From assembly GCF_013408745.1 (NCBI RefSeq), contig NZ_JACCBJ010000001.1, positions 3,596,001-3,660,000 of the forward strand: a stretch of DNA of 64,000 nucleotides, written 5' to 3'. Origin of the DNA: Leifsonia soli. GTDB lineage: Bacteria > Actinomycetota > Actinomycetes > Actinomycetales > Microbacteriaceae. Made by a program: the position numbers and the translations under genes. The notes under the pieces were generated by a model that was given only the letters and a program-made list of their open reading frames with translations, was not told the DNA's origin and did not search any database. Below are positions 1-64,000 of this stretch, one piece after another (the first letter of the stretch is position 1; each line of letters opens with the position of its first letter).

Positions 1-1
1 C

Positions 2-796
2 GCCGGAGCGCAGCAGGCGGCCTGGGACAGCGGCTTCATGCTGATGCTCATCGACACCTACGGCAACGACGAGGTGCAGACGCCCGCCGTCCAGTCCCTT
101 CTGCAGCGCAACATCGAAGGCCTGATCGTCGCGACCAACTTCCACAAGCTGGTCGACCTGCCGCTTGTGCCGCCGACGATGCCGGTCGTCATCCTCGACG
201 GCCGCCCCTCCGACGACGACGCCCACCCGACGGTCGACTACGTCGTCCCCGACGAGGAGCTGGGGGCCTACACCTCGACCCGCCTGCTCATCGAAGCCGG
301 CCACACCCGGATCGGCTTCTGCGATGTCCGGGCCTACCCGATCGCGTCGCGGCTGCGCGCCCGCGGCCACGAGCGGGCACTGGCGGAGGCGGGGCTGCGC
401 CGGGACGAGAGCCTGACCGTCGTGGCAGAGGACGCGGCCACACGGTTCGCGGTCGAACCGGCCCGGCGGCTCCTCGACCGCGACGACCGCCCCACAGCGG
501 TGTTCTGCTTCAGCGATCAGACCGCCATGGGCTTCTACCAGGTGGCCAGGCACCTCGGGCTGGAGATCCCCCGCGACCTGTCGATCGCCGGGTTCGACAA
601 TCAGGAGTTCGTCGCGGAAGCGCTCGACCCCGGTCTCACCACCGTTCAGCTGCCCCACCGCGACATGGGCGAATGGGCGGTGCGCCGCGTCGTCGGACGG
701 CTGGACGGATCCCTCGACGGGGCAGAACGCGAAGGGTTCCTGATGCCCTGCGCTCCCGTCCTCCGACAGTCCATCGGGCCGCCGTCCGGCAGCTGA
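2..796 (+). CDS. LacI-family transcriptional regulator, 5' end outside the window
   Basis: The frame is open from the first complete codon in the window, so the protein is partial: 264 C-terminal residues are visible and the DNA-binding helix-turn-helix lies upstream of the window. What remains is the periplasmic-binding-protein-like sensor domain typical of LacI repressors. Near the C-terminus it has the family block IPRDLSIAGFDNQEF followed by PGLTTVQLPHRDMG. An internal ATG at 38 is not a plausible start because it lies inside the sensor domain. It is followed after 145 bp by a sugar-importer operon in the same direction, which it probably controls. By eye its C-terminal half resembles the LacI protein at 56764 more than the one at 5405. 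The effector sugar cannot be read from the sequence. Confidence 0.9.
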   Translation, partial: AGAQQAAWDSGFMLMLIDTYGNDEVQTPAVQSLLQRNIEGLIVATNFHKLVDLPLVPPTMPVVILDGRPSDDDAHPTVDYVVPDEELGAYTSTRLLIEAGHTRIGFCDVRAYPIASRLRARGHERALAEAGLRRDESLTVVAEDAATRFAVEPARRLLDRDDRPTAVFCFSDQTAMGFYQVARHLGLEIPRDLSIAGFDNQEFVAEALDPGLTTVQLPHRDMGEWAVRRVVGRLDGSLDGAEREGFLMPCAPVLRQSIGPPSGS

Positions 797-808
797 CCGC
801 CCCGCGCC

Positions 809-912
809 CGAATCCACCCGCACCACCGACCGGAGGCACCGGTGGCGTGAGCCTGCCCTCCTGCCCGGCCGCCCCACCGAATACACCCGCCACCGAATCC
901 ACCCGCACCACC
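809..912 (+). repeat. C-rich intergenic segment with two 19-nt direct repeats
   Basis: The gap between the lacI stop and the binding-protein start is very C-rich. It holds two identical 19-nt copies of CGAATCCACCCGCACCACC at 809-827 and 894-912, with a partial copy between them near 877-892. C-rich, G-poor RNA of this kind can serve as a Rho loading site, so a Rho-dependent end of the lacI transcript is one possible reading. No clear -35/-10 pair was seen. Confidence 0.35.
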
Positions 913-941
913 CCGAACACCCGATGCAAAGGAGCAACGCA

Positions 942-2276
942 ATGACAACACCCCGCAAACCGGGCGGCCGCACCGTCGCCCGTCTCGCCGCCGCAGCAGC
1001 GGCGGTCGCCGTGGCCGCCGCCGGCCTCGTCGGCTGCAGCAGCGGCAACGGCGGTGACGCCGGCACGACGTTCACGATCCTCCAGTACGAGGACCCGAAG
1101 ACGGCGCAGGGCCAGGGCTGGCAGCTCGCCCTCGAGATGTTCAAGAAGAAGCACCCCGGCGTGAAGGTCGACTTCCAGACCACCAGCTTCGACGCCGTCC
1201 GCAAGAACGCCAAGCTCACCCTCGGCGGCAACAAGGTGCCCGACGTCGTCGAGTTCAACAAGGGCAACGCCGACGGCGGCCAGCTCGCCAGCCAGGGGCT
1301 GCTCTCGCCGCTGGACGACCAGGTGAAGAAGTACGGCTGGGACAAGAAGGTCACCGGCGGCATGCAGTCCTTCGCCAAGTACGACGAGCAGGGCAGAGCC
1401 GGATCCGGTGACTGGTACGGCATCCCGAACATCGGCGAGTACGTCACCTTCTACTACAACAAGGACCTGTTCGCGAAGGCCGGCATCGCCGCAGAGCCGA
1501 AGACGATGGACGAGTTCGTCGCCGCGATGCAGAAGCTCCAGGCCGCCGGGATCACGCCGGTGTCGTCCTCGGCCTCGACCAACCAGGGCTTCAACCAGAT
1601 GTGGGTCTGGTACTCCCTCGTCTCGGCGTACGCCGACCGCTCGCAGATCGACGACTTCATGTTCCTGAAGGGCACGGTCGACTTCTCCGCCGACCCATGG
1701 AAGAAGGGCACGGAGCAGTTCCAGGACTGGATCGACAAGGGCTACCTCGGCACTGACCTCGCCGGCCTCACGTACGAGCAGGCGAACGTCAACTTCCTGA
1801 GCGGGAAGACCGGGATGCTGATCTGGAACAACGGAGTTTTCTCGCGGGTCAAGGACCAGAAGGACTTCGCCTGGGGCTACTTCACCCTCCCCGGCGCGAA
1901 CATGTCGATGGGATCATCCGGCCACCTGTGGGGCGTGCCCGCGAAGGCGAAGAACAAGGACCTCGCCTACGACTGGATCGACACGACGCTCAGCCCGGAG
2001 GTCCAGAACAAGATCGGCGAGCTCGGCGGACTGCCGCTCGCGGGCGACTCCTCGAAGATAAGTGATCCGGTGACCCGCGCGTACACCGAGCGCTTCGACG
2101 AGATCGTCAAGGCGGACACCCTGACCTTCTACCCGGACTACCCGGTCCCCGGCTTCCTGGACTTCATCCAGACCAACATGGCCGCGATGTCCAACAAGAA
2201 CGAGACGGCGGACGAGTACATCCAGAAGCTGCAGAAGTTCTACGACGACGGCAAGAAGGCGACCGACCAGGGCTGA
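942..2276 (+). CDS. Sugar ABC transporter substrate-binding lipoprotein (importer 1)
   Basis: This 444-residue extracellular solute-binding protein (family 1) captures a carbohydrate outside the membrane and hands it to the permeases encoded just downstream. It has a basic n-region, an Ala-rich hydrophobic core and a lipobox ending LVGC with the lipidated cysteine at residue 32, followed by a Ser/Gly/Asn-rich tether. I chose ATG 942 over the in-frame ATG at 924 because AAAGGAG (928-934) lies 7 nt before it. The lobes carry features usual for CUT1 binding proteins, such as the YVTFYYNKDLFAKAG block. No ATPase gene follows. The sugar is unknown; the GH172 enzyme in the same operon suggests a furanose-containing oligosaccharide. 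Confidence 0.92.
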   Translation: MTTPRKPGGRTVARLAAAAAAVAVAAAGLVGCSSGNGGDAGTTFTILQYEDPKTAQGQGWQLALEMFKKKHPGVKVDFQTTSFDAVRKNAKLTLGGNKVPDVVEFNKGNADGGQLASQGLLSPLDDQVKKYGWDKKVTGGMQSFAKYDEQGRAGSGDWYGIPNIGEYVTFYYNKDLFAKAGIAAEPKTMDEFVAAMQKLQAAGITPVSSSASTNQGFNQMWVWYSLVSAYADRSQIDDFMFLKGTVDFSADPWKKGTEQFQDWIDKGYLGTDLAGLTYEQANVNFLSGKTGMLIWNNGVFSRVKDQKDFAWGYFTLPGANMSMGSSGHLWGVPAKAKNKDLAYDWIDTTLSPEVQNKIGELGGLPLAGDSSKISDPVTRAYTERFDEIVKADTLTFYPDYPVPGFLDFIQTNMAAMSNKNETADEYIQKLQKFYDDGKKATDQG

Positions 2277-2278
2277 GT

Positions 2279-2315
2279 GGAGGGGCGGAGCCGCCGACCG
2301 CGGCTCCGCCCCTCC
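2279..2315 (+). terminator. Perfect 15-bp stem-loop between binding-protein and permease genes
   Basis: GGAGGGGCGGAGCCG at 2279-2293 is matched exactly by its reverse complement at 2301-2315, with a 7-nt loop. It starts 2 nt after the binding-protein stop and has no following U-run. Its position suggests a partial terminator or 3'-end mRNA stabiliser that gives more binding protein than permease. Confidence 0.75.
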
Positions 2316-2336
2316 CTCCGATCCGGAGAGCATGAC

Positions 2337-3281
2337 ATGACGACAGCGACACCAGCCGCGGCGCCCCCGCTGCGGCGCCGACGGGCCGGACGACGCGCCG
2401 GGTACTGGATGTACCTCCTCCCGATGATCGTCGGGACGGCGGTGATCGTCCTCCTCCCGTTCGCGGTGAACGTGTTCATCAGCCTGTTCCGCTGGAAGGG
2501 CGGCATCGCCCCGATGCGCTGGAACGGGCTGCAGAACTACATCGACCTGCTGCACGACTCCCAGTTCTGGCTGGCGTTCACGAACACGATCTTCATGATC
2601 GTCGGCATCGTCATCGTCCCCACCCTGCTCGGCCTGCTGCTGGCGGCGATGCTCTTCGACTACATCGGCCGGGAGTTCGGGGGCAGGACGGCCGCGTTCC
2701 TCCGGGCCACCTACTACCTGCCGCAGATCCTCCCCATCGCAGTCGCCGGCTTCATCTGGAGCTGGGTGCTCGCCACTCAGAACGGCCTGCTGAACAGCGT
2801 GATCGAAGCGCTGGGCGTGAAGAGCCCGCCCGACTGGCTCGGCGACCCGAGCATCGCGATCTACGCCGTGATGCTCATGCTGATCTGGCTGCAGCTCGGC
2901 TACCCGGTGGTCATCTTCATGGCCGCCCTGCAGCGGGTCGACCCCGAGCTGTACGAAGCAGCCTCCCTCGACGGCGCCGGCTGGTGGCGGCGGTTCCGCG
3001 CCATCACGGTCCCGCAGATCCGGCCGGAGGTGTTCGTCGTGGTGATCACCGCGACCGTGGGGGCGCTCAAGGTGTTCGCGCCCATCCTCATCCTGACCGG
3101 GGGCGGCCCGGAAGGCTCGACCGTCGTGCCGTCCTACTACTCGTACCGGAACTTCTTCGAGCTCTCCAAGGTCGGCTACGGCTCGGCCATCGCCACCGCC
3201 ATGTCCATCGTCATCTTCCTCGTCGCCGGCGTCATGCTCTGGCTCCAACGGCGGGGCGCCCGAGAGGAGGCCGCCGGATGA
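2337..3281 (+). CDS. Sugar ABC transporter permease, MalF type (importer 1)
   Basis: This 314-residue CUT1-family inner-membrane permease forms half of the transmembrane channel with the next gene product. It has a basic cytoplasmic N-terminus and about six hydrophobic segments. The cytoplasmic loop that docks the ATPase is visible as EAASLDGAGWWRRFRAITVP. ATG 2337 is chosen because GGAG (2325-2328) precedes it by 8 nt; an in-frame ATG at 2277 would place the stem-loop inside the coding region. The stop overlaps the next start (ATGA), so translation is coupled to the partner permease. Confidence 0.92.
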   Translation: MTTATPAAAPPLRRRRAGRRAGYWMYLLPMIVGTAVIVLLPFAVNVFISLFRWKGGIAPMRWNGLQNYIDLLHDSQFWLAFTNTIFMIVGIVIVPTLLGLLLAAMLFDYIGREFGGRTAAFLRATYYLPQILPIAVAGFIWSWVLATQNGLLNSVIEALGVKSPPDWLGDPSIAIYAVMLMLIWLQLGYPVVIFMAALQRVDPELYEAASLDGAGWWRRFRAITVPQIRPEVFVVVITATVGALKVFAPILILTGGGPEGSTVVPSYYSYRNFFELSKVGYGSAIATAMSIVIFLVAGVMLWLQRRGAREEAAG

Positions 3282-4189
3282 CCACGACGACCGCACCCAC
3301 CGACTCCCGTCCGCGTGGGACGGAGGCGCCGCAGCGGACCGTCCACGCGGGCAGCCGCCGACGCCGGCCGCGCCGGCCGCTCCGCTGGCTCATCCTCGCG
3401 GCGGCCGTGCTGATCGCGCTGGTCATGCTCGCGCCGCTGGTGCTCCTCGTCCTCAACGCGTTCAAGACCGGCACCGACTACTCGGCCCACGGCCCGCTCG
3501 CGCTTCCGACGAGCTGGAGCCTGCAGTCGTTCCAGGACTACCTCGACCGCGTCGACTTCCTCCGCGCCCTGTGGAACTCGGTGGTCATCTCGACGCTCGT
3601 GGCCCTGCTGGGCACGCTCGTCTCCCTGCTGACCGCCTACGCGATCGGGGTCGGCCGGGTGCGCGGGAGCACCGCGCTGCTCGCGGTCTTCCTGCTGGCG
3701 ACCATGCTGCCGCAGGAGGCGCTGATCTACCCGCTGTTCTATGGAGCGCAGGCGACCGGCACCTTCAACACGGTGTGGAGCGTCATCATCGTCTTCACCG
3801 TGCTGCAGGCGGCCTTCGGCACCTACCTGCTGTCGAGCGTGATGTCGACGCTGCCGCCCTCGCTGCTCGAGGCCGCCGCGCTCGACGGTGCCGGGCGCTG
3901 GCGCATCCTCTGGTCGGTGGTCTACCCGGTCATGCGGCCGACCCTGTCGGTGCTGATGGTGTTCTTCTTCGTCTGGACCTGGAACGAGTTCTACATCCCG
4001 CTCATCCTGCTCTCGGACCAGTCGGTGCAGACCGTGCCCATCGCGCTGGCGACCCTCCAGGGGCAGAACTCCATCGACATCACCTCGCTGAATGCGGGGT
4101 CGCTGCTCTCGCTGCTGCCGACCCTGGTGTTCTTCATCATCTTCCAGCGCACCCTGAGCCGCGGCGTGACCGTCGGCTCGGTCAAGTAG
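3278..4189 (+). CDS. Sugar ABC transporter permease, MalG type (importer 1)
   Basis: This 303-residue CUT1 permease is the partner of the preceding MalF-type protein. A basic, proline- and arginine-rich N-terminal tail of about 40 residues precedes the first membrane segment. The ATPase-docking loop reads EAAALDGAGRWRILWSVVYP, and the protein ends in the usual GVTVGSVK tail of MalG-like subunits. The start ATG at 3278 overlaps the upstream TGA in an ATGA quartet. The GH172 gene follows after 39 bp, consistent with one operon. Confidence 0.92.
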   Translation: MTTTTAPTDSRPRGTEAPQRTVHAGSRRRRPRRPLRWLILAAAVLIALVMLAPLVLLVLNAFKTGTDYSAHGPLALPTSWSLQSFQDYLDRVDFLRALWNSVVISTLVALLGTLVSLLTAYAIGVGRVRGSTALLAVFLLATMLPQEALIYPLFYGAQATGTFNTVWSVIIVFTVLQAAFGTYLLSSVMSTLPPSLLEAAALDGAGRWRILWSVVYPVMRPTLSVLMVFFFVWTWNEFYIPLILLSDQSVQTVPIALATLQGQNSIDITSLNAGSLLSLLPTLVFFIIFQRTLSRGVTVGSVK

Positions 4190-4228
4190 CCATCCGACCC
4201 GATCCATCGAACCGACCTGAGGAGAACC

Positions 4229-5326
4229 GTGCTTCCCACCCTGTCCGACCTGCTCGCCGCCGACGGCGTGCGCTCCCGCTCCATCAACGCGGAGAACCCG
4301 ACCGGCGCGCCCGGCGCCGCCGCGGCGGCGAGTTCGCGCCTCGGCCCCGGCCGGAAGGGGAGCGCTTACGCGGCCCTGCCCGCCGGCGGCAGCCTGACGC
4401 TCGCCGACATCGAGGGCCCCGGCGTCATCCGCCACATCTGGATCACGGTGCCGGACCGCACGGACGGCGGCCCGTTCGTGCTGCGCGACCTGGTGCTGCG
4501 GATGTACTGGGACGACGAGGAGCAGCCCGCGGTCGAAGCCCCGCTCGGCGACTTCTTCTGCAACGGCTTCGCCGCGCGGGCGCTGGTCACCTCCGAGCCG
4601 ATCGTGGTCGCGCCGACCGGGGGGATGAACTCGTACATCCCGATGCCGTTCCGGCGGCGCGCGCGCATCGTCCTGGACAGCGACCACGCAGCCTCGATCG
4701 ACCACGTGTTCTTCCAGGTCGACTACACGGTCGGCGACGACATCCCCGAGGGGACGCCGCTCTTCCACGCGCAGTGGCGCCGCTCCAACGCGACGACGGC
4801 GCCGGGGGAGGACCATGTCATCCTCGACGGCGTCACCGGCCGCGGCCGCTACCTCGGCACCTACATCGGCGTCGCCTCGCTCTCGCGGTACTGGTGGGGC
4901 GAGGGCGAGGTGAAGTTCTTCGTCGACGGCGACACCGACCTCCCGACGCTGTGCAGCACCGGCCTGGAGGACTACGCGGGCGGCGCCTGGGCGTTCCAGG
5001 ACGAGCTGCGTCACGACCCGGAGCCGGTCCCGCTGACCTTCAGCGCACCGTACTGCGGCTATCCGTTCTTCAGCACGCGCGATGAGACGCGCGGCGGCAC
5101 CTTCATCACCTCCACCGCGCCGATGCACGCGCTGTATCGGTGGCACCTGCCCGATCCGGTCTTCTTCGAGAGCGACCTCCGCGTGACCGTGCAGCAGATC
5201 GGCGTGTGGGACAAGGGCCTCTTCGAGCGCACCGACGACGTGTTCTCCGTCGCCTACTGGTACCAGAGCGGCCCGCGTCCGGAGGTCCCGGCCTTCCCGG
5301 ACGCCGCGGCCCGCATCCCGCGCTGA
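4229..5326 (+). CDS. DUF2961 / GH172-family glycosidase
   Basis: This 365-residue protein starts at GTG 4229, preceded by GAGGAG. It matches the DUF2961 family, now glycoside hydrolase family 172, whose characterised members include alpha-D-fructofuranosidases acting on difructose dianhydride I and D-arabinofuranose-acting enzymes. Family landmarks are the N-terminal GPGVIRHIWITV strand, FCNGFAARAL, the acidic GEGE segment at about residues 224-227 and the GLEDYAGGAW block with Glu247. Acidic residues in these two blocks are the expected catalytic carboxylates, but I did not assign them individually. There is no signal peptide, so it should act in the cytoplasm on what importer 1 brings in. 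Its exact substrate is inference. Confidence 0.85.
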   Translation: MLPTLSDLLAADGVRSRSINAENPTGAPGAAAAASSRLGPGRKGSAYAALPAGGSLTLADIEGPGVIRHIWITVPDRTDGGPFVLRDLVLRMYWDDEEQPAVEAPLGDFFCNGFAARALVTSEPIVVAPTGGMNSYIPMPFRRRARIVLDSDHAASIDHVFFQVDYTVGDDIPEGTPLFHAQWRRSNATTAPGEDHVILDGVTGRGRYLGTYIGVASLSRYWWGEGEVKFFVDGDTDLPTLCSTGLEDYAGGAWAFQDELRHDPEPVPLTFSAPYCGYPFFSTRDETRGGTFITSTAPMHALYRWHLPDPVFFESDLRVTVQQIGVWDKGLFERTDDVFSVAYWYQSGPRPEVPAFPDAAARIPR

Positions 5327-5336
5327 CGCCCGCCGT

Positions 5337-5394
5337 CGAGTTGCGACATCATGTCGCAACTCGGCCCGAATAGGCGCAACAACTCACACCTCGA
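5337..5394. repeat. Intergenic palindromic repeat, copy 1
   Basis: CGAGTTGCGACAT at 5337-5349 and its exact reverse complement at 5351-5363 form a 13-bp palindrome around one central base. A conserved tail, CCGAAT..G.GCAAC.ACTCA, follows. It lies between two convergent genes and could fold as a bidirectional terminator. By hand count, 50 of its 58 bases match copy 2 at 11931-11988. Confidence 0.75.
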
Positions 5395-5404
5395 CGGAGC
5401 GGGG

Positions 5405-6427
5405 TCAGTGCCGGGCGGCGACCGACGCCCGTTCGATCACCGGCATCGGGATGAGCTCCTCGCCCGCGGGGCCGGGGTGCAGCAGCAGCTCGACCGATCG
5501 GGCGCCCATCGCCTCGTGCGGGAGCGCGACGGTCGTGAGCCCGGGCCGCAGGTACGCTGCGAGCTCGTCGTTGTCGAACGAGACGATGGAGAGGTCGTCC
5601 GGGATGCGCAGGCCCGCCTCGCTCGCCGCCTGGTAGGCGCCGAAGGCGAGCCGGTCGTTCATGGCGACGATGGCCTGCGGGCGGTCCTTCCGGCGGAGCA
5701 GCTTCCTGGTCGCCTCGTATCCCTCGTCGGGCTCCCACAGCCACACCGACGTCTCCGACACGAAGTCGAGATCGAGCTCCGCCATCGTGTCGCGGATGCC
5801 GGCGACGCGCTGCGCGACGGTCGCCGACCGGAACAGCCCTTTCTCCTTCGCGTCGCTCTGACCCAACAGGGCGATCCCCTCGCGGAAGCCGGCGTCCGCC
5901 AGCACGTGCACGGCCGACCGGCCGCCGCCGTACTCGTCCGGCAGCACGGCGTGCGGGAAGCGCGCGTTGGTGGCGTTCAGCATGACCACCGGGGTCTCGA
6001 TCCGCATGTCGGGAAGGAACAGCTCCCGCGCGCGCATGGTGGCGAACACGATCCCGTCGACCTGCCGGTCGAGCGCCGCGCCGATCGCCTCGGTCTCGCG
6101 TTTCGGCTCGCCGTCCGTCTCGAGCACCATCATCACGTGACCGGCCGTCTCCGCCGCGTTCAGTGCGCCCTTGATGAGGCCGGAGGCGAAGCGGGTGGTC
6201 GCGACCACGTCCGAGATGAACGCGATGGTGTGCGTCTTGTCGGTCTTGAGCCCGCGGGCGGCCACGTTGGGCCGGTAGCCGAGTTCGGCGGCGGCCGCGT
6301 GGACGCGGTCGTGGGCGTCCTGCGAGAGGCGGGTGTCCGGGCGGCCGTTGAGGATCATGGACGCGGCGGAGACGGAGAGGCCCGCCTTCCTGGCGACGTC
6401 GGCCAGGGTCACGCGCTTGCTCAGCAT
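5405..6427 (-). CDS. LacI-family transcriptional regulator (importer 2)
   Basis: This 340-residue repressor has an N-terminal helix-turn-helix reading VTLADVARKAGLSVSAASMIL (about residues 5-25) with the hinge region after it. The sensor domain ends in the IPDDLSIVSFDNDEL and PGLTTVALPHEAMGAR blocks. ATG 6427 is chosen because an AGGAGGAGG Shine-Dalgarno lies just upstream and the helix-turn-helix begins directly after it; a longer in-frame start at 6535 would overlap the promoter region. It diverges from the importer 2 operon and shares the 157-bp intergenic region containing a palindromic operator candidate, so it probably represses that operon and perhaps itself. Confidence 0.92.
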   Translation of the reverse strand: MLSKRVTLADVARKAGLSVSAASMILNGRPDTRLSQDAHDRVHAAAAELGYRPNVAARGLKTDKTHTIAFISDVVATTRFASGLIKGALNAAETAGHVMMVLETDGEPKRETEAIGAALDRQVDGIVFATMRARELFLPDMRIETPVVMLNATNARFPHAVLPDEYGGGRSAVHVLADAGFREGIALLGQSDAKEKGLFRSATVAQRVAGIRDTMAELDLDFVSETSVWLWEPDEGYEATRKLLRRKDRPQAIVAMNDRLAFGAYQAASEAGLRIPDDLSIVSFDNDELAAYLRPGLTTVALPHEAMGARSVELLLHPGPAGEELIPMPVIERASVAARH

Positions 6428-6488
6428 CGAGACGTCCTCCTCCTGCTTCGGGATGGTAGCCGCTGGGCGTGCCGATCGCGGAACGCAG

Positions 6489-6541
6489 TTGACAATGTGC
6501 GCGACGTATCTCAGTATAGGGCCTGCTGAAAGCATTTAGCA
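6489..6541 (+). promoter_or_regulatory. Promoter and LacI-type operator of importer 2 operon
   Basis: TTGACA (6489-6494) is followed after 17 nt by CAGTAT (6512-6517), a plausible sigma-70-type promoter. Just downstream TGCTGAAAGCATTTAGCA (6524-6541) is an 18-bp imperfect palindrome in which seven of nine base pairs are symmetric. Its placement right after the -10 fits repression by the divergently encoded LacI protein. Confidence 0.6.
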
Positions 6542-6584
6542 CTGGGATCGGTATCGACCCATCCTGTCGACGAAGGAGTCCTGC

Positions 6585-7937
6585 ATGTCCACAACCTCTC
6601 GCGGGCGGAGGGTGCGCGGCGCAGCAGCCGCCGGCCTCATCGCCTCGCTCACCGCACTCGTCTTCACCGGATGCGCCCCCGGATCGTCCACTTCCGGGGC
6701 GACCACCGCGACCGACGTCAGCACCAAGCTCACCACGGACAAGGTCCAGCTGACGATCGCCGACGAGACCGGGTTCCCGCTGACGGACGACCTCACCAAG
6801 GAGTTCACGAAGCAGCACCCGAACATCACGTTCAAGATCACCCGCGACACGTTCCAGAACCTCACGGCCAACGCGCCCAAGCTGCTCGCCAGCTCGACGC
6901 CGCCCGACCTCATCCGCCTCCCCACCCTCGGCGACACGGTCAAGGACGGCCTGGTCGCCAACCTCGACCCCTTCTTCACGGCCTACGGCTGGGACAAGTG
7001 GTCGCCGGCCCAGCTCGCTCCGCTGCGCATGACCAAGGACGGCGTGCGCGGCAGCGGCTCCCTGTACCAGCTGGGCCTCGGCTACAGCGTCACGGGCATC
7101 TTCATGAACACCAAGCTCGCCGAGCAGGCCGGGATCACCGCGCCGCCGGAGACGCTGGGTGAGCTCGAGGCCGACTTCGCGAAGGCCAAGGCGGCCGGGA
7201 TCGCGCCGCTGATCGAGGGCGACAAGGACGGCGTGGTGAACTTCACCGTCCAGGCGGCGATGAACCAGTACGCCGACAAGGCGAAGTTCCTCGACTGGAT
7301 GTTCAACAAGCCGGGTGCGACGTACAACACCCCGGGCAACGTGAAGGGCGCCGAGCTCATCCGGAAGTGGGCGGACGCCGGCTACTTCCCGTCGGACATC
7401 AACGCGCTCGACTACTTCACGTTCGTCAGCCGCTTCCAGGACGGCGGTGGCGTCTTCACCTTCAACGGCAACTGGGAGGCCGCCAACTACGCCAAGAAGC
7501 TCGGCAAGGACGTCACCTTCTTCCTGGTCCCCCCGGCGGAGAAGGGCGGAGACCACGTCGCGATGGGTGCGGCGAACTCCTTCTCGGCCGCGGCCAAGTC
7601 GAAGCACCTCAACGAGGTCGCCTACTTCCTGAACTGGGTGCACACGAACGACAAGGCGCGTCAGATCGTCGTCGACGTGACCGGAGCTGCGCCGGGCGGC
7701 GACCCGGCCCAGGCCCAGCCGAAGGTCGAGAAGGGCTCCATCACGGAGCAGGTGCTCGCGGCGGCGGCGCAGATCGCCAAGGAGGACGGCCAGGTCGACT
7801 TCATGGCGAACACGACGGCGGGCATCTACGCCGGCGCGATCATCCCGGAGTCGCAGCTGCTGGTGACCAGCAAGATCAGCGGCCAGGAGTTCGTCGACAA
7901 GGTGCAGGCGTTCTACGAGCAGGAAGTGAAGAAGTAG
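6585..7937 (+). CDS. Sugar ABC transporter substrate-binding lipoprotein (importer 2)
   Basis: This 450-residue extracellular sugar-binding protein has a twin-Arg-rich basic start, a hydrophobic core and a lipobox VFTGC with the lipid-attached cysteine at residue 30. The mature part begins with a Ser/Thr-rich linker before the first beta strand. AAGGAG (6573-6578) lies 6 nt upstream of ATG 6585. It is the first gene of an operon with two permeases, a beta-propeller glycosidase and a beta-lactamase-fold hydrolase. The downstream glycosidase suggests an oligosaccharide ligand, perhaps a fructoside, but no ligand-specific residues can be recognised by eye. Confidence 0.92.
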   Translation: MSTTSRGRRVRGAAAAGLIASLTALVFTGCAPGSSTSGATTATDVSTKLTTDKVQLTIADETGFPLTDDLTKEFTKQHPNITFKITRDTFQNLTANAPKLLASSTPPDLIRLPTLGDTVKDGLVANLDPFFTAYGWDKWSPAQLAPLRMTKDGVRGSGSLYQLGLGYSVTGIFMNTKLAEQAGITAPPETLGELEADFAKAKAAGIAPLIEGDKDGVVNFTVQAAMNQYADKAKFLDWMFNKPGATYNTPGNVKGAELIRKWADAGYFPSDINALDYFTFVSRFQDGGGVFTFNGNWEAANYAKKLGKDVTFFLVPPAEKGGDHVAMGAANSFSAAAKSKHLNEVAYFLNWVHTNDKARQIVVDVTGAAPGGDPAQAQPKVEKGSITEQVLAAAAQIAKEDGQVDFMANTTAGIYAGAIIPESQLLVTSKISGQEFVDKVQAFYEQEVKK

Positions 7938-7939
7938 CG

Positions 7940-8941
7940 ATGACCTCGGTGCGACCCCGCGCGGGCGACGACACGACCCGCCACTCCCCGTCGGCGCGAC
8001 GGGCGGTTCGCGACGGCTCGCGCGGGGCCGCACCCGGGACCCCCGTGCGCCCGGCCGCCCGGAGACGGCCGGCCGGGCGCACGGGGAGGATCGGCTGGCT
8101 GCTCGTCGCGCCCGCTCTGTTCTTCTACGCGGCCTTCGTGCTGTGGCCGCTCATCCAGGGTGTCCAGTACTCGTTCTACGACTGGAACGGGATCGGCGCA
8201 TCCACCTGGGTCGGACTCTCGAACTACCTGACGGTCTTCACCGACCCGGACCTCCTCGGGGCGATCAAGAACGCGTTCATCCTCATCGCGTTCTTCACCG
8301 TCATCCCGGTGGTCGCGGGGCTGGTGCTCGCCACGCTCATCCGGTCCGTCCGCGCCGGGTTCTTCTCCAGCCTCTCGCAGACGGTGCTGTTCCTGCCGCA
8401 GATCATCCCGCTCGCCGCCGCCGGAATCGCCTGGTCGTGGATGTACGCCCAGACCGGCGCCGTCAACCAGATCCTGGGATGGATCGGGCTGGGCGGCCTC
8501 GCCCGGCCGTGGCTCGGCGACTACCAGACCGCGCTGCCGGCCGTCGGGCTGATCGGCTCGTGGACGCTGACCGGCCTGTGCACCGTCCTGCTCCTCACCG
8601 GCATCGGCAAGATCGACGCCTCCCTCTACGAGGCGGCGCGGCTCGACGGCGCCGGATGGTGGCGCGAGTTCTTCACCATCACGCTCCCCGGCCTCCGGCA
8701 GGAGCTCGCGGTGCTCATCACCATCACGATCATCGCCGCGCTCAGCAGCTTCGACATCATCTACACGACCACCCTCGGCGGCCCGGGCAGAGCGACCCTG
8801 GTGCCGGGCATCTCGATCTACCGGATCGGGTTCACGCAGAGCGAGGTGGGGCTGGCCTCCGCCTTCGGCATCGTGCTCATGATCCTCGTCCTCGTGGTCG
8901 TCCTCCCGATCCAGCGCCTCTCGAAAGTCCGTGACCAATGA
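7940..8941 (+). CDS. Sugar ABC transporter permease, MalF type (importer 2)
   Basis: This 333-residue CUT1 permease starts 2 nt after the binding-protein stop. A 55-residue, Arg/Pro-rich cytoplasmic tail precedes the first membrane helix (GWLLVAPALFFYAAFVLW). Six membrane segments and the ATPase-docking loop EAARLDGAGWWREFFTITLP are visible. The stop overlaps the next ATG (ATGA). No strong Shine-Dalgarno is seen, so translation is probably coupled to the preceding gene. Confidence 0.9.
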   Translation: MTSVRPRAGDDTTRHSPSARRAVRDGSRGAAPGTPVRPAARRRPAGRTGRIGWLLVAPALFFYAAFVLWPLIQGVQYSFYDWNGIGASTWVGLSNYLTVFTDPDLLGAIKNAFILIAFFTVIPVVAGLVLATLIRSVRAGFFSSLSQTVLFLPQIIPLAAAGIAWSWMYAQTGAVNQILGWIGLGGLARPWLGDYQTALPAVGLIGSWTLTGLCTVLLLTGIGKIDASLYEAARLDGAGWWREFFTITLPGLRQELAVLITITIIAALSSFDIIYTTTLGGPGRATLVPGISIYRIGFTQSEVGLASAFGIVLMILVLVVVLPIQRLSKVRDQ

Positions 8942-9762
8942 TCGTCAATCCCGTCGAGAAGTGGACGGGCCGTGTGCTGCTCGTCCTCGTGCTCGTCCTC
9001 ACCGTCATCCCGCTGCTCAACATGGTCTCGGCGGCGCTGCAGCCGGCCGACGTCAACCCGACCGGTCTGGCGTGGCCGACGAACCCGCAGTGGGGCAACT
9101 TCGTGGAGGCCTTCAACACCGGCCACGTCTGGGAGCTCCTCGGCTCGAGCGCCCTCATCGTGCTCGGGGTCGTCCCGATCAGCCTCGTCATCGCGAGCCT
9201 CGCCGGCTACGCCCTCGGCAGCCTCCGGATGAAGGGGTCGCGTGCGCTTCTCATCCTCTTCGTGCTGGGGCTCACCATCCCGTTCGAGGCGCTGATCATC
9301 CCGCTGTACTACGAGATGCAGTCGCTCAACGTTCTGAACACGCAGTGGGCGATCATCCTGCCGCTCATCGGTCTGTTCATGCCGTTCAGCGTGTTCTGGA
9401 TGCGCGCCCACTTCGTCGGAGTGCCGACGGAGCTCTCCGAGGCGGCCAGGGTCGACGGGGCTGGGATGTGGCAGGAGCTCCGGCTCATCCACCTCCCGCT
9501 CGCGCGCCCCGCGCTGTCGGCCCTCGGCATCCTGCTGTTCCTGTGGACCTGGAACCAGTTCCTGCTGCCCGTCGTGCTCATCGCCGACCCGCTGCAGCGC
9601 ACGGTGGCCGGGGCGCTGACGTTCTTCCAGGGGCAGTACAGCCTCAGCATCCCGCTGCTGAACGCGGGTGCGCTGATCATCATCCTCCCGACGATCCTGG
9701 TCTTCGTCATCTTCCAGCGCCAGTTCATCCGGGCGCTGATCCAGGGCGCGGTCAAGGGCTGA
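8938..9762 (+). CDS. Sugar ABC transporter permease, MalG type (importer 2)
   Basis: This 274-residue CUT1 permease has a short cytoplasmic N-terminus with the first helix beginning near residue 11. The docking loop reads EAARVDGAGMWQELRLIHLP, and the protein ends with a short basic tail after the last helix. It overlaps the upstream permease by 4 bp (ATGA), and the glycosidase gene starts 3 nt after its stop. It should pair with the preceding protein in the membrane and use an ATPase encoded elsewhere. Confidence 0.92.
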   Translation: MIVNPVEKWTGRVLLVLVLVLTVIPLLNMVSAALQPADVNPTGLAWPTNPQWGNFVEAFNTGHVWELLGSSALIVLGVVPISLVIASLAGYALGSLRMKGSRALLILFVLGLTIPFEALIIPLYYEMQSLNVLNTQWAIILPLIGLFMPFSVFWMRAHFVGVPTELSEAARVDGAGMWQELRLIHLPLARPALSALGILLFLWTWNQFLLPVVLIADPLQRTVAGALTFFQGQYSLSIPLLNAGALIIILPTILVFVIFQRQFIRALIQGAVKG

Positions 9763-9765
9763 CGG

Positions 9766-10758
9766 ATGGGGTTCAGCAGAGACGGTCACTGGGTCTGGGA
9801 TTTCTGGGTCGCCGACGACGGCGACCTCTTCCACCTCTTCTACCTGCACGCGCCGGTGTCGCTCGTCGACCCGGACCTGCGGCATCGCAACGCCCGGATC
9901 GGGCACGCGACCTCCTCGGACCTGATCGCCTGGGTCGACCACGGCACGGTGCTGGGCCCCGGCGGTCCGGGCGACCTGGACGCATCGGCGACCTGGACGG
10001 GCAGCGTCGTCCGCGACGGCGACGGCGCCTGGAGGATGTTCTACACCGGGTCCGCGTTCCTCTCGGCGGGCGAGATCACCAACATCGAGACGATCGGCGT
10101 CGCGGTGTCCGACGATCTCTTCCACTGGCGCAAGGACGACCGCCTGCGGCTGCAGGCCGACCCGCGCTGGTACGAGGTGCTGCCCGACCGCACCTGGCAC
10201 GAGGAGGCGTGGCGCGACCCGTGGGTGTTCCGCGACCCCGAGGGCGACGGCTGGCACATGCTGATCACGGCCCGCGTACGCGACGGCGCCTCGGCCCGTG
10301 ACCGCGGCGTGGTGGGGCACGCGGTCTCGAACGACCTCGTGGACTGGCGCGTCCAACCGCCCCTCACGGAGCCGGGCGCCGGGTTCGCGCACCTGGAGGT
10401 GCCGCAGAGCGTCCGCCTGGGCGGACGGGACTGGCTGCTGTTCTCGTGCGACACGGCCCATCTCGCCGGCGACCGGATGGCCGGCCCCGGCGGGATCTGG
10501 ATCGCACCCGCCGCGTCGCCGCTCGGCCCGTTCGACCTCGGAGCGGCGGAGCTGCTCCTGGACGAGCGCTACTATGCGGGACGTGTCGTGGTCGGCCGCG
10601 ACGAGTCGCCGCACCTCCTGGCGTTCGAGAACACCGGGGAGGCCGGCGGGTTCGGCGGCCGGATCACCGACCCGATCGCGCTGACGCTGGAGGCGGACGG
10701 CGCAGGAGGGATGCGGCCCCGGGCCGCCATCGACGACAGAGAGACGGAGACCACATGA
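9766..10758 (+). CDS. Five-bladed beta-propeller glycoside hydrolase (GH32/43/68-like)
   Basis: This 330-residue cytoplasmic protein without a signal peptide has the hallmarks of the GH32/GH68/GH43 superfamily. WVWDFW near the N-terminus carries the nucleophile candidate Asp12, WRDPWVF carries the RDP-type transition-state stabiliser (Arg150-Asp151-Pro152), and AHLEV carries the acid/base candidate Glu211. A WTGSVV strand lies between them. The combination resembles fructan-acting enzymes more than arabinanases, but exact family assignment needs a profile search. A close paralogue lies at 57826 beside a sugar kinase and a GH91 enzyme, which supports a beta-fructosidase-type activity on sugars delivered by importer 2. 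The gene lies between importer and hydrolase genes with 3-nt and overlapping junctions. Confidence 0.8.
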   Translation: MGFSRDGHWVWDFWVADDGDLFHLFYLHAPVSLVDPDLRHRNARIGHATSSDLIAWVDHGTVLGPGGPGDLDASATWTGSVVRDGDGAWRMFYTGSAFLSAGEITNIETIGVAVSDDLFHWRKDDRLRLQADPRWYEVLPDRTWHEEAWRDPWVFRDPEGDGWHMLITARVRDGASARDRGVVGHAVSNDLVDWRVQPPLTEPGAGFAHLEVPQSVRLGGRDWLLFSCDTAHLAGDRMAGPGGIWIAPAASPLGPFDLGAAELLLDERYYAGRVVVGRDESPHLLAFENTGEAGGFGGRITDPIALTLEADGAGGMRPRAAIDDRETETT

Positions 10759-11912
10759 CCGACGTGATCGAGGGCACCGCCCAGGCCGGCTTCGACGGGG
10801 TCGCTTCGGCGTTCGCCGACGCGTTCGCCGGGAGGCCGACGATGGGAGCCGCGCTGTCCGTCCGCGTGGACGGCCGGCCGGTCGTGCAGCTCTGGGGCGG
10901 CGTGAAGGACGAGCGCGACGGGCGGCCGTGGACCGCGGACACGGCCTCCGTGGTGTTCTCGTGCACCAAGGGCGTCATGTCAATCCTCGTCGCCCGCCTC
11001 GTGCAGGACGGCCTGCTCGACTACGAGGCGCCGGTCAGCCGCTACTGGCCCGAGTTCGCCGCGGCCGGGAAGGGCGGTGTGACGGTCGCCGAGCTGCTGT
11101 CGCACCGCGCCGGACTCTCCGCGCTGCGCGAGCGGCTCACGCTCGACCAGGCGCTCGACTGGGAGACGGTCACCGGCCTCCTCGCCGCTCAGGAGCCGCT
11201 GTGGGCGCCGGGCACCGGGTACGCCTACCACGCGCTCACCCACGGCTGGCTGGCGGGCGAGCTCGTCCGCCGCGTCACCTCCACGATGCCCGGCGCCTAC
11301 CTGGCATCGATCGCCGCACCCTGGTCGGACGACCTGTGGATCGGGCTGCCCGCCGACCGTACTGACCGCGTCGCGCACCTGCAGGCGTCGGAGAGCCAGG
11401 TCGAGGCGGGGGAGCAGCTGGAGCAGGCCGAGTCGCCCTGGACGGCGCTCGCCATGACGCTCGGCGACGCCTTCCCACCGGAGCTCGTGACCCCGGAAGG
11501 CGGCTTCAACGACCCGCGGGTCCGGGCGGCGCAGATCCCCGGCGCCGGCGGCATCGCGACCGCGGATGCGCTCGCGGCCCTCTGGTCGTCGACGGTGGCG
11601 GAGACCGACGGTGTGCGGGTGCTGGACGACGACGTGCTCGATGCCGGCCTCATCCCGATGAGCGGGGGAGAGCCGGTATTCCCGACGCCCGGGCCCTGGC
11701 CGCGCTGGGCGCGGGGCTTCCAGCTGGACTCGGAGGCGCGTCGGTACCTCGGTCCGTCGAGCCTCGGCCACGACGGGGCCGGAGGGCAGGTCGCCTTCGC
11801 CGATCGCGACGACCGCGTGGGCTTCGCGTTCGTCACCAACTGGATGGAGGCGGGAGCCGACGAGCGGGCGACCACCATCGTCGCCGCGCTGAAGCGCGCG
11901 CTCGGCCGCTAG
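10755..11912 (+). CDS. Serine beta-lactamase-fold hydrolase (class C / EstB type)
   Basis: This 385-residue protein of the beta-lactamase-related (serine hydrolase) family has the nucleophile motif SCTK with Ser69 and Lys72, and a tyrosine motif at about residues 156-158 (YAY) as expected for EstB-like esterases. There is no signal peptide, which argues against antibiotic resistance and for a cytoplasmic esterase or amidase. The start overlaps the glycosidase stop (ATGA), so it is the last gene of the importer 2 operon. A role in removing ester groups such as acetyl from imported oligosaccharides would fit the context but is inference. The next gene is convergent. Confidence 0.85.
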   Translation: MTDVIEGTAQAGFDGVASAFADAFAGRPTMGAALSVRVDGRPVVQLWGGVKDERDGRPWTADTASVVFSCTKGVMSILVARLVQDGLLDYEAPVSRYWPEFAAAGKGGVTVAELLSHRAGLSALRERLTLDQALDWETVTGLLAAQEPLWAPGTGYAYHALTHGWLAGELVRRVTSTMPGAYLASIAAPWSDDLWIGLPADRTDRVAHLQASESQVEAGEQLEQAESPWTALAMTLGDAFPPELVTPEGGFNDPRVRAAQIPGAGGIATADALAALWSSTVAETDGVRVLDDDVLDAGLIPMSGGEPVFPTPGPWPRWARGFQLDSEARRYLGPSSLGHDGAGGQVAFADRDDRVGFAFVTNWMEAGADERATTIVAALKRALGR

Positions 11913-11930
11913 CTCGCCGCTAGCTCCCCG

Positions 11931-11988
11931 CGAGTTGCGACATCACGTCGCACCTCGCGCCGAATGGGAGCAACGACTCACCCCTCGA
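11931..11988. repeat. Intergenic palindromic repeat, copy 2
   Basis: This is a second copy of the element at 5337-5394, again between convergent genes. The palindrome GCGAGTTGCGACAT/ACGTCGCACCTCGC around one base (11944) has two mismatched pairs. The downstream tail CCGAATGGGAGCAACGACTCA is conserved with copy 1. Confidence 0.7.
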
Positions 11989-12008
11989 TCCGCCGGCGGA
12001 GCCCGGGC

Positions 12009-13304
12009 TCAGTCGATGAGGAGGGCCGGCGCGACCTCGTGCTCGTGCAGGGACGAGGCGAGCATCTCCATCCCGATGCCGGGCGCCAGCGGGGCGCGAT
12101 AGCGGCCGCCGGTCACCTCCGCCGGGGTGACGAAGTGCTCGTGCAGGTGCGTCGTGTACTCGATCATCCGGCCGTCCTGGCTGCCGGAGACGGCGACGAA
12201 GTCGAACATCGAGAAGTGCTGCACCGCCTCGCACAGGCCGACGCCGCCGGCGTGCGGGCAGACCGGGACTCCGAACTTCGCCGCCAGCAGCAGGATCGCG
12301 ATGTTCTCGTTGACCCCGGCGACGCGGGTGGAGTCGATCTGCACGATGGATGCGGCCCCCGCCTGCAGGAGCTGCTTGAACAGCACGCGGCTCATTCCGT
12401 GCTCGCCGGTCGCGATCGGGACCGGCGCGACGGCCTGGGCGATCGCGGCATGGGCGAGGATGTCGTCCGGGCTGGTCGGCTCCTCCACCCAGGCGAGGTC
12501 GAAGGGCTGGAGGGCGCGGATCCACTCGATGGCCTGGTCGCGGTCCCAGCGCTGGTTGGCGTCGATGGCGATCCGGATGTCGGGGCCGACCGCGTCCCGG
12601 GCGACCCGGAGTCGGCGGAGGTCGTCGTCGAGCCGGTCGCCGACCTTCAGCTTGATCTGGGTGAAGCCGTCGTCGACCGCCTCGCGCGCCAGGCGGCGCA
12701 GCTTCTCGTCCGAGTAGCCGAGCCAGCCGGGGGTCGTCGTGTACCCGGGGTAGCCGTCGGCGAGCAGTTCCGCCTCGCGGGCGGCGCGGCCCGGCTCCGC
12801 GGCGCGCAGCAGGTCGAGCGCCTGCTCCGGGGTGAGGGCGTCGGTGAGGTACCGGAAGTCGACGAGCGCGACGAGCTCCTCCGGCGACATGCGGGAGAGC
12901 AGCTGCCACAGAGGGAGGCCGGCGCGTTTGGCCTTGAGGTCCCAGAAGGCGTTCACCACGGCGCCGATCGCCATGTGCATGACGCCCTTCTCGGGCCCGA
13001 GCCAGCGGAGCTGCGAGTCGTGGACGAACTCGCGCCAGAACCCGCCGAGGTCGTCCAGGATCGCCTCGACGTCCCGGCCCTCGACGCGGTGGGCGATGGC
13101 CTCGATGGCGGCGACCTGGACGTCGTTGCCGCGGCCGATCGTGAAGACGAAGGCGTGGCCCTCGTGGCCGTCGGCGGCGTCGGTGGTGACGCGGAGGTAC
13201 GCGGCGGAGTAGTCCGGATCCGGGTTCATCGCATCCGACCCGTCCAGCAGGGCCGATGTCTCGAACCGCACATCCAGGGTCTCGAAGCCCGTGACGATAC
13301 TCAC
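12009..13304 (-). CDS. fucD: L-fuconate dehydratase
   Basis: This 431-residue enolase-superfamily enzyme should convert L-fuconate to 2-keto-3-deoxy-L-fuconate. The catalytic set is visible: IKLKV with Lys218 and Lys220, IDANQRWD with Asp248, VEEP with Glu274, TGEHG with Glu301, and CPHAGG with His351. To my recollection these fall at the same numbers as in the characterised Xanthomonas enzyme (Lys220 and His351), and the length also fits. It starts at GTG 13304 with AGAGGA upstream. A palindrome of the CCTATAGG class lies 29 bp upstream of the start, so it is probably controlled by the GntR gene next door. It catalyses the third chemical step of the L-fucose route encoded across this region. 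Confidence 0.93.
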
Positions 13305-13332
13305 GCCGTTGTCCTCTCGCTCGTCGTACTCA

Positions 13333-13348
13333 ATATCCTATTGGATAT
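13333..13348. promoter_or_regulatory. Putative GntR operator upstream of fucD (CCTATAGG class)
   Basis: ATATCCTATTGGATAT is a 16-bp near-perfect palindrome 29 bp before the fucD start. It shares its core with sites at 19559-19570, 21053-21064 and 26498-26512, all upstream of L-fucose pathway genes. Confidence 0.65.
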
Positions 13349-13400
13349 AGCCAGCCGAGCGCCACCGAAAGGGCGACGAGTCGTGACTCTTTGCCGGTAT

Positions 13401-13437
13401 CCGCGGCGAGTTGCGGCATGATGCCGCAACTCCGCGG
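13401..13437. repeat. Intergenic palindromic repeat, copy 3 (inverted orientation)
   Basis: GAGTTGCGGCAT (13408-13419) and its exact reverse complement (13421-13432) surround one base, with CCGCGG flanking both sides. The sequence before it (13368-13400) resembles the tail of copies 1 and 2 in reverse orientation. It lies 11 bp beyond the stop of the GntR gene, on that gene's downstream side, so it could terminate the GntR transcript. Confidence 0.6.
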
Positions 13438-13447
13438 GGTGGAGGAG

Positions 13448-14155
13448 CTAGCCCGCCTTCTCGGCCTCGGCGAGGCTGGCGGAGATGCGCGCGTACGACT
13501 TGGTGATGTGGTCGAGCATCGCCTTCTCGGCCGACGCGGGCTTGCCGCTGCGCAGCGCCTCGAGGACGGCCTCGTGCTCGCCCGAGGTCTCGTCGACCAC
13601 GCCGTGCTTGAAGTAGATGCGGTACTGGTGCATGTGCGACCGGAGCCGGCCGATCGCGTCGGCGAGCAGCGCGTTGCCCGAGTGCTCCGCGATGATGCGG
13701 TGGAACTCGGCGTCCTGGTTGGCGAAGTCCTTGTAGTCCTTGAAGCGGTCGCCGCCGGTCTGCGCCGCCTGGCCGCTGCGGTGCATCGCGTCGCAGAGCT
13801 CCTCGAGCTGCGTCAGCGTCGCCGCGTCCAGCTCGCCGGCGGCGTTGCGCGTCGCGTACGGCTCCAGCAGCCGGCGCATCTCGAACAGCTGGCGCAGCCC
13901 GTCGCTGTCGAGCAGCGGGGCGGCGGTGTAGCCCTTCAGCGCCTTCTTGACGACGAGCCCCTCGGACTCCAGACGTGCCAGCGCCTCGCGCACCGGGGTG
14001 GGGGAGACGTTGAGCTGACGGGCGATGCCGTCGATGCTGGCGCGGCTTCCCGGCTCGATCACCTGGTCCATCAGCAGTCCGAGGACGGCGTCGTACACGT
14101 CGTCGGCCAGCGCCCGCCGCGCCGGCAGGAAGTGTTCCCCCGATTGGATCGTCAT
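13448..14155 (-). CDS. GntR-family regulator, FadR/FCD subfamily (L-fucose locus)
   Basis: This 235-residue regulator has an N-terminal winged helix-turn-helix (IDGIARQLNVSPTPVREALARL) and a C-terminal all-helical FCD effector domain. Metal or ligand-binding candidates in the FCD part are the aspartate and histidine of DAEFHRIIAEH, HMHQYR and GEHEAV. ATG 14155 is preceded by AGGA at a good distance; an in-frame GTG at 14161 is the alternative. It sits between the aldo-keto reductase gene and fucD, inside the L-fucose locus. The CCTATAGG palindromes upstream of four transcription units are the likely targets. The inducer is unknown; fucose, fuconate or a keto-deoxy acid are candidates. Confidence 0.9.
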   Translation of the reverse strand: MTIQSGEHFLPARRALADDVYDAVLGLLMDQVIEPGSRASIDGIARQLNVSPTPVREALARLESEGLVVKKALKGYTAAPLLDSDGLRQLFEMRRLLEPYATRNAAGELDAATLTQLEELCDAMHRSGQAAQTGGDRFKDYKDFANQDAEFHRIIAEHSGNALLADAIGRLRSHMHQYRIYFKHGVVDETSGEHEAVLEALRSGKPASAEKAMLDHITKSYARISASLAEAEKAG

Positions 14156-14210
14156 GTGCACATCCTAGGTCTGCGCCCGCAGAACCGAGAGGATAGAGGA
14201 TGCAGGATCT

Positions 14211-15188
14211 TCATGGCAGCAGGCCTGCCTCCCGGAGCTCGTCCCAGACCGCCTCCGGCACCGGGGGTGCGGACAGGCGGGCGTTCCGCTCGATCTGCGC
14301 CGGGGTGTCCGCGCCGAGCACGACGGTCGAGACGGCCGGATGGCGCAGCGGGAACTGTACCGCGAGCTGCGGAACGGTCACCCCGTGGCGCTCGGCCACG
14401 TCGGCGATGCGGTTCACGTGGGCGATCAGCTCCGGCGACGCCGCCCCGTAGACGAAGGTGGCATCGGGCGCCGGCCGGTCCGTCGCGAGGATGCCCGAGT
14501 TGAAGACGGCGGCGACCGCGACGGACACGCCGCGCTCCTGCGCCGCAGGGAGCAGGTCCTGCTCCGCGGACGGGTCGAGCAGCGTGTAGCGGTTCGCGCA
14601 CATCACGATGTCGAGGTCCGTCTCGCGGACGAACCGGGTGAGCATGGCCGTCTGATTCATCCCGGCCCCGTACGAGCGGATGACGCCCTGCGACCGCAGT
14701 TCGTCGAGCGCGGGGAACGCGCCCTCCAGCGCCTCGCGCTCGTAGTCGTCCGGGTCGTGCACGAACAGCACGTCGATCCGATCGACCCCGAGGCGCCGCA
14801 GGGAGTCCTCCACCGAGCGGAGCACGCCGTCGCGCGAGTAGTCGAGGCGGCGCCGCCGCGTGGAGGGCACGTCGAACAGGTTCGCGATGTCGGTGTCGCC
14901 CGGCCGGTGGTCCGGGTTCGGCTCGAGCACGCGGCCCACCTTGGTCGAGAGCACATACTCGTCGCGCGGGAAGGCGCGCAGGCCCTCGCCCAGGCGCTCC
15001 TCCGCGAGCCCCAGCCCGTAGTGCGGCGCCGTGTCGTAGTAGCGGATGCCGGCCTCCCAGGCGGCGGGCACGATGCCCGGCCACTCGTCCTCGGGGCGCG
15101 GCCGGTAGAGGTTGCCGAGGGCGGCGGAACCGTAGCCGATCGGCCCGACGGTCAGCCCGCCCCGGCCGAACGCGCGCTGGGGGCCCAT
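14211..15188 (-). CDS. Aldo/keto reductase, probable L-fucose dehydrogenase
   Basis: This 325-residue NAD(P)-dependent (beta/alpha)8 aldo/keto reductase has the catalytic tetrad Asp52 (in YYDTAPHYG), Tyr57, Lys83 (in STKVGR) and His144 (in FVHDPDD). The STKVGRVLEP motif is typical of the subfamily that contains D-threo-aldose 1-dehydrogenase / L-fucose dehydrogenase, which oxidises L-fucose at C1 to the lactone. Its ATG shares one base with the stop of the preceding enolase-superfamily gene (TGATG), making it the last gene of the binding-protein to dehydratase operon. With the lactonase and fuconate dehydratase encoded nearby, this assigns it to the first step of L-fucose oxidation. The substrate assignment is by subfamily and context. 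Confidence 0.85.
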   Translation of the reverse strand: MGPQRAFGRGGLTVGPIGYGSAALGNLYRPRPEDEWPGIVPAAWEAGIRYYDTAPHYGLGLAEERLGEGLRAFPRDEYVLSTKVGRVLEPNPDHRPGDTDIANLFDVPSTRRRRLDYSRDGVLRSVEDSLRRLGVDRIDVLFVHDPDDYEREALEGAFPALDELRSQGVIRSYGAGMNQTAMLTRFVRETDLDIVMCANRYTLLDPSAEQDLLPAAQERGVSVAVAAVFNSGILATDRPAPDATFVYGAASPELIAHVNRIADVAERHGVTVPQLAVQFPLRHPAVSTVVLGADTPAQIERNARLSAPPVPEAVWDELREAGLLP

Positions 15189-16312
15189 CAGGCGACCCGC
15201 AGATCGTCGACGGCGTCCAGATCCCACTCGATCCCGAGGCCCGGCTGCGACGGCGCCAGGCCGTGGCCGTCTCGGATGACCATCTCGGAGCGGGTCACCG
15301 CGCGCAGCTGCGGGATGTGCTCCAGGTAGAGCGCGTTCGGAACCGCGCAGCACAGCGACACGTGCAGCTCCATCAGGAAGTGCGGGGCGACCGCAACGTT
15401 GAACGCCTCGGCGAGGTGCGCGACCTTCAGCCACGGCGTGATGCCGCCGACGCGCGCGACATCCACCTGGACGATGGAGGCCGCCCCCGACTGCAGGTAC
15501 TCGCGGAAGTGCCCGACCGAGTAGATCGACTCTCCGACCGCGACCGGCACGCTGGTCGACTCGGCGAGGCGGCGGTGACCGGCGACGTCCTCCGCGGGCA
15601 GCGGCTCCTCGAACCAGAAGATGTCGAGCTTCTCGAACAGTGCAGCGCGACGGATGGCCTCGGCGGCCGTCAGCGACTGGTTGGCATCCACCATGATGTC
15701 CATCCTGTCCCCGACGGCCTCGCGGATGGCGCTGAGCCGCTCGAAGTCCTCGTGCGCGCGCGGCTTGCCGACCTTGATCTTCACGCCGCCGAGCCCGCGC
15801 CGCTGCGACTCGACCGCCTGGGCGACGAGCTCGTCCGTGCTGAAGTGCAGCCAGCCTCCCTCCGTGTCGTAGAGGGGGATGCGCGGCTGCGCCCCGCCGG
15901 CGGCCACCCAGAGCGGGAGGCCGGCGGCCTTGCAGCGGGCGTCCCACACCGCGGTGTCGACCGCCGCCAGGGCGAGCGACGTGATGAGGCCGACGGTCGT
16001 GGCCCGGGTGGAGGAGAACAGCGCACGCCAGACGTCCTCCGGACGGTTCACGTCCATCCCGACCACCACATCGAGCAGCGTCTCGCGCAGCAGGCTCAGG
16101 ACAGCGGCCCCGCCGGTCCCGATCGTGTAGCTGTAGCCGATGCCCTCGACTCCGCCGACGGTGCGCAGCCGGACGAAGATCGTCTCCTGCTTGAGGAAGG
16201 ACTGCACCGCGTCGGTGCGGACCGTCTCCACCTCCAGGTCGCTCAGCCACGCCTCGGCGCTGACGATCGTGCCGTCGACGGCGGTGAGGGCGGCGGGCGG
16301 GGCGAGGCTCAT
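15188..16312 (-). CDS. Enolase-superfamily (mandelate racemase type) sugar-acid dehydratase
   Basis: This 374-residue enzyme is distinct from the fuconate dehydratase in the same locus. It has the superfamily catalytic elements KIKVGK (Lys178, Lys180), VDANQ (Asp209), FEEP (Glu235), VGESIY (Glu261) and APHFLMELH (His311). It lies between the importer 3 permease and the aldo/keto reductase gene, 32 bp after the permease stop, with no strong Shine-Dalgarno. The family includes dehydratases, epimerases and racemases for sugar acids. A substrate such as another 6-deoxy-aldonate (rhamnonate, arabinonate or galactonate type) is possible but not demonstrable here. It could also process a second sugar released together with fucose. 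Confidence 0.82.
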   Translation of the reverse strand: MSLAPPAALTAVDGTIVSAEAWLSDLEVETVRTDAVQSFLKQETIFVRLRTVGGVEGIGYSYTIGTGGAAVLSLLRETLLDVVVGMDVNRPEDVWRALFSSTRATTVGLITSLALAAVDTAVWDARCKAAGLPLWVAAGGAQPRIPLYDTEGGWLHFSTDELVAQAVESQRRGLGGVKIKVGKPRAHEDFERLSAIREAVGDRMDIMVDANQSLTAAEAIRRAALFEKLDIFWFEEPLPAEDVAGHRRLAESTSVPVAVGESIYSVGHFREYLQSGAASIVQVDVARVGGITPWLKVAHLAEAFNVAVAPHFLMELHVSLCCAVPNALYLEHIPQLRAVTRSEMVIRDGHGLAPSQPGLGIEWDLDAVDDLRVA

Positions 16313-16344
16313 GGGTGTCTGCTTTCTGGTGAGGGGTGGGAGGA

Positions 16345-17214
16345 TCAGCGGCCGCCGAAGCCGCCGAGGGCGACGCCCTTGATCAGCTGCCGCTGCAGCA
16401 GGGCGACGATGATCAGCGACGGGATGATCGCGATGGTGGATGCGGCCATCATCAGGCTCCACTGGGTGCCGTGCTCGCCGGTGAACATCGAGAGGCCGAG
16501 CGGCACGGTCGCGAGCTCCTGGCTGTTGATGATGATCAGCGGCCACAGGTAGGAGTTGTAGTAGCCGACGAAGGAGAAGACGCCGAGTACCGACAGCGGA
16601 GCGGTGAGCTGCGGGAGCAGCACGGACCACAGGGTGCGGAATCTCGAGGCGCCGTCGATGAGCGCCGCCTCCTCGAACTCGATCGGGATCGTCAGGAAGA
16701 ACTGCCGAAGCAGGAAGGTGCCGAACGCGGTGAACGCGAACGGGATGATCAGCGCCGTGTACGTGTCGACGAGCCCGAGCTGGTTCATCATGATGAACAG
16801 CGGGACGACCAGCACCTCCTGCGGCAGCACCAGGGTGAGCACGTAGAGCAGGAAGATGCGGTCGCGGTACTTGAACCGGAGCCGCGAGAACGCGTACGCC
16901 GACAGCACCGCGACGATGACGGAGAGCAGGGCGCCGCAGATCGAGACGAAGAAGCCGTTGAAGATGAACCGCCCGAACGGCACGAGGGTCCAGGCGTCGA
17001 CGAAGTTCGACCACTTCACCTCGGAGCCGATGAAGGTCGGCTTCGGCGAGAACACCTCGGACTCCGGCTTGAGGGCCGAGAAGAACATCCAGATGAAGGG
17101 GAAGGTGAACAGCAGCGCGACGATGGCCATCAGCAGGGTGTTGAGCCAGGTCTTCGTGACGACCACGCGCTGGGCGGGTCGGAGCCGGTGACGGCGGAGC
17201 GTGTCACTTGTCAT
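16345..17214 (-). CDS. Sugar ABC transporter permease, MalG type (importer 3)
   Basis: This 289-residue CUT1 permease has six hydrophobic segments. The ATPase-docking loop reads EAALIDGASRFRTLWSVLLP, and the C-terminal segment LLQRQLIKGVALGGF is typical of MalG-type subunits. Its start lies 11 bp inside the end of the upstream permease gene, so the two are translationally coupled. It belongs to the L-fucose/fucoside importer operon that starts at 19441. Confidence 0.92.
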   Translation of the reverse strand: MTSDTLRRHRLRPAQRVVVTKTWLNTLLMAIVALLFTFPFIWMFFSALKPESEVFSPKPTFIGSEVKWSNFVDAWTLVPFGRFIFNGFFVSICGALLSVIVAVLSAYAFSRLRFKYRDRIFLLYVLTLVLPQEVLVVPLFIMMNQLGLVDTYTALIIPFAFTAFGTFLLRQFFLTIPIEFEEAALIDGASRFRTLWSVLLPQLTAPLSVLGVFSFVGYYNSYLWPLIIINSQELATVPLGLSMFTGEHGTQWSLMMAASTIAIIPSLIIVALLQRQLIKGVALGGFGGR

Positions 17215-18190
17215 AGTTGACCCACCTCTTCTGGCCCGCGAACTGCAGGGCGGTGATGATCATGACGACGATGAACAGCATCCACGCCAGGGCCGACGCG
17301 TAGCCGAGCCGGTCGAAGACGAAGCCGTTGCGGTAGAGGTAGAGCACGAACGTGTTGGTCGACTCGCCCGGTCCGCCCTGGGTCAGGATCTGCGGCTGGA
17401 CGAACACCTGGAACGCACCGATCATCGTCATCGTCATGGTGAAGAACAGCGAAGGCGAGATCATCGGCAGGATGATCGACCGCAGCCGCTGCCAGGCGTT
17501 CGTGCCGTCCATCCGCGACGCCTCGAGGATCTCCTTCGGGATGCCGCCGAGACCGGCCGACAGCACGATCACGTTGTAGCCGAACGACTGCCAGACCGAC
17601 ATCGCGATGACGGAGGCGAGGGCGAACCGGGAGTCGGAGAGCCAGCTGGGCCCGTCGATGCCGATGCCGGCGAGCGCCGAGTTGACCAGGCCGTTGTCGC
17701 TGAGGAGCAGCCGCCAGACCAGGGCGTTCGCGACCATCGGGGTGATGGCGGGGAGGAAGAAGATCACGCGCCAGAATCCGGCGAACTTGATGCGGGTGTT
17801 GAGCCACAGTGAGACCGCCAGCGCCACGGCCAGGTTGAGGGCCGTGTAGACGAAGGCGAAGACCACCGTGTTGAGCAGGACGGTGTAGAACGTCGGGTCG
17901 CTGAACAGCTTCTCGTAGTTGGCCAGCCCGAGGAAGGTGGGCGAGCCGAACAGCGGCCACTCGAACAGGCTGATGACCAGCGAACCGATCAGCGGAACGA
18001 CGATGAAGAACGTGAAGCCGGCGAGACCGGGCCAGAGGTAGGCGAGGGCGACCAGGCCGTCCCCGCGGCGCTTGCGGCCGCCGCGGCGCGGAGGGGTGGG
18101 GTGCGGAACGCCGAACGGGCGGGTGGGGGGCGCGGCGGGTGCCGCCGTCTCGTCCGAGACGACGGCACCCGTGACCAGGGGGGAGGTCAT
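17204..18190 (-). CDS. Sugar ABC transporter permease, MalF type (importer 3)
   Basis: This 328-residue CUT1 permease has a cytoplasmic tail of about 45 residues rich in Pro and basic residues, then six membrane segments. The docking loop reads EASRMDGTNAWQRLRSIILP. It begins only 3 nt after the binding-protein stop, with GGAG upstream. It should form the channel for fucose or a small fucosylated oligosaccharide together with the next gene product. Confidence 0.92.
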   Translation of the reverse strand: MTSPLVTGAVVSDETAAPAAPPTRPFGVPHPTPPRRGGRKRRGDGLVALAYLWPGLAGFTFFIVVPLIGSLVISLFEWPLFGSPTFLGLANYEKLFSDPTFYTVLLNTVVFAFVYTALNLAVALAVSLWLNTRIKFAGFWRVIFFLPAITPMVANALVWRLLLSDNGLVNSALAGIGIDGPSWLSDSRFALASVIAMSVWQSFGYNVIVLSAGLGGIPKEILEASRMDGTNAWQRLRSIILPMISPSLFFTMTMTMIGAFQVFVQPQILTQGGPGESTNTFVLYLYRNGFVFDRLGYASALAWMLFIVVMIITALQFAGQKRWVNYDK

Positions 18191-18193
18191 GCG

Positions 18194-19441
18194 TTACCGC
18201 TCCACCGACTTCTGGATCGTGCTCAGCACGTCCTTGGCGGTCTTGTCACCCCGGTAGCCCTCGATGCCGTACTGGGTGAACAGGGTCTCCACCTGGTTCC
18301 AGGTGGGGGTGGTGATCTGCGCTGTCGCGTTCTTCAGCAGCGCCTGCACGGCGGCGTAGGCCTCCGGCGACTTGCCCTCGGCCCAGGCCGACTGGGCGTC
18401 GGCGCGGGAAGGCACGATGCCGCGCTTCTCCGCCTGGCCCTTCAGGACGCTGGTGTCGGTCATCGCGACGATCGCCTTGAACGCGGCGTCGGGGTTCTTG
18501 CAGTTCTTCGCGATGCCGAATCCGGAGCCGGCCGTCATGCCGTGCGCCTCGCCCGAGGTGCTCGGAACGATCGTCACGCCCATGGTGAACTTGGCGGCGT
18601 CGGCGAAGGTGCCGTACATCCACGGGCCCTCGATCAGCATGTCGACCGCGCCGCTGGTGAATGCGGCCTGCGACACGTCGGAGCCGTCGGCCGCCTCCGG
18701 CGCCTTGGCGATGCCCTCCTTGCCGACCAGGTCGAAGTACGACTGCACCTGGTCGACCAGCTTCGAGTTCGTGAGGTCGAGCTCGGAGCCCTTCACGGCC
18801 TCCGCGCCGTCGGCGATGGCCCAGGCGTTGGGGATGAAGAAGCCGGGGGAGATCGCCAGCGCCTTGTGGTCGCCGGTGGTCAGCTTCTTCGCGTCGGCCA
18901 GGAACTGCTCGCGCGTGTAGGTGGTGCTCGGGGCCTGCAGGCCCGCCTTCGCGAAGTTGTCGGCGTTGTAGTAGAGGACGATCGGCTCGGCGTCGTAGGG
19001 GATCGCGCGGATCGTACCGTCCACCGTCATGCCCTTGAGCATCGACTCGTCGAACTTCGAGGTGTCGAGCTTGTACTTCTTGATCAGGTCGTTCAGCGGC
19101 ATCAGCAGCCCGGAGAGCTCCTGCGCCCGCGCGGCCTGCGTGGTGAGCAGGCAGGGCGGGTTCGAGCCGCTGAGGCGGGTCTTGACCTTGGTCCAGTAGT
19201 CGTTGAAGCTCGGCCCCTCGATGGTGACGTCGAGGCTGGGGTCGACCTTCTTGCCGAGATCGATGAAGCCCTGCCACTGGTCGCGGTCGCTCTGACTGCT
19301 GACCCAGGTGTACATGCTGATGGGGCCGCCCTTGGCGTCGCCCCCGCTGCCGCCGGCGCAGCCGGCCAGTGCGGTGAGTGCTCCGGTCAACAGGACGGCG
19401 GTTCCGATCCGGGCCGCCCTGCGCTTGCTTCGTGGTGTCAC
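18194..19441 (-). CDS. Sugar ABC transporter substrate-binding lipoprotein (importer 3, L-fucose locus)
   Basis: This 415-residue family 1 solute-binding lipoprotein has the signal peptide core TAVLLTGALTALAGC with the lipobox cysteine at residue 28, followed by a Gly/Ser tether. I chose GTG 19441 because GGAGGAGG lies 8 nt upstream. In-frame ATGs at 19468 and 19459 lie at or before that Shine-Dalgarno and would add residues ahead of the basic n-region. The gene heads an operon with two permeases, a sugar-acid dehydratase and a sugar dehydrogenase. A CCTATAGG palindrome (19559-19570) lies about 120 bp upstream. Context points to L-fucose or short alpha-fucosides as ligand. Confidence 0.92.
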   Translation of the reverse strand: MTPRSKRRAARIGTAVLLTGALTALAGCAGGSGGDAKGGPISMYTWVSSQSDRDQWQGFIDLGKKVDPSLDVTIEGPSFNDYWTKVKTRLSGSNPPCLLTTQAARAQELSGLLMPLNDLIKKYKLDTSKFDESMLKGMTVDGTIRAIPYDAEPIVLYYNADNFAKAGLQAPSTTYTREQFLADAKKLTTGDHKALAISPGFFIPNAWAIADGAEAVKGSELDLTNSKLVDQVQSYFDLVGKEGIAKAPEAADGSDVSQAAFTSGAVDMLIEGPWMYGTFADAAKFTMGVTIVPSTSGEAHGMTAGSGFGIAKNCKNPDAAFKAIVAMTDTSVLKGQAEKRGIVPSRADAQSAWAEGKSPEAYAAVQALLKNATAQITTPTWNQVETLFTQYGIEGYRGDKTAKDVLSTIQKSVER

Positions 19442-19558
19442 GTGCTGTGCCTCCTCCATTGGATTCATCCAGGTGATCGCCTTGCGTTGGTGGTGCCTGT
19501 TTTGTGGTGCTTCGTTGCGGATCGTCCGGGGCTCCGTCGCCCCGTCGGGTGGTTCACG

Positions 19559-19570
19559 ATCCTATAGGGT
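19559..19570. promoter_or_regulatory. Putative GntR operator upstream of importer 3 operon
   Basis: ATCCTATAGGGT is a palindrome with core CCTATAGG, with an additional half-site-like ATATAGG at 19575-19581. On the minus strand it contains TAGGAT, a possible -10. It matches the core found upstream of the fucosidase, fucD and FAH/mutarotase genes. Confidence 0.65.
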
Positions 19571-19638
19571 CTACGATATAGGCCTCATGCGGAGCTTAGA
19601 TCGGAGCCCGACAGCCGGTCAAGGGATTCCACCGCCCT

Positions 19639-21003
19639 CTAGGCGAAATCGATAGCGATGACGTCGACCACGGCCCCCGATGCGGCGGGCGCCGGGATGT
19701 GCAGCTCGCCCAGCGGGTCCACTCCGGGCGCCGGCTGCTCGTGCACCTCCAGGTTCACGTCGTAGGGGAGCTCTTCGCCGGTCGCCAGCAGGCGGACGCC
19801 GGTCACCCGGCCCACCGGGATGCCGCGGACGACGACCTCCTCGATCGGACGCATCACCAGGTGGAGGTACAGCGTCCCCGGCCGGGCGGTGGACGGACCG
19901 TAGAAGTCGACGCCGACGGTGGGGGAGACGTCGACGACGCTCTCGGCGTGCACGTCCATCCACGCGCCGATCTCCTCCAGCGTGCGCACCTGCGACTCGT
20001 TGAGGCTGCCGTCGCCCTTGGGCCCGATGTTCAGCAGGAGGTTGCCGCCCCGCGATGCCACCTCGATCAGCGTCGTGACCAGCGAGGTCGTGCTCTTGCT
20101 CTTGGTGTCGCCCGGCCGCCAGGCCCACATCTGGCCGATGGTCATGCACAGCTCCCACGGGCCGTCCGGGGCGGTGACGGGGAAGCCCTGCTCCGGCGTC
20201 TTGTAGTCGCCCTGGCCGAGCAGGCGGTCGTTGATGACGACATCCGGCTGCAGCGACTTGATGAGCGCGCGGAGGCCGGCGCTGTCCCACTCCTGCTCCG
20301 ACCGCTCCCACTCGCCGTCGAACCAGAGCAGGTCGATGGTGCCGTAGCGGGTCAGCAGCTCGGTGAGCTGCCCGCGGAGGTAGGCCTGGTAGCGCTGCCA
20401 CTGCTCGGGCGTCGCGCGGCGGTGCCGGTCGTCGGCGACGGGCGTTCCCGCGTTGGCGGGGTCGCCGGCGGCGGGCCAGTGCTCGAGCGCGTACGGGCGG
20501 TCCTCCATCCGGAACGCGGGGTAGTCGGGATGGTTCCAGTCCGGGAGGCTGTAGTAGATGCCGACCCGGATGCCCTCGGCGCGGATCGCCTCGACGAACT
20601 CCCGCGTGATGTCGCGCCCGAAGGGGGAGTGCTCGATGGAGAAGTCGGACTGCTCGGTGTGGAACATGGCGTAGCCGGCGTGGTGGCGGGCGGTGAAGAC
20701 GACGTAGCGCGCGCCGGCGCGCTTCGCGAGACGGGCCAGGGCGACCGCATCCCACTCGACCGGGTTGAAGGTGGCGGCGGTGGCCTGGTACTCGTCCACG
20801 GTCACGGTGTCCTCGACGCCGTCGGAACCGGGGATGATGGAACGGCCGACCAGGGGCCAGGAGATCTCGATCCCCTGCTGGCTGGCGTGGTCCCAGTGCA
20901 CGAACAGGCCGAAGCCCGCACCGATGAACCATTCGCCTCCCGGGAGGCGGAAGTCGGTGGGCCGGACGAACGAGGCGGGGGGTGCGTCGAGCGCGGTGGT
21001 CAC
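19639..21003 (-). CDS. GH29 alpha-L-fucosidase A
   Basis: This 454-residue glycosidase belongs to family GH29, retaining enzymes that release L-fucose. Family landmarks are GLFVHWD near residue 36, the ARHHAGYAMF segment (His107-His108) and the nucleophile region IDLLWFDGEW with Asp229. The GGNLLLNIGPKGDG block that closes the catalytic barrel follows, and a C-terminal beta-rich domain of about 90 residues completes it. GTG 21003 is chosen because AAGGAGA lies 6 nt upstream; an in-frame ATG at 21033 would precede that Shine-Dalgarno. No signal peptide is present, so it should act in the cytoplasm on imported fucosides. It is divergent from fucosidase B with a shared CCTATAGG site between them. 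Confidence 0.93.
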   Translation of the reverse strand: MTTALDAPPASFVRPTDFRLPGGEWFIGAGFGLFVHWDHASQQGIEISWPLVGRSIIPGSDGVEDTVTVDEYQATAATFNPVEWDAVALARLAKRAGARYVVFTARHHAGYAMFHTEQSDFSIEHSPFGRDITREFVEAIRAEGIRVGIYYSLPDWNHPDYPAFRMEDRPYALEHWPAAGDPANAGTPVADDRHRRATPEQWQRYQAYLRGQLTELLTRYGTIDLLWFDGEWERSEQEWDSAGLRALIKSLQPDVVINDRLLGQGDYKTPEQGFPVTAPDGPWELCMTIGQMWAWRPGDTKSKSTTSLVTTLIEVASRGGNLLLNIGPKGDGSLNESQVRTLEEIGAWMDVHAESVVDVSPTVGVDFYGPSTARPGTLYLHLVMRPIEEVVVRGIPVGRVTGVRLLATGEELPYDVNLEVHEQPAPGVDPLGELHIPAPAASGAVVDVIAIDFA

Positions 21004-21035
21004 GGGAACTCTCCTTCGAGTGGGGGATCGCATCG

Positions 21036-21064
21036 TTGAACGCGGATGCTATTGCCTATAGGAT
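21036..21064 (+). promoter_or_regulatory. Promoter with overlapping CCTATAGG operator between the two GH29 genes
   Basis: TTGAAC (21036-21041) and TAGGAT (21059-21064) are separated by 17 nt and form a plausible promoter for fucosidase B. The palindrome core CCTATAGG (21055-21062) overlaps the -10 element, so a repressor bound there would block polymerase. Confidence 0.65.
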
Positions 21065-21128
21065 ATGGATTCCGGACGCATCCCACAATCGTTCCGGCAC
21101 ATCCATTCGACGACGAAGGAGACCACTC

Positions 21129-22493
21129 GTGGCCATGTTCACAGACGACCCCGTCCGCCCGGAGAACTACCGCCGGTTCGAGCGCGAAGTGCCGCAGTGG
21201 TTCACCGACGCCAAGCTGGGGATCTTCGTGCACTGGGGACCCTACTCGGTGCCGGCGTGGGCGGAGCCGATCGGCGAGCTCGGCACCATCGAGAAGGGGT
21301 ACTGGTTCGCGCACAACCCGTACGCCGAGTGGTACTACAACACCATCCGCATCCCGGGCAGCCCGGCCGCGGAGCACCAGCGCGAGGTCTACGGCGGAGC
21401 CCCCTACGACGACTTCATCGACCAGTGGGACCCGGTCGACTTCGACCCGGAGGCGTTCATCGCGCTCGTGAAGAGCACGGGTGCCCGCTACTTCGTCCCG
21501 ACGACCAAGCACCACGACGGCGTCACCCTCTGGGATGCGCCGGGCACCGACGGCCGCAACACCGTCGACCGCGGCCCGCACCGCGACCTCGTCGGCGCTT
21601 TCGAGCGCGCCACCCGCGCGGCCGGTCTGCGCTTCGGGGTCTACTACTCCGGCGGTCTGGACTGGAACTTCGCCGACCTGGAGCCGATCACCGACGACGG
21701 ACAGGCGTTCCGCCGGCCGGTCGACGCCGCCTACGCCGAGTACGCGTACGGGCACGTGGCGGACCTGATCGACCGGTACCGCCCGGACGTGCTGTGGGGC
21801 GACATCGAGTGGCCGGACGCGGGCAAGCCGAGTGGCCCGCACAGCATGGAGCGCCTGTTCGAGAAGTTCTACGCCGCAGCCCCCGACGGCGTCTCGAACG
21901 ACCGCTGGGGCGAGACGCACTGGGACTTCCGGACCAGCGAGTACCAGAACGGCACCAACGTAGAGGGCACGGGCGCGTGGGAGAACTGCCGCGGGATCGG
22001 CTACTCCTTCGGCCACAACACGCTCGAGGACGAACGGCACATGCTCGGCGGCCCGGATGCGGTGAAGACGTTCGTCGACATCGTCTCCCGCGGCGGCAAC
22101 CTGCTCCTCAACGTCGGTCTCACCGCGCGGGGGACCGTCCCCGACCTGCAGCGCCGGACCCTCGAGCACCTCGCCGCCTGGAACGCGATCAACGGGGACG
22201 CCGTGTTCGGGTCCCGGCCGCTGGACGCCTCCATCGCCGGTCCGTCCGACGAGCCGTGGGTGCGCTGGACGCGCGGCGGCGACGGTGCGGCGACCGACGC
22301 GGTCGCGAACGCGTTCGTGGATGCCGCGGGTGCGGTGCGCCTCGCGGGCGTCTCGTCCGATGTGGATGCGGACAGCGCGCGGCTGGCGGACGGCACGGCG
22401 GTCTCCGCCACGCGGGACGGCGACGCCATCGCGCTGACCCTCCCGGAGCCGGCGGTCGCCGGCCCGACCCTCATCCGGTTCGACCTGGTCTGA
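21129..22493 (+). CDS. GH29 alpha-L-fucosidase B
   Basis: This second GH29 enzyme, 454 residues, is of a different subtype from fucosidase A. It has GIFVHWG (His35 region), the TTKHHDG segment (His128-His129) and the nucleophile region VLWGDIEWPD with Asp225. The closing block is GGNLLLNVG, followed by a short C-terminal domain. GTG 21129 fits best, with AAGGAGA (21116-21122) 6 nt upstream; the ATG two codons later is 12 nt away. There is no signal peptide. The stop is followed after 3 nt by the lactonase gene, so hydrolysis of fucosides and the second oxidation step are co-expressed. Two GH29 subtypes suggest different fucosyl linkages. Confidence 0.93.
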   Translation: MAMFTDDPVRPENYRRFEREVPQWFTDAKLGIFVHWGPYSVPAWAEPIGELGTIEKGYWFAHNPYAEWYYNTIRIPGSPAAEHQREVYGGAPYDDFIDQWDPVDFDPEAFIALVKSTGARYFVPTTKHHDGVTLWDAPGTDGRNTVDRGPHRDLVGAFERATRAAGLRFGVYYSGGLDWNFADLEPITDDGQAFRRPVDAAYAEYAYGHVADLIDRYRPDVLWGDIEWPDAGKPSGPHSMERLFEKFYAAAPDGVSNDRWGETHWDFRTSEYQNGTNVEGTGAWENCRGIGYSFGHNTLEDERHMLGGPDAVKTFVDIVSRGGNLLLNVGLTARGTVPDLQRRTLEHLAAWNAINGDAVFGSRPLDASIAGPSDEPWVRWTRGGDGAATDAVANAFVDAAGAVRLAGVSSDVDADSARLADGTAVSATRDGDAIALTLPEPAVAGPTLIRFDLV

Positions 22494-22496
22494 GCC

Positions 22497-23330
22497 GTGA
22501 CCGTCGACGCGCACCTGCACCTGTGGGACCTGGAGCACGGAACGTACTCGTGGCTGTCCGACGCGGTCGCCCCGATCAATCGCACCTTCGCGCTCGCCGA
22601 GGCGGAGCCGCAGCTGCGGGAGGCCGGGGTCGACCGGGTCGTGCTCGTGCAGGCGGCCGGAACCCTCGAGGACTCCGCCGCGATGTTCGCCGTCGCGGCG
22701 GAGTCGCCACTGGTCGCGGGCGTGGTCGCGTGGGTCGACCTGCTCGATCCCGACCGGGTCGGAGAGCAGCTCGACCGCTGGGCGGAGGCGGGGCCGCTGG
22801 TCGGCATCCGGCACCTCATCCACGACGAGCCCGATCCGGACTGGCTGGCGCGGGAGCCGGTGCGCCGGTCGCTCGCCGTGCTCGCCGACCGCGGTCTGTC
22901 GTTCGACGTGATCGGGGTGCTCCCGCGGCACCTGGAGCACGCGGTCGCACTCGCCGACGAGCTGCCGGAGCTGCGGCTCGTCATCGACCATCTCGGAACC
23001 CCGCCGGTGGGGTCGGAGCCCGGCGAGTGGGGGAGGCTGATGGGCGAGCTGGGACGGCGTCCGAACGTCGTCGCGAAGCTGTCGGGCCTGACGACCCTCG
23101 GCCCATCGGACCGGGCGTCGGCCGACGACCTGCGGCCGTATGTGGAGCACGCCCTCGACGTGTTCGGCCCGTCGCGGCTCCTCTTCGGCGGTGACTGGCC
23201 GGTGTCCACCCTCGCCACGCCGTACGCCGAAACCATGGCGACCACTCGCGCGCTGCTCGACCCGCTGACGCCCGCCGAGCGCGACGAGGTACTGTCCGGC
23301 ACGGCCCGCCGCGCCTACCGCCTCCCCTGA
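22497..23330 (+). CDS. Amidohydrolase-family lactonase, probable L-fucono-1,5-lactonase
   Basis: This 277-residue amidohydrolase (PF04909-type) has a TIM-barrel metal site beginning with HLH (His6, His8) and ending in the LFGGDWPVS motif with Asp233. A central IDHLG histidine lies in between. Members of this group (COG3618) include L-fucono-1,5-lactonase and L-rhamnono-lactonase, which open the lactone made by the sugar dehydrogenase. The GTG start at 22497 lies 3 nt after fucosidase B. The substrate is assigned from the surrounding complete L-fucose pathway. Confidence 0.88.
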   Translation: MTVDAHLHLWDLEHGTYSWLSDAVAPINRTFALAEAEPQLREAGVDRVVLVQAAGTLEDSAAMFAVAAESPLVAGVVAWVDLLDPDRVGEQLDRWAEAGPLVGIRHLIHDEPDPDWLAREPVRRSLAVLADRGLSFDVIGVLPRHLEHAVALADELPELRLVIDHLGTPPVGSEPGEWGRLMGELGRRPNVVAKLSGLTTLGPSDRASADDLRPYVEHALDVFGPSRLLFGGDWPVSTLATPYAETMATTRALLDPLTPAERDEVLSGTARRAYRLP

Positions 23331-23544
23331 CCCGCCGCTGCCCTGTCCGCGGCGGGAGGCCGCCCGGGTGTGTCGGACATCTGCCCGACTGCGTCGGAGA
23401 TCCGGGCTGACCGAGCCCGAATCGCCGTCCGCACCGCGGTCGGTCGGAGATTTGGGTCCCTTCCACCGACGGAAGCGGGCACGACATCCGGCGCGGCCCG
23501 CCTCCCCCCCCTCCACACCGAGGCGGGGGTGGCGTGCGGGGTGG
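23331..23544. other. Convergent intergenic gap without a recognisable gene
   Basis: This 214-bp gap lies between the lactonase and lactate dehydrogenase stops. It contains three imperfect repeats of GTCGGA(C/G)AT (23372, 23393, 23443) and a C-run followed by a G-run near 23507-23530. No coding region or clear terminator was recognised. Confidence 0.4.
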
Positions 23545-24813
23545 TCAGGTGTCGGCGTCTTCGCGGACCGCCGCCGCCTCGGGGTGGAGGGGGTGGAGGC
23601 GGGTGAGTTGGGTGACGTGGTGGGGGCCGAGTTCGGCGAGGGAGCGGACTTGGAGGAGTTTCATGGTGCGGATGAGTTGGTCGGTGAGGATGTGGATGGT
23701 GCGGTCGACTCCGGCCCGTCCTCCGGCCATGAGCCCGTACAGGTAGGCACGCCCGATCAGGGTGAATTTCGCACCGAGGGCGTAGGCGGCGATGATGTCG
23801 GCGCCGTTCATGATGCCGGTGTCGATGCCGATCTCGGTGTGCTGCCCGACCTCGCGGGCGACCGTGGGGAGCAGGTGGAAGGGGATGGGGGCGCGGTCCA
23901 GTTGCCGGCCGCCGTGGTTGGAGAGCACGATCCCATCCACCCCGTGGTCGACAAGAGTGCGAGCATCCTCGAGGGTCTGCACCCCTTTGATGACGAGTTT
24001 CCCGGGCCACATCGAGCGGATGATGGCGAGGTCGTCGTAGTTGATCGAGGGATCCATGGCCGCGTTCAGCAGGTCTCCGACCGTGCCGCCGGTGGTGGAC
24101 AGGGACGCGAACTCCAGCTTCGGGGTGGTCAGGAAGTCATACCACCACCACGGCCGCGGGATCGCGTTCAGGATCGTGCCCAGGGTCAGCTGCGGCGGAA
24201 TCGAGAACCCGTTCCGCTTATCCCGCAACCGGGCCCCCGCTACGGGCGTGTCCACGGTGAAGAACAGGGTGTCGAACCCGGCCGCGGCAGCCCGTTCCAC
24301 CAGCCCGTAGCTGATCTCGCGTTGCCGCATCACATACAACTGGAACCAGTTCCGCCCGCCCGGGTTCGCCGCCTGCACATCCTCGATCGAGGTGGTGCCC
24401 AGGGTGGAGAGGGTGAACGGGATCCCCGCCGCCCCCGCCGCCGACGCCCCCGCACTCTCCCCCTCGGTCTGCATCAACCTCGTGAACCCGGTCGGTGCGA
24501 TCCCGAACGGCAGAGCCGACGACCCACCCCAGATCTGACACGACGTGTCCACACTGGACACATCCCGCAGGATCGCGGGATGGAACTCCACATCCTGGAA
24601 CGCCTGCCGCGCCCTGGCCAACGACAACTCGCCCTCCGCCGCGCCCTCCGTGTAATCGAACGCAGCACGAGGCGTGCGCCGGCGCGCGATCCGCGCCAGA
24701 TCCTCGATCGTCAACGCCGACTCCAACCGGCGCTTCCTCAGATCCAGCTCCGGCTTCTTGAACCGCATCAACTCCAGCAACTCGGCCGGCCTCGGCACCT
24801 GGCGCGTGACCAT
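23545..24813 (-). CDS. FMN-dependent alpha-hydroxy acid dehydrogenase, probable L-lactate dehydrogenase
   Basis: This 422-residue flavoenzyme of the LldD / glycolate oxidase family has [11 protein letters not shown] near the N-terminus. The active-site block SNHGGRQLD contains the catalytic histidine and the carboxylate-binding arginine, and the [20 protein letters not shown] flavin-phosphate region follows. ATG 24813 is preceded by AGGAGGT and lies 4 nt after the SDR stop, so the two are one operon. In the non-phosphorylative L-fucose route the last cleavage gives pyruvate and L-lactate; this enzyme would oxidise that L-lactate to pyruvate and feed electrons to the respiratory chain. Substrate is inferred from family and context. 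Other 2-hydroxy acids remain possible. Confidence 0.88.
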
Positions 24814-24817
24814 CGGG

Positions 24818-25564
24818 CTACCTCCTCGGCCGCAGGGAGTACATCCCGCCGTCGACCGGCAGGATGACACCGTTGCTCGAACCGGACGTCGGCGACGCCA
24901 GATAGGCCACCGCTTCGGCGACCTCCTGCGGCTGCACGAGGCGTCCGCTGGGCTGGCGCGCCTCGAGCGCGGCGCGCTCCGCGTCCGGATCGGCGGCGGA
25001 GTCGAGCAACCGGCCGACCCACGGGGTGTCGGCGGTCCCTGGAGCGATGGCGTTGACGCGGATGCCGAGCGGCAGGCAGTCGGCGGCGATCGCCAGGGTC
25101 ATGGCCGAGATGGCGCCCTTCGACGCGGAGTACAGCACGCGCTGCGGCAGGCCGGCCCACGCGGCGATGGAGCTGGTGAGCACGACGGCGGGCGACGGCG
25201 ATTCTTTCAGGTGCGGCATCGCGTGCCGGATGGTGCGGGCCGAGCCGATCACGTTCACGTTGAGGACGCGCATCCACTCGTCGTCGTCGTTGGCCTCGAC
25301 GTCGCCCTGCGCGCCGATGCCGGCGTTGGCGATCACGATGTCGAGGCGCCCGGCGGCGTCGACGACCGCGGCGATGGCCTCACGCACGCTGGCGTCGTCG
25401 CCGATGTCGCAGCGGACGCCGGTGTGCGGCGCGCTCACCGCATCCGGGTCGAGGTCGAGCGCGAACACGCGCGCTCCCTGTGCGGCCAGCTCGTCGGCGA
25501 TCGCGCGGCCGAGCCCGGACGCGCCGCCGGTGACGGCGGCCACCAGGCCTTCGAAGTGCGACAT
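24818..25564 (-). CDS. Short-chain dehydrogenase, probable 2-keto-3-deoxy-L-fuconate dehydrogenase
   Basis: This 248-residue classical SDR has the nucleotide-binding motif TGGASGLG at residues 12-19, NAG at 80-82, and the catalytic Ser131/132, Tyr145 and Lys149 (YSASK). An Asp after the second strand (ALDLDPD) favours NAD. The expected reaction is oxidation of 2-keto-3-deoxy-L-fuconate to the 2,4-diketo acid. AAGGAGA precedes ATG 25564. It lies between the FAH-family hydrolase gene (38 bp upstream) and the lactate dehydrogenase gene, consistent with one operon covering the last steps of the pathway. Confidence 0.88.
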
Positions 25565-25602
25565 CCTTGTCTCCTTGCGTTGAGGGTGGATGGTGGATGC
25601 GG

Positions 25603-26454
25603 TCAGAGCGCCGGCCGCACGGTCGAACGCTGCGCGCCCAGCCCGTCGATCTCGACCTCGACCTCGTCGCCGACGGCCAGGTACGGGAACCGGCCGGAGA
25701 GGGCCACCCCCTCCGGGGTGCCGGTGTTGACGAGGTCGCCCGGCTCGAGCACCGTGAACCGGCTGAGCCGGTAGACGATCTCGGCGACGCCGAAGATGAG
25801 GTCGCTCGTGGTCGAGTCCTGCCGTGCTTCGCCGTTGACCCGCGAGCGGATGCCGAGACCGCTGCCGTCGCCGACCTCGGCGGCCGGGACGAGCCACGGG
25901 CCCAGCGGGTTGAACGTCTCGAAGCTCTTGCCCTTGCTCCACTGGCCGAGCGAGCGCTGCAGTTGGTACTCGCGCTCGGAGACGTCGTTGGCGACCGCGA
26001 AGCCGGCGATGTGGTCGAGGGCCTGCTCGGGGGAGTCGAGGTAGCGGGCGCGCGTGCCGATGACGACGGCGAGCTCGACCTCCCAGTCGGTCGTCGTGGA
26101 TCCCGGGGGGAGCAGGATGTCGTCGTACGGCCCGACGACGGTGTTGGGGTGCTTGTAGAAGACGACGATGTCGGTCGGCGGCTCGGAGCCGGATTCGCGC
26201 GCGTGCGCCGCGTAGTTCATCCCGATGCAGATGACCGCCTGCGGCCGGGCGATGGGGGCGCCCACGCGGAGACCGGCCGGGTCGATGCCGGGGAGGTCGC
26301 CGGCGGAGGCGGCGGCTTCCGCCCGGGCGAGGCCGTCGGCGGCGAGGAAGGCGCCGTCGATGTCGGCGGTGAGGGGGCGCAGGTCCCACGTGGTGACGCC
26401 GTCGGTGACGACGGGGATCTCCGCTCCCGGCTCGCCGAGTCGCATGAATCGCAT
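25603..26454 (-). CDS. FAH-family hydrolase, probable 2,4-diketo-3-deoxy-L-fuconate hydrolase
   Basis: This 283-residue fumarylacetoacetate-hydrolase-family protein has the metal-binding carboxylates in DWEVELAVVIG (Glu125, Glu127) and ANDVS (Asp157). NTGTPEGVALS near the C-terminus is another family block. In the L-fucose route such an enzyme cleaves the diketo acid to pyruvate and L-lactate. GAAAGGA lies upstream of ATG 26454. It is the first gene of a minus-strand operon with the SDR and flavin dehydrogenase, and diverges from the mutarotase gene across a region holding a perfect CCTATAGG palindrome. Confidence 0.9.
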   Translation of the reverse strand: MRFMRLGEPGAEIPVVTDGVTTWDLRPLTADIDGAFLAADGLARAEAAASAGDLPGIDPAGLRVGAPIARPQAVICIGMNYAAHARESGSEPPTDIVVFYKHPNTVVGPYDDILLPPGSTTTDWEVELAVVIGTRARYLDSPEQALDHIAGFAVANDVSEREYQLQRSLGQWSKGKSFETFNPLGPWLVPAAEVGDGSGLGIRSRVNGEARQDSTTSDLIFGVAEIVYRLSRFTVLEPGDLVNTGTPEGVALSGRFPYLAVGDEVEVEIDGLGAQRSTVRPAL

Positions 26455-26497
26455 CGAGGGTCCTTTCGCTCGCCTTCCGGCATCGAGACTATTACTA

Positions 26498-26512
26498 TTT
26501 CCTATAGGAATT
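26498..26512. promoter_or_regulatory. Putative GntR operator between FAH and mutarotase genes
   Basis: TTTCCTATAGGAATT holds the symmetric core TTCCTATAGGAA and is the best palindrome of the four related sites. On the minus strand it lies between TTTGAA and TAATAG, spaced 16 nt, which could be the -35 and -10 of the FAH operon. It lies about 30 bp before the mutarotase start on the plus strand. Confidence 0.68.
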
Positions 26513-26540
26513 CAAACTTCGTTCGCAAAGGAGCATCGGG

Positions 26541-26873
26541 ATGCGCGTCGCGCTACATTCCATCATCCGCGACGGCCACGAGGCCGCCTACGACGCCGCG
26601 CATGCCGCCATCCCGGACGACCTCGTCGTCTCGTTCCAGCGGGTCGGCATCCACGACTGGCAGATCTGGCGCAGCGGGCGCGACCTGTTCCATGTGGTGG
26701 ACTGCGACGACTTCGCCGCGGCGATGCGAGCACTCGACGACGATCCGGCCAACCAGCGCTGGCAGGACTCGATCAACCGCCACGTCGATCACTTCGTCAC
26801 CTCGGGGCCGGACGCCGAGGGGATGGTGCTGCCGCTGGTCTGGACGTTCGCGACCCAGCGCGACGGCGCCTGA
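26541..26873 (+). CDS. L-rhamnose/L-fucose mutarotase family protein
   Basis: This 110-residue protein of the RhaM family (PF05336) is close to the usual length of about 105. Landmarks are the N-terminal strand with the conserved His, HAAIPDDL, and the aromatic IHDWQIWRSGRDLF segment followed by the C-terminal LPLVWTF strand. It should interconvert the alpha and beta anomers of a 6-deoxy sugar, which speeds delivery to the sugar dehydrogenase. AAAGGAG lies upstream of ATG 26541. The shared CCTATAGG site ties it to the L-fucose regulon, so L-fucose is the likely substrate. Confidence 0.88.
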   Translation: MRVALHSIIRDGHEAAYDAAHAAIPDDLVVSFQRVGIHDWQIWRSGRDLFHVVDCDDFAAAMRALDDDPANQRWQDSINRHVDHFVTSGPDAEGMVLPLVWTFATQRDGA

Positions 26874-26883
26874 GCCGGTCCGC

Positions 26884-26904
26884 CGTGACGGTCCCGCCGT
26901 CACG
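26884..26904. terminator. Stem-loop in convergent gap after the mutarotase gene
   Basis: CGTGACGG (26884-26891) pairs exactly with CCGTCACG (26897-26904) around a 5-nt loop, 11 nt after the mutarotase stop. The adjacent CGTCACGCTCCCGT occurs twice in tandem (26898-26911 and 26912-26925), the second copy overlapping the end of the esterase gene. Confidence 0.55.
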
Positions 26905-26913
26905 CTCCCGTCG

Positions 26914-27837
26914 TCACGCTCCCGTAAGGCCGAGGCGACCGCGCAGGACCGCCAGCGCACCGCGCCGGTCGGCCGTCGCGCCGGCTTCGTGCCCCGCGCC
27001 CGGCCACTCTCGCAGCGTGACGGGGGCGGCGTAGGCCTCCGCGGCGGCGCGGGCGGTCTCCGGCGGGCAGATGTCGTCCTCGAGCCCATCGCTGATCCAT
27101 CCCGGTGCCGTCGCATGCCGGGCGGATGTGACCCCGTCGACGTACGCCAGCGTCCGCGCGACCGCGTCGGAGCGGTCAGGATGCTCCGTCAGGTATGCGC
27201 GCAGCTCCAGCCAGGGACCGGTGCGCGCCAGCCGGATGCCCTGCGGCGCGTCCGTCAGGAAGGGGGCCTGCGCCAGCACGGCGGCGAGGGTGGGCTGCAG
27301 AGCGCCGACGCCGAGGGCGATGCCGCCGCCCTGGCTGTTCCCGATCGCCGCGACGCGCTCGCCGTCCACCTCGTCGAGCGAGCGGAGGGCGTCCACCGCG
27401 CGAGCGGCATCCACGAACACCCCACGGTAATAGGAGCGGTGCGGGTCCTCGATCCCGTCGAGCAGGTGGCCGGTGCTGCCGCCGCTCTGCCCGTGCGTGT
27501 TCATCACCAGCTGCGCGAGGCCCGCGACCGGCCAGGTGAGGTCGTCGATCGGGTCGAGTCGTCCGGCGCCGTAGCCGTTGAAGTGCACGACGGCCGGAAG
27601 CCGGCCCTCGCGGTGGCGCGGCAGCCGCAGCCAGCCGCTGACCCGCCGGCCGTCCGCCCCGGCGAACGAGATGTCGAACACCTCGACGGCGGCGAGGCCC
27701 GTGTCCACCGGCTCCCGGCGGACGGCGAGCGGATGCCGCGCGGCGTCGTCGACGGCGGTCGCCCAGTAGGCGGCGTAGTCGTCGGGGGTGGGAAGGGGGT
27801 CCGTGCCGAGGAGGGCGGCGGAGTCGGAGCCGGGCAT
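26914..27837 (-). CDS. Acetyl xylan esterase / cephalosporin-C deacetylase family (AXE1) hydrolase
   Basis: This 307-residue alpha/beta hydrolase has the nucleophile elbow GNSQGG with Ser168, an acid in GLEDDICPP (Asp254 or Asp255), and His283 in GAGHE. These match the AXE1 family (CE7), whose members remove acetyl groups from xylo-oligosaccharides and other small esters. The usual elbow is GxSQGG, so it is intact. There is no signal peptide, so the substrate must be imported. It follows the GH27 gene on the same strand after a strong hairpin (27858-27887). ATG 27837 has a GAAAGG-like upstream site. Deacetylation of plant oligosaccharides in the galactoside locus is a reasonable inference. 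Confidence 0.85.
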   Translation of the reverse strand: MPGSDSAALLGTDPLPTPDDYAAYWATAVDDAARHPLAVRREPVDTGLAAVEVFDISFAGADGRRVSGWLRLPRHREGRLPAVVHFNGYGAGRLDPIDDLTWPVAGLAQLVMNTHGQSGGSTGHLLDGIEDPHRSYYRGVFVDAARAVDALRSLDEVDGERVAAIGNSQGGGIALGVGALQPTLAAVLAQAPFLTDAPQGIRLARTGPWLELRAYLTEHPDRSDAVARTLAYVDGVTSARHATAPGWISDGLEDDICPPETARAAAEAYAAPVTLREWPGAGHEAGATADRRGALAVLRGRLGLTGA

Positions 27838-27857
27838 GCGGCGAGCCTTTCGGAGGG

Positions 27858-27887
27858 GGGTGGGCCGGGAGCGCTCCCGGCCCACCC
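27858..27887 (-). terminator. Perfect 15-bp-arm palindrome after the GH27 gene
   Basis: GGGTGGGCCGGGAGC and its exact reverse complement abut with no spacer, 6 bp past the GH27 stop. This is a very stable hairpin placed between GH27 and the esterase gene, so it probably ends or attenuates the GH27 transcript. Confidence 0.7.
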
Positions 27888-27893
27888 GGTGGA

Positions 27894-30488
27894 TCAGCGG
27901 ACGGAGTAGCGGAGGGCGTCGGCGCGCATCACCGCACCCGACTCCTTGACCGCCATGATGGTGTGCTTCCCGTTGCGGAGCCCCGAGACGCTGAACACCT
28001 TCTGCTGGGTGCGGCGGGTGTCGCTGTGCGTGTCGACCTGCTTCACCAGCTTGCCGTCCAGATAGATGTCCACGACGCCCTGGTCGGGGCCTGTCGGCGC
28101 GAGCCAGTCGACCCCGGTGCCGCTGAAGGTGTACGACACCGAAGCGCCGGCCGCCGTCGTGGCGTGGACGTCGTTGAGGTAGTCGCCGCGGAAGCCCACG
28201 TTGAGCGTCGTGGCCCCGACCGGCAGCGTGGCCAGATACGACTGCTGCAGCGTGACTTTCGAACCCGACACCGTGTAGTCGGAGCCCTTCTTCAGCGCCG
28301 TCCCGTTCACGGTGATCCCGGTGAACTCGTCCGGGTCGCGCAGCACGGAGAAGGTCGCCGCCGCCGGCGCCTTCGTGTCGAACGACACGCTGGACGGGTC
28401 GATCAGGTTCGGCTGGATGACGTCGAGCCGATCGAGCAGCATGAACTGGCCCGACTTCATGACCACGCGAAGGGTGTGCTGTCCGTCGGTGAGGTCGTTC
28501 GTCGTGAACACCGTCTGCTGCGGCGTGTGGGAGGCGCTCGGGATGTTGGCGCTGACCGTCTTCACGAACTGTCCGTCGATGTACACGTCCGCTTCGCCCT
28601 CCGAGGAGTCGAGCTCGGTGAGGTACGAGATCCCGGTGCCGGTGAACGTGTACGAGAACGAGTCGCTTCCGGGATGCTCCGCATAGTGCACATCGTCCTG
28701 GTAGTCGCCGAAGTTCCGGCCGTTGCTGTACCCCCACTGGCCGGAGTACGCGATGCCCGGGTCGGTGTCGTTGATGCTCGTGGTGCGGGTCGGCCCGGTG
28801 GACGTCGGCGGCGCCGGCGTGCCGGTGTCGGTGACGTTGACGGTCAGCGGCTGGGAGGTCGCGGCGACCTCGGCTCCGCCGTTGCGCGTCCAGGTACCGC
28901 CGTACGAGAAGCCCTGGGCGTCGTCGTTGACCGTGACCGTCGCGCCCTTGTCCGGCGTGACCTTGAGCAGCCGGACACCGTGGATCGGCACATCGGACGC
29001 CGTGAACGAGCCGTCCGCGCGGCCCACGTTCTTGCGGGCCCACAGGTCGCGGACGGTCGCCGACCCGGTCAGCCCGATGTCGGACCACTTCGCGGTGATG
29101 TCGGACTCCGCCCGGCCCAGGTTGAACAGCGCGACCGTGTAGCTGCCGTCCTTGTTCAACGCGTACCAGACCTGCTGCTTGGTCGTCGTCGAGACCGGAC
29201 GTGCGGGGACGCCCGCCTGGTCGACGCCGACGACCTCGGGGTTGGTGAGCAGATCGACGCCCAGCTTGTCGAGCTTCGTGAGGTCGTTGCCGGTGTACAT
29301 CGGCGCGGCCGAGACCGCCCACAGCGTGGTGGCGGTGCGGCGCTCGTCCGGCGTCAGGCCGTCCATCTTCCCGTTTCCGACGTCGAGCGAGTCGAAGTCG
29401 TTCCAGCCGCCCGGGCCGGCGTGACGCCACCAGTCCGCTGCACGGGGGAAGAGCCGGGCGATGTTGTCCCACTGGGTGAGCGCTTCGTTGCCGCAGTAGC
29501 ACTCGACGTCCCACTCGACGCGCCAGCCGTTCGCGTACTTCTTCCAGTAGTCGGCCTGATTGATGTCGAGCGCCCAGGAGAGCTCGAACCAGATCTTGTG
29601 CTTCTTGAGGGCCTTCGACCAGGCGGCGACGTCATCGCGCGCATCCACCGAGCCGTCGGTGATGCCGGAGCCGGGGGTGACGCTGTCGAACTTGACGAAG
29701 TTCACGCCCCAGGCGGCGAGCTGGTCCGCGATCGAGTCGATGTACTTCTGCGAGCACGGGTTCGAGAAGTCGATGGCGTAGCCGATCTTCCAGTAGTCCG
29801 CCTGCGTCAACGGCTGCTTCGCGATGTCGTGCGTGGTGCATCCGGGAGCGCCGGCGATCGGGTACGCCTTGTTGTAGACGTCGGGTCCGATGCCGGGGAT
29901 CAGGTAGACGCCGAACTTCTGGTCGTTGGCGTGCACATGGTCGATGACCTTCTTCAGCCCCTGCGGATAGAGCGTCGCGCTCGGCGTCGGACGGCCGTTG
30001 GCGTCGACACCGTCGCTCCACCCGGCGTCGACGTTGATGTAGTCGTAGCCGGCCTTCTGCAGCTTGGCGTGCATGGCGTCGGACTGGGCGATGAGCTGGT
30101 CGGCGGTGATCCACTTCCCGTTGCCGGAGTAGACCTGCATGCTGTAGCTGCTCCAGCCCATGTAGGGCGTGACGGCCCACGGGTCCGGGGTGGCGGTCGC
30201 GGGCGGGATGGGCGTCGGCACCGCGGCCGTCGCCGACTTCGGCGCGCTCGTCGGTGTCGCGGTGGGTGCCGCGGTCGGCTTCGGCGTCTCCGTCGCACTC
30301 GGGGTCGCGGTGGGCGTCGGCGTCCCCGTCGGGGTCGCGGACGGTGCGGGCGTCGCTGTCGCTGTCGCTGTCGGTTGGGGGGTCGGCGTCGCGCCGGCGG
30401 GGACGGCGGCCGCGGCCACGATCCCCAGCGCCGCGACGGTCACGACCAGAGCCCGCAGGCTCCGTCGTGCACGCGTCTTGCGGGTCAT
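27894..30488 (-). CDS. Secreted multidomain GH27 alpha-galactosidase
   Basis: This 864-residue exported enzyme has a signal peptide (about residues 1-33, Arg-rich start, Ala/Val core, cleavage near AGA). A Thr/Pro/Ala-rich linker runs to about residue 100. The GH27 catalytic domain begins at YMGWSSYS, with nucleophile region NFVKFDSVTPG (Asp268) and acid/base candidate Asp327 in RVEWDVE. A beta-sandwich domain, a galactose-binding-like module, an X2-like immunoglobulin module (about 685-770) and a second copy of the binding-like module follow. GH27 includes alpha-galactosidases and alpha-N-acetylgalactosaminidases. AGAGAGGAAG precedes ATG 30488. It should release alpha-galactose outside the cell, ahead of the cytoplasmic GH36 enzyme. 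The N-terminal rather than internal linker is unusual. Confidence 0.9.
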   Translation of the reverse strand: MTRKTRARRSLRALVVTVAALGIVAAAAVPAGATPTPQPTATATATPAPSATPTGTPTPTATPSATETPKPTAAPTATPTSAPKSATAAVPTPIPPATATPDPWAVTPYMGWSSYSMQVYSGNGKWITADQLIAQSDAMHAKLQKAGYDYINVDAGWSDGVDANGRPTPSATLYPQGLKKVIDHVHANDQKFGVYLIPGIGPDVYNKAYPIAGAPGCTTHDIAKQPLTQADYWKIGYAIDFSNPCSQKYIDSIADQLAAWGVNFVKFDSVTPGSGITDGSVDARDDVAAWSKALKKHKIWFELSWALDINQADYWKKYANGWRVEWDVECYCGNEALTQWDNIARLFPRAADWWRHAGPGGWNDFDSLDVGNGKMDGLTPDERRTATTLWAVSAAPMYTGNDLTKLDKLGVDLLTNPEVVGVDQAGVPARPVSTTTKQQVWYALNKDGSYTVALFNLGRAESDITAKWSDIGLTGSATVRDLWARKNVGRADGSFTASDVPIHGVRLLKVTPDKGATVTVNDDAQGFSYGGTWTRNGGAEVAATSQPLTVNVTDTGTPAPPTSTGPTRTTSINDTDPGIAYSGQWGYSNGRNFGDYQDDVHYAEHPGSDSFSYTFTGTGISYLTELDSSEGEADVYIDGQFVKTVSANIPSASHTPQQTVFTTNDLTDGQHTLRVVMKSGQFMLLDRLDVIQPNLIDPSSVSFDTKAPAAATFSVLRDPDEFTGITVNGTALKKGSDYTVSGSKVTLQQSYLATLPVGATTLNVGFRGDYLNDVHATTAAGASVSYTFSGTGVDWLAPTGPDQGVVDIYLDGKLVKQVDTHSDTRRTQQKVFSVSGLRNGKHTIMAVKESGAVMRADALRYSVR

Positions 30489-30582
30489 GCGTTCTTCCTC
30501 TCTGAAGAGCCCCGGGCGCATCGGTGCGCGAGGGGTGTTCGGTGCGGTGGGCCGTCGGGGGCTCCGACCGGCGTCCGGCGGC

Positions 30583-32781
30583 TCAGGCCAGCCGGACGAG
30601 GTCGAAGAGCATCGCCTGGTGCGGGTTGAGGGTGGGCAGGGGGACACCGGCGACGCCGAGCACCGAGCCGGGGAGGGCGATGCCGCCCGGCTCGAGGGCG
30701 GCGGTGATCCAGGACGGGTCGGCGCTCTGGTGCCGGCTGGCCGGACCGAACTCGTCGCGGATGCGGACGGTGTACCGGGCGTCGGCGTCGAGGCCGGGGA
30801 ATCGGACCCGGCCGGACTGGCCGGGTGCCGAGGTCACCAGCCGCGCCCAGGTGTAGACCGCTCGCGATCCGTCCTGGGCGACGATGCCGGTGAATGCGGT
30901 CGCGTCGTCCGCGAGGTCGGCATTGACGATCCGGCCGGAGTGGATCAGCCCGCGCAGCTCGCGGTAGACCTCCGCCCAGCGCGCGATCCGCTCCAGCTCC
31001 TCGTCGTCCGCCTCCTGCAGGTCCCACTCGATGCCGGCGTGGGCGGTGAGGGCGACGATCAGCCGGAACGACAGGTCGGTCCGGCGGGAGGTGGTGTGCG
31101 ACCGCTCGGCGCCGAGGTGCGAGCCGATGAGCTCCGGCGGGAGGAGCATGCGCGTCCAGCGCTCGATCTGCAGGCGCTCGACGGGGTCGTTGCAGTCGGA
31201 GGCCCAGACGCGATCGGTCCGCTCCAGGATGCCGAGGTCGACCCGGCCGCCGCCGCCCGAGCAGGTCTCGATCTCGAGGTGCGGGTGGCGGGCCCGGAGG
31301 GTGTCGAGCATCCGGTAGAGCGCGAGCGTCTGCTCGTGGACGGCCGGCCGGTCCACGCCGATGGAACCGCTGACGGCCTCGGACAGATCGCGGTTGTGGT
31401 CCCACTTGATGTAGTCGACGGCGTACTCCTCGATGATCGCGCTGATCTGCTCGAGTACATGCGAGTACGCGTCGGGGCGGGTGAGGTCGAGGACGTACTG
31501 CGCGCGGGAGGTCGCTCCGAGTTCCTGGCGCGGGCCGAGCACCCAATCGGGATGCTCCCGGGCGAGGTCGGAGTCGAGGTTCACCATCTCGGGCTCGAAC
31601 CAGATCCCGAACTGCATCCCGTGCGACCGGACGAGGTCGACGAGCGGGGTGAGGCCGTCGGGCCACACGGTGCGGTCGACGAACCAGTCGCCGAGCCCGG
31701 CGTTGGCGTCGCGGCGTCCGTGGAACCAGCCGTCGTCGAGGACGACACGCTCGACCCCGACCCGGGCCGCGCGCTCCACCAGGGCGCTCAGGCGGGGGAG
31801 GTCGTGGTCGAAGTAGACGGCCTCCCACGAGTTCAGCGTGAGGGGACGCGGAGACCGCGGGTGCGACGGGCGCGCACGGAGCCGACGGTGAAGGCGGTCG
31901 GCGAGGCCGTCGAGCCCGCTCGCCGACCAGACGAACAGGGCGGTGGGGGCGGTGTAGCTGTCGCCGTCGGCGAGCACGATCTCGCCGGGCCGCAGCCCTT
32001 CTCCGACGCCGAGCACCGACGAGAACGCCCCGGCGCCCTCGGTCAGCCGCTCGACCACGTATTCGCCGTCGCCGCTCCACGCGAGATGCGCGGCCCACGC
32101 CTCACCGCGCCCGAACCCGAGGTCTTCCGTGCCGGCGACGACCAGGTAGGGGGCATCGTGGCCCGGCTTGCCCCGGCGCGCGCGGCGCACATGGCTGCCG
32201 AAGAACAGGGGACCGCGCTGCGGGGCGCGCTCACGGCACCACTTCCCGGTGAAGTCGAGGATGTCCACCGCCCGCTCCGGGATGGGCAGCATCACGCGGA
32301 GCGCGTCGAGCGTGTAGGGGATGCCCGCGTCGCCGAGGGCCGCCTCCCGGACGAGGGTCGTGTCCACCGAGAGCACGCCGAAGCGGTCGAGTGTCAGCGT
32401 CATCGTCGTCCGCAGCGCGGTGATCTCATCCACCAGCTCGATCTCGATCGTCCCGCCCTGGTCGCCCTCCGTCCGGTACCGGACGGACTCCGTGCGGGGG
32501 CGCGGGGTGGTGGCGGTTCCGGAGGCGTGACCCTCCTGCGCGGGCGTCCCCGCCCACCCTTCGAACTCGGTCGGCGCCAGGCTGAAGGTGCGCGGGACAT
32601 CGGGCGAGTTGTTGAGCAGGGCCGGTCCGCTGGTCGTCCGCAGAGCCTCGGCGGACGCGTCGTCGATCGGGCCGAGATCCCCGCCCCAATGCAGCACGCG
32701 CGGCACTCGACCCGCCGTATCGATGACGAGTGATGTGCCTGCGGCTCGCAGGCTCAGAACGGCGCCGTAGCCGTCGAGCAT
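30583..32781 (-). CDS. GH36 alpha-galactosidase
   Basis: This 732-residue enzyme has the GH36 architecture: an N-terminal beta-sandwich of about 310 residues, a catalytic barrel and a C-terminal beta domain. Key residues are the nucleophile Asp461 in YIKWDHNRD and acid/base Asp529 in SDCNDPVER; VVLDDGWF and GIWFEPEMV are further family blocks. No signal peptide, so it works on imported alpha-galactosides of the raffinose or galactomannan type. AGGAG precedes ATG 32781. It diverges from the GH95 gene over an 87-bp region with a strong palindrome, suggesting co-regulation. Confidence 0.93.
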   Translation of the reverse strand: MLDGYGAVLSLRAAGTSLVIDTAGRVPRVLHWGGDLGPIDDASAEALRTTSGPALLNNSPDVPRTFSLAPTEFEGWAGTPAQEGHASGTATTPRPRTESVRYRTEGDQGGTIEIELVDEITALRTTMTLTLDRFGVLSVDTTLVREAALGDAGIPYTLDALRVMLPIPERAVDILDFTGKWCRERAPQRGPLFFGSHVRRARRGKPGHDAPYLVVAGTEDLGFGRGEAWAAHLAWSGDGEYVVERLTEGAGAFSSVLGVGEGLRPGEIVLADGDSYTAPTALFVWSASGLDGLADRLHRRLRARPSHPRSPRPLTLNSWEAVYFDHDLPRLSALVERAARVGVERVVLDDGWFHGRRDANAGLGDWFVDRTVWPDGLTPLVDLVRSHGMQFGIWFEPEMVNLDSDLAREHPDWVLGPRQELGATSRAQYVLDLTRPDAYSHVLEQISAIIEEYAVDYIKWDHNRDLSEAVSGSIGVDRPAVHEQTLALYRMLDTLRARHPHLEIETCSGGGGRVDLGILERTDRVWASDCNDPVERLQIERWTRMLLPPELIGSHLGAERSHTTSRRTDLSFRLIVALTAHAGIEWDLQEADDEELERIARWAEVYRELRGLIHSGRIVNADLADDATAFTGIVAQDGSRAVYTWARLVTSAPGQSGRVRFPGLDADARYTVRIRDEFGPASRHQSADPSWITAALEPGGIALPGSVLGVAGVPLPTLNPHQAMLFDLVRLA

Positions 32782-32804
32782 GAAGGGCTCCTAGAAGAGA
32801 TCCG

Positions 32805-32827
32805 GTTACTTGACAGTGTCAATTAAC
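32805..32827. promoter_or_regulatory. Palindromic operator between GH36 and GH95 genes
   Basis: TTGACAGTGTCAA (32810-32822) is a perfect palindrome around one central G, extended to 23 bp (32805-32827) with GTTAC/TTAAC flanks and one mismatched pair. The TTGACA arms themselves look like -35 elements in both directions. One of the two nearby ROK regulators is the likely ligand, by position. Confidence 0.65.
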
Positions 32828-32868
32828 CATGCATAGTGTGTCGAGTGCAACCCCGAGAAGGAAGACCG

Positions 32869-35277
32869 ATGACGATCTCCACCGAGACCCTCCAACTTGC
32901 CTGGAACCAGCCGGCTGACCAGTGGGAGGAGGCCATCCCGATCGGCGACGGCCTCCTCGGCGCGATGGTCTTCGGCGGCTCCGTCGGCCGCTACCAGGTC
33001 AACGACGCGACCGTGTGGTCCGGCACTCCCGAGACGGCGGCGGAGGAACTGCGTCGCGTGCTCGCGGGGGGCGCTGGGCCGGAGCGCCTCGACGAGGTGC
33101 GCGCGGCGCTCGCCGCCGGAGACCTCGATCGCGCGGAGGAGCTGCTGCTCACCTTCGAGGGGCGCTACAGCCAGGAGTTCCTCCCCTTCGTGGACCTCGC
33201 GGTCGAACTCCCGGGCGCGACCCCGGTCGACGGGGAGCCCGCGCGCGTCCTGGATCTCGACCGCCGCCTCGTCGAGGAGGCGCTGCAGGTCGGGGGAGCA
33301 CGCGTCGAGCGGGTGTCGCGCGTGGCCGCCCGCACCCTCCTCGTCTCGATCACCGCCACCGAGCCGCTCTCCGAGGTGCGCCTCTCTCTCCGGACGCCGC
33401 TCCGCGAGCTCGCGCGCACGGCGGAGGGCGGCATGCTGACGCTCGACCTCGCCGTGCCGATCGACGGAGCGCCCCTGCACGAACAGTCGGTCGTCCCGCC
33501 GCTGACCTACGCGGAGCAAGACGACGCCGACTACGACGGCTTCGCCGCCGCGGTCCTCGCGGTGCGGAGCGACGGCACGATCGAGTCCGCCGATGGCGGC
33601 CTCGTCGTGCGTCAGGCCCGTCGGCTGTCGATCGCCCTCTCGTCGTCGACCCGCGCTGAGTCGTGGTGGGCCGGCGCGGACGACGAGTGGCGGACCGTCT
33701 CCCGTGAGACGATCCGGGACCGCGCCGGTGCCCGAGCCCTCGGCGCCATCGCCGAAGACGCGGGCGGGCAGGACGACGCACCGCGTCGCCCTGCCCCGGC
33801 GCGGTTCGCGATCGGCGGCCGGCGCGCGGGCCGCTGGGATGTCGCGGCCGACATCCTGCGGGGGAGCGACGACGGGCTGCGGGCGACCGTCGCGGCCGAG
33901 TACGGGCGCTATCTGCTCACCTCGTCCTCGCGACCCGGCGGTCCTGCGGCGAACCTCCAGGGGATCTGGAACGGCGAGCTGCGCCCCGCATGGTCGTCGA
34001 ACTACACCATCAACATCAACACCGAGATGAACTACTGGGCGGCCGGCCCGCTCGGCGTGATCGACGACGCCGAGCCCCTGATCGCGCTCGTCGAGCGTCT
34101 GGCCGCGAACGGCCGTGACGTCGCGCGCGACCTCTACGGCTGCCGCGGCTGGGTCGCCCACCACAACAGCGACCTCTGGGGCTGGGCGCTCCCCGTCGGC
34201 ATGGGTCACGGAGCGCCGAGCTGGGCGATCTGGATGATGGGCGGCGTCTGGCTCACCCACTCGCTCTGGGATCACTACGAGTTCAGCGCGGACGACGCGC
34301 TCCTGCGCGACCGGATCTGGCCGCTGCTGGTCGGTGCGGCGGAGTTCTGCCTCGACTGGCTGCAGGTCGGGCCGGACGGCCGCGCCTTCCTCGCCCCGTC
34401 GACGTCGCCCGAGAACTCCTACCGGGACGCCGACGGGAACCCGCGCGCCCTCGGACTCACGGCGACGATGGACCTCGAGTTCATCCGCTCCCTCTTCCAG
34501 CGCTGCCTGCACGCGCTCGACGTCCTCGGCGACGACGCGTCTCTCCGACGGGAGCTGGAGGCGGCGCTCGCCGTCATCCCGGAGCCGCCGATCGGTCGCG
34601 ACGGCCGGCTGGGGGAATGGTCGGAAGAGGTGGCCGAGCACGAGCCAGGGCACCGGCACATGTCCCCGATGGTGGGCCTCTACCCGCTCGACCTCATCAC
34701 GCCGGACGGCACTCCCCAGCTCGCGGACGCGGCCCGCCGGTTCCTCGACGAGAGGGGACCGGGTGCGATGGGGTGGTCGTGGGCGTGGAAGATCGCCCTC
34801 CGCGCGCGACTCGGAGACGGCGACGCCGCCCACGAACTGCTGCAGCAGGCCCTGACGCCGTACGACGGCGACGCCCGCAGGCACGGCCCGGTCGACGGGT
34901 CGGAGTGGGGCGGGCTCCTCCCCAACCTGTTCAGCACGCATCCACCGTTCCAGATCGACGGCAACCTGGGGTTCCCGGCGGGCATCGCCGAGCTGCTGCT
35001 GCAGAGCCACGGGGGAGTCATCCACCTGCTCCCCGCGCTGCCCTCGGCGTGGCCCGACGGGCGGGCCGACGGACTCGGGGCCCGCGGTGCGCTCAGCGTC
35101 GACCTGGAGTGGGCGGGAGGACGGCTGACGACGGCCGTCATCCGCAACCCCCACCGGGAGCCGCGCAGCGTCCGTATCCGCTACGACGGGACCGACTCGA
35201 TCGTGCGCCTGGAGGCCGGAGGCGAGCACGTCCTCCACGGGGAGTCCCTGCTCCCCGTCCCCACTCCGTATGGTTGA
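32869..35277 (+). CDS. GH95 family glycosidase (alpha-L-fucosidase or alpha-L-galactosidase)
   Basis: This 802-residue inverting glycosidase of family GH95 has an N-terminal beta domain starting with LAWNQPADQWEEAIPIGDG and an alpha-helical (alpha/alpha)6 barrel. Active-site elements are NLQGIWNGEL and NYTININTEMNYW near residues 362-390, which carry the asparagines that assist the base, and FQIDGN with the base candidate Asp697. GH95 contains 1,2-alpha-L-fucosidases and alpha-L-galactosidases. Because the neighbours are alpha-galactosidases rather than the fucose-oxidation genes, the L-galactosidase option deserves attention. No signal peptide. Start ATG 32869 has GAAGGAAG upstream. Regulated with GH36 through the shared palindrome by position. 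Confidence 0.9.
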   Translation: MTISTETLQLAWNQPADQWEEAIPIGDGLLGAMVFGGSVGRYQVNDATVWSGTPETAAEELRRVLAGGAGPERLDEVRAALAAGDLDRAEELLLTFEGRYSQEFLPFVDLAVELPGATPVDGEPARVLDLDRRLVEEALQVGGARVERVSRVAARTLLVSITATEPLSEVRLSLRTPLRELARTAEGGMLTLDLAVPIDGAPLHEQSVVPPLTYAEQDDADYDGFAAAVLAVRSDGTIESADGGLVVRQARRLSIALSSSTRAESWWAGADDEWRTVSRETIRDRAGARALGAIAEDAGGQDDAPRRPAPARFAIGGRRAGRWDVAADILRGSDDGLRATVAAEYGRYLLTSSSRPGGPAANLQGIWNGELRPAWSSNYTININTEMNYWAAGPLGVIDDAEPLIALVERLAANGRDVARDLYGCRGWVAHHNSDLWGWALPVGMGHGAPSWAIWMMGGVWLTHSLWDHYEFSADDALLRDRIWPLLVGAAEFCLDWLQVGPDGRAFLAPSTSPENSYRDADGNPRALGLTATMDLEFIRSLFQRCLHALDVLGDDASLRRELEAALAVIPEPPIGRDGRLGEWSEEVAEHEPGHRHMSPMVGLYPLDLITPDGTPQLADAARRFLDERGPGAMGWSWAWKIALRARLGDGDAAHELLQQALTPYDGDARRHGPVDGSEWGGLLPNLFSTHPPFQIDGNLGFPAGIAELLLQSHGGVIHLLPALPSAWPDGRADGLGARGALSVDLEWAGGRLTTAVIRNPHREPRSVRIRYDGTDSIVRLEAGGEHVLHGESLLPVPTPYG

Positions 35278-35304
35278 AGCACCCCCGACCGGAGAGAGCC
35301 CCGC

Positions 35305-36471
35305 ATGAACGACGAGCTACGGACGCGCACAGCGCTGCTCGGGTCATCATCCGAGGCGGCGACGCGGGTCTTCACCACCATCCTCACCCGCAGCCCGATC
35401 AGCCGCATCGACGTCGCCCGGCTCACCGGGCTGTCGCAGGCCGCGGTGACCAAGGCCGTGACGCCGCTGGTCGCCGCCGGCCTCGTCGACGACTCGCTCG
35501 GCGTCACGCCGACGGGTCTGCCCGGCCGTCCCGCGAACCCGGTCGCCGTGGTCCCGGACGCCGTGATCGCGCTCGGGATCAAGGTCAACGTCGACGAGCT
35601 GATCGGCGTGGCGACCGATCTGACCACGCGCATCATCGCCTCCGATCGCGTGCCGCTGGCCTCCCACGACCCGGTCGCGGTGGTGGACGCCATCGTCGGC
35701 ATGTGCGCGCGCCTGCAGGAACCGCTCGGCGACCTCCGGTCGAGCGTCGCCTGCATCGGCGTCTCGGTCTCGGGCGACGTGGACACGGCCACCGGCGTCG
35801 TCCGCGACTCGGCCATCATGGGCTGGCACGGGGTGGAGCTCGCCGCCGCGCTGCGCGAGCACCTCGATGCCGCGATCGTGGTGGACAACGACGTGCGTGC
35901 GCTGACCATCGGCGAGCACTGGTTCGGCGTCGGGCTCGGCACGAGCTCGTTCGGCATCGTCACGATCGGCCGCGGCATCGGAAGCGGACTCCACCTGAAC
36001 GGAGAGGTCGTCGAGGGCGCCTACGGCGTCGCAGGCGAGATCGGGCACCTGCCGCTGACGTCACCCGACCGCATCTGCGCGTGCGGGCGGCGCGGCTGCG
36101 TCGAGGCGGTCGCCGCGACCAGCGCGATCGTCGCTGCGGTCTCCGCCGCCCACGGCCGGCCCGTCGCGGTGGAGGAGGCCGTCGCGCTGGCGCACGCGGG
36201 CGATCCGGCGGCCGTCGAGGCCTTCGGCGAGGCCGGCGCCGTCATCGGCCTCGCGATCGCCAGTCTGGTCAACATGGTCGGGCCGGAGCTCGTCATCATC
36301 GGCGGAGAGGGCGTCGTCGAGTTCGGCCTCTTCGAGGAGCGCCTGCGCGCCTCCTACGCCGAGCATGTGTTCGGGTCGGCCGGCGACTGCCGCATCGTCG
36401 TGCGACCGCACACGTTCGAGGACTGGGCGCGCGGTGCGGCCGCCTCGGCCATCCGCTCGCTCGTCCTGTGA
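35305..36471 (+). CDS. ROK-family transcriptional regulator 1
   Basis: This 388-residue ROK regulator has an N-terminal winged helix-turn-helix (IDVARLTGLSQAAVTKAV) and a sugar-kinase-like domain. In that domain are the DNDVRA segment, the GEIGHLPL histidine and the zinc-binding cysteine cluster CACGRRGC. ROK repressors of this type sense sugars such as xylose or galactose derivatives. GGAGAG precedes ATG 35305, 27 bp after the GH95 stop, so it may be co-transcribed with GH95. It converges on a second, similar ROK gene 6 bp away, and the two proteins share long identical blocks, indicating duplication. Confidence 0.92.
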   Translation: MNDELRTRTALLGSSSEAATRVFTTILTRSPISRIDVARLTGLSQAAVTKAVTPLVAAGLVDDSLGVTPTGLPGRPANPVAVVPDAVIALGIKVNVDELIGVATDLTTRIIASDRVPLASHDPVAVVDAIVGMCARLQEPLGDLRSSVACIGVSVSGDVDTATGVVRDSAIMGWHGVELAAALREHLDAAIVVDNDVRALTIGEHWFGVGLGTSSFGIVTIGRGIGSGLHLNGEVVEGAYGVAGEIGHLPLTSPDRICACGRRGCVEAVAATSAIVAAVSAAHGRPVAVEEAVALAHAGDPAAVEAFGEAGAVIGLAIASLVNMVGPELVIIGGEGVVEFGLFEERLRASYAEHVFGSAGDCRIVVRPHTFEDWARGAAASAIRSLVL

Positions 36472-36477
36472 CGGGCC

Positions 36478-37686
36478 TCAGTCCCCGGCCGGCTGTGGGG
36501 AGACGGTGATGGACTCGCGGAGCGCGGCGACCCCGGCGCCGCGGGCCCAGTCCGTGAACGTGTGGCGGCGGACGACCAGGCGGCAGTTGGCCGCGGCGCC
36601 GAACGCGTGCGCCAGGAACTCCTCGCGGAACCGGCGCTCGTAGAGGTCGTAGTCCATGACGCCCTCGCCCGCGATCACCACCACCTCGGGTCCGAAGAGG
36701 TTCACGGTGGCGGCAACCGCGGCGCCGATGGCCGTTCCGGCCCGCTCGAAGGCGTCGACGGCCGCCGGGTCGCCCTCGTGCGCGAGGCGGATGACGTCCG
36801 TCAGGGTGAGATCCGGTTCGCCGCGCTCCAGGCTCACGGCGTCGCGGATGGCCCTGGACGAGGCGACGGCCTCGACGCATCCACGCCGCCCGCACACGCA
36901 CAGGGCGTCCGATGAGGCGAGCGGGAGGTGCCCGATCTCGCCGGCGACGCCATGAGCGCCGACGACCACGTCGTCGTTCACGTAGATGCCGCATCCGATG
37001 CCGGCGCCGATCGTGATGATGGCGAACGACTCCGCGTCCCTGCCCGCTCCGAACCACTGCTCGGACTTCGCGAGCGCCCTCACGTCGTTCTCCACGGTGA
37101 TGGGCAGCGGGACCTCCTCCGCGAGCCTGCTGCCGAGAGGGAAGTGACTCCAGCCCAGCAGGGGGGAGTCCCGGACGAGTCCTGTCGTGCTGTCGATGTC
37201 GCCCGAGACCGAGACCCCCACGCCGGTGAGGTTCGCCGCTGCGTCGCCCAGCTGGGCGATGAGGGATGTCACCGAGGTCACGATCGCGGCGACCGTGCTC
37301 TCCGGGTCGTGGCTCTTGAGCCTCCGGCGGGTGGAGCCGAGCACCTCGTTGCCGAGGCTCACGGTCACGGCGAAGATCTCGTCGGCGTTCACCTTGACCC
37401 CGATCGCGATCATCGACCGCGGAACGACGCTGAGCGGGCGGACGGGACGGCCGGGGAAGGAGTGCTCGGCGTGCTCGCCGACGGTCACGTAGCCGCTCTC
37501 GATCAGAGGATTGACGGTCTTGGTCACCTTCGCCTGCGACAGCCCGGTGAGACGGCCGATGTCGAGACGGCTGACCGGTCCGTGCGTGATGATGCGCGTG
37601 AAGATCTCGGCCGACCGGGGAGTCCCCAGCTCCGGCCGCCGACGGGTGCCCACATCGTCGAGTGGCATGTCGAGAGAGTATCCCAT
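36478..37686 (-). CDS. ROK-family transcriptional regulator 2
   Basis: This 402-residue ROK regulator is organised like its convergent neighbour: a helix-turn-helix (LDIGRLTGLSQAKVTKTV), a kinase-like domain with ENDVRA and GAGIGCG, then GEIGHLPL and the zinc cluster CVCGRRGC. It diverges from the LplBCA-type importer operon and so is the obvious local regulator of importer 4. The start is uncertain between ATG 37686 and ATG 37668; neither has a strong Shine-Dalgarno. Upstream there is a TTGACA at 37797-37802 that may serve the importer operon. Confidence 0.9.
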   Translation of the reverse strand: MGYSLDMPLDDVGTRRRPELGTPRSAEIFTRIITHGPVSRLDIGRLTGLSQAKVTKTVNPLIESGYVTVGEHAEHSFPGRPVRPLSVVPRSMIAIGVKVNADEIFAVTVSLGNEVLGSTRRRLKSHDPESTVAAIVTSVTSLIAQLGDAAANLTGVGVSVSGDIDSTTGLVRDSPLLGWSHFPLGSRLAEEVPLPITVENDVRALAKSEQWFGAGRDAESFAIITIGAGIGCGIYVNDDVVVGAHGVAGEIGHLPLASSDALCVCGRRGCVEAVASSRAIRDAVSLERGEPDLTLTDVIRLAHEGDPAAVDAFERAGTAIGAAVAATVNLFGPEVVVIAGEGVMDYDLYERRFREEFLAHAFGAAANCRLVVRRHTFTDWARGAGVAALRESITVSPQPAGD

Positions 37687-37883
37687 CCCGCCGCTTTCTT
37701 TCTGTCGTGTTCGAATGCGTGACGCCCGCAGACGACGTGAATCCCCGCAGATCGCGGGCTCGCATCACGGCGTGCGCCTGACCTCAGGATAGATTATTGA
37801 CAACGGCAAGGAAATAGGTTTTGCTGGATCCAGTCCGGGGCGGACCGAGCGTCCGCCCGGCTCGATCTGTTCAGGAGTCTTCG

Positions 37884-37931
37884 ATGACGAAGCGGCAACA
37901 ACACCGTGGGAACGCGGCGGTGCGCGGATGA
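37884..37931 (+). CDS. 15-codon leader peptide ORF coupled to the importer 4 permease
   Basis: AGGAG (37873-37877) lies 6 nt before ATG 37884, which opens a 15-codon reading frame coding MTKRQQHRGNAAVRG. Its TGA overlaps the permease ATG as ATGA. The permease itself has no good Shine-Dalgarno of its own, so ribosomes probably reach it through this leader. The peptide is basic and resembles nothing I recognise. It could be a simple translational-coupling device or a regulatory leader. Confidence 0.5.
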   Translation: MTKRQQHRGNAAVRG

Positions 37932-38932
37932 CCAGCGCCCCGCCCGTGACCACCACCCCGACACGGCGCCCGGCTCGGACCACCCCGCAGCCGCCCGCCC
38001 GAGTGACGACCCGTCGCAGGACCGTCGGTCAGCGCTGGCGGATCGCACTGCGGCGGCACTGGCAGCTCTACCTGCTGACGCTGGCGCCCCTCGCGTACTT
38101 CGCGATCTTCAAGTACGTGCCGATCTCCAACGCGATCATCGCGTTCAAGGACTACAGCCCGGTCCTCGGGGTGTGGGGGAGTCCGTGGAACGGCTTCGCG
38201 AACTTCCAGGCGATGCTGCAGAACCCGCAGTTCCCCACCCTCGTCTCGAACACCCTGATCCTCTCCGGATACGCGGTGCTGGCGAGCTTCCCCATCCCGA
38301 TCATCCTCGCCCTCGCCCTCAACGAGGTGCGTCACCGGTGGTTCCAGAAGACCGTCCAGATGGTCACCTACGCCCCGTACTTCATCTCGACAGTGGTCGT
38401 GGTCTCGATGCTCATCCTGATCATGGCCCCGCGCCTGGGCGTCATCAGTCAGGTCTTCGGGTTCTTCGGAGTCCCGTCGCCCGACCTGCTGGGCAATCCC
38501 GACTACTTCCGCAACATCTACGTCTGGTCGGATGTGTGGCAGACGGCCGGCTACTCCGCCGTGATCTACATGGCGGCGCTCTCCGGCATCGACCCGTCGC
38601 TCTACGAGGCGGCGCGGATGGACGGCGCCTCGCGCCTCCGGAAGATCTGGCACGTCGACATCCCCGGCATCATGCCGACGGCGATGATCGTGCTCATCCT
38701 GAGCGTCGGCAACATCATGGCGATCGGCTTCGAGAAGGTCTACCTGCTGCAGAACCCGCTGAACCTCGGGCAGTCGGAGATCATCGCGACCTACGTCTAC
38801 AAACTGGGCATCCTCAACGCCGACTTCGGGACGGCGACCGCCGTCGGCCTCTTCAATTCCGTCGTGAACCTCGTGCTCCTCCTGGTCGTCAACTGGGTGG
38901 CACGTCGAGTGAGTGGGAGCGGACTGTGGTGA
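37928..38932 (+). CDS. Sugar ABC transporter permease, LplB type (importer 4)
   Basis: This 334-residue permease belongs to the LplB branch of CUT1 transporters, which often serve complex plant oligosaccharides. After a Thr/Pro/Arg-rich tail of about 45 residues come six membrane segments; FAIFKYVPISNAIIAFKDY is typical of LplB. The ATPase-docking loop reads EAARMDGASRLRKIWHVDIP. Gene order here is permease, permease, binding protein, the reverse of the other four importers in the window. Its start overlaps a short leader ORF. Confidence 0.92.
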   Translation: MTSAPPVTTTPTRRPARTTPQPPARVTTRRRTVGQRWRIALRRHWQLYLLTLAPLAYFAIFKYVPISNAIIAFKDYSPVLGVWGSPWNGFANFQAMLQNPQFPTLVSNTLILSGYAVLASFPIPIILALALNEVRHRWFQKTVQMVTYAPYFISTVVVVSMLILIMAPRLGVISQVFGFFGVPSPDLLGNPDYFRNIYVWSDVWQTAGYSAVIYMAALSGIDPSLYEAARMDGASRLRKIWHVDIPGIMPTAMIVLILSVGNIMAIGFEKVYLLQNPLNLGQSEIIATYVYKLGILNADFGTATAVGLFNSVVNLVLLLVVNWVARRVSGSGLW

Positions 38933-39879
38933 CCATCGATCTTCCGGCCGAGCGGGCGCGACAGAAGGCGCGCGCGACGCGCATCAAGAAGCCCCGCCGC
39001 ATCAAGGAGTCCCCCGGGGACCGCGCGCTCCTCGTCGTCATCTACCTCGGCCTCACGCTGGCGGTCCTCGTCGTCCTCCTGCCCCTCCTGTTCATCCTCG
39101 CCAGCTCGTTCTCCTCGCCGCACGCGGTGACGGCGGGCCAGGTCTTCCTGTGGCCCGTGGACTTCACGCTCAAGGGCTACCAGACGGTCCTGGCGGACCC
39201 GCAGGTGCTGATGGGCTACGCGAACTCGCTGTTCTACATGGTGGCGGGCACCCTGATCAGCACCACGCTCACGGTCTGCATCGCGTGGCCCCTGTCGCGC
39301 CCGTCGTTCATGGGCCGCAACGTGATCATGTCGCTGCTGCTGTTCACCATGCTGTTCAGCGGCGGACTGATCCCGACCTACATGGTCGTGCAGAACCTCG
39401 GCCTCCTCGACACCCGCTGGGCGCTCCTGCTGCCGCAGGCGGTCGCCGTGTGGCAGGTCATCATCGCGCGCACGTTCTTCCGGTCGGCGATCCCCGAAGA
39501 GCTGGTCGAGGCCGCGTCCCTCGACGGCGCGAGCGACTTCCGATTCCTGTGGACCGTCGTGCTGCCGCTCTCGAAGCCGCTGATCGCCGTCATCGCGCTC
39601 ATGTACGCGATCGGCCAGTGGAACGGCTACTTCGACGCGCTCCTCTATCTGAAGAGCTCCGACCTGTTCCCGCTCCAGCTGGTGCTGCGCAACATCCTCG
39701 TCCTCAACGCGACCAACGGAGGCGTGAGCGACCTGGCGGCTCAAGCGCAGAACCAGGAGCTGGTCAACCTCCTCAAGTACGCGCTCATCGTGATCACCAG
39801 CGTCCCTGTGCTGATCATCTATCCGTTCGTCGCCCGCTACTTCAACAAAGGCGTGCTCATCGGCTCCGTCAAAGGCTGA
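38929..39879 (+). CDS. Sugar ABC transporter permease, LplC type (importer 4)
   Basis: This 316-residue LplC-type permease is the partner of the preceding LplB protein. It starts at GTG 38929 (overlap GTGA) or the adjacent in-frame GTG at 38926; GGGAG lies just upstream. A basic tail of about 35 residues precedes the first helix. The docking loop is EAASLDGASDFRFLWTVVLP, and the long loop near LVLRNILVLNATNGG is characteristic of LplC proteins. The C-terminus YFNKGVLIGSVKG is typical. Confidence 0.92.
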   Translation: MTIDLPAERARQKARATRIKKPRRIKESPGDRALLVVIYLGLTLAVLVVLLPLLFILASSFSSPHAVTAGQVFLWPVDFTLKGYQTVLADPQVLMGYANSLFYMVAGTLISTTLTVCIAWPLSRPSFMGRNVIMSLLLFTMLFSGGLIPTYMVVQNLGLLDTRWALLLPQAVAVWQVIIARTFFRSAIPEELVEAASLDGASDFRFLWTVVLPLSKPLIAVIALMYAIGQWNGYFDALLYLKSSDLFPLQLVLRNILVLNATNGGVSDLAAQAQNQELVNLLKYALIVITSVPVLIIYPFVARYFNKGVLIGSVKG

Positions 39880-39955
39880 CCCGGGCGAGCATCTCCCACC
39901 ACACACAGCACCATCCACATCCCTGACACCCGAAGTTCCAAAGGAGGAACGCACC

Positions 39956-41638
39956 ATGTTCTCGAAGACTGATCGACGACCCCGACGGGTCCGGTCGCGG
40001 GCTCTCATCGCGGCGGTGGGCGGCACAGCCGCACTGCTCGCCCTCTCCGCCTGCACCCCCGCGAGCGGGTCGAGCGCCGACGACAAGATCGGCGGGACCG
40101 CCCGCCTGAGCGTGTTCGCCCAGCAGGGCACCGGGCAGGATCTGGCCACCAACGCCTTCACCAAGGAGGTGGAGAAGAAGTTCAACATCAAGTTCACCTG
40201 GCAGACGACGACGCAGGACTCGTCGGTGGCGCCGGAGAAGCGGCAGATCCTGATGGCGAGCGGCGACTACCCCGACGCGTTCCTCCTCATCCCGTGGGTG
40301 GACCAGTTCAACCAGGTGGACATCGAGAAGCTGGCGAAGCAGGGGGTCGCGCTTCCGCTCAACGACCTCATCAAGCAGTACGCCCCCGACATCCAGAAGG
40401 CGCTCGACAGCAACCCCGACTACAAGGCGATGGCCACATCGCCCGACGGCAAGATCTACGGCCTGCCGCAGCTGGCCGAGACGCTGCACATCCAGTACCC
40501 GTCGAAGCTCTGGATCAACACGGACTGGCTGAAGAAGCTCAACCTCCAGATGCCGAAGACCACCGACGAGATGACGAAGGTGCTCGAGGCGTTCAAGAAC
40601 GACGACCCGAACGGCAACGGCCAGAAGGACGAGATCCCGCTGAGCGGCGACTCGCACGACACTCTGATCCCGTTCTTCATGAACGCGTTCATCTACGACC
40701 CGCAGAACCCCGACAAGGGCATCCAGTCGACCACGGTCCTCAACAAGGGCAAGGTCGACATCCAGGCGAACAAGGACGGCTGGCGCGAGGGCCTGAAGTA
40801 CATCAAGTCGCTGTGGGACGCCGGCCTCATCGACAAGGGCGCGTTCACGCAGAACCCCGCGGCGCTCGCCCAGGAGGGCAACAACGAGGGACCGGTCCTG
40901 CTCGGGAGCGCGAGCGGGCTCCACCCGTACATCTTCGTCAGCCCCGGCGCGAAGGACGGCCGCGACAAGCAGTACGACGCCGTCCCGCCGCTGACCGGTC
41001 CCGACGGAGCGGACTACGCCACCTACGCCTTCGGCAGCACGCCGGGCGCGACGTTCATGCTCACCAACAAGGCGTCGAAGAACGACCAGGTCGCCGCGAT
41101 CAAGCTGGTGAACTACCTCTTCACCGAGAAGGGCCAGCTCGACGGCAACTTCGGCCCGGAGGGCAAGGGCTGGGGCCCGGCGCCCGCAGGGTCCGAGGCG
41201 CTCAACCCGGACGTGAAGGCGAAGTTCGTCAACCTCCAGCTCTCGCAGGATGAGGCGAACGCCGTCCAGTGGGGCGCGCTGTCCACCTACAACCAGAACA
41301 GCGCCTTCCGCGAGTCGCAGGCCGTTCCGACGGACATCTACGACACGTCCGGTTACGAGCGCCGCCTGTTCGAAGCCACCCAGCTCTACCAGGGCCACGA
41401 GGACAAGAGCCAGATCTACCCGACCTGGAAGGTCTGGCCCGACCCCGCGAAGGCGACGCAGGTGGCCACGCAGCAGACGAACATCGACAACTACGTCACG
41501 CAGAACGCGCTGGCCTTCATCACGGGTTCCAAGAGCCTCGACAGCGACTGGGACTCCTACGTGAAGGGCTTCGACGGGCTCGGACTGAAGGACTACCTGA
41601 GCACGCTGCAGACGGCGTACGACAAGTCCAAGAAGTAG
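39956..41638 (+). CDS. Sugar ABC transporter substrate-binding lipoprotein, LplA type (importer 4)
   Basis: This 560-residue binding lipoprotein is longer than the other four in the window, as is usual for LplA-type proteins that bind larger oligosaccharides. The signal peptide ends in a LALSAC lipobox with Cys33. At about residues 216-230 NDDPNGNGQKDE looks like a calcium-binding loop of the dockerin/EF-hand kind, common in this subfamily. AAAGGAGG precedes ATG 39956. A strong hairpin follows at 41656-41689. The adjacent alpha-galactosidases and GH95 enzyme suggest a galactose-containing plant oligosaccharide as ligand. Confidence 0.93.
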   Translation: MFSKTDRRPRRVRSRALIAAVGGTAALLALSACTPASGSSADDKIGGTARLSVFAQQGTGQDLATNAFTKEVEKKFNIKFTWQTTTQDSSVAPEKRQILMASGDYPDAFLLIPWVDQFNQVDIEKLAKQGVALPLNDLIKQYAPDIQKALDSNPDYKAMATSPDGKIYGLPQLAETLHIQYPSKLWINTDWLKKLNLQMPKTTDEMTKVLEAFKNDDPNGNGQKDEIPLSGDSHDTLIPFFMNAFIYDPQNPDKGIQSTTVLNKGKVDIQANKDGWREGLKYIKSLWDAGLIDKGAFTQNPAALAQEGNNEGPVLLGSASGLHPYIFVSPGAKDGRDKQYDAVPPLTGPDGADYATYAFGSTPGATFMLTNKASKNDQVAAIKLVNYLFTEKGQLDGNFGPEGKGWGPAPAGSEALNPDVKAKFVNLQLSQDEANAVQWGALSTYNQNSAFRESQAVPTDIYDTSGYERRLFEATQLYQGHEDKSQIYPTWKVWPDPAKATQVATQQTNIDNYVTQNALAFITGSKSLDSDWDSYVKGFDGLGLKDYLSTLQTAYDKSKK

Positions 41639-41655
41639 CGCGCGACGGACTGCGG

Positions 41656-41689
41656 CGGACGCTGGCGGGGACATCCCCGCCGGCGTCCG
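41656..41689. terminator. 15-bp stem-loop in convergent gap after importer 4
   Basis: CGGACGC, T, GGCGGGG (41656-41670) pairs with CCCCGCC, G, GCGTCCG (41675-41689), one pair being a T-G wobble, with loop ACAT. It fills the 51-bp gap between two convergent genes, so it can act as a bidirectional terminator, though there is no U-run. Confidence 0.75.
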
Positions 41690-42571
41690 TCACACGCCGA
41701 GAAGGCGTTCCGTGTCGTCCCACAGCCGCCGCTGCCACTCCGGGTCGGCGCCCGGGTGCGCCGGCGTCAGCGGCCTCGCGTCCCGCACCGAGTAGTACCC
41801 GCCGGTCCTGCCTGCGAACGCGGGATCGGTGGCCAGCCGGACGATCAGCCCGGCGCCGCGAGAGGGGTCGCCGATGCGGAGCCTTCGCAGTATCCGCTCG
41901 AGCGCTGCGGCGAAGCGGAGCTCGCGGCCCAGGCCGGTGACGTTGAATCCCGGGTCCAGGCAGTTCGCCGTCACGCCCGTGTCCTCGATCCGCCGCGCGA
42001 GCTCCAGGGTGAACATGATGTCGAGCAGCTTGCTCGCGCCGTAGACGCGGGACGAACCGCGTGCCGTGAACGGCCTGGTGTCGGTCAGATCGTCCGGCAG
42101 GGCGAGCGTGCCGTGCCGGCGGGAGGCCTCGGAGGCGACGTTCACGATCCGCGCTCCCGGCGTCCGGGTGAGCGCGGGGAGGAGTTCGCGCGTGAGCAGC
42201 CAGGGCGCGAGGTAGTTCACGGCGACCATCTCGGGGAAGCCGTCCGCCGTCACCCGCTGTTCGAAGGCATGGAGCCCTGCGTTGTTCACGAGCACGTCGA
42301 TGCGGTCGTAGGCGGCGGCGATCTCCTGTCCCACCCGGCGGACGTCGTCCATGCGCGTGAGTTCGGCGGAGAACACACGCACCTCCGCTCCCGGGCGGGC
42401 GGCGACGATCGCGGCGCGCGTGGCGTCGGCGCGGTGCGCATCCCTCGCCGTGATCGCCAGGCGCGCGCCCTGGCGGGCCAGTTCGATGGCGGCGAGCCGC
42501 CCGAGCCCGCTGGTGGCGCCGGTGATGACGATGGTCGGTGGATGTGCGGACGAGCCGGATAAAGTGGGCAT
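41690..42571 (-). CDS. Short-chain dehydrogenase/reductase (retinol dehydrogenase-like)
   Basis: This 293-residue SDR has the cofactor motif TGATSGLG, NNAG, and the catalytic tyrosine/lysine in YGASK. It resembles the atypical retinol-dehydrogenase/WWOX-like SDR group common in actinobacteria (VNYLAPWLLTRELLP, NPGF-type CLDPGFNVT). The start ATG 42571 agrees with the beginning of the Rossmann fold; a longer upstream frame overlaps the divergent gene. It is transcribed away from a MarR regulator with only 28 bp between the start codons, so that regulator probably controls it. Substrate unknown. Confidence 0.87.
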   Translation of the reverse strand: MPTLSGSSAHPPTIVITGATSGLGRLAAIELARQGARLAITARDAHRADATRAAIVAARPGAEVRVFSAELTRMDDVRRVGQEIAAAYDRIDVLVNNAGLHAFEQRVTADGFPEMVAVNYLAPWLLTRELLPALTRTPGARIVNVASEASRRHGTLALPDDLTDTRPFTARGSSRVYGASKLLDIMFTLELARRIEDTGVTANCLDPGFNVTGLGRELRFAAALERILRRLRIGDPSRGAGLIVRLATDPAFAGRTGGYYSVRDARPLTPAHPGADPEWQRRLWDDTERLLGV

Positions 42572-42602
42572 TTCCACACCATAAGGAATTGATGGGGAAA
42601 TG
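42569..42602. promoter_or_regulatory. Inverted repeat spanning the SDR/MarR divergent starts
   Basis: CATTTCC (42569-42575) and GGAAATG (42596-42602) are exact reverse complements enclosing 20 bp, and each includes a start codon. Such symmetry suits a dimeric MarR protein controlling both genes. Confidence 0.45.
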
Positions 42603-43085
42603 TCCACTAACTCATGGGCGGACGCGGACCGCCGGGCAGCCGAACTCGCCCTCGGCGTCGAGCTGAACGCCCTGCTCAGCGCATCCCGTGCCCTCACCGA
42701 GCGCAGCGCCGCCGTCTTCCACCCCGGCGTCCAGCCGGCCGCCTTCCACGTGGCCCGCTGGCTGTACGCCTACGGACCGGCGAACCCCAGCGCCGTGGCC
42801 GACGCCGTCGCGATGGACCGCAGCTCCACCAGTGCCCTCATCCGCCAGCTGAAGGCCGCCGGCCTGGTCGAGAGCACCCCCGACCCGACCGACGGCCGGG
42901 CCGTGCGGGTATCGCTGACGCCCGCCGGCGCCGAGCGGGTGCGCGAGGCGCTCGACCTCCGCGGAACCGCCTTCTTCGAGCGCACCGCCGACTGGTCCGT
43001 GGCCGACCTCCGCACCCTCGCGCGGCTGCTGCACGACTTCACCGCGCCCGGCGGCGGGGGCACGGTGCACCCGCCCGAGGAATAG
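42600..43085 (+). CDS. MarR-family transcriptional regulator
   Basis: This 161-residue winged-helix regulator has the recognition region PSAVADAVAMDRSSTSALIRQL and the wing DPTDGRAVRVSLTPAG, both typical of MarR proteins. GGGGA precedes ATG 42600. It diverges from an SDR gene with the two starts 28 bp apart, and is the likely repressor of that gene. The AraC-type gene follows 28 bp after its stop in the same direction. The ligand is unknown. Confidence 0.9.
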   Translation: MSTNSWADADRRAAELALGVELNALLSASRALTERSAAVFHPGVQPAAFHVARWLYAYGPANPSAVADAVAMDRSSTSALIRQLKAAGLVESTPDPTDGRAVRVSLTPAGAERVREALDLRGTAFFERTADWSVADLRTLARLLHDFTAPGGGGTVHPPEE

Positions 43086-43113
43086 CCCGCACCGTGCAGC
43101 GGTTTCGCCCATC

Positions 43114-43956
43114 GTGACGATCACCGGGATGCGCGCCCCCGCCACACTGGACGAGTTGCTCTCCACGCTCGAGTGGCAGGTGGATGCGTCGCGCCGCGAG
43201 GTCGTCCGGCCCGGCGCGCGGATCGCGCTGCCCGGACCGGCCTTCGTCTACATGGTCGCGGGATCGGTGCGGGTGCGCTCGACCGGACCGCAATCGACAT
43301 CGTTCGCCTACGACGCGGGCGACGTGGTCTTCCACACCGGTCGGCACGACGCCGAGCTGACGTCCGTCGACGCCGGCGAGATCGTCGTCACGGAGCTCCG
43401 GCCGACGGCCGGCTTCCACGCGCTCGACCTGCTTCCGGATCTGCTGGGGGTCCAGCGGCTCGCGGACCTCGACCCCGGCGTCGCGCTGCTCGCGTCCCGC
43501 ATGGGCTGCGGCACGGGGGTCCGGCGCGCGGGCGACCGGGTGATCTGCGGGCGGATCGCGACCACCATCGTGGCCGTGGCCATCCGCGCCTGGGCGGAGG
43601 GCGACTGCGCTCCGGAGAACTGGCCCGTCGGCGTCGACGACCCGTTCCTCGGCCGCGTGCTCGACGCCATGCACGCGAACCCGGGCCACCCGTGGACGCT
43701 GCGCGACCTGGCCGCGGTCGGTGCGATGTCGCGGACCACGTTCGCCGAGCGGTTCCGCGAGCAGATCGGTCAGTCGCCGGCGAGCTACCTCGCGCAGGTG
43801 CGGATGGATGCGGCGATGACCTACCTCGCCCAGGACGGCCTCACCGTGAGCGAGACCGCCCGCCTCCTCGGCTACGAGTCGGATGCCGGCTTCAGCCGCG
43901 CATTCCGCCGTCACACCGGGGCGGTCCCGTCCGTCTGGCGGCAGCGCGCGAGCTGA
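43114..43956 (+). CDS. AraC-family transcriptional regulator
   Basis: This 280-residue regulator has an N-terminal cupin-like effector domain (ALPGPAFVYMVAGSVRV) and a C-terminal double helix-turn-helix at about residues 185-280 (WTLRDLAAVGAMSRTTFAERF and LTVSETARLLGYESDAGFSRAFRR). The N-terminal domain resembles the cupin_6 type found in AraC proteins linked to oxidoreductases. GTG 43114 is the likely start, ATG 43129 the alternative; neither has a strong Shine-Dalgarno. It may regulate the neighbouring SDR gene or itself. Confidence 0.88.
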   Translation: MTITGMRAPATLDELLSTLEWQVDASRREVVRPGARIALPGPAFVYMVAGSVRVRSTGPQSTSFAYDAGDVVFHTGRHDAELTSVDAGEIVVTELRPTAGFHALDLLPDLLGVQRLADLDPGVALLASRMGCGTGVRRAGDRVICGRIATTIVAVAIRAWAEGDCAPENWPVGVDDPFLGRVLDAMHANPGHPWTLRDLAAVGAMSRTTFAERFREQIGQSPASYLAQVRMDAAMTYLAQDGLTVSETARLLGYESDAGFSRAFRRHTGAVPSVWRQRAS

Positions 43957-44002
43957 GCGCCGGCGCTGGCGACGCGTCGGCCGGGCGCGCTAGGGTCTCC
44001 CC

Positions 44003-44317
44003 ATGCCGCCAGCGCGCTCCCGGGCCATCGTCCTGCTCCTCGGCGCCGGTGTGCTGGCGATCATCGTCGGCGAGGGCTGGTACCTCACCGCGAAGGCCGC
44101 CGTCGCGCACGCCGCCCAGAGCGCCATCGTCGTGCGCACCCTGCCGGTGCACACCTACACGCAGTACACCCAGCGCGGTCCCGTGGTCGACACGTCGGGC
44201 CTGTGGACGGGCCTGGCGATCGCCGGTGTCGGCATCGCCGTGCTGCTCGCGGCCGCGGTCGTCGCGGTCACGCGCCGCGTGACGGCAGGGGCCTCGTCCC
44301 GCGCTCTCAGCGGGTGA
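44003..44317 (+). CDS. Small two-helix membrane protein, function unknown
   Basis: This 104-residue protein has two strongly hydrophobic segments (about residues 8-28 and 68-91) joined by an extracytoplasmic-type loop containing VHTYTQYTQRGPVVDT. It has a basic N-terminus and Arg-rich C-terminal tail. I do not recognise a family. The stop overlaps the convergent MFS gene by 11 bp. No strong Shine-Dalgarno is visible, but codon third positions look normal for this genome. Confidence 0.6.
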   Translation: MPPARSRAIVLLLGAGVLAIIVGEGWYLTAKAAVAHAAQSAIVVRTLPVHTYTQYTQRGPVVDTSGLWTGLAIAGVGIAVLLAAAVVAVTRRVTAGASSRALSG

Positions 44318-45515
44318 CAGCGCTGCGCCGCCCGGCGCTGCCGAACAGCACGACGCCGACCGCGACGACGGCAACGGCGACGACGTAGGTGAACCGCACA
44401 TCCGCCGTGTCCACCAGCACGCCGCCGATGCCCGCGCCGAGCGTGATCGCCAGCTGGAATCCGGCGACGACGAGGCCGCCCGCCGCTTCCAGGCGGTCCG
44501 GGATGTAGCGGCCGGCCCAGGTGTTGATGACCGCGGGCCACGCGCCGAAGCCGAATCCCCAGACGACGACGGCCGCCGCGACGACGATGACGGACCCTTG
44601 CCCGACGATCGCGAGCAGGATGGCGCCGGCGATCAGCGACGGCTGCAGGTAGCGCAGCAGGGCCAGGTGCCGGTCGGCCAGGGCGCCGACGACGACGTTG
44701 CCGATGACGCCCCCGACGCCGAAGGCCACCAGCAGGGCGGCCGCGAACGCGGTGTCCAGTCCCGGCACCTGGTCGAGGGCGAGCCGGATGAACGTGTACG
44801 CCATGAAGTGCCCGAGGACGATCAGGATGTGACCGGCCAGCCCCTGGCGGACTCCCGGCCGCCGCAGGGTGTCGCCGAGGATGCGCAGGCTCGACGCCTC
44901 GGCCGGTGCGACCGGGGGCAGGGCCAGGCGCAGTGCGACGGCGACGAGGGCGGTGAGCACCGCGGCCCCGACGAAGACGCCCCGCCAGTCCACGAGGGCC
45001 GTCAGGTACACGCCGACCGGCACGCCCGCGACGACGGCGAGCGTCATGCCCGCGCTGACGGTGGTCAGGGCGCGCCCGAGCCGGTCGGGCGTCGCAAGGG
45101 AGGCGGCCACCGTCAGCGACATCGACCAGAAGCCGCTGATCGCCACGCCGATGAGGAGTCGCGCGATCAGCAGGACCCATAGTGAGGGGGCCAGCGCGAC
45201 CGCCAGGTTGGAGACGGCGGCGAGGCCCGCGACGAGCACGAGCAGCGTGCGACGGTCCATCCGCGGGATCAGGATGCCGATGGTCGGCGCCGCGAGGAAT
45301 CCGACGAACGCGGTCACGGTCACCGTCTGTCCGGCCTGCCCCGGCGTCACGCCGAGCTCGGCGGCCATCGCGGTCAGCACGCCCGACGGCAGGAACTCCG
45401 CGGTCACCAGCACGAAGCTCGTGAGGAACATGACGATGAGGCCGGCCCAACGCGTGCGCGTGAGCGGCTGAGCGGCGGGGGAGGTGGCCCGAACGGGCGA
45501 AGTGTCTGTCGTCAC
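44307..45515 (-). CDS. MFS transporter (DHA1 drug/arabinose efflux type)
   Basis: This protein of 402 residues has twelve hydrophobic segments and the DHA1 hallmarks. The segment PTIGILIPRMDRRTLLV fits the loop 2-3 motif A, and ARLLIGVAISGFW fits the helix 4 and 5 motifs. It resembles the NepI/AraJ group of purine-nucleoside, sugar or drug exporters. The start is uncertain: GTG 45515 (chosen) or GTG 45548, both without strong Shine-Dalgarno. Substrate is not predictable. It converges with the small membrane protein gene. Confidence 0.87.
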   Translation of the reverse strand: MTTDTSPVRATSPAAQPLTRTRWAGLIVMFLTSFVLVTAEFLPSGVLTAMAAELGVTPGQAGQTVTVTAFVGFLAAPTIGILIPRMDRRTLLVLVAGLAAVSNLAVALAPSLWVLLIARLLIGVAISGFWSMSLTVAASLATPDRLGRALTTVSAGMTLAVVAGVPVGVYLTALVDWRGVFVGAAVLTALVAVALRLALPPVAPAEASSLRILGDTLRRPGVRQGLAGHILIVLGHFMAYTFIRLALDQVPGLDTAFAAALLVAFGVGGVIGNVVVGALADRHLALLRYLQPSLIAGAILLAIVGQGSVIVVAAAVVVWGFGFGAWPAVINTWAGRYIPDRLEAAGGLVVAGFQLAITLGAGIGGVLVDTADVRFTYVVAVAVVAVGVVLFGSAGRRSAVTR

Positions 45516-45641
45516 CCTGCGACTCTGCCCGATCGCGGAGGCGAGCACCTGACTCTGCGTCCGAGCCTGGGCGACCGACCGTCCCGATCGAGCGCGTCGA
45601 GGGGATGCGGACGGTCGCCCCGCCCGCGCCCGCGCCTCCGC

Positions 45642-46334
45642 TCAGCGAGCGGGGACCGGGTCCGCGATCCTGCCGTCGACCAGGCGGAGGACGGCGTGCA
45701 TGCGGGGGAGGTGCACGAGGTCGTGCGTGACGAGGAGGGTCGACGTGTCGAGCTGGTCGGTGAGCCGCAGGATCAGCTCCATGATGCTGGCGCCGCGCTC
45801 CTGGTCGAGGGCGCTGGTGGGCTCGTCGATCAGCAGGACGCCGGGGTCGTTCATCAGCGCGCGGGCGATGTTCACCCGCTGGCGCTGACCGCCGGACAGC
45901 TCGTGCGGGCGTCGCCCGCGCTGGTCGGCCAAGCCGACGGCGTCGAGGAGCCCGTCGGCGCGCGCCGACGTCTTCGCGCGGGCGCGCCGCCCCGCCCGTC
46001 CGCCGAGCTCGGTCATCACGCAGAGCTGCTCCCGCGCGGTGAGCGAGGGGATGAGGTTCGACTGCTGGAAGACGATGCCGATGGAGGTGCGGCGCAGCTC
46101 GGCCGCCTCCGCGCGATCGAGCAGGGTGGCATCCACATCGTCGATGAGCACCTGGCCGGTGTCCGGCCGGATCAGGGTGGCGGCGACCGCGAGCAGGCTC
46201 GACTTGCCGGAGCCGGACGGCCCGGTGATGCCGGTGACCGTGCCGGGCCGGCCGGTGAGGGAGACGCGGTCGACGGCGGTGACGCGGCCGTCGCCGTCGG
46301 GGAAGGTCAGGGTGATGTCGGTCAGGCGGATCAT
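45642..46334 (-). CDS. ABC transporter ATP-binding protein (MacB/LolD-like)
   Basis: This 230-residue ATPase has Walker A GPSGSGKSS (Lys44), a Q-loop in VFQQSNL, the signature LSGGQRQR, Walker B VLLIDEPT, the D-loop SALD and the switch His in VTHD. The type fits export or lipoprotein-handling ABC systems with FtsX-like permeases rather than sugar importers, so it is not the missing ATPase of the five CUT1 transporters. Its ATG overlaps the permease stop in an ATGA quartet. The two-component system diverging upstream may control it, as is common for such transporters. Confidence 0.92.
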   Translation of the reverse strand: MIRLTDITLTFPDGDGRVTAVDRVSLTGRPGTVTGITGPSGSGKSSLLAVAATLIRPDTGQVLIDDVDATLLDRAEAAELRRTSIGIVFQQSNLIPSLTAREQLCVMTELGGRAGRRARAKTSARADGLLDAVGLADQRGRRPHELSGGQRQRVNIARALMNDPGVLLIDEPTSALDQERGASIMELILRLTDQLDTSTLLVTHDLVHLPRMHAVLRLVDGRIADPVPAR

Positions 46335-47398
46335 CGGTTGCTCCCGAGTGCGGTGAGGGGGTCGGCGGAGGTGACGGAGCGGAGGGCGAAGGCCGCCCCC
46401 GCGAGTCCCAGCGCGATCATGATCGCGCCGGGGAGGAGAGTGGTGAGCGGGCTGAGGAGGAAGGGCAGAGCCGTCCCGGCCAGTGCTCCGAGCAGGGCGA
46501 CCAGACCGAGGCCGACGCCGATGCCGGCGACGAGCACAACGAGGGCTTGGCCGAGGGCGTCGCGGACGAGGGAGGCGGTCGTCGCGCCGAGCGCCTTGAG
46601 CACGGCGATGTCCCCTTTCCGCTGCATGGTCCAGACGGTGAAGAACGCGCCGATGACGAGCCCCGAGATCCCGAACAGCAGGGCCACCATCAACAGCAGG
46701 GAGCCGATCTCCGACCGGAATGCGCTGAGCGCCGTCAGCGACTCCAGCGGGGTCTTCGACACGGTCCCGTTCGCTCGGTCGGCGTCGGCCCAGTCGGGGG
46801 AGCCGGTCACGGCGAGGACGGTGGCGTACGCCCCCGGATCGCCGGTGGTGGCCGCGGAGGCCTGCCAGTCGTGCAGCGTCATGGTGACGACCGGCGTGTG
46901 GCTGTACCAGGCGTCGCCGCCGACCGTCTCGACCCGGTACGTGGTCCCCGCGATCGAGACGTCGTCGCCGACACCGGCTCCGAGGGCTTTCGCCGCGGGG
47001 AGGGACAGGCCGAGCAGGCCGTCGCGCGTCGGGGCGGCCGGATCGGATCCCGGCTCCCTCCCGAACACGGCGATCGCGGCCATCGTGTCGCCCGCCGTGC
47101 CGCGCGTCTGGCTGATCCCGACCGGATCGACGGCGGTGACACCGCGGGTGGCGCGCCAGTCCGTCGCCTGCGTCTCGGTGACGGCGGAGTCGGAGTAGCT
47201 GAGGTCGCTCCCGGAGGAGGGGGCGGAGAACACGATCCGGTCTCCCGGGAGGGCGAGCACCGCGGAGATGTTCTGGGTGGCCAGGCCGCCGGTGAGGCCG
47301 CTGAGGAACCCGACGAGCACGGTGATCAGGGCGACGACCGACCCGATCAGGATGAACCGGCCCCGGGCGAATCGGAGGTCGCGGAGGGCGACGAACAT
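46331..47398 (-). CDS. FtsX-family ABC transporter permease
   Basis: This 355-residue permease has one N-terminal membrane helix, a large extracytoplasmic domain of about 190 residues, then three C-terminal helices. The MQRKGDIAVLKALGAT block is diagnostic of FtsX/MacB permeases. ATG 47398 is preceded by AAAGGA; a longer upstream frame has no support. It pairs with the ATPase whose start overlaps its stop. The likely function is export of, or resistance to, a small amphipathic compound or peptide, inferred from family only. Confidence 0.9.
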   Translation of the reverse strand: MFVALRDLRFARGRFILIGSVVALITVLVGFLSGLTGGLATQNISAVLALPGDRIVFSAPSSGSDLSYSDSAVTETQATDWRATRGVTAVDPVGISQTRGTAGDTMAAIAVFGREPGSDPAAPTRDGLLGLSLPAAKALGAGVGDDVSIAGTTYRVETVGGDAWYSHTPVVTMTLHDWQASAATTGDPGAYATVLAVTGSPDWADADRANGTVSKTPLESLTALSAFRSEIGSLLLMVALLFGISGLVIGAFFTVWTMQRKGDIAVLKALGATTASLVRDALGQALVVLVAGIGVGLGLVALLGALAGTALPFLLSPLTTLLPGAIMIALGLAGAAFALRSVTSADPLTALGSNR

Positions 47399-47565
47399 GG
47401 TGACGTTCCTTTCTGGCCGCCGAGGGAGGCGACACATCCAGCCTTCCCGCGGCGGTCTCCGGCGTCATCGACAGGGAGGAGGCACGTGCGCGGCCTGATG
47501 GTGGAGCCCGGATTCGTCCTTTCGGACGATGAACCACCCGGCGCTCGCCGCGTAGTCTTCAGCCC

Positions 47566-48753
47566 ATGGCGCATACCGCATTGACCCCGGTCTTCGTGGG
47601 CCTGCGCACCGGTCTGCACGTGCTCTTCCTCGCCCTGACGGCCCTCGTCGTGGCCCGCGCCCTCCTGTCGCCGACGCCCGCGAGCGGCGCCGTGATCGTC
47701 CTCTGCGTCGTGCTGGCGGCGACCTACCTGGCCGGAGCGTTCCTGGCGCGCCGGGGACGCACAGCATCGAAGGCTCCGGCGGTCGCCTGGCTCGCCCTGC
47801 TGACGCTCGAGTGGATGGCGCTGCTCTGGCTCATCCCCGAGGCCGCCTACCTCGTCTTCCCGCTGTTCTTCCTCTACTTGCACTTGCTCGGCCGGACGTG
47901 GGGCCCGCTGGCCATCCTCGCCTCGACCGTCGTGGCCATCTGCGCGCTCGGCCTCCATGGCGGCTGGACGGTCGGCGGCGTGGTGGGTCCGCTCGTCGGC
48001 GCGGGCGTCGCCCTCCTCATCGGCCTGGGGTATCAGGCCATCGCGCGGGAGGCCGTCGAGCGCGAGGCGCTGATGTCGGAGCTGCTCCGCACGCGGGGAC
48101 AGCTGGCGGCCACCGAGCACGAGTCCGGCGTACTCGCGGAGCGCGCGCGACTGGCCAGGGAGATCCACGACACCCTAGCGCAGGGGCTGTCGAGCATCCA
48201 GCTGCTCCTCTACGCCGCCGAACGCGCCGATTCCGACCGGCCCGGCATCGAGCACATCCGGCTGGCGCGGGAGACCGCGGCGTCGAATCTGGCCGACGCG
48301 CGCCGTTTCATCCAGGAGCTCACGCCACCGGTCCTCGACGACCAGGGGCTGGGCGGGGCGCTGCGGAGACTGGCCGAGACGCAGTGGTCGACGCAGGGTC
48401 TGGAGGTGCGGGTGCGGGTGTCCGACACGGCCGCTCTTCCGATGCACCTGCAGACCGCCCTGCTGCGGATCGCGCAGGGAGCGATCGCCAACGTGCTCCA
48501 GCATGCCAACGCATCCACCGCCACCATCACGCTCGAGGTGGAGGGCGACGCGTTGTCGTTCACCGTGGAGGACGACGGCGACGGGTTCGATCCGTCCGCG
48601 GTCCCGTCGGACCAGGCCGGCCGGTCGGACTCGTTCGGCCTCCGGGCGACGCGGGAGCGCGTCCAGCAGCTGGGGGGAACGCTCGACCTCCGCTCGGCGC
48701 CGGGCCGGGGGACCACGCTCGTGGTGACCCTCTCGCCCGTGGTGGCGTCGTGA
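47566..48753 (+). CDS. Sensor histidine kinase, NarL/DesK type
   Basis: This 395-residue membrane kinase has about five or six N-terminal hydrophobic segments (to about residue 155), a short coiled segment, a HisKA_3 dimerisation domain with the phospho-acceptor His201 in REIHDTLAQG, and a HATPase_c domain ending DFDP-like VEDDGDGFDP and GLRATRERV. The response regulator follows with a GTGA overlap. It diverges from the efflux-type ABC pair across 167 bp, suggesting it senses a membrane-active compound and induces that transporter. The signal is unknown. Confidence 0.92.
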   Translation: MAHTALTPVFVGLRTGLHVLFLALTALVVARALLSPTPASGAVIVLCVVLAATYLAGAFLARRGRTASKAPAVAWLALLTLEWMALLWLIPEAAYLVFPLFFLYLHLLGRTWGPLAILASTVVAICALGLHGGWTVGGVVGPLVGAGVALLIGLGYQAIAREAVEREALMSELLRTRGQLAATEHESGVLAERARLAREIHDTLAQGLSSIQLLLYAAERADSDRPGIEHIRLARETAASNLADARRFIQELTPPVLDDQGLGGALRRLAETQWSTQGLEVRVRVSDTAALPMHLQTALLRIAQGAIANVLQHANASTATITLEVEGDALSFTVEDDGDGFDPSAVPSDQAGRSDSFGLRATRERVQQLGGTLDLRSAPGRGTTLVVTLSPVVAS

Positions 48754-49376
48754 TCCGGCTGGTCGTCGCCGACGATCACCCGATCGTGCGCGCGGGACTC
48801 GTCGCCCTGTTCTCGCTGGAGGACGACTTCGAGGTCGTCGCGGAGGCCGGGACGCCGGATGCCGCGGTGGAGGCGGCCGAGCGCGAGAACCCGGACGTGG
48901 TGCTGATGGACCTGCAGTTCGGCGCGAACGAGAACGCCACCGGCGCGGACGCCACCCGCCGCATCCGCGCCTTGGACGCGCCCCCGTACGTGCTCATCCT
49001 GACCAACTACGACTCCGATTCCGACATCCTCGGAGCGGTCGAGGCGGGGGCGAGCGGCTACCTCCTCAAGGACGCCCCTCCGCACGAGCTCACCGCCGCG
49101 GTGCGGGCGGCCGCGGCGGGGGAGAGCGCGCTGGCGCCGGTCATCGCGACGCGCCTGCTGAACCGGCTCCGCGCCCCGCGGGTGAGCCTCAGCTCCCGCG
49201 AGATCGACGTGCTGCAGCTGGTGGCGGCCGGCCGGTCGAACAGCGAGGTCGCCGCCTCCCTGTTCATCAGCGAGACGACGGTCAAGTCGCACCTGGCGCA
49301 CATCTTCACGAAGCTCGGCGTCGCCTCCCGCACGGCGGCGGTGTCCGCGGCGCGCGAGCGCGGCATCCTGCGCTGA
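48750..49376 (+). CDS. Response regulator, NarL/FixJ family
   Basis: This 208-residue regulator has a receiver domain with acidic Asp8-Asp9, phospho-acceptor Asp54 (VVLMDLQFG) and the Lys in YLLKDAPP. A C-terminal LuxR-type helix-turn-helix (LSSREIDVLQLVAAGRSNSEVA) ends in TTVKSHLAHIF. The GTG start overlaps the kinase stop (GTGA). It is the cognate partner of the preceding kinase. Confidence 0.93.
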   Translation: MIRLVVADDHPIVRAGLVALFSLEDDFEVVAEAGTPDAAVEAAERENPDVVLMDLQFGANENATGADATRRIRALDAPPYVLILTNYDSDSDILGAVEAGASGYLLKDAPPHELTAAVRAAAAGESALAPVIATRLLNRLRAPRVSLSSREIDVLQLVAAGRSNSEVAASLFISETTVKSHLAHIFTKLGVASRTAAVSAARERGILR

Positions 49377-49406
49377 GGCGGCGGCCTCTCCCGTCCACGG
49401 TGCTGG

Positions 49407-50003
49407 TCAGGCGTACTGGGGCCGACCGCCGATGCGGTAGGTGAGCGAGACGATGCCCGTCGGGAACACGCGGGTTCCGGTGAGGTCCAGCGCGAAGTCG
49501 AGGCCGCGCTGCGGGAGCCAGCGCTCGCCCTCGCCGACGATCACCGGGAACTGGAGGAGGTTCAGCTCGTCGACGAGCTCGTTCTCGAGCAGCCACCGCG
49601 CGAGCGCCACGCTCCCCACCACGAGCAGTTCGCCCTCCTCCCGAGCCTTCAGCTCGCGGACGCGGGCGGCGACATCGCCCGAGATCACGGTCGTTCCCTC
49701 CCAGGTCGGCGCGGTGACGGTGCTGGAGACCAGGTACTTCGGACGCGAGCTGATCGCCTCGCCGAACCCGCCGTCGTCGCTGCGCGCGCCCCAGTACGTC
49801 TCGAACAGCCTGTAGGTCTTCCGTCCGAGCAGGAAGGCGTCGGGGCGCCGCCACATGTCGAGGATGTCCTGTACGGCCTCGCTGTCGTTGAGCGGGAGTG
49901 CCCACCCGCCGCGCGTGAACCCGGGGTCCATCTCCTCGTTGTTCCCGCCGTTCGCCTGGGCGACGCCGTCGAGGGTGACCTGCAGGCTGATCGTGAGCTT
50001 CAT
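49407..50003 (-). CDS. Dihydrofolate reductase / RibD C-terminal domain family protein
   Basis: This 198-residue protein belongs to the RibD_C/DHFR-like family often annotated as dihydrofolate reductase family protein. Landmarks are the N-terminal LTISLQVTLDGVAQ strand, FLLGRKTY, and LLVVGSVALARWLLENELVDEL, which fit a nucleotide-binding reductase fold. GAGAGGAA precedes ATG 50003. Such proteins are usually not the housekeeping folate enzyme, and their substrates are mostly unknown. It stands alone: convergent with the response regulator gene and 175 bp downstream of the permease stop. Confidence 0.88.
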   Translation of the reverse strand: MKLTISLQVTLDGVAQANGGNNEEMDPGFTRGGWALPLNDSEAVQDILDMWRRPDAFLLGRKTYRLFETYWGARSDDGGFGEAISSRPKYLVSSTVTAPTWEGTTVISGDVAARVRELKAREEGELLVVGSVALARWLLENELVDELNLLQFPVIVGEGERWLPQRGLDFALDLTGTRVFPTGIVSLTYRIGGRPQYA

Positions 50004-50178
50004 GATGTGTTCCTCTCTGGATGTGCTCTTCACCCGTGCAACGAACGCCTGCCGCCGATTTCGACACCATTCGTCACCGACGAACAGGTACAGCACCGAC
50101 GCGACGGATCACCCTCCGGCGAGGCGGTTGCGCCCCCGCCCCCGCGTGAGCGATCCAGAGCCCCGGACAGGGGGAATG

Positions 50179-51927
50179 TCAGTCCCGCGGCTCGCGGGGC
50201 AGATCCGGGTCGGAGGGTGGAAGCTCGGCCGGCTCCTCGACGGGTTCGAGGGTCTCGGCGTTCACGGGCCGCTCGCCGGGCGGCAGATTGGAGAAGTCGG
50301 GCGCGATCACGGTCGCCGGCATGCGCGAGTCCGGGAGTCCGAACACGGCCTCGGTTCCCTCAGGGGAGAGGACCAGGTCGTCGGAGCGTCGGGGCAGGGT
50401 CCGTCCCCGGAAGAAGTCAGGACGGATGAGGCGCCAGACGATCAGGAGCACCACGCCGACGAGCAGGCCGCCGACTCCCACGACCGCCTCCGCGCCGATG
50501 CCGAAGATGGTGACATTCTTGCCGTTCGCGTCGGTGAGCCAGTCGGGCTGCGAAAAGTTGTAGACACCGTAGACGAAGACCGCCAGGAGCATCAGCCCGC
50601 CCGCCAGCGGGAACAGCCCGCGCATGATGGCGTGGCGGAAGCTGGTGAAGATGGTGCGGCGGTAGAACCAGACGCACGCGAATCCGGTGAGCCCGTAGTA
50701 GAAGGCGATCATCAGCCCGATCGAGCCGATCAAGGCGTTGAGGAGGGACACGCTGATCGCCGTGAAGACCAGATAGAACAACGCGGACACCAGACCCATC
50801 CCGATCGTGGACCAGGTGGGAGTGAGGAAGCGGGGATGGATGCGTGCGAACCGCTCCGGGATCGCCTTGTACACGGCCATCGACAACGCCGTCCGAGCGG
50901 TCGGGAGGATCGTGGTCTGCGTGGACGCGGAGGCCGAGGTCAGAATCGAGAAGCCGAGCAGCGTCATCAGGATCGTGCCGACCGGGCCGCCGCCGAACAG
51001 TGTCGGACCGATCGCCGAGAAGACGTCAGAGGAGTTGTCCGGATTGCTCAGACCGATGCCCTTCGTCCCGACCCCTGCGAACGCGACGGCCGCGACCGTG
51101 ACGATGGCGTACGTGCCGAGGAGCAGCAGTGTGGAGATGATGGCCGCGCGCCCTGGCGTCTTTCCCGGGTCGCGCGTCTCCTCGTTCACCGATACCGCGG
51201 TGTCCCAGCCCCAGTAGATGAAGATCGCCGTCAGCAAGGCCGGCGCGATCGTCTGGCCGAAGTCGAGGGTGAAGGGGTTGAACCATGACCACTGCGGAAT
51301 CAGCGAGTAGGGCTCGGCGTTGCCGCTGTAGACCTTCACCAGCGCGAACGCGGCGAAGAAGATGAGGATGACGACCTCGAAGCCGAGCAGCACGTACTGC
51401 ACCCGGGCAGACACTTCGATGCCGCGGTAACAGATCCACGTCATCACCGCGATCCATACGAGGCCGGCGATCGTGACGGCGAGGTCGTTGTTCGCCAACG
51501 CCGCGACGCCTGGCAGCCCGAAACCGCCGATGAAGGTGTAGGAGTATTGTCCTGCGATCTGCGCCAGGTTCGCCATGACGATGACGTCGGCGACGATGAT
51601 GCCCCAGCCGCCCATCCACCCGGTGATCGGTCCGAACGCGCGCGTGGCCCAGGTGAAGGTCGTGCCGCAGTCGGGCTCTGCTTTGTTCAGCTCCTGATAC
51701 GCCACCGCGATGAGGTACATCGGGACGAAGGCCAGGAGCACGATCCCGGGTGCCTTGACACCTGCGGCGAGCGTCCCGCCGACCACGATGAATCCCAGGC
51801 TGGCCGCCAGGCTGTACGCCGGCGCCGTCGAGGCCACACCCACGACGACGCTGGAGAGCAGGCCCAGCGCCCCACCCTTGAGACCCTTGTCCGGCGACGT
51901 GCCCGAACTCGTCGATGCGCCGCTCAT
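50179..51927 (-). CDS. APC-superfamily amino acid / polyamine permease
   Basis: This 582-residue membrane protein has about 12 to 14 hydrophobic segments. The APC signature near the N-terminus reads GLLSSVVVGVASTAPAYSLA, and GTTFTWATRAFGPITGW is typical of amino acid transporters. A hydrophilic, Pro/Glu-rich C-terminal tail of about 90 residues is longer than usual. GGAGGT precedes ATG 51927. It diverges from a flavin amine oxidase, so uptake of an amine (putrescine, histamine, phenethylamine type) or amino acid for oxidation is likely. The substrate is inference. Confidence 0.9.
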   Translation of the reverse strand: MSGASTSSGTSPDKGLKGGALGLLSSVVVGVASTAPAYSLAASLGFIVVGGTLAAGVKAPGIVLLAFVPMYLIAVAYQELNKAEPDCGTTFTWATRAFGPITGWMGGWGIIVADVIVMANLAQIAGQYSYTFIGGFGLPGVAALANNDLAVTIAGLVWIAVMTWICYRGIEVSARVQYVLLGFEVVILIFFAAFALVKVYSGNAEPYSLIPQWSWFNPFTLDFGQTIAPALLTAIFIYWGWDTAVSVNEETRDPGKTPGRAAIISTLLLLGTYAIVTVAAVAFAGVGTKGIGLSNPDNSSDVFSAIGPTLFGGGPVGTILMTLLGFSILTSASASTQTTILPTARTALSMAVYKAIPERFARIHPRFLTPTWSTIGMGLVSALFYLVFTAISVSLLNALIGSIGLMIAFYYGLTGFACVWFYRRTIFTSFRHAIMRGLFPLAGGLMLLAVFVYGVYNFSQPDWLTDANGKNVTIFGIGAEAVVGVGGLLVGVVLLIVWRLIRPDFFRGRTLPRRSDDLVLSPEGTEAVFGLPDSRMPATVIAPDFSNLPPGERPVNAETLEPVEEPAELPPSDPDLPREPRD

Positions 51928-51964
51928 TCGACCTCCGCCCGTCGATGCTGGATCACCCGCGCAC

Positions 51965-51977
51965 GCGACAGTGTCGC
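51965..51977. promoter_or_regulatory. Palindrome in the permease/amine oxidase divergent region
   Basis: GCGACAGTGTCGC is a perfect 13-bp palindrome around one G in the 159-bp divergent region. Its core GACAGTGTC is also the core of the GH36/GH95 operator, although the flanks differ. Operator function is a guess from position and symmetry. Confidence 0.35.
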
Positions 51978-52086
51978 ACCTCCTCTGCACGTCGGGGCGG
52001 GACCAAAGGCCTCCCTCCTGCGCGGAGTCGTCGCGAGCAGCCGATCGGCGGATGAATTCTCCGGAGTCCGTGAGGAGAATGACGGT

Positions 52087-53415
52087 ATGAGTGCCGAGCG
52101 GATGGATGTCGTCGTCGTTGGTGCGGGTGTCGCCGGGCTCGCCGCGGCCGAGATGCTCCGGTCGGCCGGCCGGAGTGTCACCGTTCTCGAAGCGCGGGAA
52201 CGCATCGGCGGGCGCGTGTGGACGGACCGGCGGTACGGAACGGCCCTCGACCTCGGCGCGTCGTGGATCCACGGCATCACGGACAACCCCGTGTGGGATG
52301 CGGTGCAGCGGCACGGCATCGCGACGCGCGAGTTCACCGTCGGGAGCTATCAGCCCGGCGGACGACCGATCGCCTACTTCTCGCCGGAGGGCGCGCGGCT
52401 GACCGCGGGGGAGGTCGACGACTTCGTCTCCGACGTGTCGACGGCGTCGGGCCGGCTGGAGCGTGTGATCGCGGAGCTGGGCACGGGCATCCCGTACGCG
52501 ACGGCGGTCGACCGGGCCCTGGCGGCGCTGTCGTGGACGCACGAACGCGAGCAGCGGGTGCGCGAGTTCCTGAGGCATCGAGCCGAAGAGCAGTATGGTG
52601 TCTCGGCGGACGACCTGGACGTGCACGGGCTGGATGATGACTCCATCGAAGGCGACGAGGTCGTGTTTCCCAACGGCTACGACCAGCTCCCTCGAGCGCT
52701 CGCCGAAGCGCTCGACATCCGGCTCGGCTGCCCTGTGTCACGCGTCTCCTGGTCGGATCGGGGTGCAGAGGTGACGACGGGCAACTCGGTGGTGTCGGCG
52801 GATCATGTCATCGTCACCGTGCCCATCGGTGTGTTGAAGTCGCGCGGGATCGTCTTCGACCCGCCGCTTCCGGAGCCGATCGCGGGCGCGATCGGCCGGC
52901 TGGAGATGAACCGTTTCGAGAAAGTGGTGCTCCGCTTCCCGCGACGATTCTGGCCTGGTGGCGTGTACGCCGTCCGGCGGCAGGGCCCGGCAGCGCACTG
53001 GTGGCACTCCTGGTACGACATCAGCGGTCGCGACGAGACGCCGACCCTGCTGACATTCGCCGCGGCGGAATGCGCGGCACAGACTGCTCTGTGGTCCGAG
53101 GATCAGGTCACGGCGTCGGTGATGGCCTCACTTCGCGAGGTCTTCGGGGTCGCGGCGCCGGATCCGTCGGGAACCGTGGTGACGCGCTGGCAGCTGGATC
53201 CGTATTCGCGCGGCTCGTACGCCTACCTGCCGGTCGGTGCGCGGCGGAGGGATCACGAGGACCTCGCGACGCCGGTCGGGGGCGGGGTGCTGCACATCGC
53301 AGGAGAGGCGACCTGGATGGACGATCCCGCGACCGTCACCGCGGCCTTCGAGTCGGGGCGCCGTGCCGCATCGCGAATCCTGAGTGGTGGGGCGACGAGC
53401 AGTCGATCCGCCTGA
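52087..53415 (+). CDS. FAD-dependent flavin monoamine oxidase
   Basis: This 442-residue amine oxidase has the N-terminal dinucleotide motif VVVGAGVAGLAAAE (Gly12-x-Gly14-x-x-Gly17), the GGRVWTD flavin-binding segment, and LDLGASWIHG, characteristic of monoamine and polyamine oxidases. The C-terminal GGGVLHIAGEATW block is the second FAD-contact region. AGGAGA lies before ATG 52087. It is divergent from an APC permease and probably oxidises the imported amine to an aldehyde, ammonia and peroxide. No aldehyde dehydrogenase gene is adjacent. Confidence 0.92.
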   Translation: MSAERMDVVVVGAGVAGLAAAEMLRSAGRSVTVLEARERIGGRVWTDRRYGTALDLGASWIHGITDNPVWDAVQRHGIATREFTVGSYQPGGRPIAYFSPEGARLTAGEVDDFVSDVSTASGRLERVIAELGTGIPYATAVDRALAALSWTHEREQRVREFLRHRAEEQYGVSADDLDVHGLDDDSIEGDEVVFPNGYDQLPRALAEALDIRLGCPVSRVSWSDRGAEVTTGNSVVSADHVIVTVPIGVLKSRGIVFDPPLPEPIAGAIGRLEMNRFEKVVLRFPRRFWPGGVYAVRRQGPAAHWWHSWYDISGRDETPTLLTFAAAECAAQTALWSEDQVTASVMASLREVFGVAAPDPSGTVVTRWQLDPYSRGSYAYLPVGARRRDHEDLATPVGGGVLHIAGEATWMDDPATVTAAFESGRRAASRILSGGATSSRSA

Positions 53416-53479
53416 CCGGAACGAGCCTCCGCACCTCCTGCTGCCGGCACTCCGAGACGACGGGACGTGCTGGCGTGCG

Positions 53480-53514
53480 TTTGGCAAGTTTTGGCATTTT
53501 GGCACCGTTTGGCA
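53480..53514 (+). repeat. Four direct repeats of TTTGGCA upstream of importer 5 promoter
   Basis: TTTGGCA occurs at 53480-53486, 53490-53496, 53498-53504 and 53508-53514, spaced 8 to 10 bp, just before the -35. Each contains TTGGCA, the same half-site as the palindromic operator downstream. They are unusual as direct rather than inverted copies. Confidence 0.7.
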
Positions 53515-53515
53515 G

Positions 53516-53544
53516 TTGACCTCGGAAGCCGCGCGTCCTTATCG
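53516..53544 (+). promoter_or_regulatory. Probable promoter of the importer 5 / GH91 operon
   Basis: TTGACC (53516-53521) and TTATCG (53539-53544) are separated by 17 nt. The element lies between the TTTGGCA repeats and the large palindrome, 88 bp before the binding-protein start. Confidence 0.5.
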
Positions 53545-53546
53545 TC

Positions 53547-53579
53547 GTGCCAAGACGTTTTGCCAAAACGTCTTGGCAC
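53547..53579. promoter_or_regulatory. 33-bp perfect palindrome, probable LacI-family operator of importer 5 operon
   Basis: GTGCCAAGACGTTTTG (53547-53562) and its exact reverse complement (53564-53579) flank one base. It contains two overlapping 18-bp LacI-type sites. The better one is TGCCAAAACGTCTTGGCA (53561-53578), symmetric except for one pair, with the central CG usual for LacI-family operators. It begins 2 bp after the -10, so binding would block transcription. The LacI gene at 56764 is the likely partner. Confidence 0.75.
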
Positions 53580-53631
53580 CAGATACCCTCATCCATGCAG
53601 CCACCTGCTGCACAGCAGATTCGGAGTAACG

Positions 53632-54909
53632 ATGCTTCGTAAGAAGTTCGCGGCAGCCGCAGCACTCGGCACCGCGGTTGCGCTCACCCTTGCCGGGTGC
53701 GGCGTCGGCGGCGGGGACAGTTCCTCGTCCGACGCGTCCATCACCGTCCTCGTCGAGGCCGGCGGCCACGCCGAGCTTCAGCCGATCGCCGACCTCTACA
53801 AGAAGGACACCGGCACCACGGTGACCTTCGTGGAGCTTCCCTACGACGGGCTCTACAACCGTCTCAACAGCGAGTTCACCTCGGGGTCCGTCTCGTTCGA
53901 CGTCGCCGCGCTCGACTCCATCTGGCTTCCCGCCTTCAAGGATGCCGTCACGCCCCTCGACAAGCTGTTCACCCCCGAGGTGAAGAGCGACCTCTTCCCC
54001 GCCCTGGTGAAGGAGGCGAACGTCGACGGCACCTACGCGGGCATGCCCGTGTGGACCAACTCGGAGATCCTCTACTACCGGAAGGACCTGTTCGACGACG
54101 CGGCGAACAAGGCCGCATTCAAGACCACGTACGGGTACGACCTGGTGCCGCCGACCACCTGGCAGCAGTACCAGGATGCCGCCGAGTTCTTCACCCAGCC
54201 CGATAAGGGCCTGTACGGAACGGACGTGAAGGGCGCCGTCGAGACGGAGTACCTGGCGACGCTGTCGCAGACCGGCGAGAAGACGATGGTGCTGAACAAC
54301 TCGGGCAGCGAGATCTCCCTCGGTGATGAGAACAGCCTGAAGGCCCTCGACTTCTACACCGGCCTGCAGAAGTACGCGCCCGCCGGCTCCGCCCAGCTCG
54401 ACTGGGCCGGTGCGCAGAACCTGTTCAACCAGGGCAAGACGGCCATGATGCGCTTCTGGGCCCACGCCTACCGGCAGATTCCGAAGGACGCCTCGGTATA
54501 CGGCAAGGTCGGCGTCGCGCCGATGATCGCCGGACCCGGCGGTATCGCGGGCGTCCCCGGCGCCTGGTACCTGTCGGTCGCCAAGGCGAGCAAGAAGCAG
54601 CAGCAGGGACTGGACTTCGTGAAGTTCGCCTACGAGCACAACGAGCTGAGCGCGAAGACCTCGCTCGGCCTCGTCGCGCGGAAGTCGGCCTTCGAGAAGT
54701 ACCAGGACCAGCCCGGCTACGAGAACTACAAGCCGCTGGTGGAGACCCTGGACGCCAAGGCCACCATCCCGCGGCCGGCGACGCCCAAGTGGCAGCAGAT
54801 CGTGGACACCGTGCTCGTCCCGATGATCCAGAAGTCGTTGCAGCCCGGCGCGGACAAGCAGGCGCTGCTGAACGCAGCAAAGGAGCAGGTCCAATCGCTA
54901 GTCAAGTGA
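53632..54909 (+). CDS. Sugar ABC transporter substrate-binding lipoprotein (importer 5)
   Basis: This 425-residue family 1 binding lipoprotein has a short basic start, Ala/Leu-rich core and lipobox LTLAGC with Cys23, then a Ser-rich tether. CGGAGT lies 4 nt before ATG 53632. It leads an operon of two permeases, lacI, a beta-propeller glycosidase, a PfkB kinase and a GH91 enzyme, which together suggest a difructose anhydride or other short fructoside as ligand. The long 5' region carries the operator array. Confidence 0.93.
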   Translation: MLRKKFAAAAALGTAVALTLAGCGVGGGDSSSSDASITVLVEAGGHAELQPIADLYKKDTGTTVTFVELPYDGLYNRLNSEFTSGSVSFDVAALDSIWLPAFKDAVTPLDKLFTPEVKSDLFPALVKEANVDGTYAGMPVWTNSEILYYRKDLFDDAANKAAFKTTYGYDLVPPTTWQQYQDAAEFFTQPDKGLYGTDVKGAVETEYLATLSQTGEKTMVLNNSGSEISLGDENSLKALDFYTGLQKYAPAGSAQLDWAGAQNLFNQGKTAMMRFWAHAYRQIPKDASVYGKVGVAPMIAGPGGIAGVPGAWYLSVAKASKKQQQGLDFVKFAYEHNELSAKTSLGLVARKSAFEKYQDQPGYENYKPLVETLDAKATIPRPATPKWQQIVDTVLVPMIQKSLQPGADKQALLNAAKEQVQSLVK

Positions 54910-55862
54910 TGGAGCAGCGAGTGGGCGGCCGCACCGGCCGCCCGCTCCGCTCTCCTCGTCAACGATCCATGCGCACCGCCGACCGGCGCTTCGCCGCCCT
55001 GTTGATGTTGCCCGCCGGCCTGTTCCTCGCCATCTTCATCGGGTGGCCGCTGCTCCAGTTCGTCGGCGACAGCTTCTTCAGGATCAGTCCGATCGCCGGA
55101 GGGCCCCGCGAGTTCGTCGGGTTCGCCAACTACGTCGCGGCGCTGACCAGCTCGGACTTCACCAATGCTGTGTGGCGGACCATCCTCTACACGGTGATCG
55201 TGGTGACGTTCGAGTTCGTCCTCGGTCTCCTCGTAGCGCTGCTGTTCACGTCGCTCGGCAACTCCTCACGCGTGTTCCGCACGATCTTCCTGTACCCCCT
55301 GATGATCGCCCCCATCGTGGCCGGTCTGCTCTGGCGGTTCCTCCTCATCGACAACTTCGGGATCGTCAACGAGATTCTGAAGTCCGTCGGGATCATCCAG
55401 TCGAGCGACCAGATCCAATGGCTGAGCGATCCGAACATCGCGCTGTTCTCCGTCGCCATCCCCGACATCTGGCTCACCACGTCGTTCATCACCCTTGTGC
55501 TCTTCGCCGGCCTGCAGAACATCCCCGGCGACGTGATCGAGGCCGCACGGCTCGACGGCGCCCGGTACCCGACCATCCTGTTCCGCATCATCGTCCCGCT
55601 GCTGCGACCGGTCATCGCCGTCGCGCTGATCGTCCGCGGTATCGACGCGGCCCGCGCCTTCGACGTCATCGTCATCCAGACCAACGGCGGACCGCAGCAG
55701 AGCACGGAGACCCTCTCGCTGCTGATCTACCGGACGATGGTCCGCTTCGGCGATCCCGGACTCGCCAGCGCGATGGGGACGATCTACCTGATCGCGATGC
55801 TCGCCGTCGCCCTCTTCGCGATCCTCACCATCTGGCGGCCGGGAAGCGAGACCGAACGATGA
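54909..55862 (+). CDS. Sugar ABC transporter permease, MalF type (importer 5)
   Basis: This 317-residue CUT1 permease has six membrane segments; the docking loop reads EAARLDGARYPTILFRIIVP. The ATG at 54909 shares one base with the binding-protein stop (TGATG); ATG 54969 is an alternative that would remove a 20-residue basic tail. The stop overlaps the next ATG (ATGA). Confidence 0.92.
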   Translation: MEQRVGGRTGRPLRSPRQRSMRTADRRFAALLMLPAGLFLAIFIGWPLLQFVGDSFFRISPIAGGPREFVGFANYVAALTSSDFTNAVWRTILYTVIVVTFEFVLGLLVALLFTSLGNSSRVFRTIFLYPLMIAPIVAGLLWRFLLIDNFGIVNEILKSVGIIQSSDQIQWLSDPNIALFSVAIPDIWLTTSFITLVLFAGLQNIPGDVIEAARLDGARYPTILFRIIVPLLRPVIAVALIVRGIDAARAFDVIVIQTNGGPQQSTETLSLLIYRTMVRFGDPGLASAMGTIYLIAMLAVALFAILTIWRPGSETER

Positions 55863-56698
55863 ACGGACTGGAGGCGCGCCGCCTCAGCTCCCGCGTTCTG
55901 CTCTGGCTGATCCTGATCGCGGTCGTCGTGCTGTACGGGTTCCCCTTCCTGTACATGCTGTTCACCTCGTTCAAGACCCCGCTCGAGACCATCTCCGTCC
56001 CGCCGAAACTGCTGCCGAGCGTGTGGACCGTGGAGAACTACGTCTCAGCGCTCACGAGGGATGGCGTTCTCGCGTCGTTCATCAACAGCATCATCACGGC
56101 CGTCCTGAGCACCCTCATCTCGCTGGTCCTCGCGATCCCGGCCGCCTACGCGGTGACCCGGTTCCGGACCAGGACGGGCCGGATCTTCATCGTGCTCGCA
56201 CTGGTCGCCCGGATGGTGCCGCCGATCGTGATCGGCGTGCCGATGATCTCGATCTTCCGCACCCTCGGGATCTCGGACACCTCGCTCGCGTTGGCGATCG
56301 CCCACACCACGATCTCGCTCCCGCTGTCGATCTGGCTCATGTCCAGTTTCTTCGAGGCGGTGCCCGCCGAACTCGAGGAGGCCGCGAAGATCGACGGGAA
56401 CAGCCGGCTCGGCGCGCTCTGGCGGGTCGTCATCCCCGTCACCGCCGGCGGCGTCGCGGTCACGGCGATCTTCGCGTTCCTCGCCAGCTGGAACGAGTTC
56501 TTGTTCGCCCTGCTGCTGACGGCGGTACGGTCGCAGACGACGCCGATCGTCATCGCGAACTTCCAGACGCAGTTCGGACTCGACTGGGGATCCATGACGG
56601 CGCTCGCCGTCCTCTACTCCATCCCCGTCATCCTGCTCACTCTGCTGCTGCAGCGGCACATCGTCGCCGGGCTCACCCTCGGTGCGGTGAAGGGCTGA
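55859..56698 (+). CDS. Sugar ABC transporter permease, MalG type (importer 5)
   Basis: This 279-residue CUT1 permease has a docking loop EAAKIDGNSRLGALWRVVIP and the C-terminal GLTLGAVKG typical of MalG. It overlaps the MalF gene by 4 bp. The lacI gene follows after 65 bp. Confidence 0.92.
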   Translation: MNGLEARRLSSRVLLWLILIAVVVLYGFPFLYMLFTSFKTPLETISVPPKLLPSVWTVENYVSALTRDGVLASFINSIITAVLSTLISLVLAIPAAYAVTRFRTRTGRIFIVLALVARMVPPIVIGVPMISIFRTLGISDTSLALAIAHTTISLPLSIWLMSSFFEAVPAELEEAAKIDGNSRLGALWRVVIPVTAGGVAVTAIFAFLASWNEFLFALLLTAVRSQTTPIVIANFQTQFGLDWGSMTALAVLYSIPVILLTLLLQRHIVAGLTLGAVKG

Positions 56699-56763
56699 GG
56701 CGGGGCCGTGGTACGGACGAGCGCCGATCGGTCGGTGATGACCTCGAGGGGGAAGGAAGAACC

Positions 56764-57810
56764 GTGTCAGTGAAGAGCGCGAGCATTCGCGACGTGGCGG
56801 AATTGGCGGGGGTGTCCGTCACCACGGTGTCGCATGTGCTGAACGAGACGCCGCACACACGAGTCGCCGAGGAGACCCGTGAGCGGGTCCGGCACGCGGC
56901 GAAGACTCTCGGCTATGGACCCAACCGGGCGGCGCAAGCACTGCGGACGAACCGGTCGGGCCTCATCGGGCTGCTGAGCGAGGAGATCGCCACCACACCG
57001 CACGCCGGACGGATCATCCTCGGTGCTCAGGAGGCAGCGCGGGAGCACGACCTCACGCTGGTCATCATCAACACCGAGCGAGAGTCGAGCGGCAACTCCC
57101 ACAGAGACGACGTGCAGGCACTGCTCGACCGGCAGGTGGACGCTGTGCTGTACGCGACGATGTACCACCGGGAGGTGTCGCTCCCGCCGAACCTCCAAGC
57201 GCTTCCCGCCGTCCTCATCGACGCGACGGATCGTGCCGGCATCGTCCCCGCCGTCGTCCCGGACGAGGTGGGCGGCGCTGTCGCGGCCGTCAGCCACCTC
57301 GTCGACGCCGGACACACCCGCATCGGCTTCCTCAACAACGACGACGATGTGCCAGCAACCCACCTGCGATTCGCCGGGTACCGGCAGGTGCTGGATGACC
57401 ACGGCATCCGCTTCGATGCGACGCTGACCGCCTCTGCGCCATCGGAAACCCTCCCCGGCTACGAACTCGCACGCGAGATGCTCAGCCGCAGCGACCGGCC
57501 GACAGCACTGTTCTGCTACAACGACCGGATGGCGATGGGCGCCTACCGTGCCGCCGCCGAGCTGGGGCTGGCGATTCCCCGCGATCTCTCGATCGTCGGC
57601 TTCGACAACCAGGAGCTCATCGCCGCGAATCTGTTCCCCGGCCTCACCACGGTCGCCCTCCCGCACTACGAGATGGGCGTGTGGGCCGTTGAGACCCTCG
57701 TCCATCTCCTTCACGGCGAGGCCGAACACCGCCTGCTCGCCGACAAGCCGACACTGCTCGACTGCCCGCTGGTCATCCGCGGGTCCGTCGCTCCGCCACG
57801 CGCCGACTGA
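56764..57810 (+). CDS. LacI-family transcriptional regulator (importer 5 / GH91 operon)
   Basis: This 348-residue repressor has a helix-turn-helix reading SIRDVAELAGVSVTTVSHVL (residues 7-26), a hinge with PNRAAQALRTNRSGL, and the sensor domain with IPRDLSIVGFDNQEL and PGLTTVALPHYEMG. It begins at GTG 56764 with GGGGAAGGAAG upstream. It lies in the middle of the operon it probably controls, so it would be autoregulated through the palindrome at 53547-53579, whose TGCCAA half-sites and central CG suit a LacI protein. The effector is likely a fructoside or a phosphorylated product; this is inference. Confidence 0.92.
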   Translation: MSVKSASIRDVAELAGVSVTTVSHVLNETPHTRVAEETRERVRHAAKTLGYGPNRAAQALRTNRSGLIGLLSEEIATTPHAGRIILGAQEAAREHDLTLVIINTERESSGNSHRDDVQALLDRQVDAVLYATMYHREVSLPPNLQALPAVLIDATDRAGIVPAVVPDEVGGAVAAVSHLVDAGHTRIGFLNNDDDVPATHLRFAGYRQVLDDHGIRFDATLTASAPSETLPGYELAREMLSRSDRPTALFCYNDRMAMGAYRAAAELGLAIPRDLSIVGFDNQELIAANLFPGLTTVALPHYEMGVWAVETLVHLLHGEAEHRLLADKPTLLDCPLVIRGSVAPPRAD

Positions 57811-57825
57811 AAGGTATCCGCACAC

Positions 57826-58806
57826 ATGCTTCGTCTCGCCGCCTCCTGGGTGTGGGATTTCTGGATCGCCGACGACGGCGACCGCTACCACCTCTTCTTC
57901 CTGAAGGCTTCCCGCGCGCTCCAGGACCCCGACCGCCGGCACTGGCGCGCCACCATCGGGCACGCCACCTCCCCGGACCTCGTCTCGTGGACGGAACAGC
58001 AGGACGCCGTCATTCCCGACGACGCGCCCGCGTTCGACGACCTCGCGACGTGGACCGGTTCGGTCGTCCGCCAGGACGACGGAACCTGGCGGATGTTCTA
58101 CACCGCGGTCAGCCGCAGCGAAGGCGGACTCACCCAGCGCATCAGCTCCGTCGTGTCGGACGACCTGTTCACCTGGCGCCGCGAAAAAGGACGTCAGGTT
58201 CTCGAGCCCGACCCCCGCTGGTACGAGACCGCGGAAACACGCGAGTGGCCGGACCAGGCGTGGAGAGACCCGTGGGTGTTCCGGCACGACGACACCTGGC
58301 ACATGCTCATCACGGCACGCGCCAATCACGGAGACCCCGACGACCGCGGTGTCATCGGTCACGCTGTATCTCCCGACCTGACGACCTGGACGGTGCAGCC
58401 CCCGCTCTCGCAGCCCGGCGCCGGCTTCGGCCACCTCGAGGTCGTCCAGACGATCGACGTCGAGGGCCGGCCCGTCGGCCTCTTCTCGTGCCTCGGCTCC
58501 GAACTCTCCCGCGAACGGCGAGCCCACGATCCCGTCGGGGGAGTCTGGGCGTTCCCCGCCGATTCGCTCACCGGGCCGTTCGACACCGCGCAGTCCTACC
58601 GGCTCACCGACGAAGCGCTCTATGTCGGCCGTCTCGTTCAAGACCGCGCTGGGGCCTGGCAGTTCCTGGCTTTCCACAACGACGACGACAACGGCGGCTG
58701 GATCGGCGAGATCTCCGACCCGCTCCCCGTCCGGTGGGTCGAAGGGCGACTGACCCTCCAGGGGAGCTCGGCGATCCCCGCAGAGCAGCTGCGAGTCGGC
58801 TCGTGA
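57826..58806 (+). CDS. Five-bladed beta-propeller glycoside hydrolase (GH32/43/68-like), paralogue
   Basis: This 326-residue enzyme is a clear paralogue of the one at 9766, sharing WVWDFW with nucleophile candidate Asp11, WTGSVV, WRDPWVF with Arg147-Asp148-Pro149, and GHLEVVQ with acid/base candidate Glu205. There is no signal peptide. It begins 15 bp after lacI, and its stop overlaps the PfkB start (GTGA). Encoded with a fructokinase-like kinase and a GH91 enzyme, it most likely cleaves inulobiose or a similar beta-fructoside to fructose in the cytoplasm. Family placement between GH32, GH43 and GH68 needs a profile search. Confidence 0.82.
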   Translation: MLRLAASWVWDFWIADDGDRYHLFFLKASRALQDPDRRHWRATIGHATSPDLVSWTEQQDAVIPDDAPAFDDLATWTGSVVRQDDGTWRMFYTAVSRSEGGLTQRISSVVSDDLFTWRREKGRQVLEPDPRWYETAETREWPDQAWRDPWVFRHDDTWHMLITARANHGDPDDRGVIGHAVSPDLTTWTVQPPLSQPGAGFGHLEVVQTIDVEGRPVGLFSCLGSELSRERRAHDPVGGVWAFPADSLTGPFDTAQSYRLTDEALYVGRLVQDRAGAWQFLAFHNDDDNGGWIGEISDPLPVRWVEGRLTLQGSSAIPAEQLRVGS

Positions 58807-59741
58807 ACGCCGGAGCCCTCGTCGTCGGCGAAGCCCTCATCGACGAAGTCGTCGCAGCCTCCACGGTCAACCGGTACTCCGGCGGGTCGCCGGCCAACGT
58901 CGCCCTCGGGCTCGCGAGACTGGACGTGGTCACACGTCTGCACACGGCGATCGGAGATGACGATGACGGAGCACTCATCCGCCGGCATCTGGCCGACTCA
59001 GGCGTGGGAGTCACACCCGAGTCGATCACCGCGCATCCGACCTCCCGAGCTGTCGCCACCATCGGAGCCGACGGGTCGGCCACCTACCGTTTCGCTCTCG
59101 GCTGGGATCCGCGGAGCCTCGATGACCTGCGAAGCCCGGCCATCATCCACACCGGTTCTCTCGGAGCATTCCTCGAGCCCGGATCGGATGTCACGCGGGA
59201 CATCGTGCGGCGCGGACGCGCGGCGGGCGCGCTCATCAGCTTCGATCCGAACATCCGGCCGTCGCTGATCGCCGACCCGGAACGCTCCCGGGAAGACGTC
59301 ATGGCGCTGGCGCGCGCGAGTCATCTGACCAAGCTCAGCGACGAGGACGCGGACTTCCTGTTCCCGGGTACGTCCATCGAGTCTGTCGTCGACCTGCTCA
59401 TCGACAGCGGGGTGGCCGTCGTCGGCGTCACGCAGGGGAGCAGAGGGGCGCTGCTGGGAAGCGGAGCGCATCGCGTGCACATCCCGCCCGTCGCCGTCGC
59501 GGTGGCCGACACCGTGGGTGCCGGTGACTCGTTCATGGCGGCTCTGATCTGGGCCCTCGCCGTCGAGGACGGCGGATGGGACGGTCAGCCCATCACGGAG
59601 AGCCGGCTCTTCGCGGTGGGCACACGCGCCGCGCGGGCGGCGGCCATCACCGTCTCGCGGACCGGTGCCGACCTGCCCTCCCTGAGCGACGTGCGCTCGC
59701 CGTCGCCGGCAGATCATGGGAAGGACACCTGCCACGCATGA
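58803..59741 (+). CDS. PfkB-family carbohydrate kinase, probable fructokinase
   Basis: This 312-residue ribokinase-family kinase has the sugar-binding N-terminal motif GGSPANVALGLARL and the C-terminal signature DTVGAGDSFMAAL with catalytic base Asp242. Fructokinases of this family phosphorylate fructose to fructose 6-phosphate. The GTG start overlaps the glycosidase stop and the gene end overlaps the GH91 start, so the three are strictly co-expressed. Fructose as substrate follows from the GH91 neighbour; 2-keto-sugars of other kinds remain possible. Confidence 0.9.
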   Translation: MNAGALVVGEALIDEVVAASTVNRYSGGSPANVALGLARLDVVTRLHTAIGDDDDGALIRRHLADSGVGVTPESITAHPTSRAVATIGADGSATYRFALGWDPRSLDDLRSPAIIHTGSLGAFLEPGSDVTRDIVRRGRAAGALISFDPNIRPSLIADPERSREDVMALARASHLTKLSDEDADFLFPGTSIESVVDLLIDSGVAVVGVTQGSRGALLGSGAHRVHIPPVAVAVADTVGAGDSFMAALIWALAVEDGGWDGQPITESRLFAVGTRAARAAAITVSRTGADLPSLSDVRSPSPADHGKDTCHA

Positions 59742-61066
59742 CCCGTTACGACGTGACCACCTGGCCTGTCGGCGACGCCGCAGAAGACATCGGCGAGGTG
59801 ATCAACAGCATCATCGCGGACGTGAAGCAGCATCAGGACGTCTCCGATCATCGGGACGGCGGCAAGCCGGGAGCGGTGATCTCCATTCCGCCGGGGGACT
59901 ACCGTCTTCGCACCCAGGTGCTGATCGACGTCAGCTTCCTCCGGATCGAAGGGTCGGGTCACGGCTTCACGTCGTCGAGCATCCGGTTCAATGTCCCGGA
60001 GGACCAGTGGCCGGATCTCCACGAGCTCTGGCCGGGAGGAAGCCGCATCCTGGTCGACATCGCGGCGGACGCCGGCGGAGACCCGTCCACTGGCGCCGCC
60101 TTCTTGGTGAAGCGGACCGGAAGCCCCCGGATCAGCTCCGTCGAGTTCTCGAATTTCTGCATCGACGGCCTCCACTTCGTCGCCGACGGCTCCGGTCTTC
60201 ATCCCGAGAACACCTATGTCAATGGAAAGACGGGCATCTACGTCGCGAGCGCGAACGATTCCTTCCGCTTCACCGGCATGGGATTCGTGTACCTCGAACA
60301 TGCGCTCACCGTCTACAACGCCGACGCGCTCTCGATCCATGACAACTTCATCGCCGAGAGCGGCAGCTGCATCGAGCTGCGCGGCTGGGGCCAGGCGTCC
60401 AAGGTGACCGACAACCTGATCGGCGCCGGGCCCGCGGGTCACTCGATCTACGCCGAGAACCATGGCGGCCTCCTGATCACGGCCAACAACGTGTTCCCGC
60501 GCGGCGCGAGCAGCGTCCACCTGAGAAGCGTCACGCGCTCCAGCGTCACGAACAACCGTCTGCACTCGTTCTATCCGGGCATGCTGATCCTCGAAGACAA
60601 CGCTTCCGAGAACCTCATCGCGTCCAATCACCTGCTGCGCGATCGCGAACCGTGGGCGCCGTTCCTCGACGTGGACAACGGACGGGACGACCTCTTCGGG
60701 CTCCTGGTCATCGACGGCAGCAACAACTCGGTGATCGGAAACCACTTCTCGGAGGTGGTGGACTCGGCGAAGCTCCGTCCACGCGGGGCCACCCCCGTCA
60801 TCGTGCGCCTCTCGTCGGGGACCGGCAACTACCTCGCCAGCAACCACATGGTCGCGCTGGACGCGCGCGCGACGTCCGGGGACTCGGCGTTCGACGCCCA
60901 GGTCGACGCGCTGCTCACAACGGCCGCGACGCAGCCCCTCGATGTCGTCACGGTCCTGGTGGAGGAGGGCTCGACGGCGAACACCGTCCTCGATTCCGGC
61001 ACGACCGCTCAGACCATCCTGGACGCTGCCGCCAACGCCTTCCGGCCGACGCCGACGATCGGTTGA
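59738..61066 (+). CDS. GH91 family enzyme, probable intracellular difructose-anhydride hydrolase
   Basis: This 442-residue right-handed beta-helix protein matches the inulin fructotransferase family (GH91). Conserved blocks I recognise are YDVTTW at the start, IPPGDYRLRTQVLIDVSFL, GSGHGF, GMGFVYLEHA, NFIAESGSCIEL and DDLFGL. The catalytic Asp/Glu pair, 11 residues apart in the family, is present as Asp196 (NAD) and Glu207 (IAE). Known fructotransferases are secreted and carry signal peptides; this protein starts directly with the domain. It therefore more likely resembles the cytoplasmic GH91 hydrolases that convert difructose anhydride III to inulobiose. The ATG overlaps the kinase stop (ATGA), and a hairpin follows the stop. 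Confidence 0.88.
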   Translation: MTRYDVTTWPVGDAAEDIGEVINSIIADVKQHQDVSDHRDGGKPGAVISIPPGDYRLRTQVLIDVSFLRIEGSGHGFTSSSIRFNVPEDQWPDLHELWPGGSRILVDIAADAGGDPSTGAAFLVKRTGSPRISSVEFSNFCIDGLHFVADGSGLHPENTYVNGKTGIYVASANDSFRFTGMGFVYLEHALTVYNADALSIHDNFIAESGSCIELRGWGQASKVTDNLIGAGPAGHSIYAENHGGLLITANNVFPRGASSVHLRSVTRSSVTNNRLHSFYPGMLILEDNASENLIASNHLLRDREPWAPFLDVDNGRDDLFGLLVIDGSNNSVIGNHFSEVVDSAKLRPRGATPVIVRLSSGTGNYLASNHMVALDARATSGDSAFDAQVDALLTTAATQPLDVVTVLVEEGSTANTVLDSGTTAQTILDAAANAFRPTPTIG

Positions 61067-61080
61067 TCCCGGGCGCCGGC

Positions 61081-61106
61081 CCGTCTCCGGCACTCGCCGG
61101 AGACGG
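61081..61106 (+). terminator. Stem-loop terminator of the GH91 operon
   Basis: CCGTCTCCGGC (61081-61091) pairs exactly with GCCGGAGACGG (61096-61106) around loop ACTC, 15 nt past the GH91 stop. There is no U-run, as is usual in high-GC actinobacteria. Confidence 0.78.
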
Positions 61107-61675
61107 CGACGCCGGTCATCTCGCTCCGTCGGGGATGGGCGTACGACGACACGCCGACACGCGGACGTGCCGATCGATTCGCCAGGAGTGGAGGGCGCGG
61201 AACGCGGAACGCCGTCCTTCGGTGCCCACCGGCCGACGGGCGGAAAGTTTGAGCCGGTCACGAGCGAGAAATGCCACCGGTGACGATCGGGGTGGCTCGG
61301 CCCGTGCGAGCCGGAAATGTCTGATAGGTCCAGGGCTGGATGACTAATCTCGTGCAATTGCGACCAATGATTCACTGGGTTCTGGCGAAAGTAGCGGCCC
61401 CTCCTCATGTCAGAAAAGATGACAGGAATCTGTCGGTTCAGACTCGACGAGGTGTTTGGCCTGATGAGAACCTATTTATGTGAATCAGCGAATCCCGCAA
61501 CGTTTGCGTCGCTGGAAGCTATCTCGGTCGGTGCCCGGCGGTGGCATAACAGGTAGTCGGCATGGTTGGCATCCGCGGTAGCCTCACGTGAGAGCAGAAG
61601 CCGCGATTAGCGCAACACATGGCGTAGTAAAACGTGCGGGGATCCAGTCCTGAACGAGGCAACCGCGCTGCACCC
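61107..61675. other. Gene-poor boundary region with a composition change
   Basis: This stretch of about 570 bp has no convincing coding region on either strand. From about 61320 onward it is visibly richer in A and T than the sugar loci, including TATTTATGTG near 61472, and a small inverted repeat GACAG-GAAT-CTGTC lies at 61421-61434. It separates a conserved catabolic operon from a defence-type locus, so it may be an insertion boundary. No integrase, tRNA or clear attachment repeat was seen. Confidence 0.5.
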
Positions 61676-62461
61676 TTATTCGAAGTGGAAGCCGAACAGC
61701 CCACCGTCCGTGAAGGCATCGGTAAGACGGGGTTCGATCACATCATCGCTCAGAGCAAAGTCGTACTGCTCGGCCTTGGCGAGATCATCACTGTTCATCG
61801 TCACGATGTACTGCAGGCCCTCCTCAGCAGCGACGGCCGCTGCGAGATTGAGCGCCTCAGCGACTTGGCGTTCATCAACGCCGTCGAACAGGTGGCTGTC
61901 GTGGACAAGGAAGTCGGGGCCTCGACCGCTGCGGTGAGCAAGCACAGCGCAGGTGAGGTCAAAGCAGAAGGTGACCATCTTGCCAATGCCCTGACTGTTC
62001 TCTCCGCCGATGTGCGGCGAGATGCGCAGGCTTGTGTCTAGCGCGGCGATGTCTACGTAAGCGTCTCTTCCCGGCCCGTAAAGGGCGGTCGCAAACCGCT
62101 GGAACAGTATGTTGATCTCGGCGATGTGTTGCTCTCTTTCGACGAGATCTCTGCTGATTGCCTGCTGAAGCCGGCTCCGCTCATACTTGATCTCGGCCTG
62201 GGTCGCCTCGAGCTGCTTGGCAGTCTCAAATCGGGTAGTGATTGTCTGCAGGTCGGAGCGAGCACGGGAGAGCTGGTCCTGCAGTGCCGTGAACGCGTCC
62301 AGCGCCCCGCCATCGTGCAAGGCCCGGAGGAGAGCCGCCTGCTCTTCGCCAAGCAGGTCGCGTTCCGTCTGGCGGGCGTCGAGTCTAGCCACGGTGCTCG
62401 CGATTTCCTCCTCGAGATATGCGCGTCTGTTCGTCAGGACAGAATCGTGAAAGGACTCCAC
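61676..62461 (-). CDS. DUF2326 protein, C-terminal fragment with Walker B
   Basis: The 261-residue frame from GTG 62461 covers the second half of the coiled coil and the C-terminal nucleotide-binding lobe with PDFLVHDSHLFDGVDE. There is no Shine-Dalgarno before the GTG, and the frame is open upstream to the TAA at 62578-62576. It is therefore probably the remainder of the interrupted gene rather than a separate one. Confidence 0.5.
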   Translation of the reverse strand: MESFHDSVLTNRRAYLEEEIASTVARLDARQTERDLLGEEQAALLRALHDGGALDAFTALQDQLSRARSDLQTITTRFETAKQLEATQAEIKYERSRLQQAISRDLVEREQHIAEINILFQRFATALYGPGRDAYVDIAALDTSLRISPHIGGENSQGIGKMVTFCFDLTCAVLAHRSGRGPDFLVHDSHLFDGVDERQVAEALNLAAAVAAEEGLQYIVTMNSDDLAKAEQYDFALSDDVIEPRLTDAFTDGGLFGFHFE

Positions 62462-62575
62462 GTCTTCGTAACGACGGAGGACGGCATCAGGCAGGACAAT
62501 GCCGATCTCGTGATAGGCGCGACGTAGGTAGTCAGCGTCTGGTTCGCGTTCGTCTCGGAGTGCGTCCTGCAGGTC

Positions 62576-63415
62576 TTAAAGGTTGCGACGGTCGGCTGCG
62601 TCCTCGGCCCGAGTGCGACGAATCCGGGCGTCCACCTCGTCAGCGCGTGCCTGCAGCCGCTCGTACTCGGGAACTACTCGGAACCCAGCAACCTGCTCTT
62701 CAAGTCGTTGTACGCGGACTGTGGTGGCTGCGACCTGGCCGCGCAGCTCAGACACGGTTCCGATCACGAGGCCGAAGGCCGGGTCTTTAGTGGCAGCCTT
62801 TAGCTTCTTGCGTAACGACTCACGGCTGGCGAGCTCCTGGTACGCGGCAGCGAGGCGCCAGTCCAAGCCAAGAAGGTAGGCGGTATTGGTAGTGGCTTCA
62901 GCGATTGACTGGGTGGGGAAGGTCTTGACCGGGTCGTCCATGCCGTGCTGGCTAACGCGGCGGATGTACAGTCCGAGAAGTGCGCGCGCGCTGATACCGG
63001 GGTGCTCAGGCGGAAACCCAAACAAGTCAATTCCGATGACGTTCAGCCACTCAGGGATCGTGGATTCCCCGGTGGTCAGTACGAATGTTGTTCCCGCAGC
63101 CACGTTCGGCTCCAACGCGACTCGGCTTCGTTTGCTGAGGGACCGACTGGCGATCACCCCCTCCGGGACGCGGGGCCAGTCGAGTCGCAGAGAGAATGTA
63201 TCGGGTTGAAGTGCCGGATTCACCAGGACAGAACCCGTGAGTGTACGCATGCCGAGGAGGAAGTGCAGGATCTCTATGAGTGAGGACTTCCCTGCGCCGT
63301 TGCGGCTGTCCGTGCCACTTGAGCGCTCGGTCTTATCCGCGATCAGGATGTTGCGCCCCGGCTTGAAAATTATCGTCTTGAATCGCTCGTCGCTGGATCC
63401 GACCTGTCGCAGCAT
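62576..63415 (-). CDS. DUF2326 protein, N-terminal fragment with Walker A
   Basis: If the internal stop is real, translation gives a 279-residue fragment. It contains the SMC-like N-terminal nucleotide-binding lobe (Walker A GAGKSS at about residues 40-45) and the first part of the coiled coil, ending AADRRNL. It lacks Walker B, so it cannot be a complete ATPase. See the pseudogene entry for the whole gene. Confidence 0.6.
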   Translation of the reverse strand: MLRQVGSSDERFKTIIFKPGRNILIADKTERSSGTDSRNGAGKSSLIEILHFLLGMRTLTGSVLVNPALQPDTFSLRLDWPRVPEGVIASRSLSKRSRVALEPNVAAGTTFVLTTGESTIPEWLNVIGIDLFGFPPEHPGISARALLGLYIRRVSQHGMDDPVKTFPTQSIAEATTNTAYLLGLDWRLAAAYQELASRESLRKKLKAATKDPAFGLVIGTVSELRGQVAATTVRVQRLEEQVAGFRVVPEYERLQARADEVDARIRRTRAEDAADRRNL

Positions 63416-63663
63416 CAGCCCACCTGCTTCCGGTAGAGGATTCCGTCCTCGAGGTGGATCGCACCGAGCGCGAAGAGCACGTCGAGGGCAAGTACAAACC
63501 AGGAGAACGGCAGCACGGCATCGTTCTCGTGTCGGGCACGCCATGCCTTCAAAGCCGTCCATGCTTGGCTTACGGTCATTGGCTCAGTGAGAATCATGGA
63601 GATCTGCGCTCCGACTGTGAGCAGCGCACGCTGCGGAGCGATGCCCTTTGTGGGGGTAATCAC
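63415..63663 (-). CDS. ABC-three-component system middle component (MC6-like)
   Basis: This 82-residue protein starts at GTG 63663, overlapping the upstream stop (GTGA). ITPTKGIAPQRALLTVGAQI and the C-terminal FSWFVLALDVLFALGAIHLEDG resemble the middle-component family 6 of ABC-3C systems, small winged-helix-like proteins that link the ATPase to the effector. A GTG at 63693 would extend it by 10 residues but would overlap the upstream gene. Assignment rests on recalled motifs and on its position directly before a DUF2326 gene. Confidence 0.75.
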   Translation of the reverse strand: MITPTKGIAPQRALLTVGAQISMILTEPMTVSQAWTALKAWRARHENDAVLPFSWFVLALDVLFALGAIHLEDGILYRKQVG

Positions 63664-63998
63664 GACGCGATCACCGGAACACCGGGCTCCCACCCAGGTG
63701 GGGCGTTCTCAAAGATGTCACAGCTCTCGAAAAAGTACGCAAGGACGGCTGTCTGCGCCCGGTAGCTCGGCGCCGACGGCAAGCGGTTACCTGCGAGGAA
63801 CTCCCTCAACCGCAACAGCACATCCTCGGCGTCGAGTCCGTCGTTGACGGCGGCGAGGTACTCAGCGTGGAATCGGGCGGCGACGTCGTCACGCTCTGTA
63901 ATGTCGATGCGTTGTTCGTAGTAATTCGAGATCAGCTTTGAGTGGCGCAGACCGTCGCGAAGTTCTGCCTGGCTCAGATCGGTGAGTTCGCTATAGCG
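63660..63998 (-). CDS. ABC-three-component system effector, C-terminal part (continues beyond window)
   Basis: An open frame enters from the right edge and ends at TGA 63662-63660; 112 residues are visible. The C-terminal AQTAVLAYFFESCDIFENAP is the type of ending I associate with ABC-3C C-terminal domains. The effector domain that would tell how the system acts (nuclease, protease, NTPase or other) lies outside the window. The four-base overlap with the middle-component start supports one operon of effector, middle component and ATPase. Confidence 0.7.
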   Translation of the reverse strand, partial: RYSELTDLSQAELRDGLRHSKLISNYYEQRIDITERDDVAARFHAEYLAAVNDGLDAEDVLLRLREFLAGNRLPSAPSYRAQTAVLAYFFESCDIFENAPPGWEPGVPVIAS

Positions 63999-64000
63999 CA

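Follow-up and report, generated by a model that had tools for sequence, protein, structure and literature searches.

At positions 53632–61066 of the window (the whole 64,000-nt stretch of DNA that was analysed), seven co-oriented open reading frames (ORFs) lie on the + strand, all of which were present in an ORF check of the sequence (Table 1). The preliminary description had proposed an operon with a dedicated importer, a LacI regulator, a GH91 protein, a PfkB-family kinase and a beta-propeller glycosidase, and all seven ORFs were found together with the matching Pfam domains. Three junctions overlap as read from the sequence, namely permease 1/permease 2 (ATGA), GH32L/PfkB (GTGA) and PfkB/GH91 (ATGA), the latter two being those earlier said to join the glycosidase, kinase and GH91 genes. 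An in-frame ATG at 54909, overlapping the stop codon of the sugar-binding lipoprotein (SBP), is a possible start of permease 1, and a + strand scan for a terminator at the operon end found no site. The predicted substrate, DFA-III (di-fructofuranose 1,2':2,3'-dianhydride), is a cyclic fructose disaccharide.

Table 1. Features of the predicted DFA-III operon (positions are those of the window).
Feature	Position	Strand	Basis
Promoter-like hexamers TTGACC-18-TATCGT	53516–53545	+	just upstream of operator; 1 found vs 0.7 expected in shuffles, weak alone
Tandem LacI-type operator (putative)	53547–53579	.	CCAARACGTYTTGS twice, the copies 13 bp apart and both within a perfect inverted repeat (16-nt arms)
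ABC sugar-binding lipoprotein (SBP)	53632–54909	+	SBP_bac_1, Pfam 5e-31; lipobox LAGC
ABC permease 1	54969–55862	+	BPD_transp_1, PF00528; alternative start 54909
ABC permease 2	55859–56698	+	BPD_transp_1, PF00528; ATGA overlap with permease 1
LacI-family regulator	56764–57810	+	PF00356 (LacI) and PF13377 (Peripla_BP_3)
GH32L, predicted compact one-domain clan GH-J beta-propeller glycosidase	57826–58806	+	Glyco_hydro_32N (Pfam)
PfkB-family kinase	58803–59741	+	PF00294 3.6e-37; GTG start in GTGA overlap
GH91 DFA-III hydrolase (predicted)	59738–61066	+	inulin-fructotransferase beta-helix repeat (Pfam)

Conservation of the locus and its operator

Related loci were taken from the best 80 of 263 relatives. 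Among these, the SBP, both permeases and LacI all lay within 9 kb of GH91 in 63/63 loci with full flanks, which indicates that the grouping of these genes is not due to chance; overall they were found near GH91 in 77 of the 80 loci, the remaining three being short contigs. A LacI gene of at least 45% identity occurred within 9 kb of GH91 in 80/80 of the same loci, and PfkB was near GH91 in just 51. Further, an IFTase-like GH91 was present within the fetched stretch in 34 of these 80 loci, a link between the importer and the compound that such an enzyme makes.

The putative operator ahead of the operon is palindromic with a central CG and is conserved together with the LacI regulator. With up to two mismatches allowed, CCAARACGTYTTGG was found in 74 of 77 SBP upstream regions of the relatives, whereas segments drawn at random from these loci gave a mean of 1.6 and a maximum of 5 per 77. 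The strict consensus undercounts sites of the Arthrobacter type, in which position 6 is T (51 of 76 sites). The LacI protein is likely a ligand-responsive repressor of the operon, and the LacI-type operator shared by these relatives, tandem here, is a new aspect of such loci. Exact sites occurred in the genome only before the DFA-III operon, and the pattern with up to two mismatches was no commoner genome-wide than its reversed control (14 vs 17), which gives no ground for proposing a larger regulon. Where an IFTase-like gene is divergent, a relaxed motif detected a second site close to it in only 15 of 27 loci, one of them (L082) with a tandem pair, so that shared control of the IFTase is no more than a suggestion.

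Subfamily, lid and location of the GH91 protein

Residues 2–442 of the GH91 protein matched the crystallised DFA-IIIase (5zks/5zl5) with 755–756 bits, and matches to DFA-III-forming fructotransferases were far below this (354–369 bits). A GH91 phylogeny, envisaged in the preliminary description and rooted at the midpoint, placed the window protein with the 80 relatives (best 80 of 263) in one clade (support 0.82) that excludes 35 IFTase-like GH91s. D196 and E207, both invariant in 115 other aligned GH91s, correspond to D207 and E218 of the A. aurescens enzyme (AaDFA IIIase), the register being read from primer sequences printed in PMC4640833; the available text of that paper describes the D207 and E218 mutants as completely inactive. 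The lid, at about residues 374–400, comprises 30 aa in the window protein and 29–30 aa in 80/80 relatives (best 80 of 263), whereas in none of the 35 IFTase-like GH91s from neighbouring genes (L011 and L046 incomplete) does this segment exceed 4 aa. The same segment is absent from construct 5zky, which we read as a lid deletion. A lid-less inulin fructotransferase was rejected as the identity of the GH91 protein, since the lid is present. The likeness to 5zks/5zl5 thus comprises the full-length match, the catalytic acids and the lid, and the differences amount to ordinary divergence, such as the Cys of the C387A entry aligning with Ala in the window protein.

The N-terminus, MTRYDVTTWP, carries no leader, in agreement with the signal peptide earlier reported as lacking, and twin-arginine-like leaders, called by a hydropathy rule and not by SignalP, were found in 0/80 relatives (best 80 of 263) vs 14/35 IFTase-like proteins. 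Judged by its full-length match, both catalytic acids, the lid and this leaderless start, the protein is predicted to be a DFA-III hydrolase, and its place in the lid-bearing DFA-IIIase subfamily narrows the predicted substrate to DFA-III. A missing signal peptide is by itself weak evidence for a cytoplasmic location, because a signal-less GH91 can be extracellular: a DFA-I-forming GH91 enzyme was reported in culture supernatant, with a gene devoid of a signal-peptide structure (available text of PMC5448860). Like this A. globiformis enzyme, the window protein might be a fructotransferase exported without a classical signal that makes difructose anhydride from inulin. We consider this very improbable, as its lid is lacking in all 35 neighbouring IFTase-like GH91s, its match to the DFA-IIIase is far better than that to IFTase and its gene overlaps the kinase gene, and as the Arthrobacter DFA-IIIase is called intracellular (PMC11538131, available text). 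Lid and operon context are stronger evidence for a cytoplasmic location than the absence of a signal peptide. Searching the genome for a second GH91 matched only the window protein at E up to 10; a PF12708 search of the genome gave no match and was uninformative.

The predicted compact glycosidase GH32L

GH32L has 326 aa and a predicted N-terminal five-bladed propeller, and the C-terminal beta-sandwich PF08244 was not found among the matches listed for 26 members of its family. PF08244 is present in the GH32 of relative L015, and a shorter GH32 type (L008, L059 and L060) also gave no PF08244 match. The GH68 profile PF02435 did not match the window protein and matched 6 of the 26 members weakly (best 6.7e-05). 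D11 (VWDFW), D148 (RDP) and E205 (HLEV) were invariant in 26/26 members; by motif rather than by superposition, we take them to be the putative catalytic triad (Asp nucleophile, RDP Asp and Glu acid/base). A PF00251 search of the whole genome found two proteins, both compact and one inside the operon, and no GH32-type protein outside the window.

A linkage of GH32L to GH91 was observed among Microbacteriaceae genomes: 8 of the 9 with GH32L of at least 74% identity have an adjoining DFA-IIIase-type GH91, and such a GH32L occurred in 8/19 genomes with GH91 of at least 71% identity vs 1/379 others (Fisher p 4.6e-11, kinship uncorrected). In one genome, G219 (82% complete), a GH32L of 74% identity occurs without any GH91. 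More distant paralogues are present in many genomes without GH91, so that DFA specificity does not extend to the whole GH32L family. An in-frame GH32L–GH91 fusion of 773 aa was found in Glycomyces terrestris, and three more protein clusters (P0241–P0243, of 2, 15 and 18 members) also contain such fusions; single-linkage clustering of neighbour ORFs merged GH91 and GH32L into one cluster, which we attribute to the in-frame fusion in L076. Nine other GH91 ORFs of more than 560 aa (e.g. L070 and L083) were discarded as fusions, as they look like out-of-frame upstream extensions.

GH32L is a probable inulobiose-cleaving beta-fructofuranosidase. A compact one-domain enzyme replacing the GH32 usual in Arthrobacter relatives, linked and sometimes fused to GH91, is likewise a new aspect; nothing on one-domain GH32, on GH91 with LacI or in fusions, or on new clan GH-J subfamilies was found in a literature search poor in subscription journals. 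Among loci of the best 80 of 263 relatives, a canonical GH32 was also nearby in 2 of 13 GH32L loci (L040 and L053), and 4/80 showed none of the three GH32 types. GH91s from GH32L-type loci were not monophyletic, so that replacement of canonical GH32 by GH32L was not one clean event on the GH91 tree.

Predicted DFA-III pathway and known systems

The SBP starts with a lipobox-type leader (..LTLAGCG..), and its best solved relatives are maltose/sugar-binding proteins, the distance of which (best 1.2e-22) makes its ligand unpredictable. One OB_MalK match was found in the genome, away from the operon. PfkB matched fructokinase best in NCBIfam (114 bits, under the cut-off of 450) and among solved structures (7fca, 1.7e-50), and is a probable fructokinase. 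With the SBP ligand not predictable, the importer might take short inulin-type oligosaccharides or inulobiose, GH91 trimming or cyclising them inside the cell and GH32L serving as a general exo-fructosidase; its clan GH-J type could act on any small fructan, its best VIA-align matches were inulosucrase and endo-levanase, and the genome has no further GH32-type protein beyond the window. We regard this reading as unlikely, given the lid-bearing DFA-IIIase subfamily of GH91, the IFTase-like enzyme near the same importer in the 34 relatives above, and the ties of GH32L to GH91 by fusion and linkage.

The operon very probably allows this Leifsonia-like bacterium to draw its carbon from DFA-III. 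Import would run through the lipoprotein and the two permeases, with energy from a shared MalK-type ATPase whose gene lies outside the operon; cytoplasmic GH91 would open DFA-III reversibly to inulobiose, which GH32L would hydrolyse to two fructose; and PfkB would phosphorylate fructose, helping to pull an opening step whose equilibrium favours the anhydride (DFA-III:inulobiose 59:41 to 74:26; PMC11538131, available text). LacI on the two tandem operators would repress the operon until a pathway sugar is present. The preliminary description had put import, anhydride opening, inulobiose cleavage and fructose phosphorylation in one operon, which is well supported by the sequence and is here narrowed to DFA-III. 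No inulin fructotransferase was found in the genome, which leaves other organisms or heated plant material as the source of DFA-III; with no second GH91, the bacterium probably scavenges DFA-III made by others, which is a further new aspect. We give even chances to a wider reading, in which GH32L is a distinct lineage of one-domain clan GH-J proteins, intermediate between GH32 and GH68 and specialised in inulobiose; its coupling or fusion with DFA-IIIase would give a two-step catalyst that drains the unfavourable ring opening in a DFA-III scavenger fed by IFTase-secreting neighbours.

An import-coupled route had been called less described, which does not hold, as it is already published for Arthrobacter and Blautia (PMC11538131, PMC8605356); the novelty is therefore modest and lies in the scavenging genome, GH32L and the operator. 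In their available text, PMC11538131 cites the intracellular Arthrobacter route back to 1975 and 1997, and PMC8605356 lays out a three-stage scheme and discusses the anhydride as part of a monopolising pathway. With an ABC importer and a GH32-type enzyme beside the predicted GH91 DFA-IIIase, the operon has the make-up of a DFA-III utilisation cluster. Blautia clusters combine ABC transporters with a GH91 DFA-IIIase and a GH32, and two strains also have a sugar kinase (PMC11538131); they share import, opening, the beta-fructofuranosidase step and sometimes the kinase; the Leifsonia operon differs by its LacI gene and tandem operator, the word "LacI" being absent from the text of PMC11538131, and by a compact one-domain propeller where Blautia has, by description, a GH32. 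The Arthrobacter pathway (Tanaka 1975, Sakurai 1997, via PMC11538131 and PMC8605356) likewise uses an intracellular DFA-IIIase and then a beta-fructofuranosidase, and Arthrobacter loci have a syntenic importer and LacI, but in many of them a canonical GH32 is present and an IFTase-like gene lies close to the operon, neither of which was found in the Leifsonia genome.

These results add a Leifsonia-like bacterium, together with its relatives, to the likely carriers of the published route and supply a specific predicted regulator site. GH32L is an uncharacterised, putative compact fructosidase, fused to the anhydride hydrolase in some relatives, and fusions pulling the equilibrium to fructose, or compact inulobiose hydrolases, could find use in work on fructans. 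Equipped for import but not for cutting inulin, this genome may suit studies of anhydride cross-feeding.

It is most improbable, even more so than an exported fructotransferase, that the operon serves another cyclic fructose anhydride, DFA-I, and we know of no DFA-I hydrolase of lid-type GH91. The B. dentium DFA-I operon similarly combines LacI, an ABC importer, an intracellular anhydride hydrolase and a GH32-type enzyme, in a genome also lacking a putative GH91 IFTase gene, but its hydrolase is a retaining GH172 and not GH91 (PMC8605356, available text). A GH172 (DUF2961) gene, of the DFA-I hydrolase family, does lie ~48 kb upstream in the window, adjoining an operon that holds a GH32L paralogue; the top score of this GH172 was to exo-alpha-D-arabinofuranosidase.

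Gene content of the operon and identity of its GH91 enzyme

The seven genes and gene overlaps proposed in the preliminary description were borne out in position, all on the plus strand, and Pfam matched their products to a solute-binding protein (SBP), two BPD_transp_1 permeases, LacI, Glyco_hydro_32N (the compact one-domain beta-propeller glycosidase GH32L, which probably cleaves inulobiose), PfkB and an inulin-fructotransferase beta-helix repeat (GH91). Of the solved structures, fructokinase 7fca was the closest match to the kinase. No ATPase gene is present within the operon; the only OB_MalK match in the whole genome (a single contig of 3.92 Mb), at 1.86 Mb, would fit a shared MsiK-like ATPase. 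A PF01593 flavin amine oxidase-type gene lies immediately 5′ of the operon.

By the available sequence tests, the GH91 protein is a DFA-III hydrolase (DFA-IIIase), predicted to open DFA-III to inulobiose, rather than an inulin fructotransferase (IFTase). It matched the crystallised DFA-IIIase over its whole length at 755-756 bits, while DFA-III-forming fructotransferases matched far more poorly (354-369 bits). Across an alignment of the window protein, its 80 close relatives and 35 neighbouring GH91s of the IFTase-like type, D196 and E207 were invariant; mutating the matching residues abolished activity of the A. aurescens DFA-IIIase (PMC4640833), the register being taken from primers printed in that paper. 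The C-terminal lid in the same alignment comprised 30 residues in the window protein, 29-30 in the relatives and at most 4 in the IFTase-like proteins, 2 of these 35 being incomplete, and a lid above the active centre is ascribed to DFA-IIIase in PMC11538131. The named proteins closest to the window GH91 come from Leifsonia, with identities of up to 98%, which marks the genome as Leifsonia-like.

A hydropathy rule found twin-arginine-like leaders in 14/35 IFTase-like proteins versus 0/80 relatives of the window protein. Leader absence should not be over-read, because an extracellular GH91 without a signal peptide is on record (PMC5448860). Signal-less IFTase-like GH91 genes lie divergent from the DFA-III operon in loci L022, L024, L027, L038, L044, L061 and others. 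Compared with solved structures, one protein per kind, the leader-bearing L015 protein nearly matched the DFA-III-forming IFTase 9j4i, and the leaderless L022 protein matched IFTase 2inu best (454 bits), with DFA-IIIase almost as close.

Conservation and distribution

The operon is real and well preserved. Among the best 80 of 263 actinobacterial loci, LacI was found within 9 kb in 80/80, permease 2 in 78/80, and SBP and permease 1 in 77/80 each; all four occurred together in 63/63 loci with full flanks. Scored by identity thresholds, with overlapping categories, these 80 loci carried canonical GH32 (54), a second, shorter GH32 type (15), GH32L (13), PfkB (51) and IFTase-like GH91 (34). SBP and permeases of Leifsonia sp. 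C5G2 (L083) are 92-96% identical to those of the window, GH91 only 76% and PfkB 65%, which suggests that the enzyme half was exchanged or has changed faster.

GH91 is a patchy, accessory trait in Microbacteriaceae, present in 21/398 genomes, 19 of them with a copy of at least 71% identity, and in 3/10 genomes of the genus, the window genome included. In one congener (G226), the operon has an IFTase-like GH91 separating PfkB from GH91. No second GH91 was found in the window genome, even at E 10; the import half is therefore present without the polymer-cutting half. Import-coupled breakdown had been presented as a less described route, a claim that is not upheld, since PMC11538131 and PMC8605356 already describe it in Blautia and Arthrobacter.

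Predicted tandem operator and GH32L-GH91 fusion

Just after weak promoter-like hexamers 5′ of the operon, GTGCCAAGACGTTTTG-C-CAAAACGTCTTGGCAC forms two predicted LacI-type sites at a spacing of 13 bp; no other exact match occurs in the genome. With up to 2 mismatches the motif occurred in 74/77 upstream regions of relatives. Out of 77, random segments drawn from these loci averaged 1.6 hits and never exceeded 5, the reversed motif gave 2, and none of 200 column-shuffled motifs gave more than 7. Paired sites 13 bp apart, counted by eye, were found in 10/13 GH32L-type loci versus 3/64 others (L028, L034, L082). Four direct repeats (TTTGGCA or TTTTGGCA) just 5′ of the operator look like operator half-sites.

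Glycomyces terrestris (L076) encodes GH32L and GH91 in one stop-free 773-aa frame, whose linker retains the former GH91 start methionine, from which a separate GH91 product could be made. Searching with this protein returned three further fused clusters (770, 775 and 781 aa; 2, 15 and 18 members; 86-87% identity), and the fusion is therefore not one sequencing slip. DFA-III opening halts with the anhydride still in excess, near 59:41 to 74:26 as reported in PMC11538131, so that inulobiose removal is needed; the fused and overlapping arrangements fit this chemistry. GH91 directly follows GH32L in relative G145, PfkB not being invariably in the operon. Our literature search found no report of the compact GH32L enzyme or the fusion.

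Other sugar gene sets in the window

Top-scoring among solved structures for the GH172 protein was the exo-alpha-D-arabinofuranosidase 8ic8, followed by the DFA-I hydrolase 7v1v, and the second set could serve alpha-D-fructofuranosides or alpha-D-arabinofuranosides. The likely SBP of the third set had no Pfam match at 0.001. The GH32L paralogue of that set is 51% identical to GH32L of the DFA-III operon.

Coordinates of features in the window and in related loci
Feature	Sequence	Position	Strand
Second sugar ABC set: SBP, two permeases, GH172 (DUF2961) protein	Window	924-5326	+
GH172 protein	Window	4229-5326	
Third set: LacI (minus strand), likely SBP, two permeases, GH32L paralogue, PF00144 beta-lactamase-family protein	Window	5405-11912	
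Likely SBP of third set	Window	6585-7937	
GH32L paralogue	Window	9766-10758	
PF01593 gene	Window	52048-53415	+
Direct repeats	Window	53480-53515	
DFA-III operon	Window	53632-61066	+
GH32L-GH91 fusion	L076	9008-11329	
Operon with IFTase-like GH91 (G226)	L113	5781-15000
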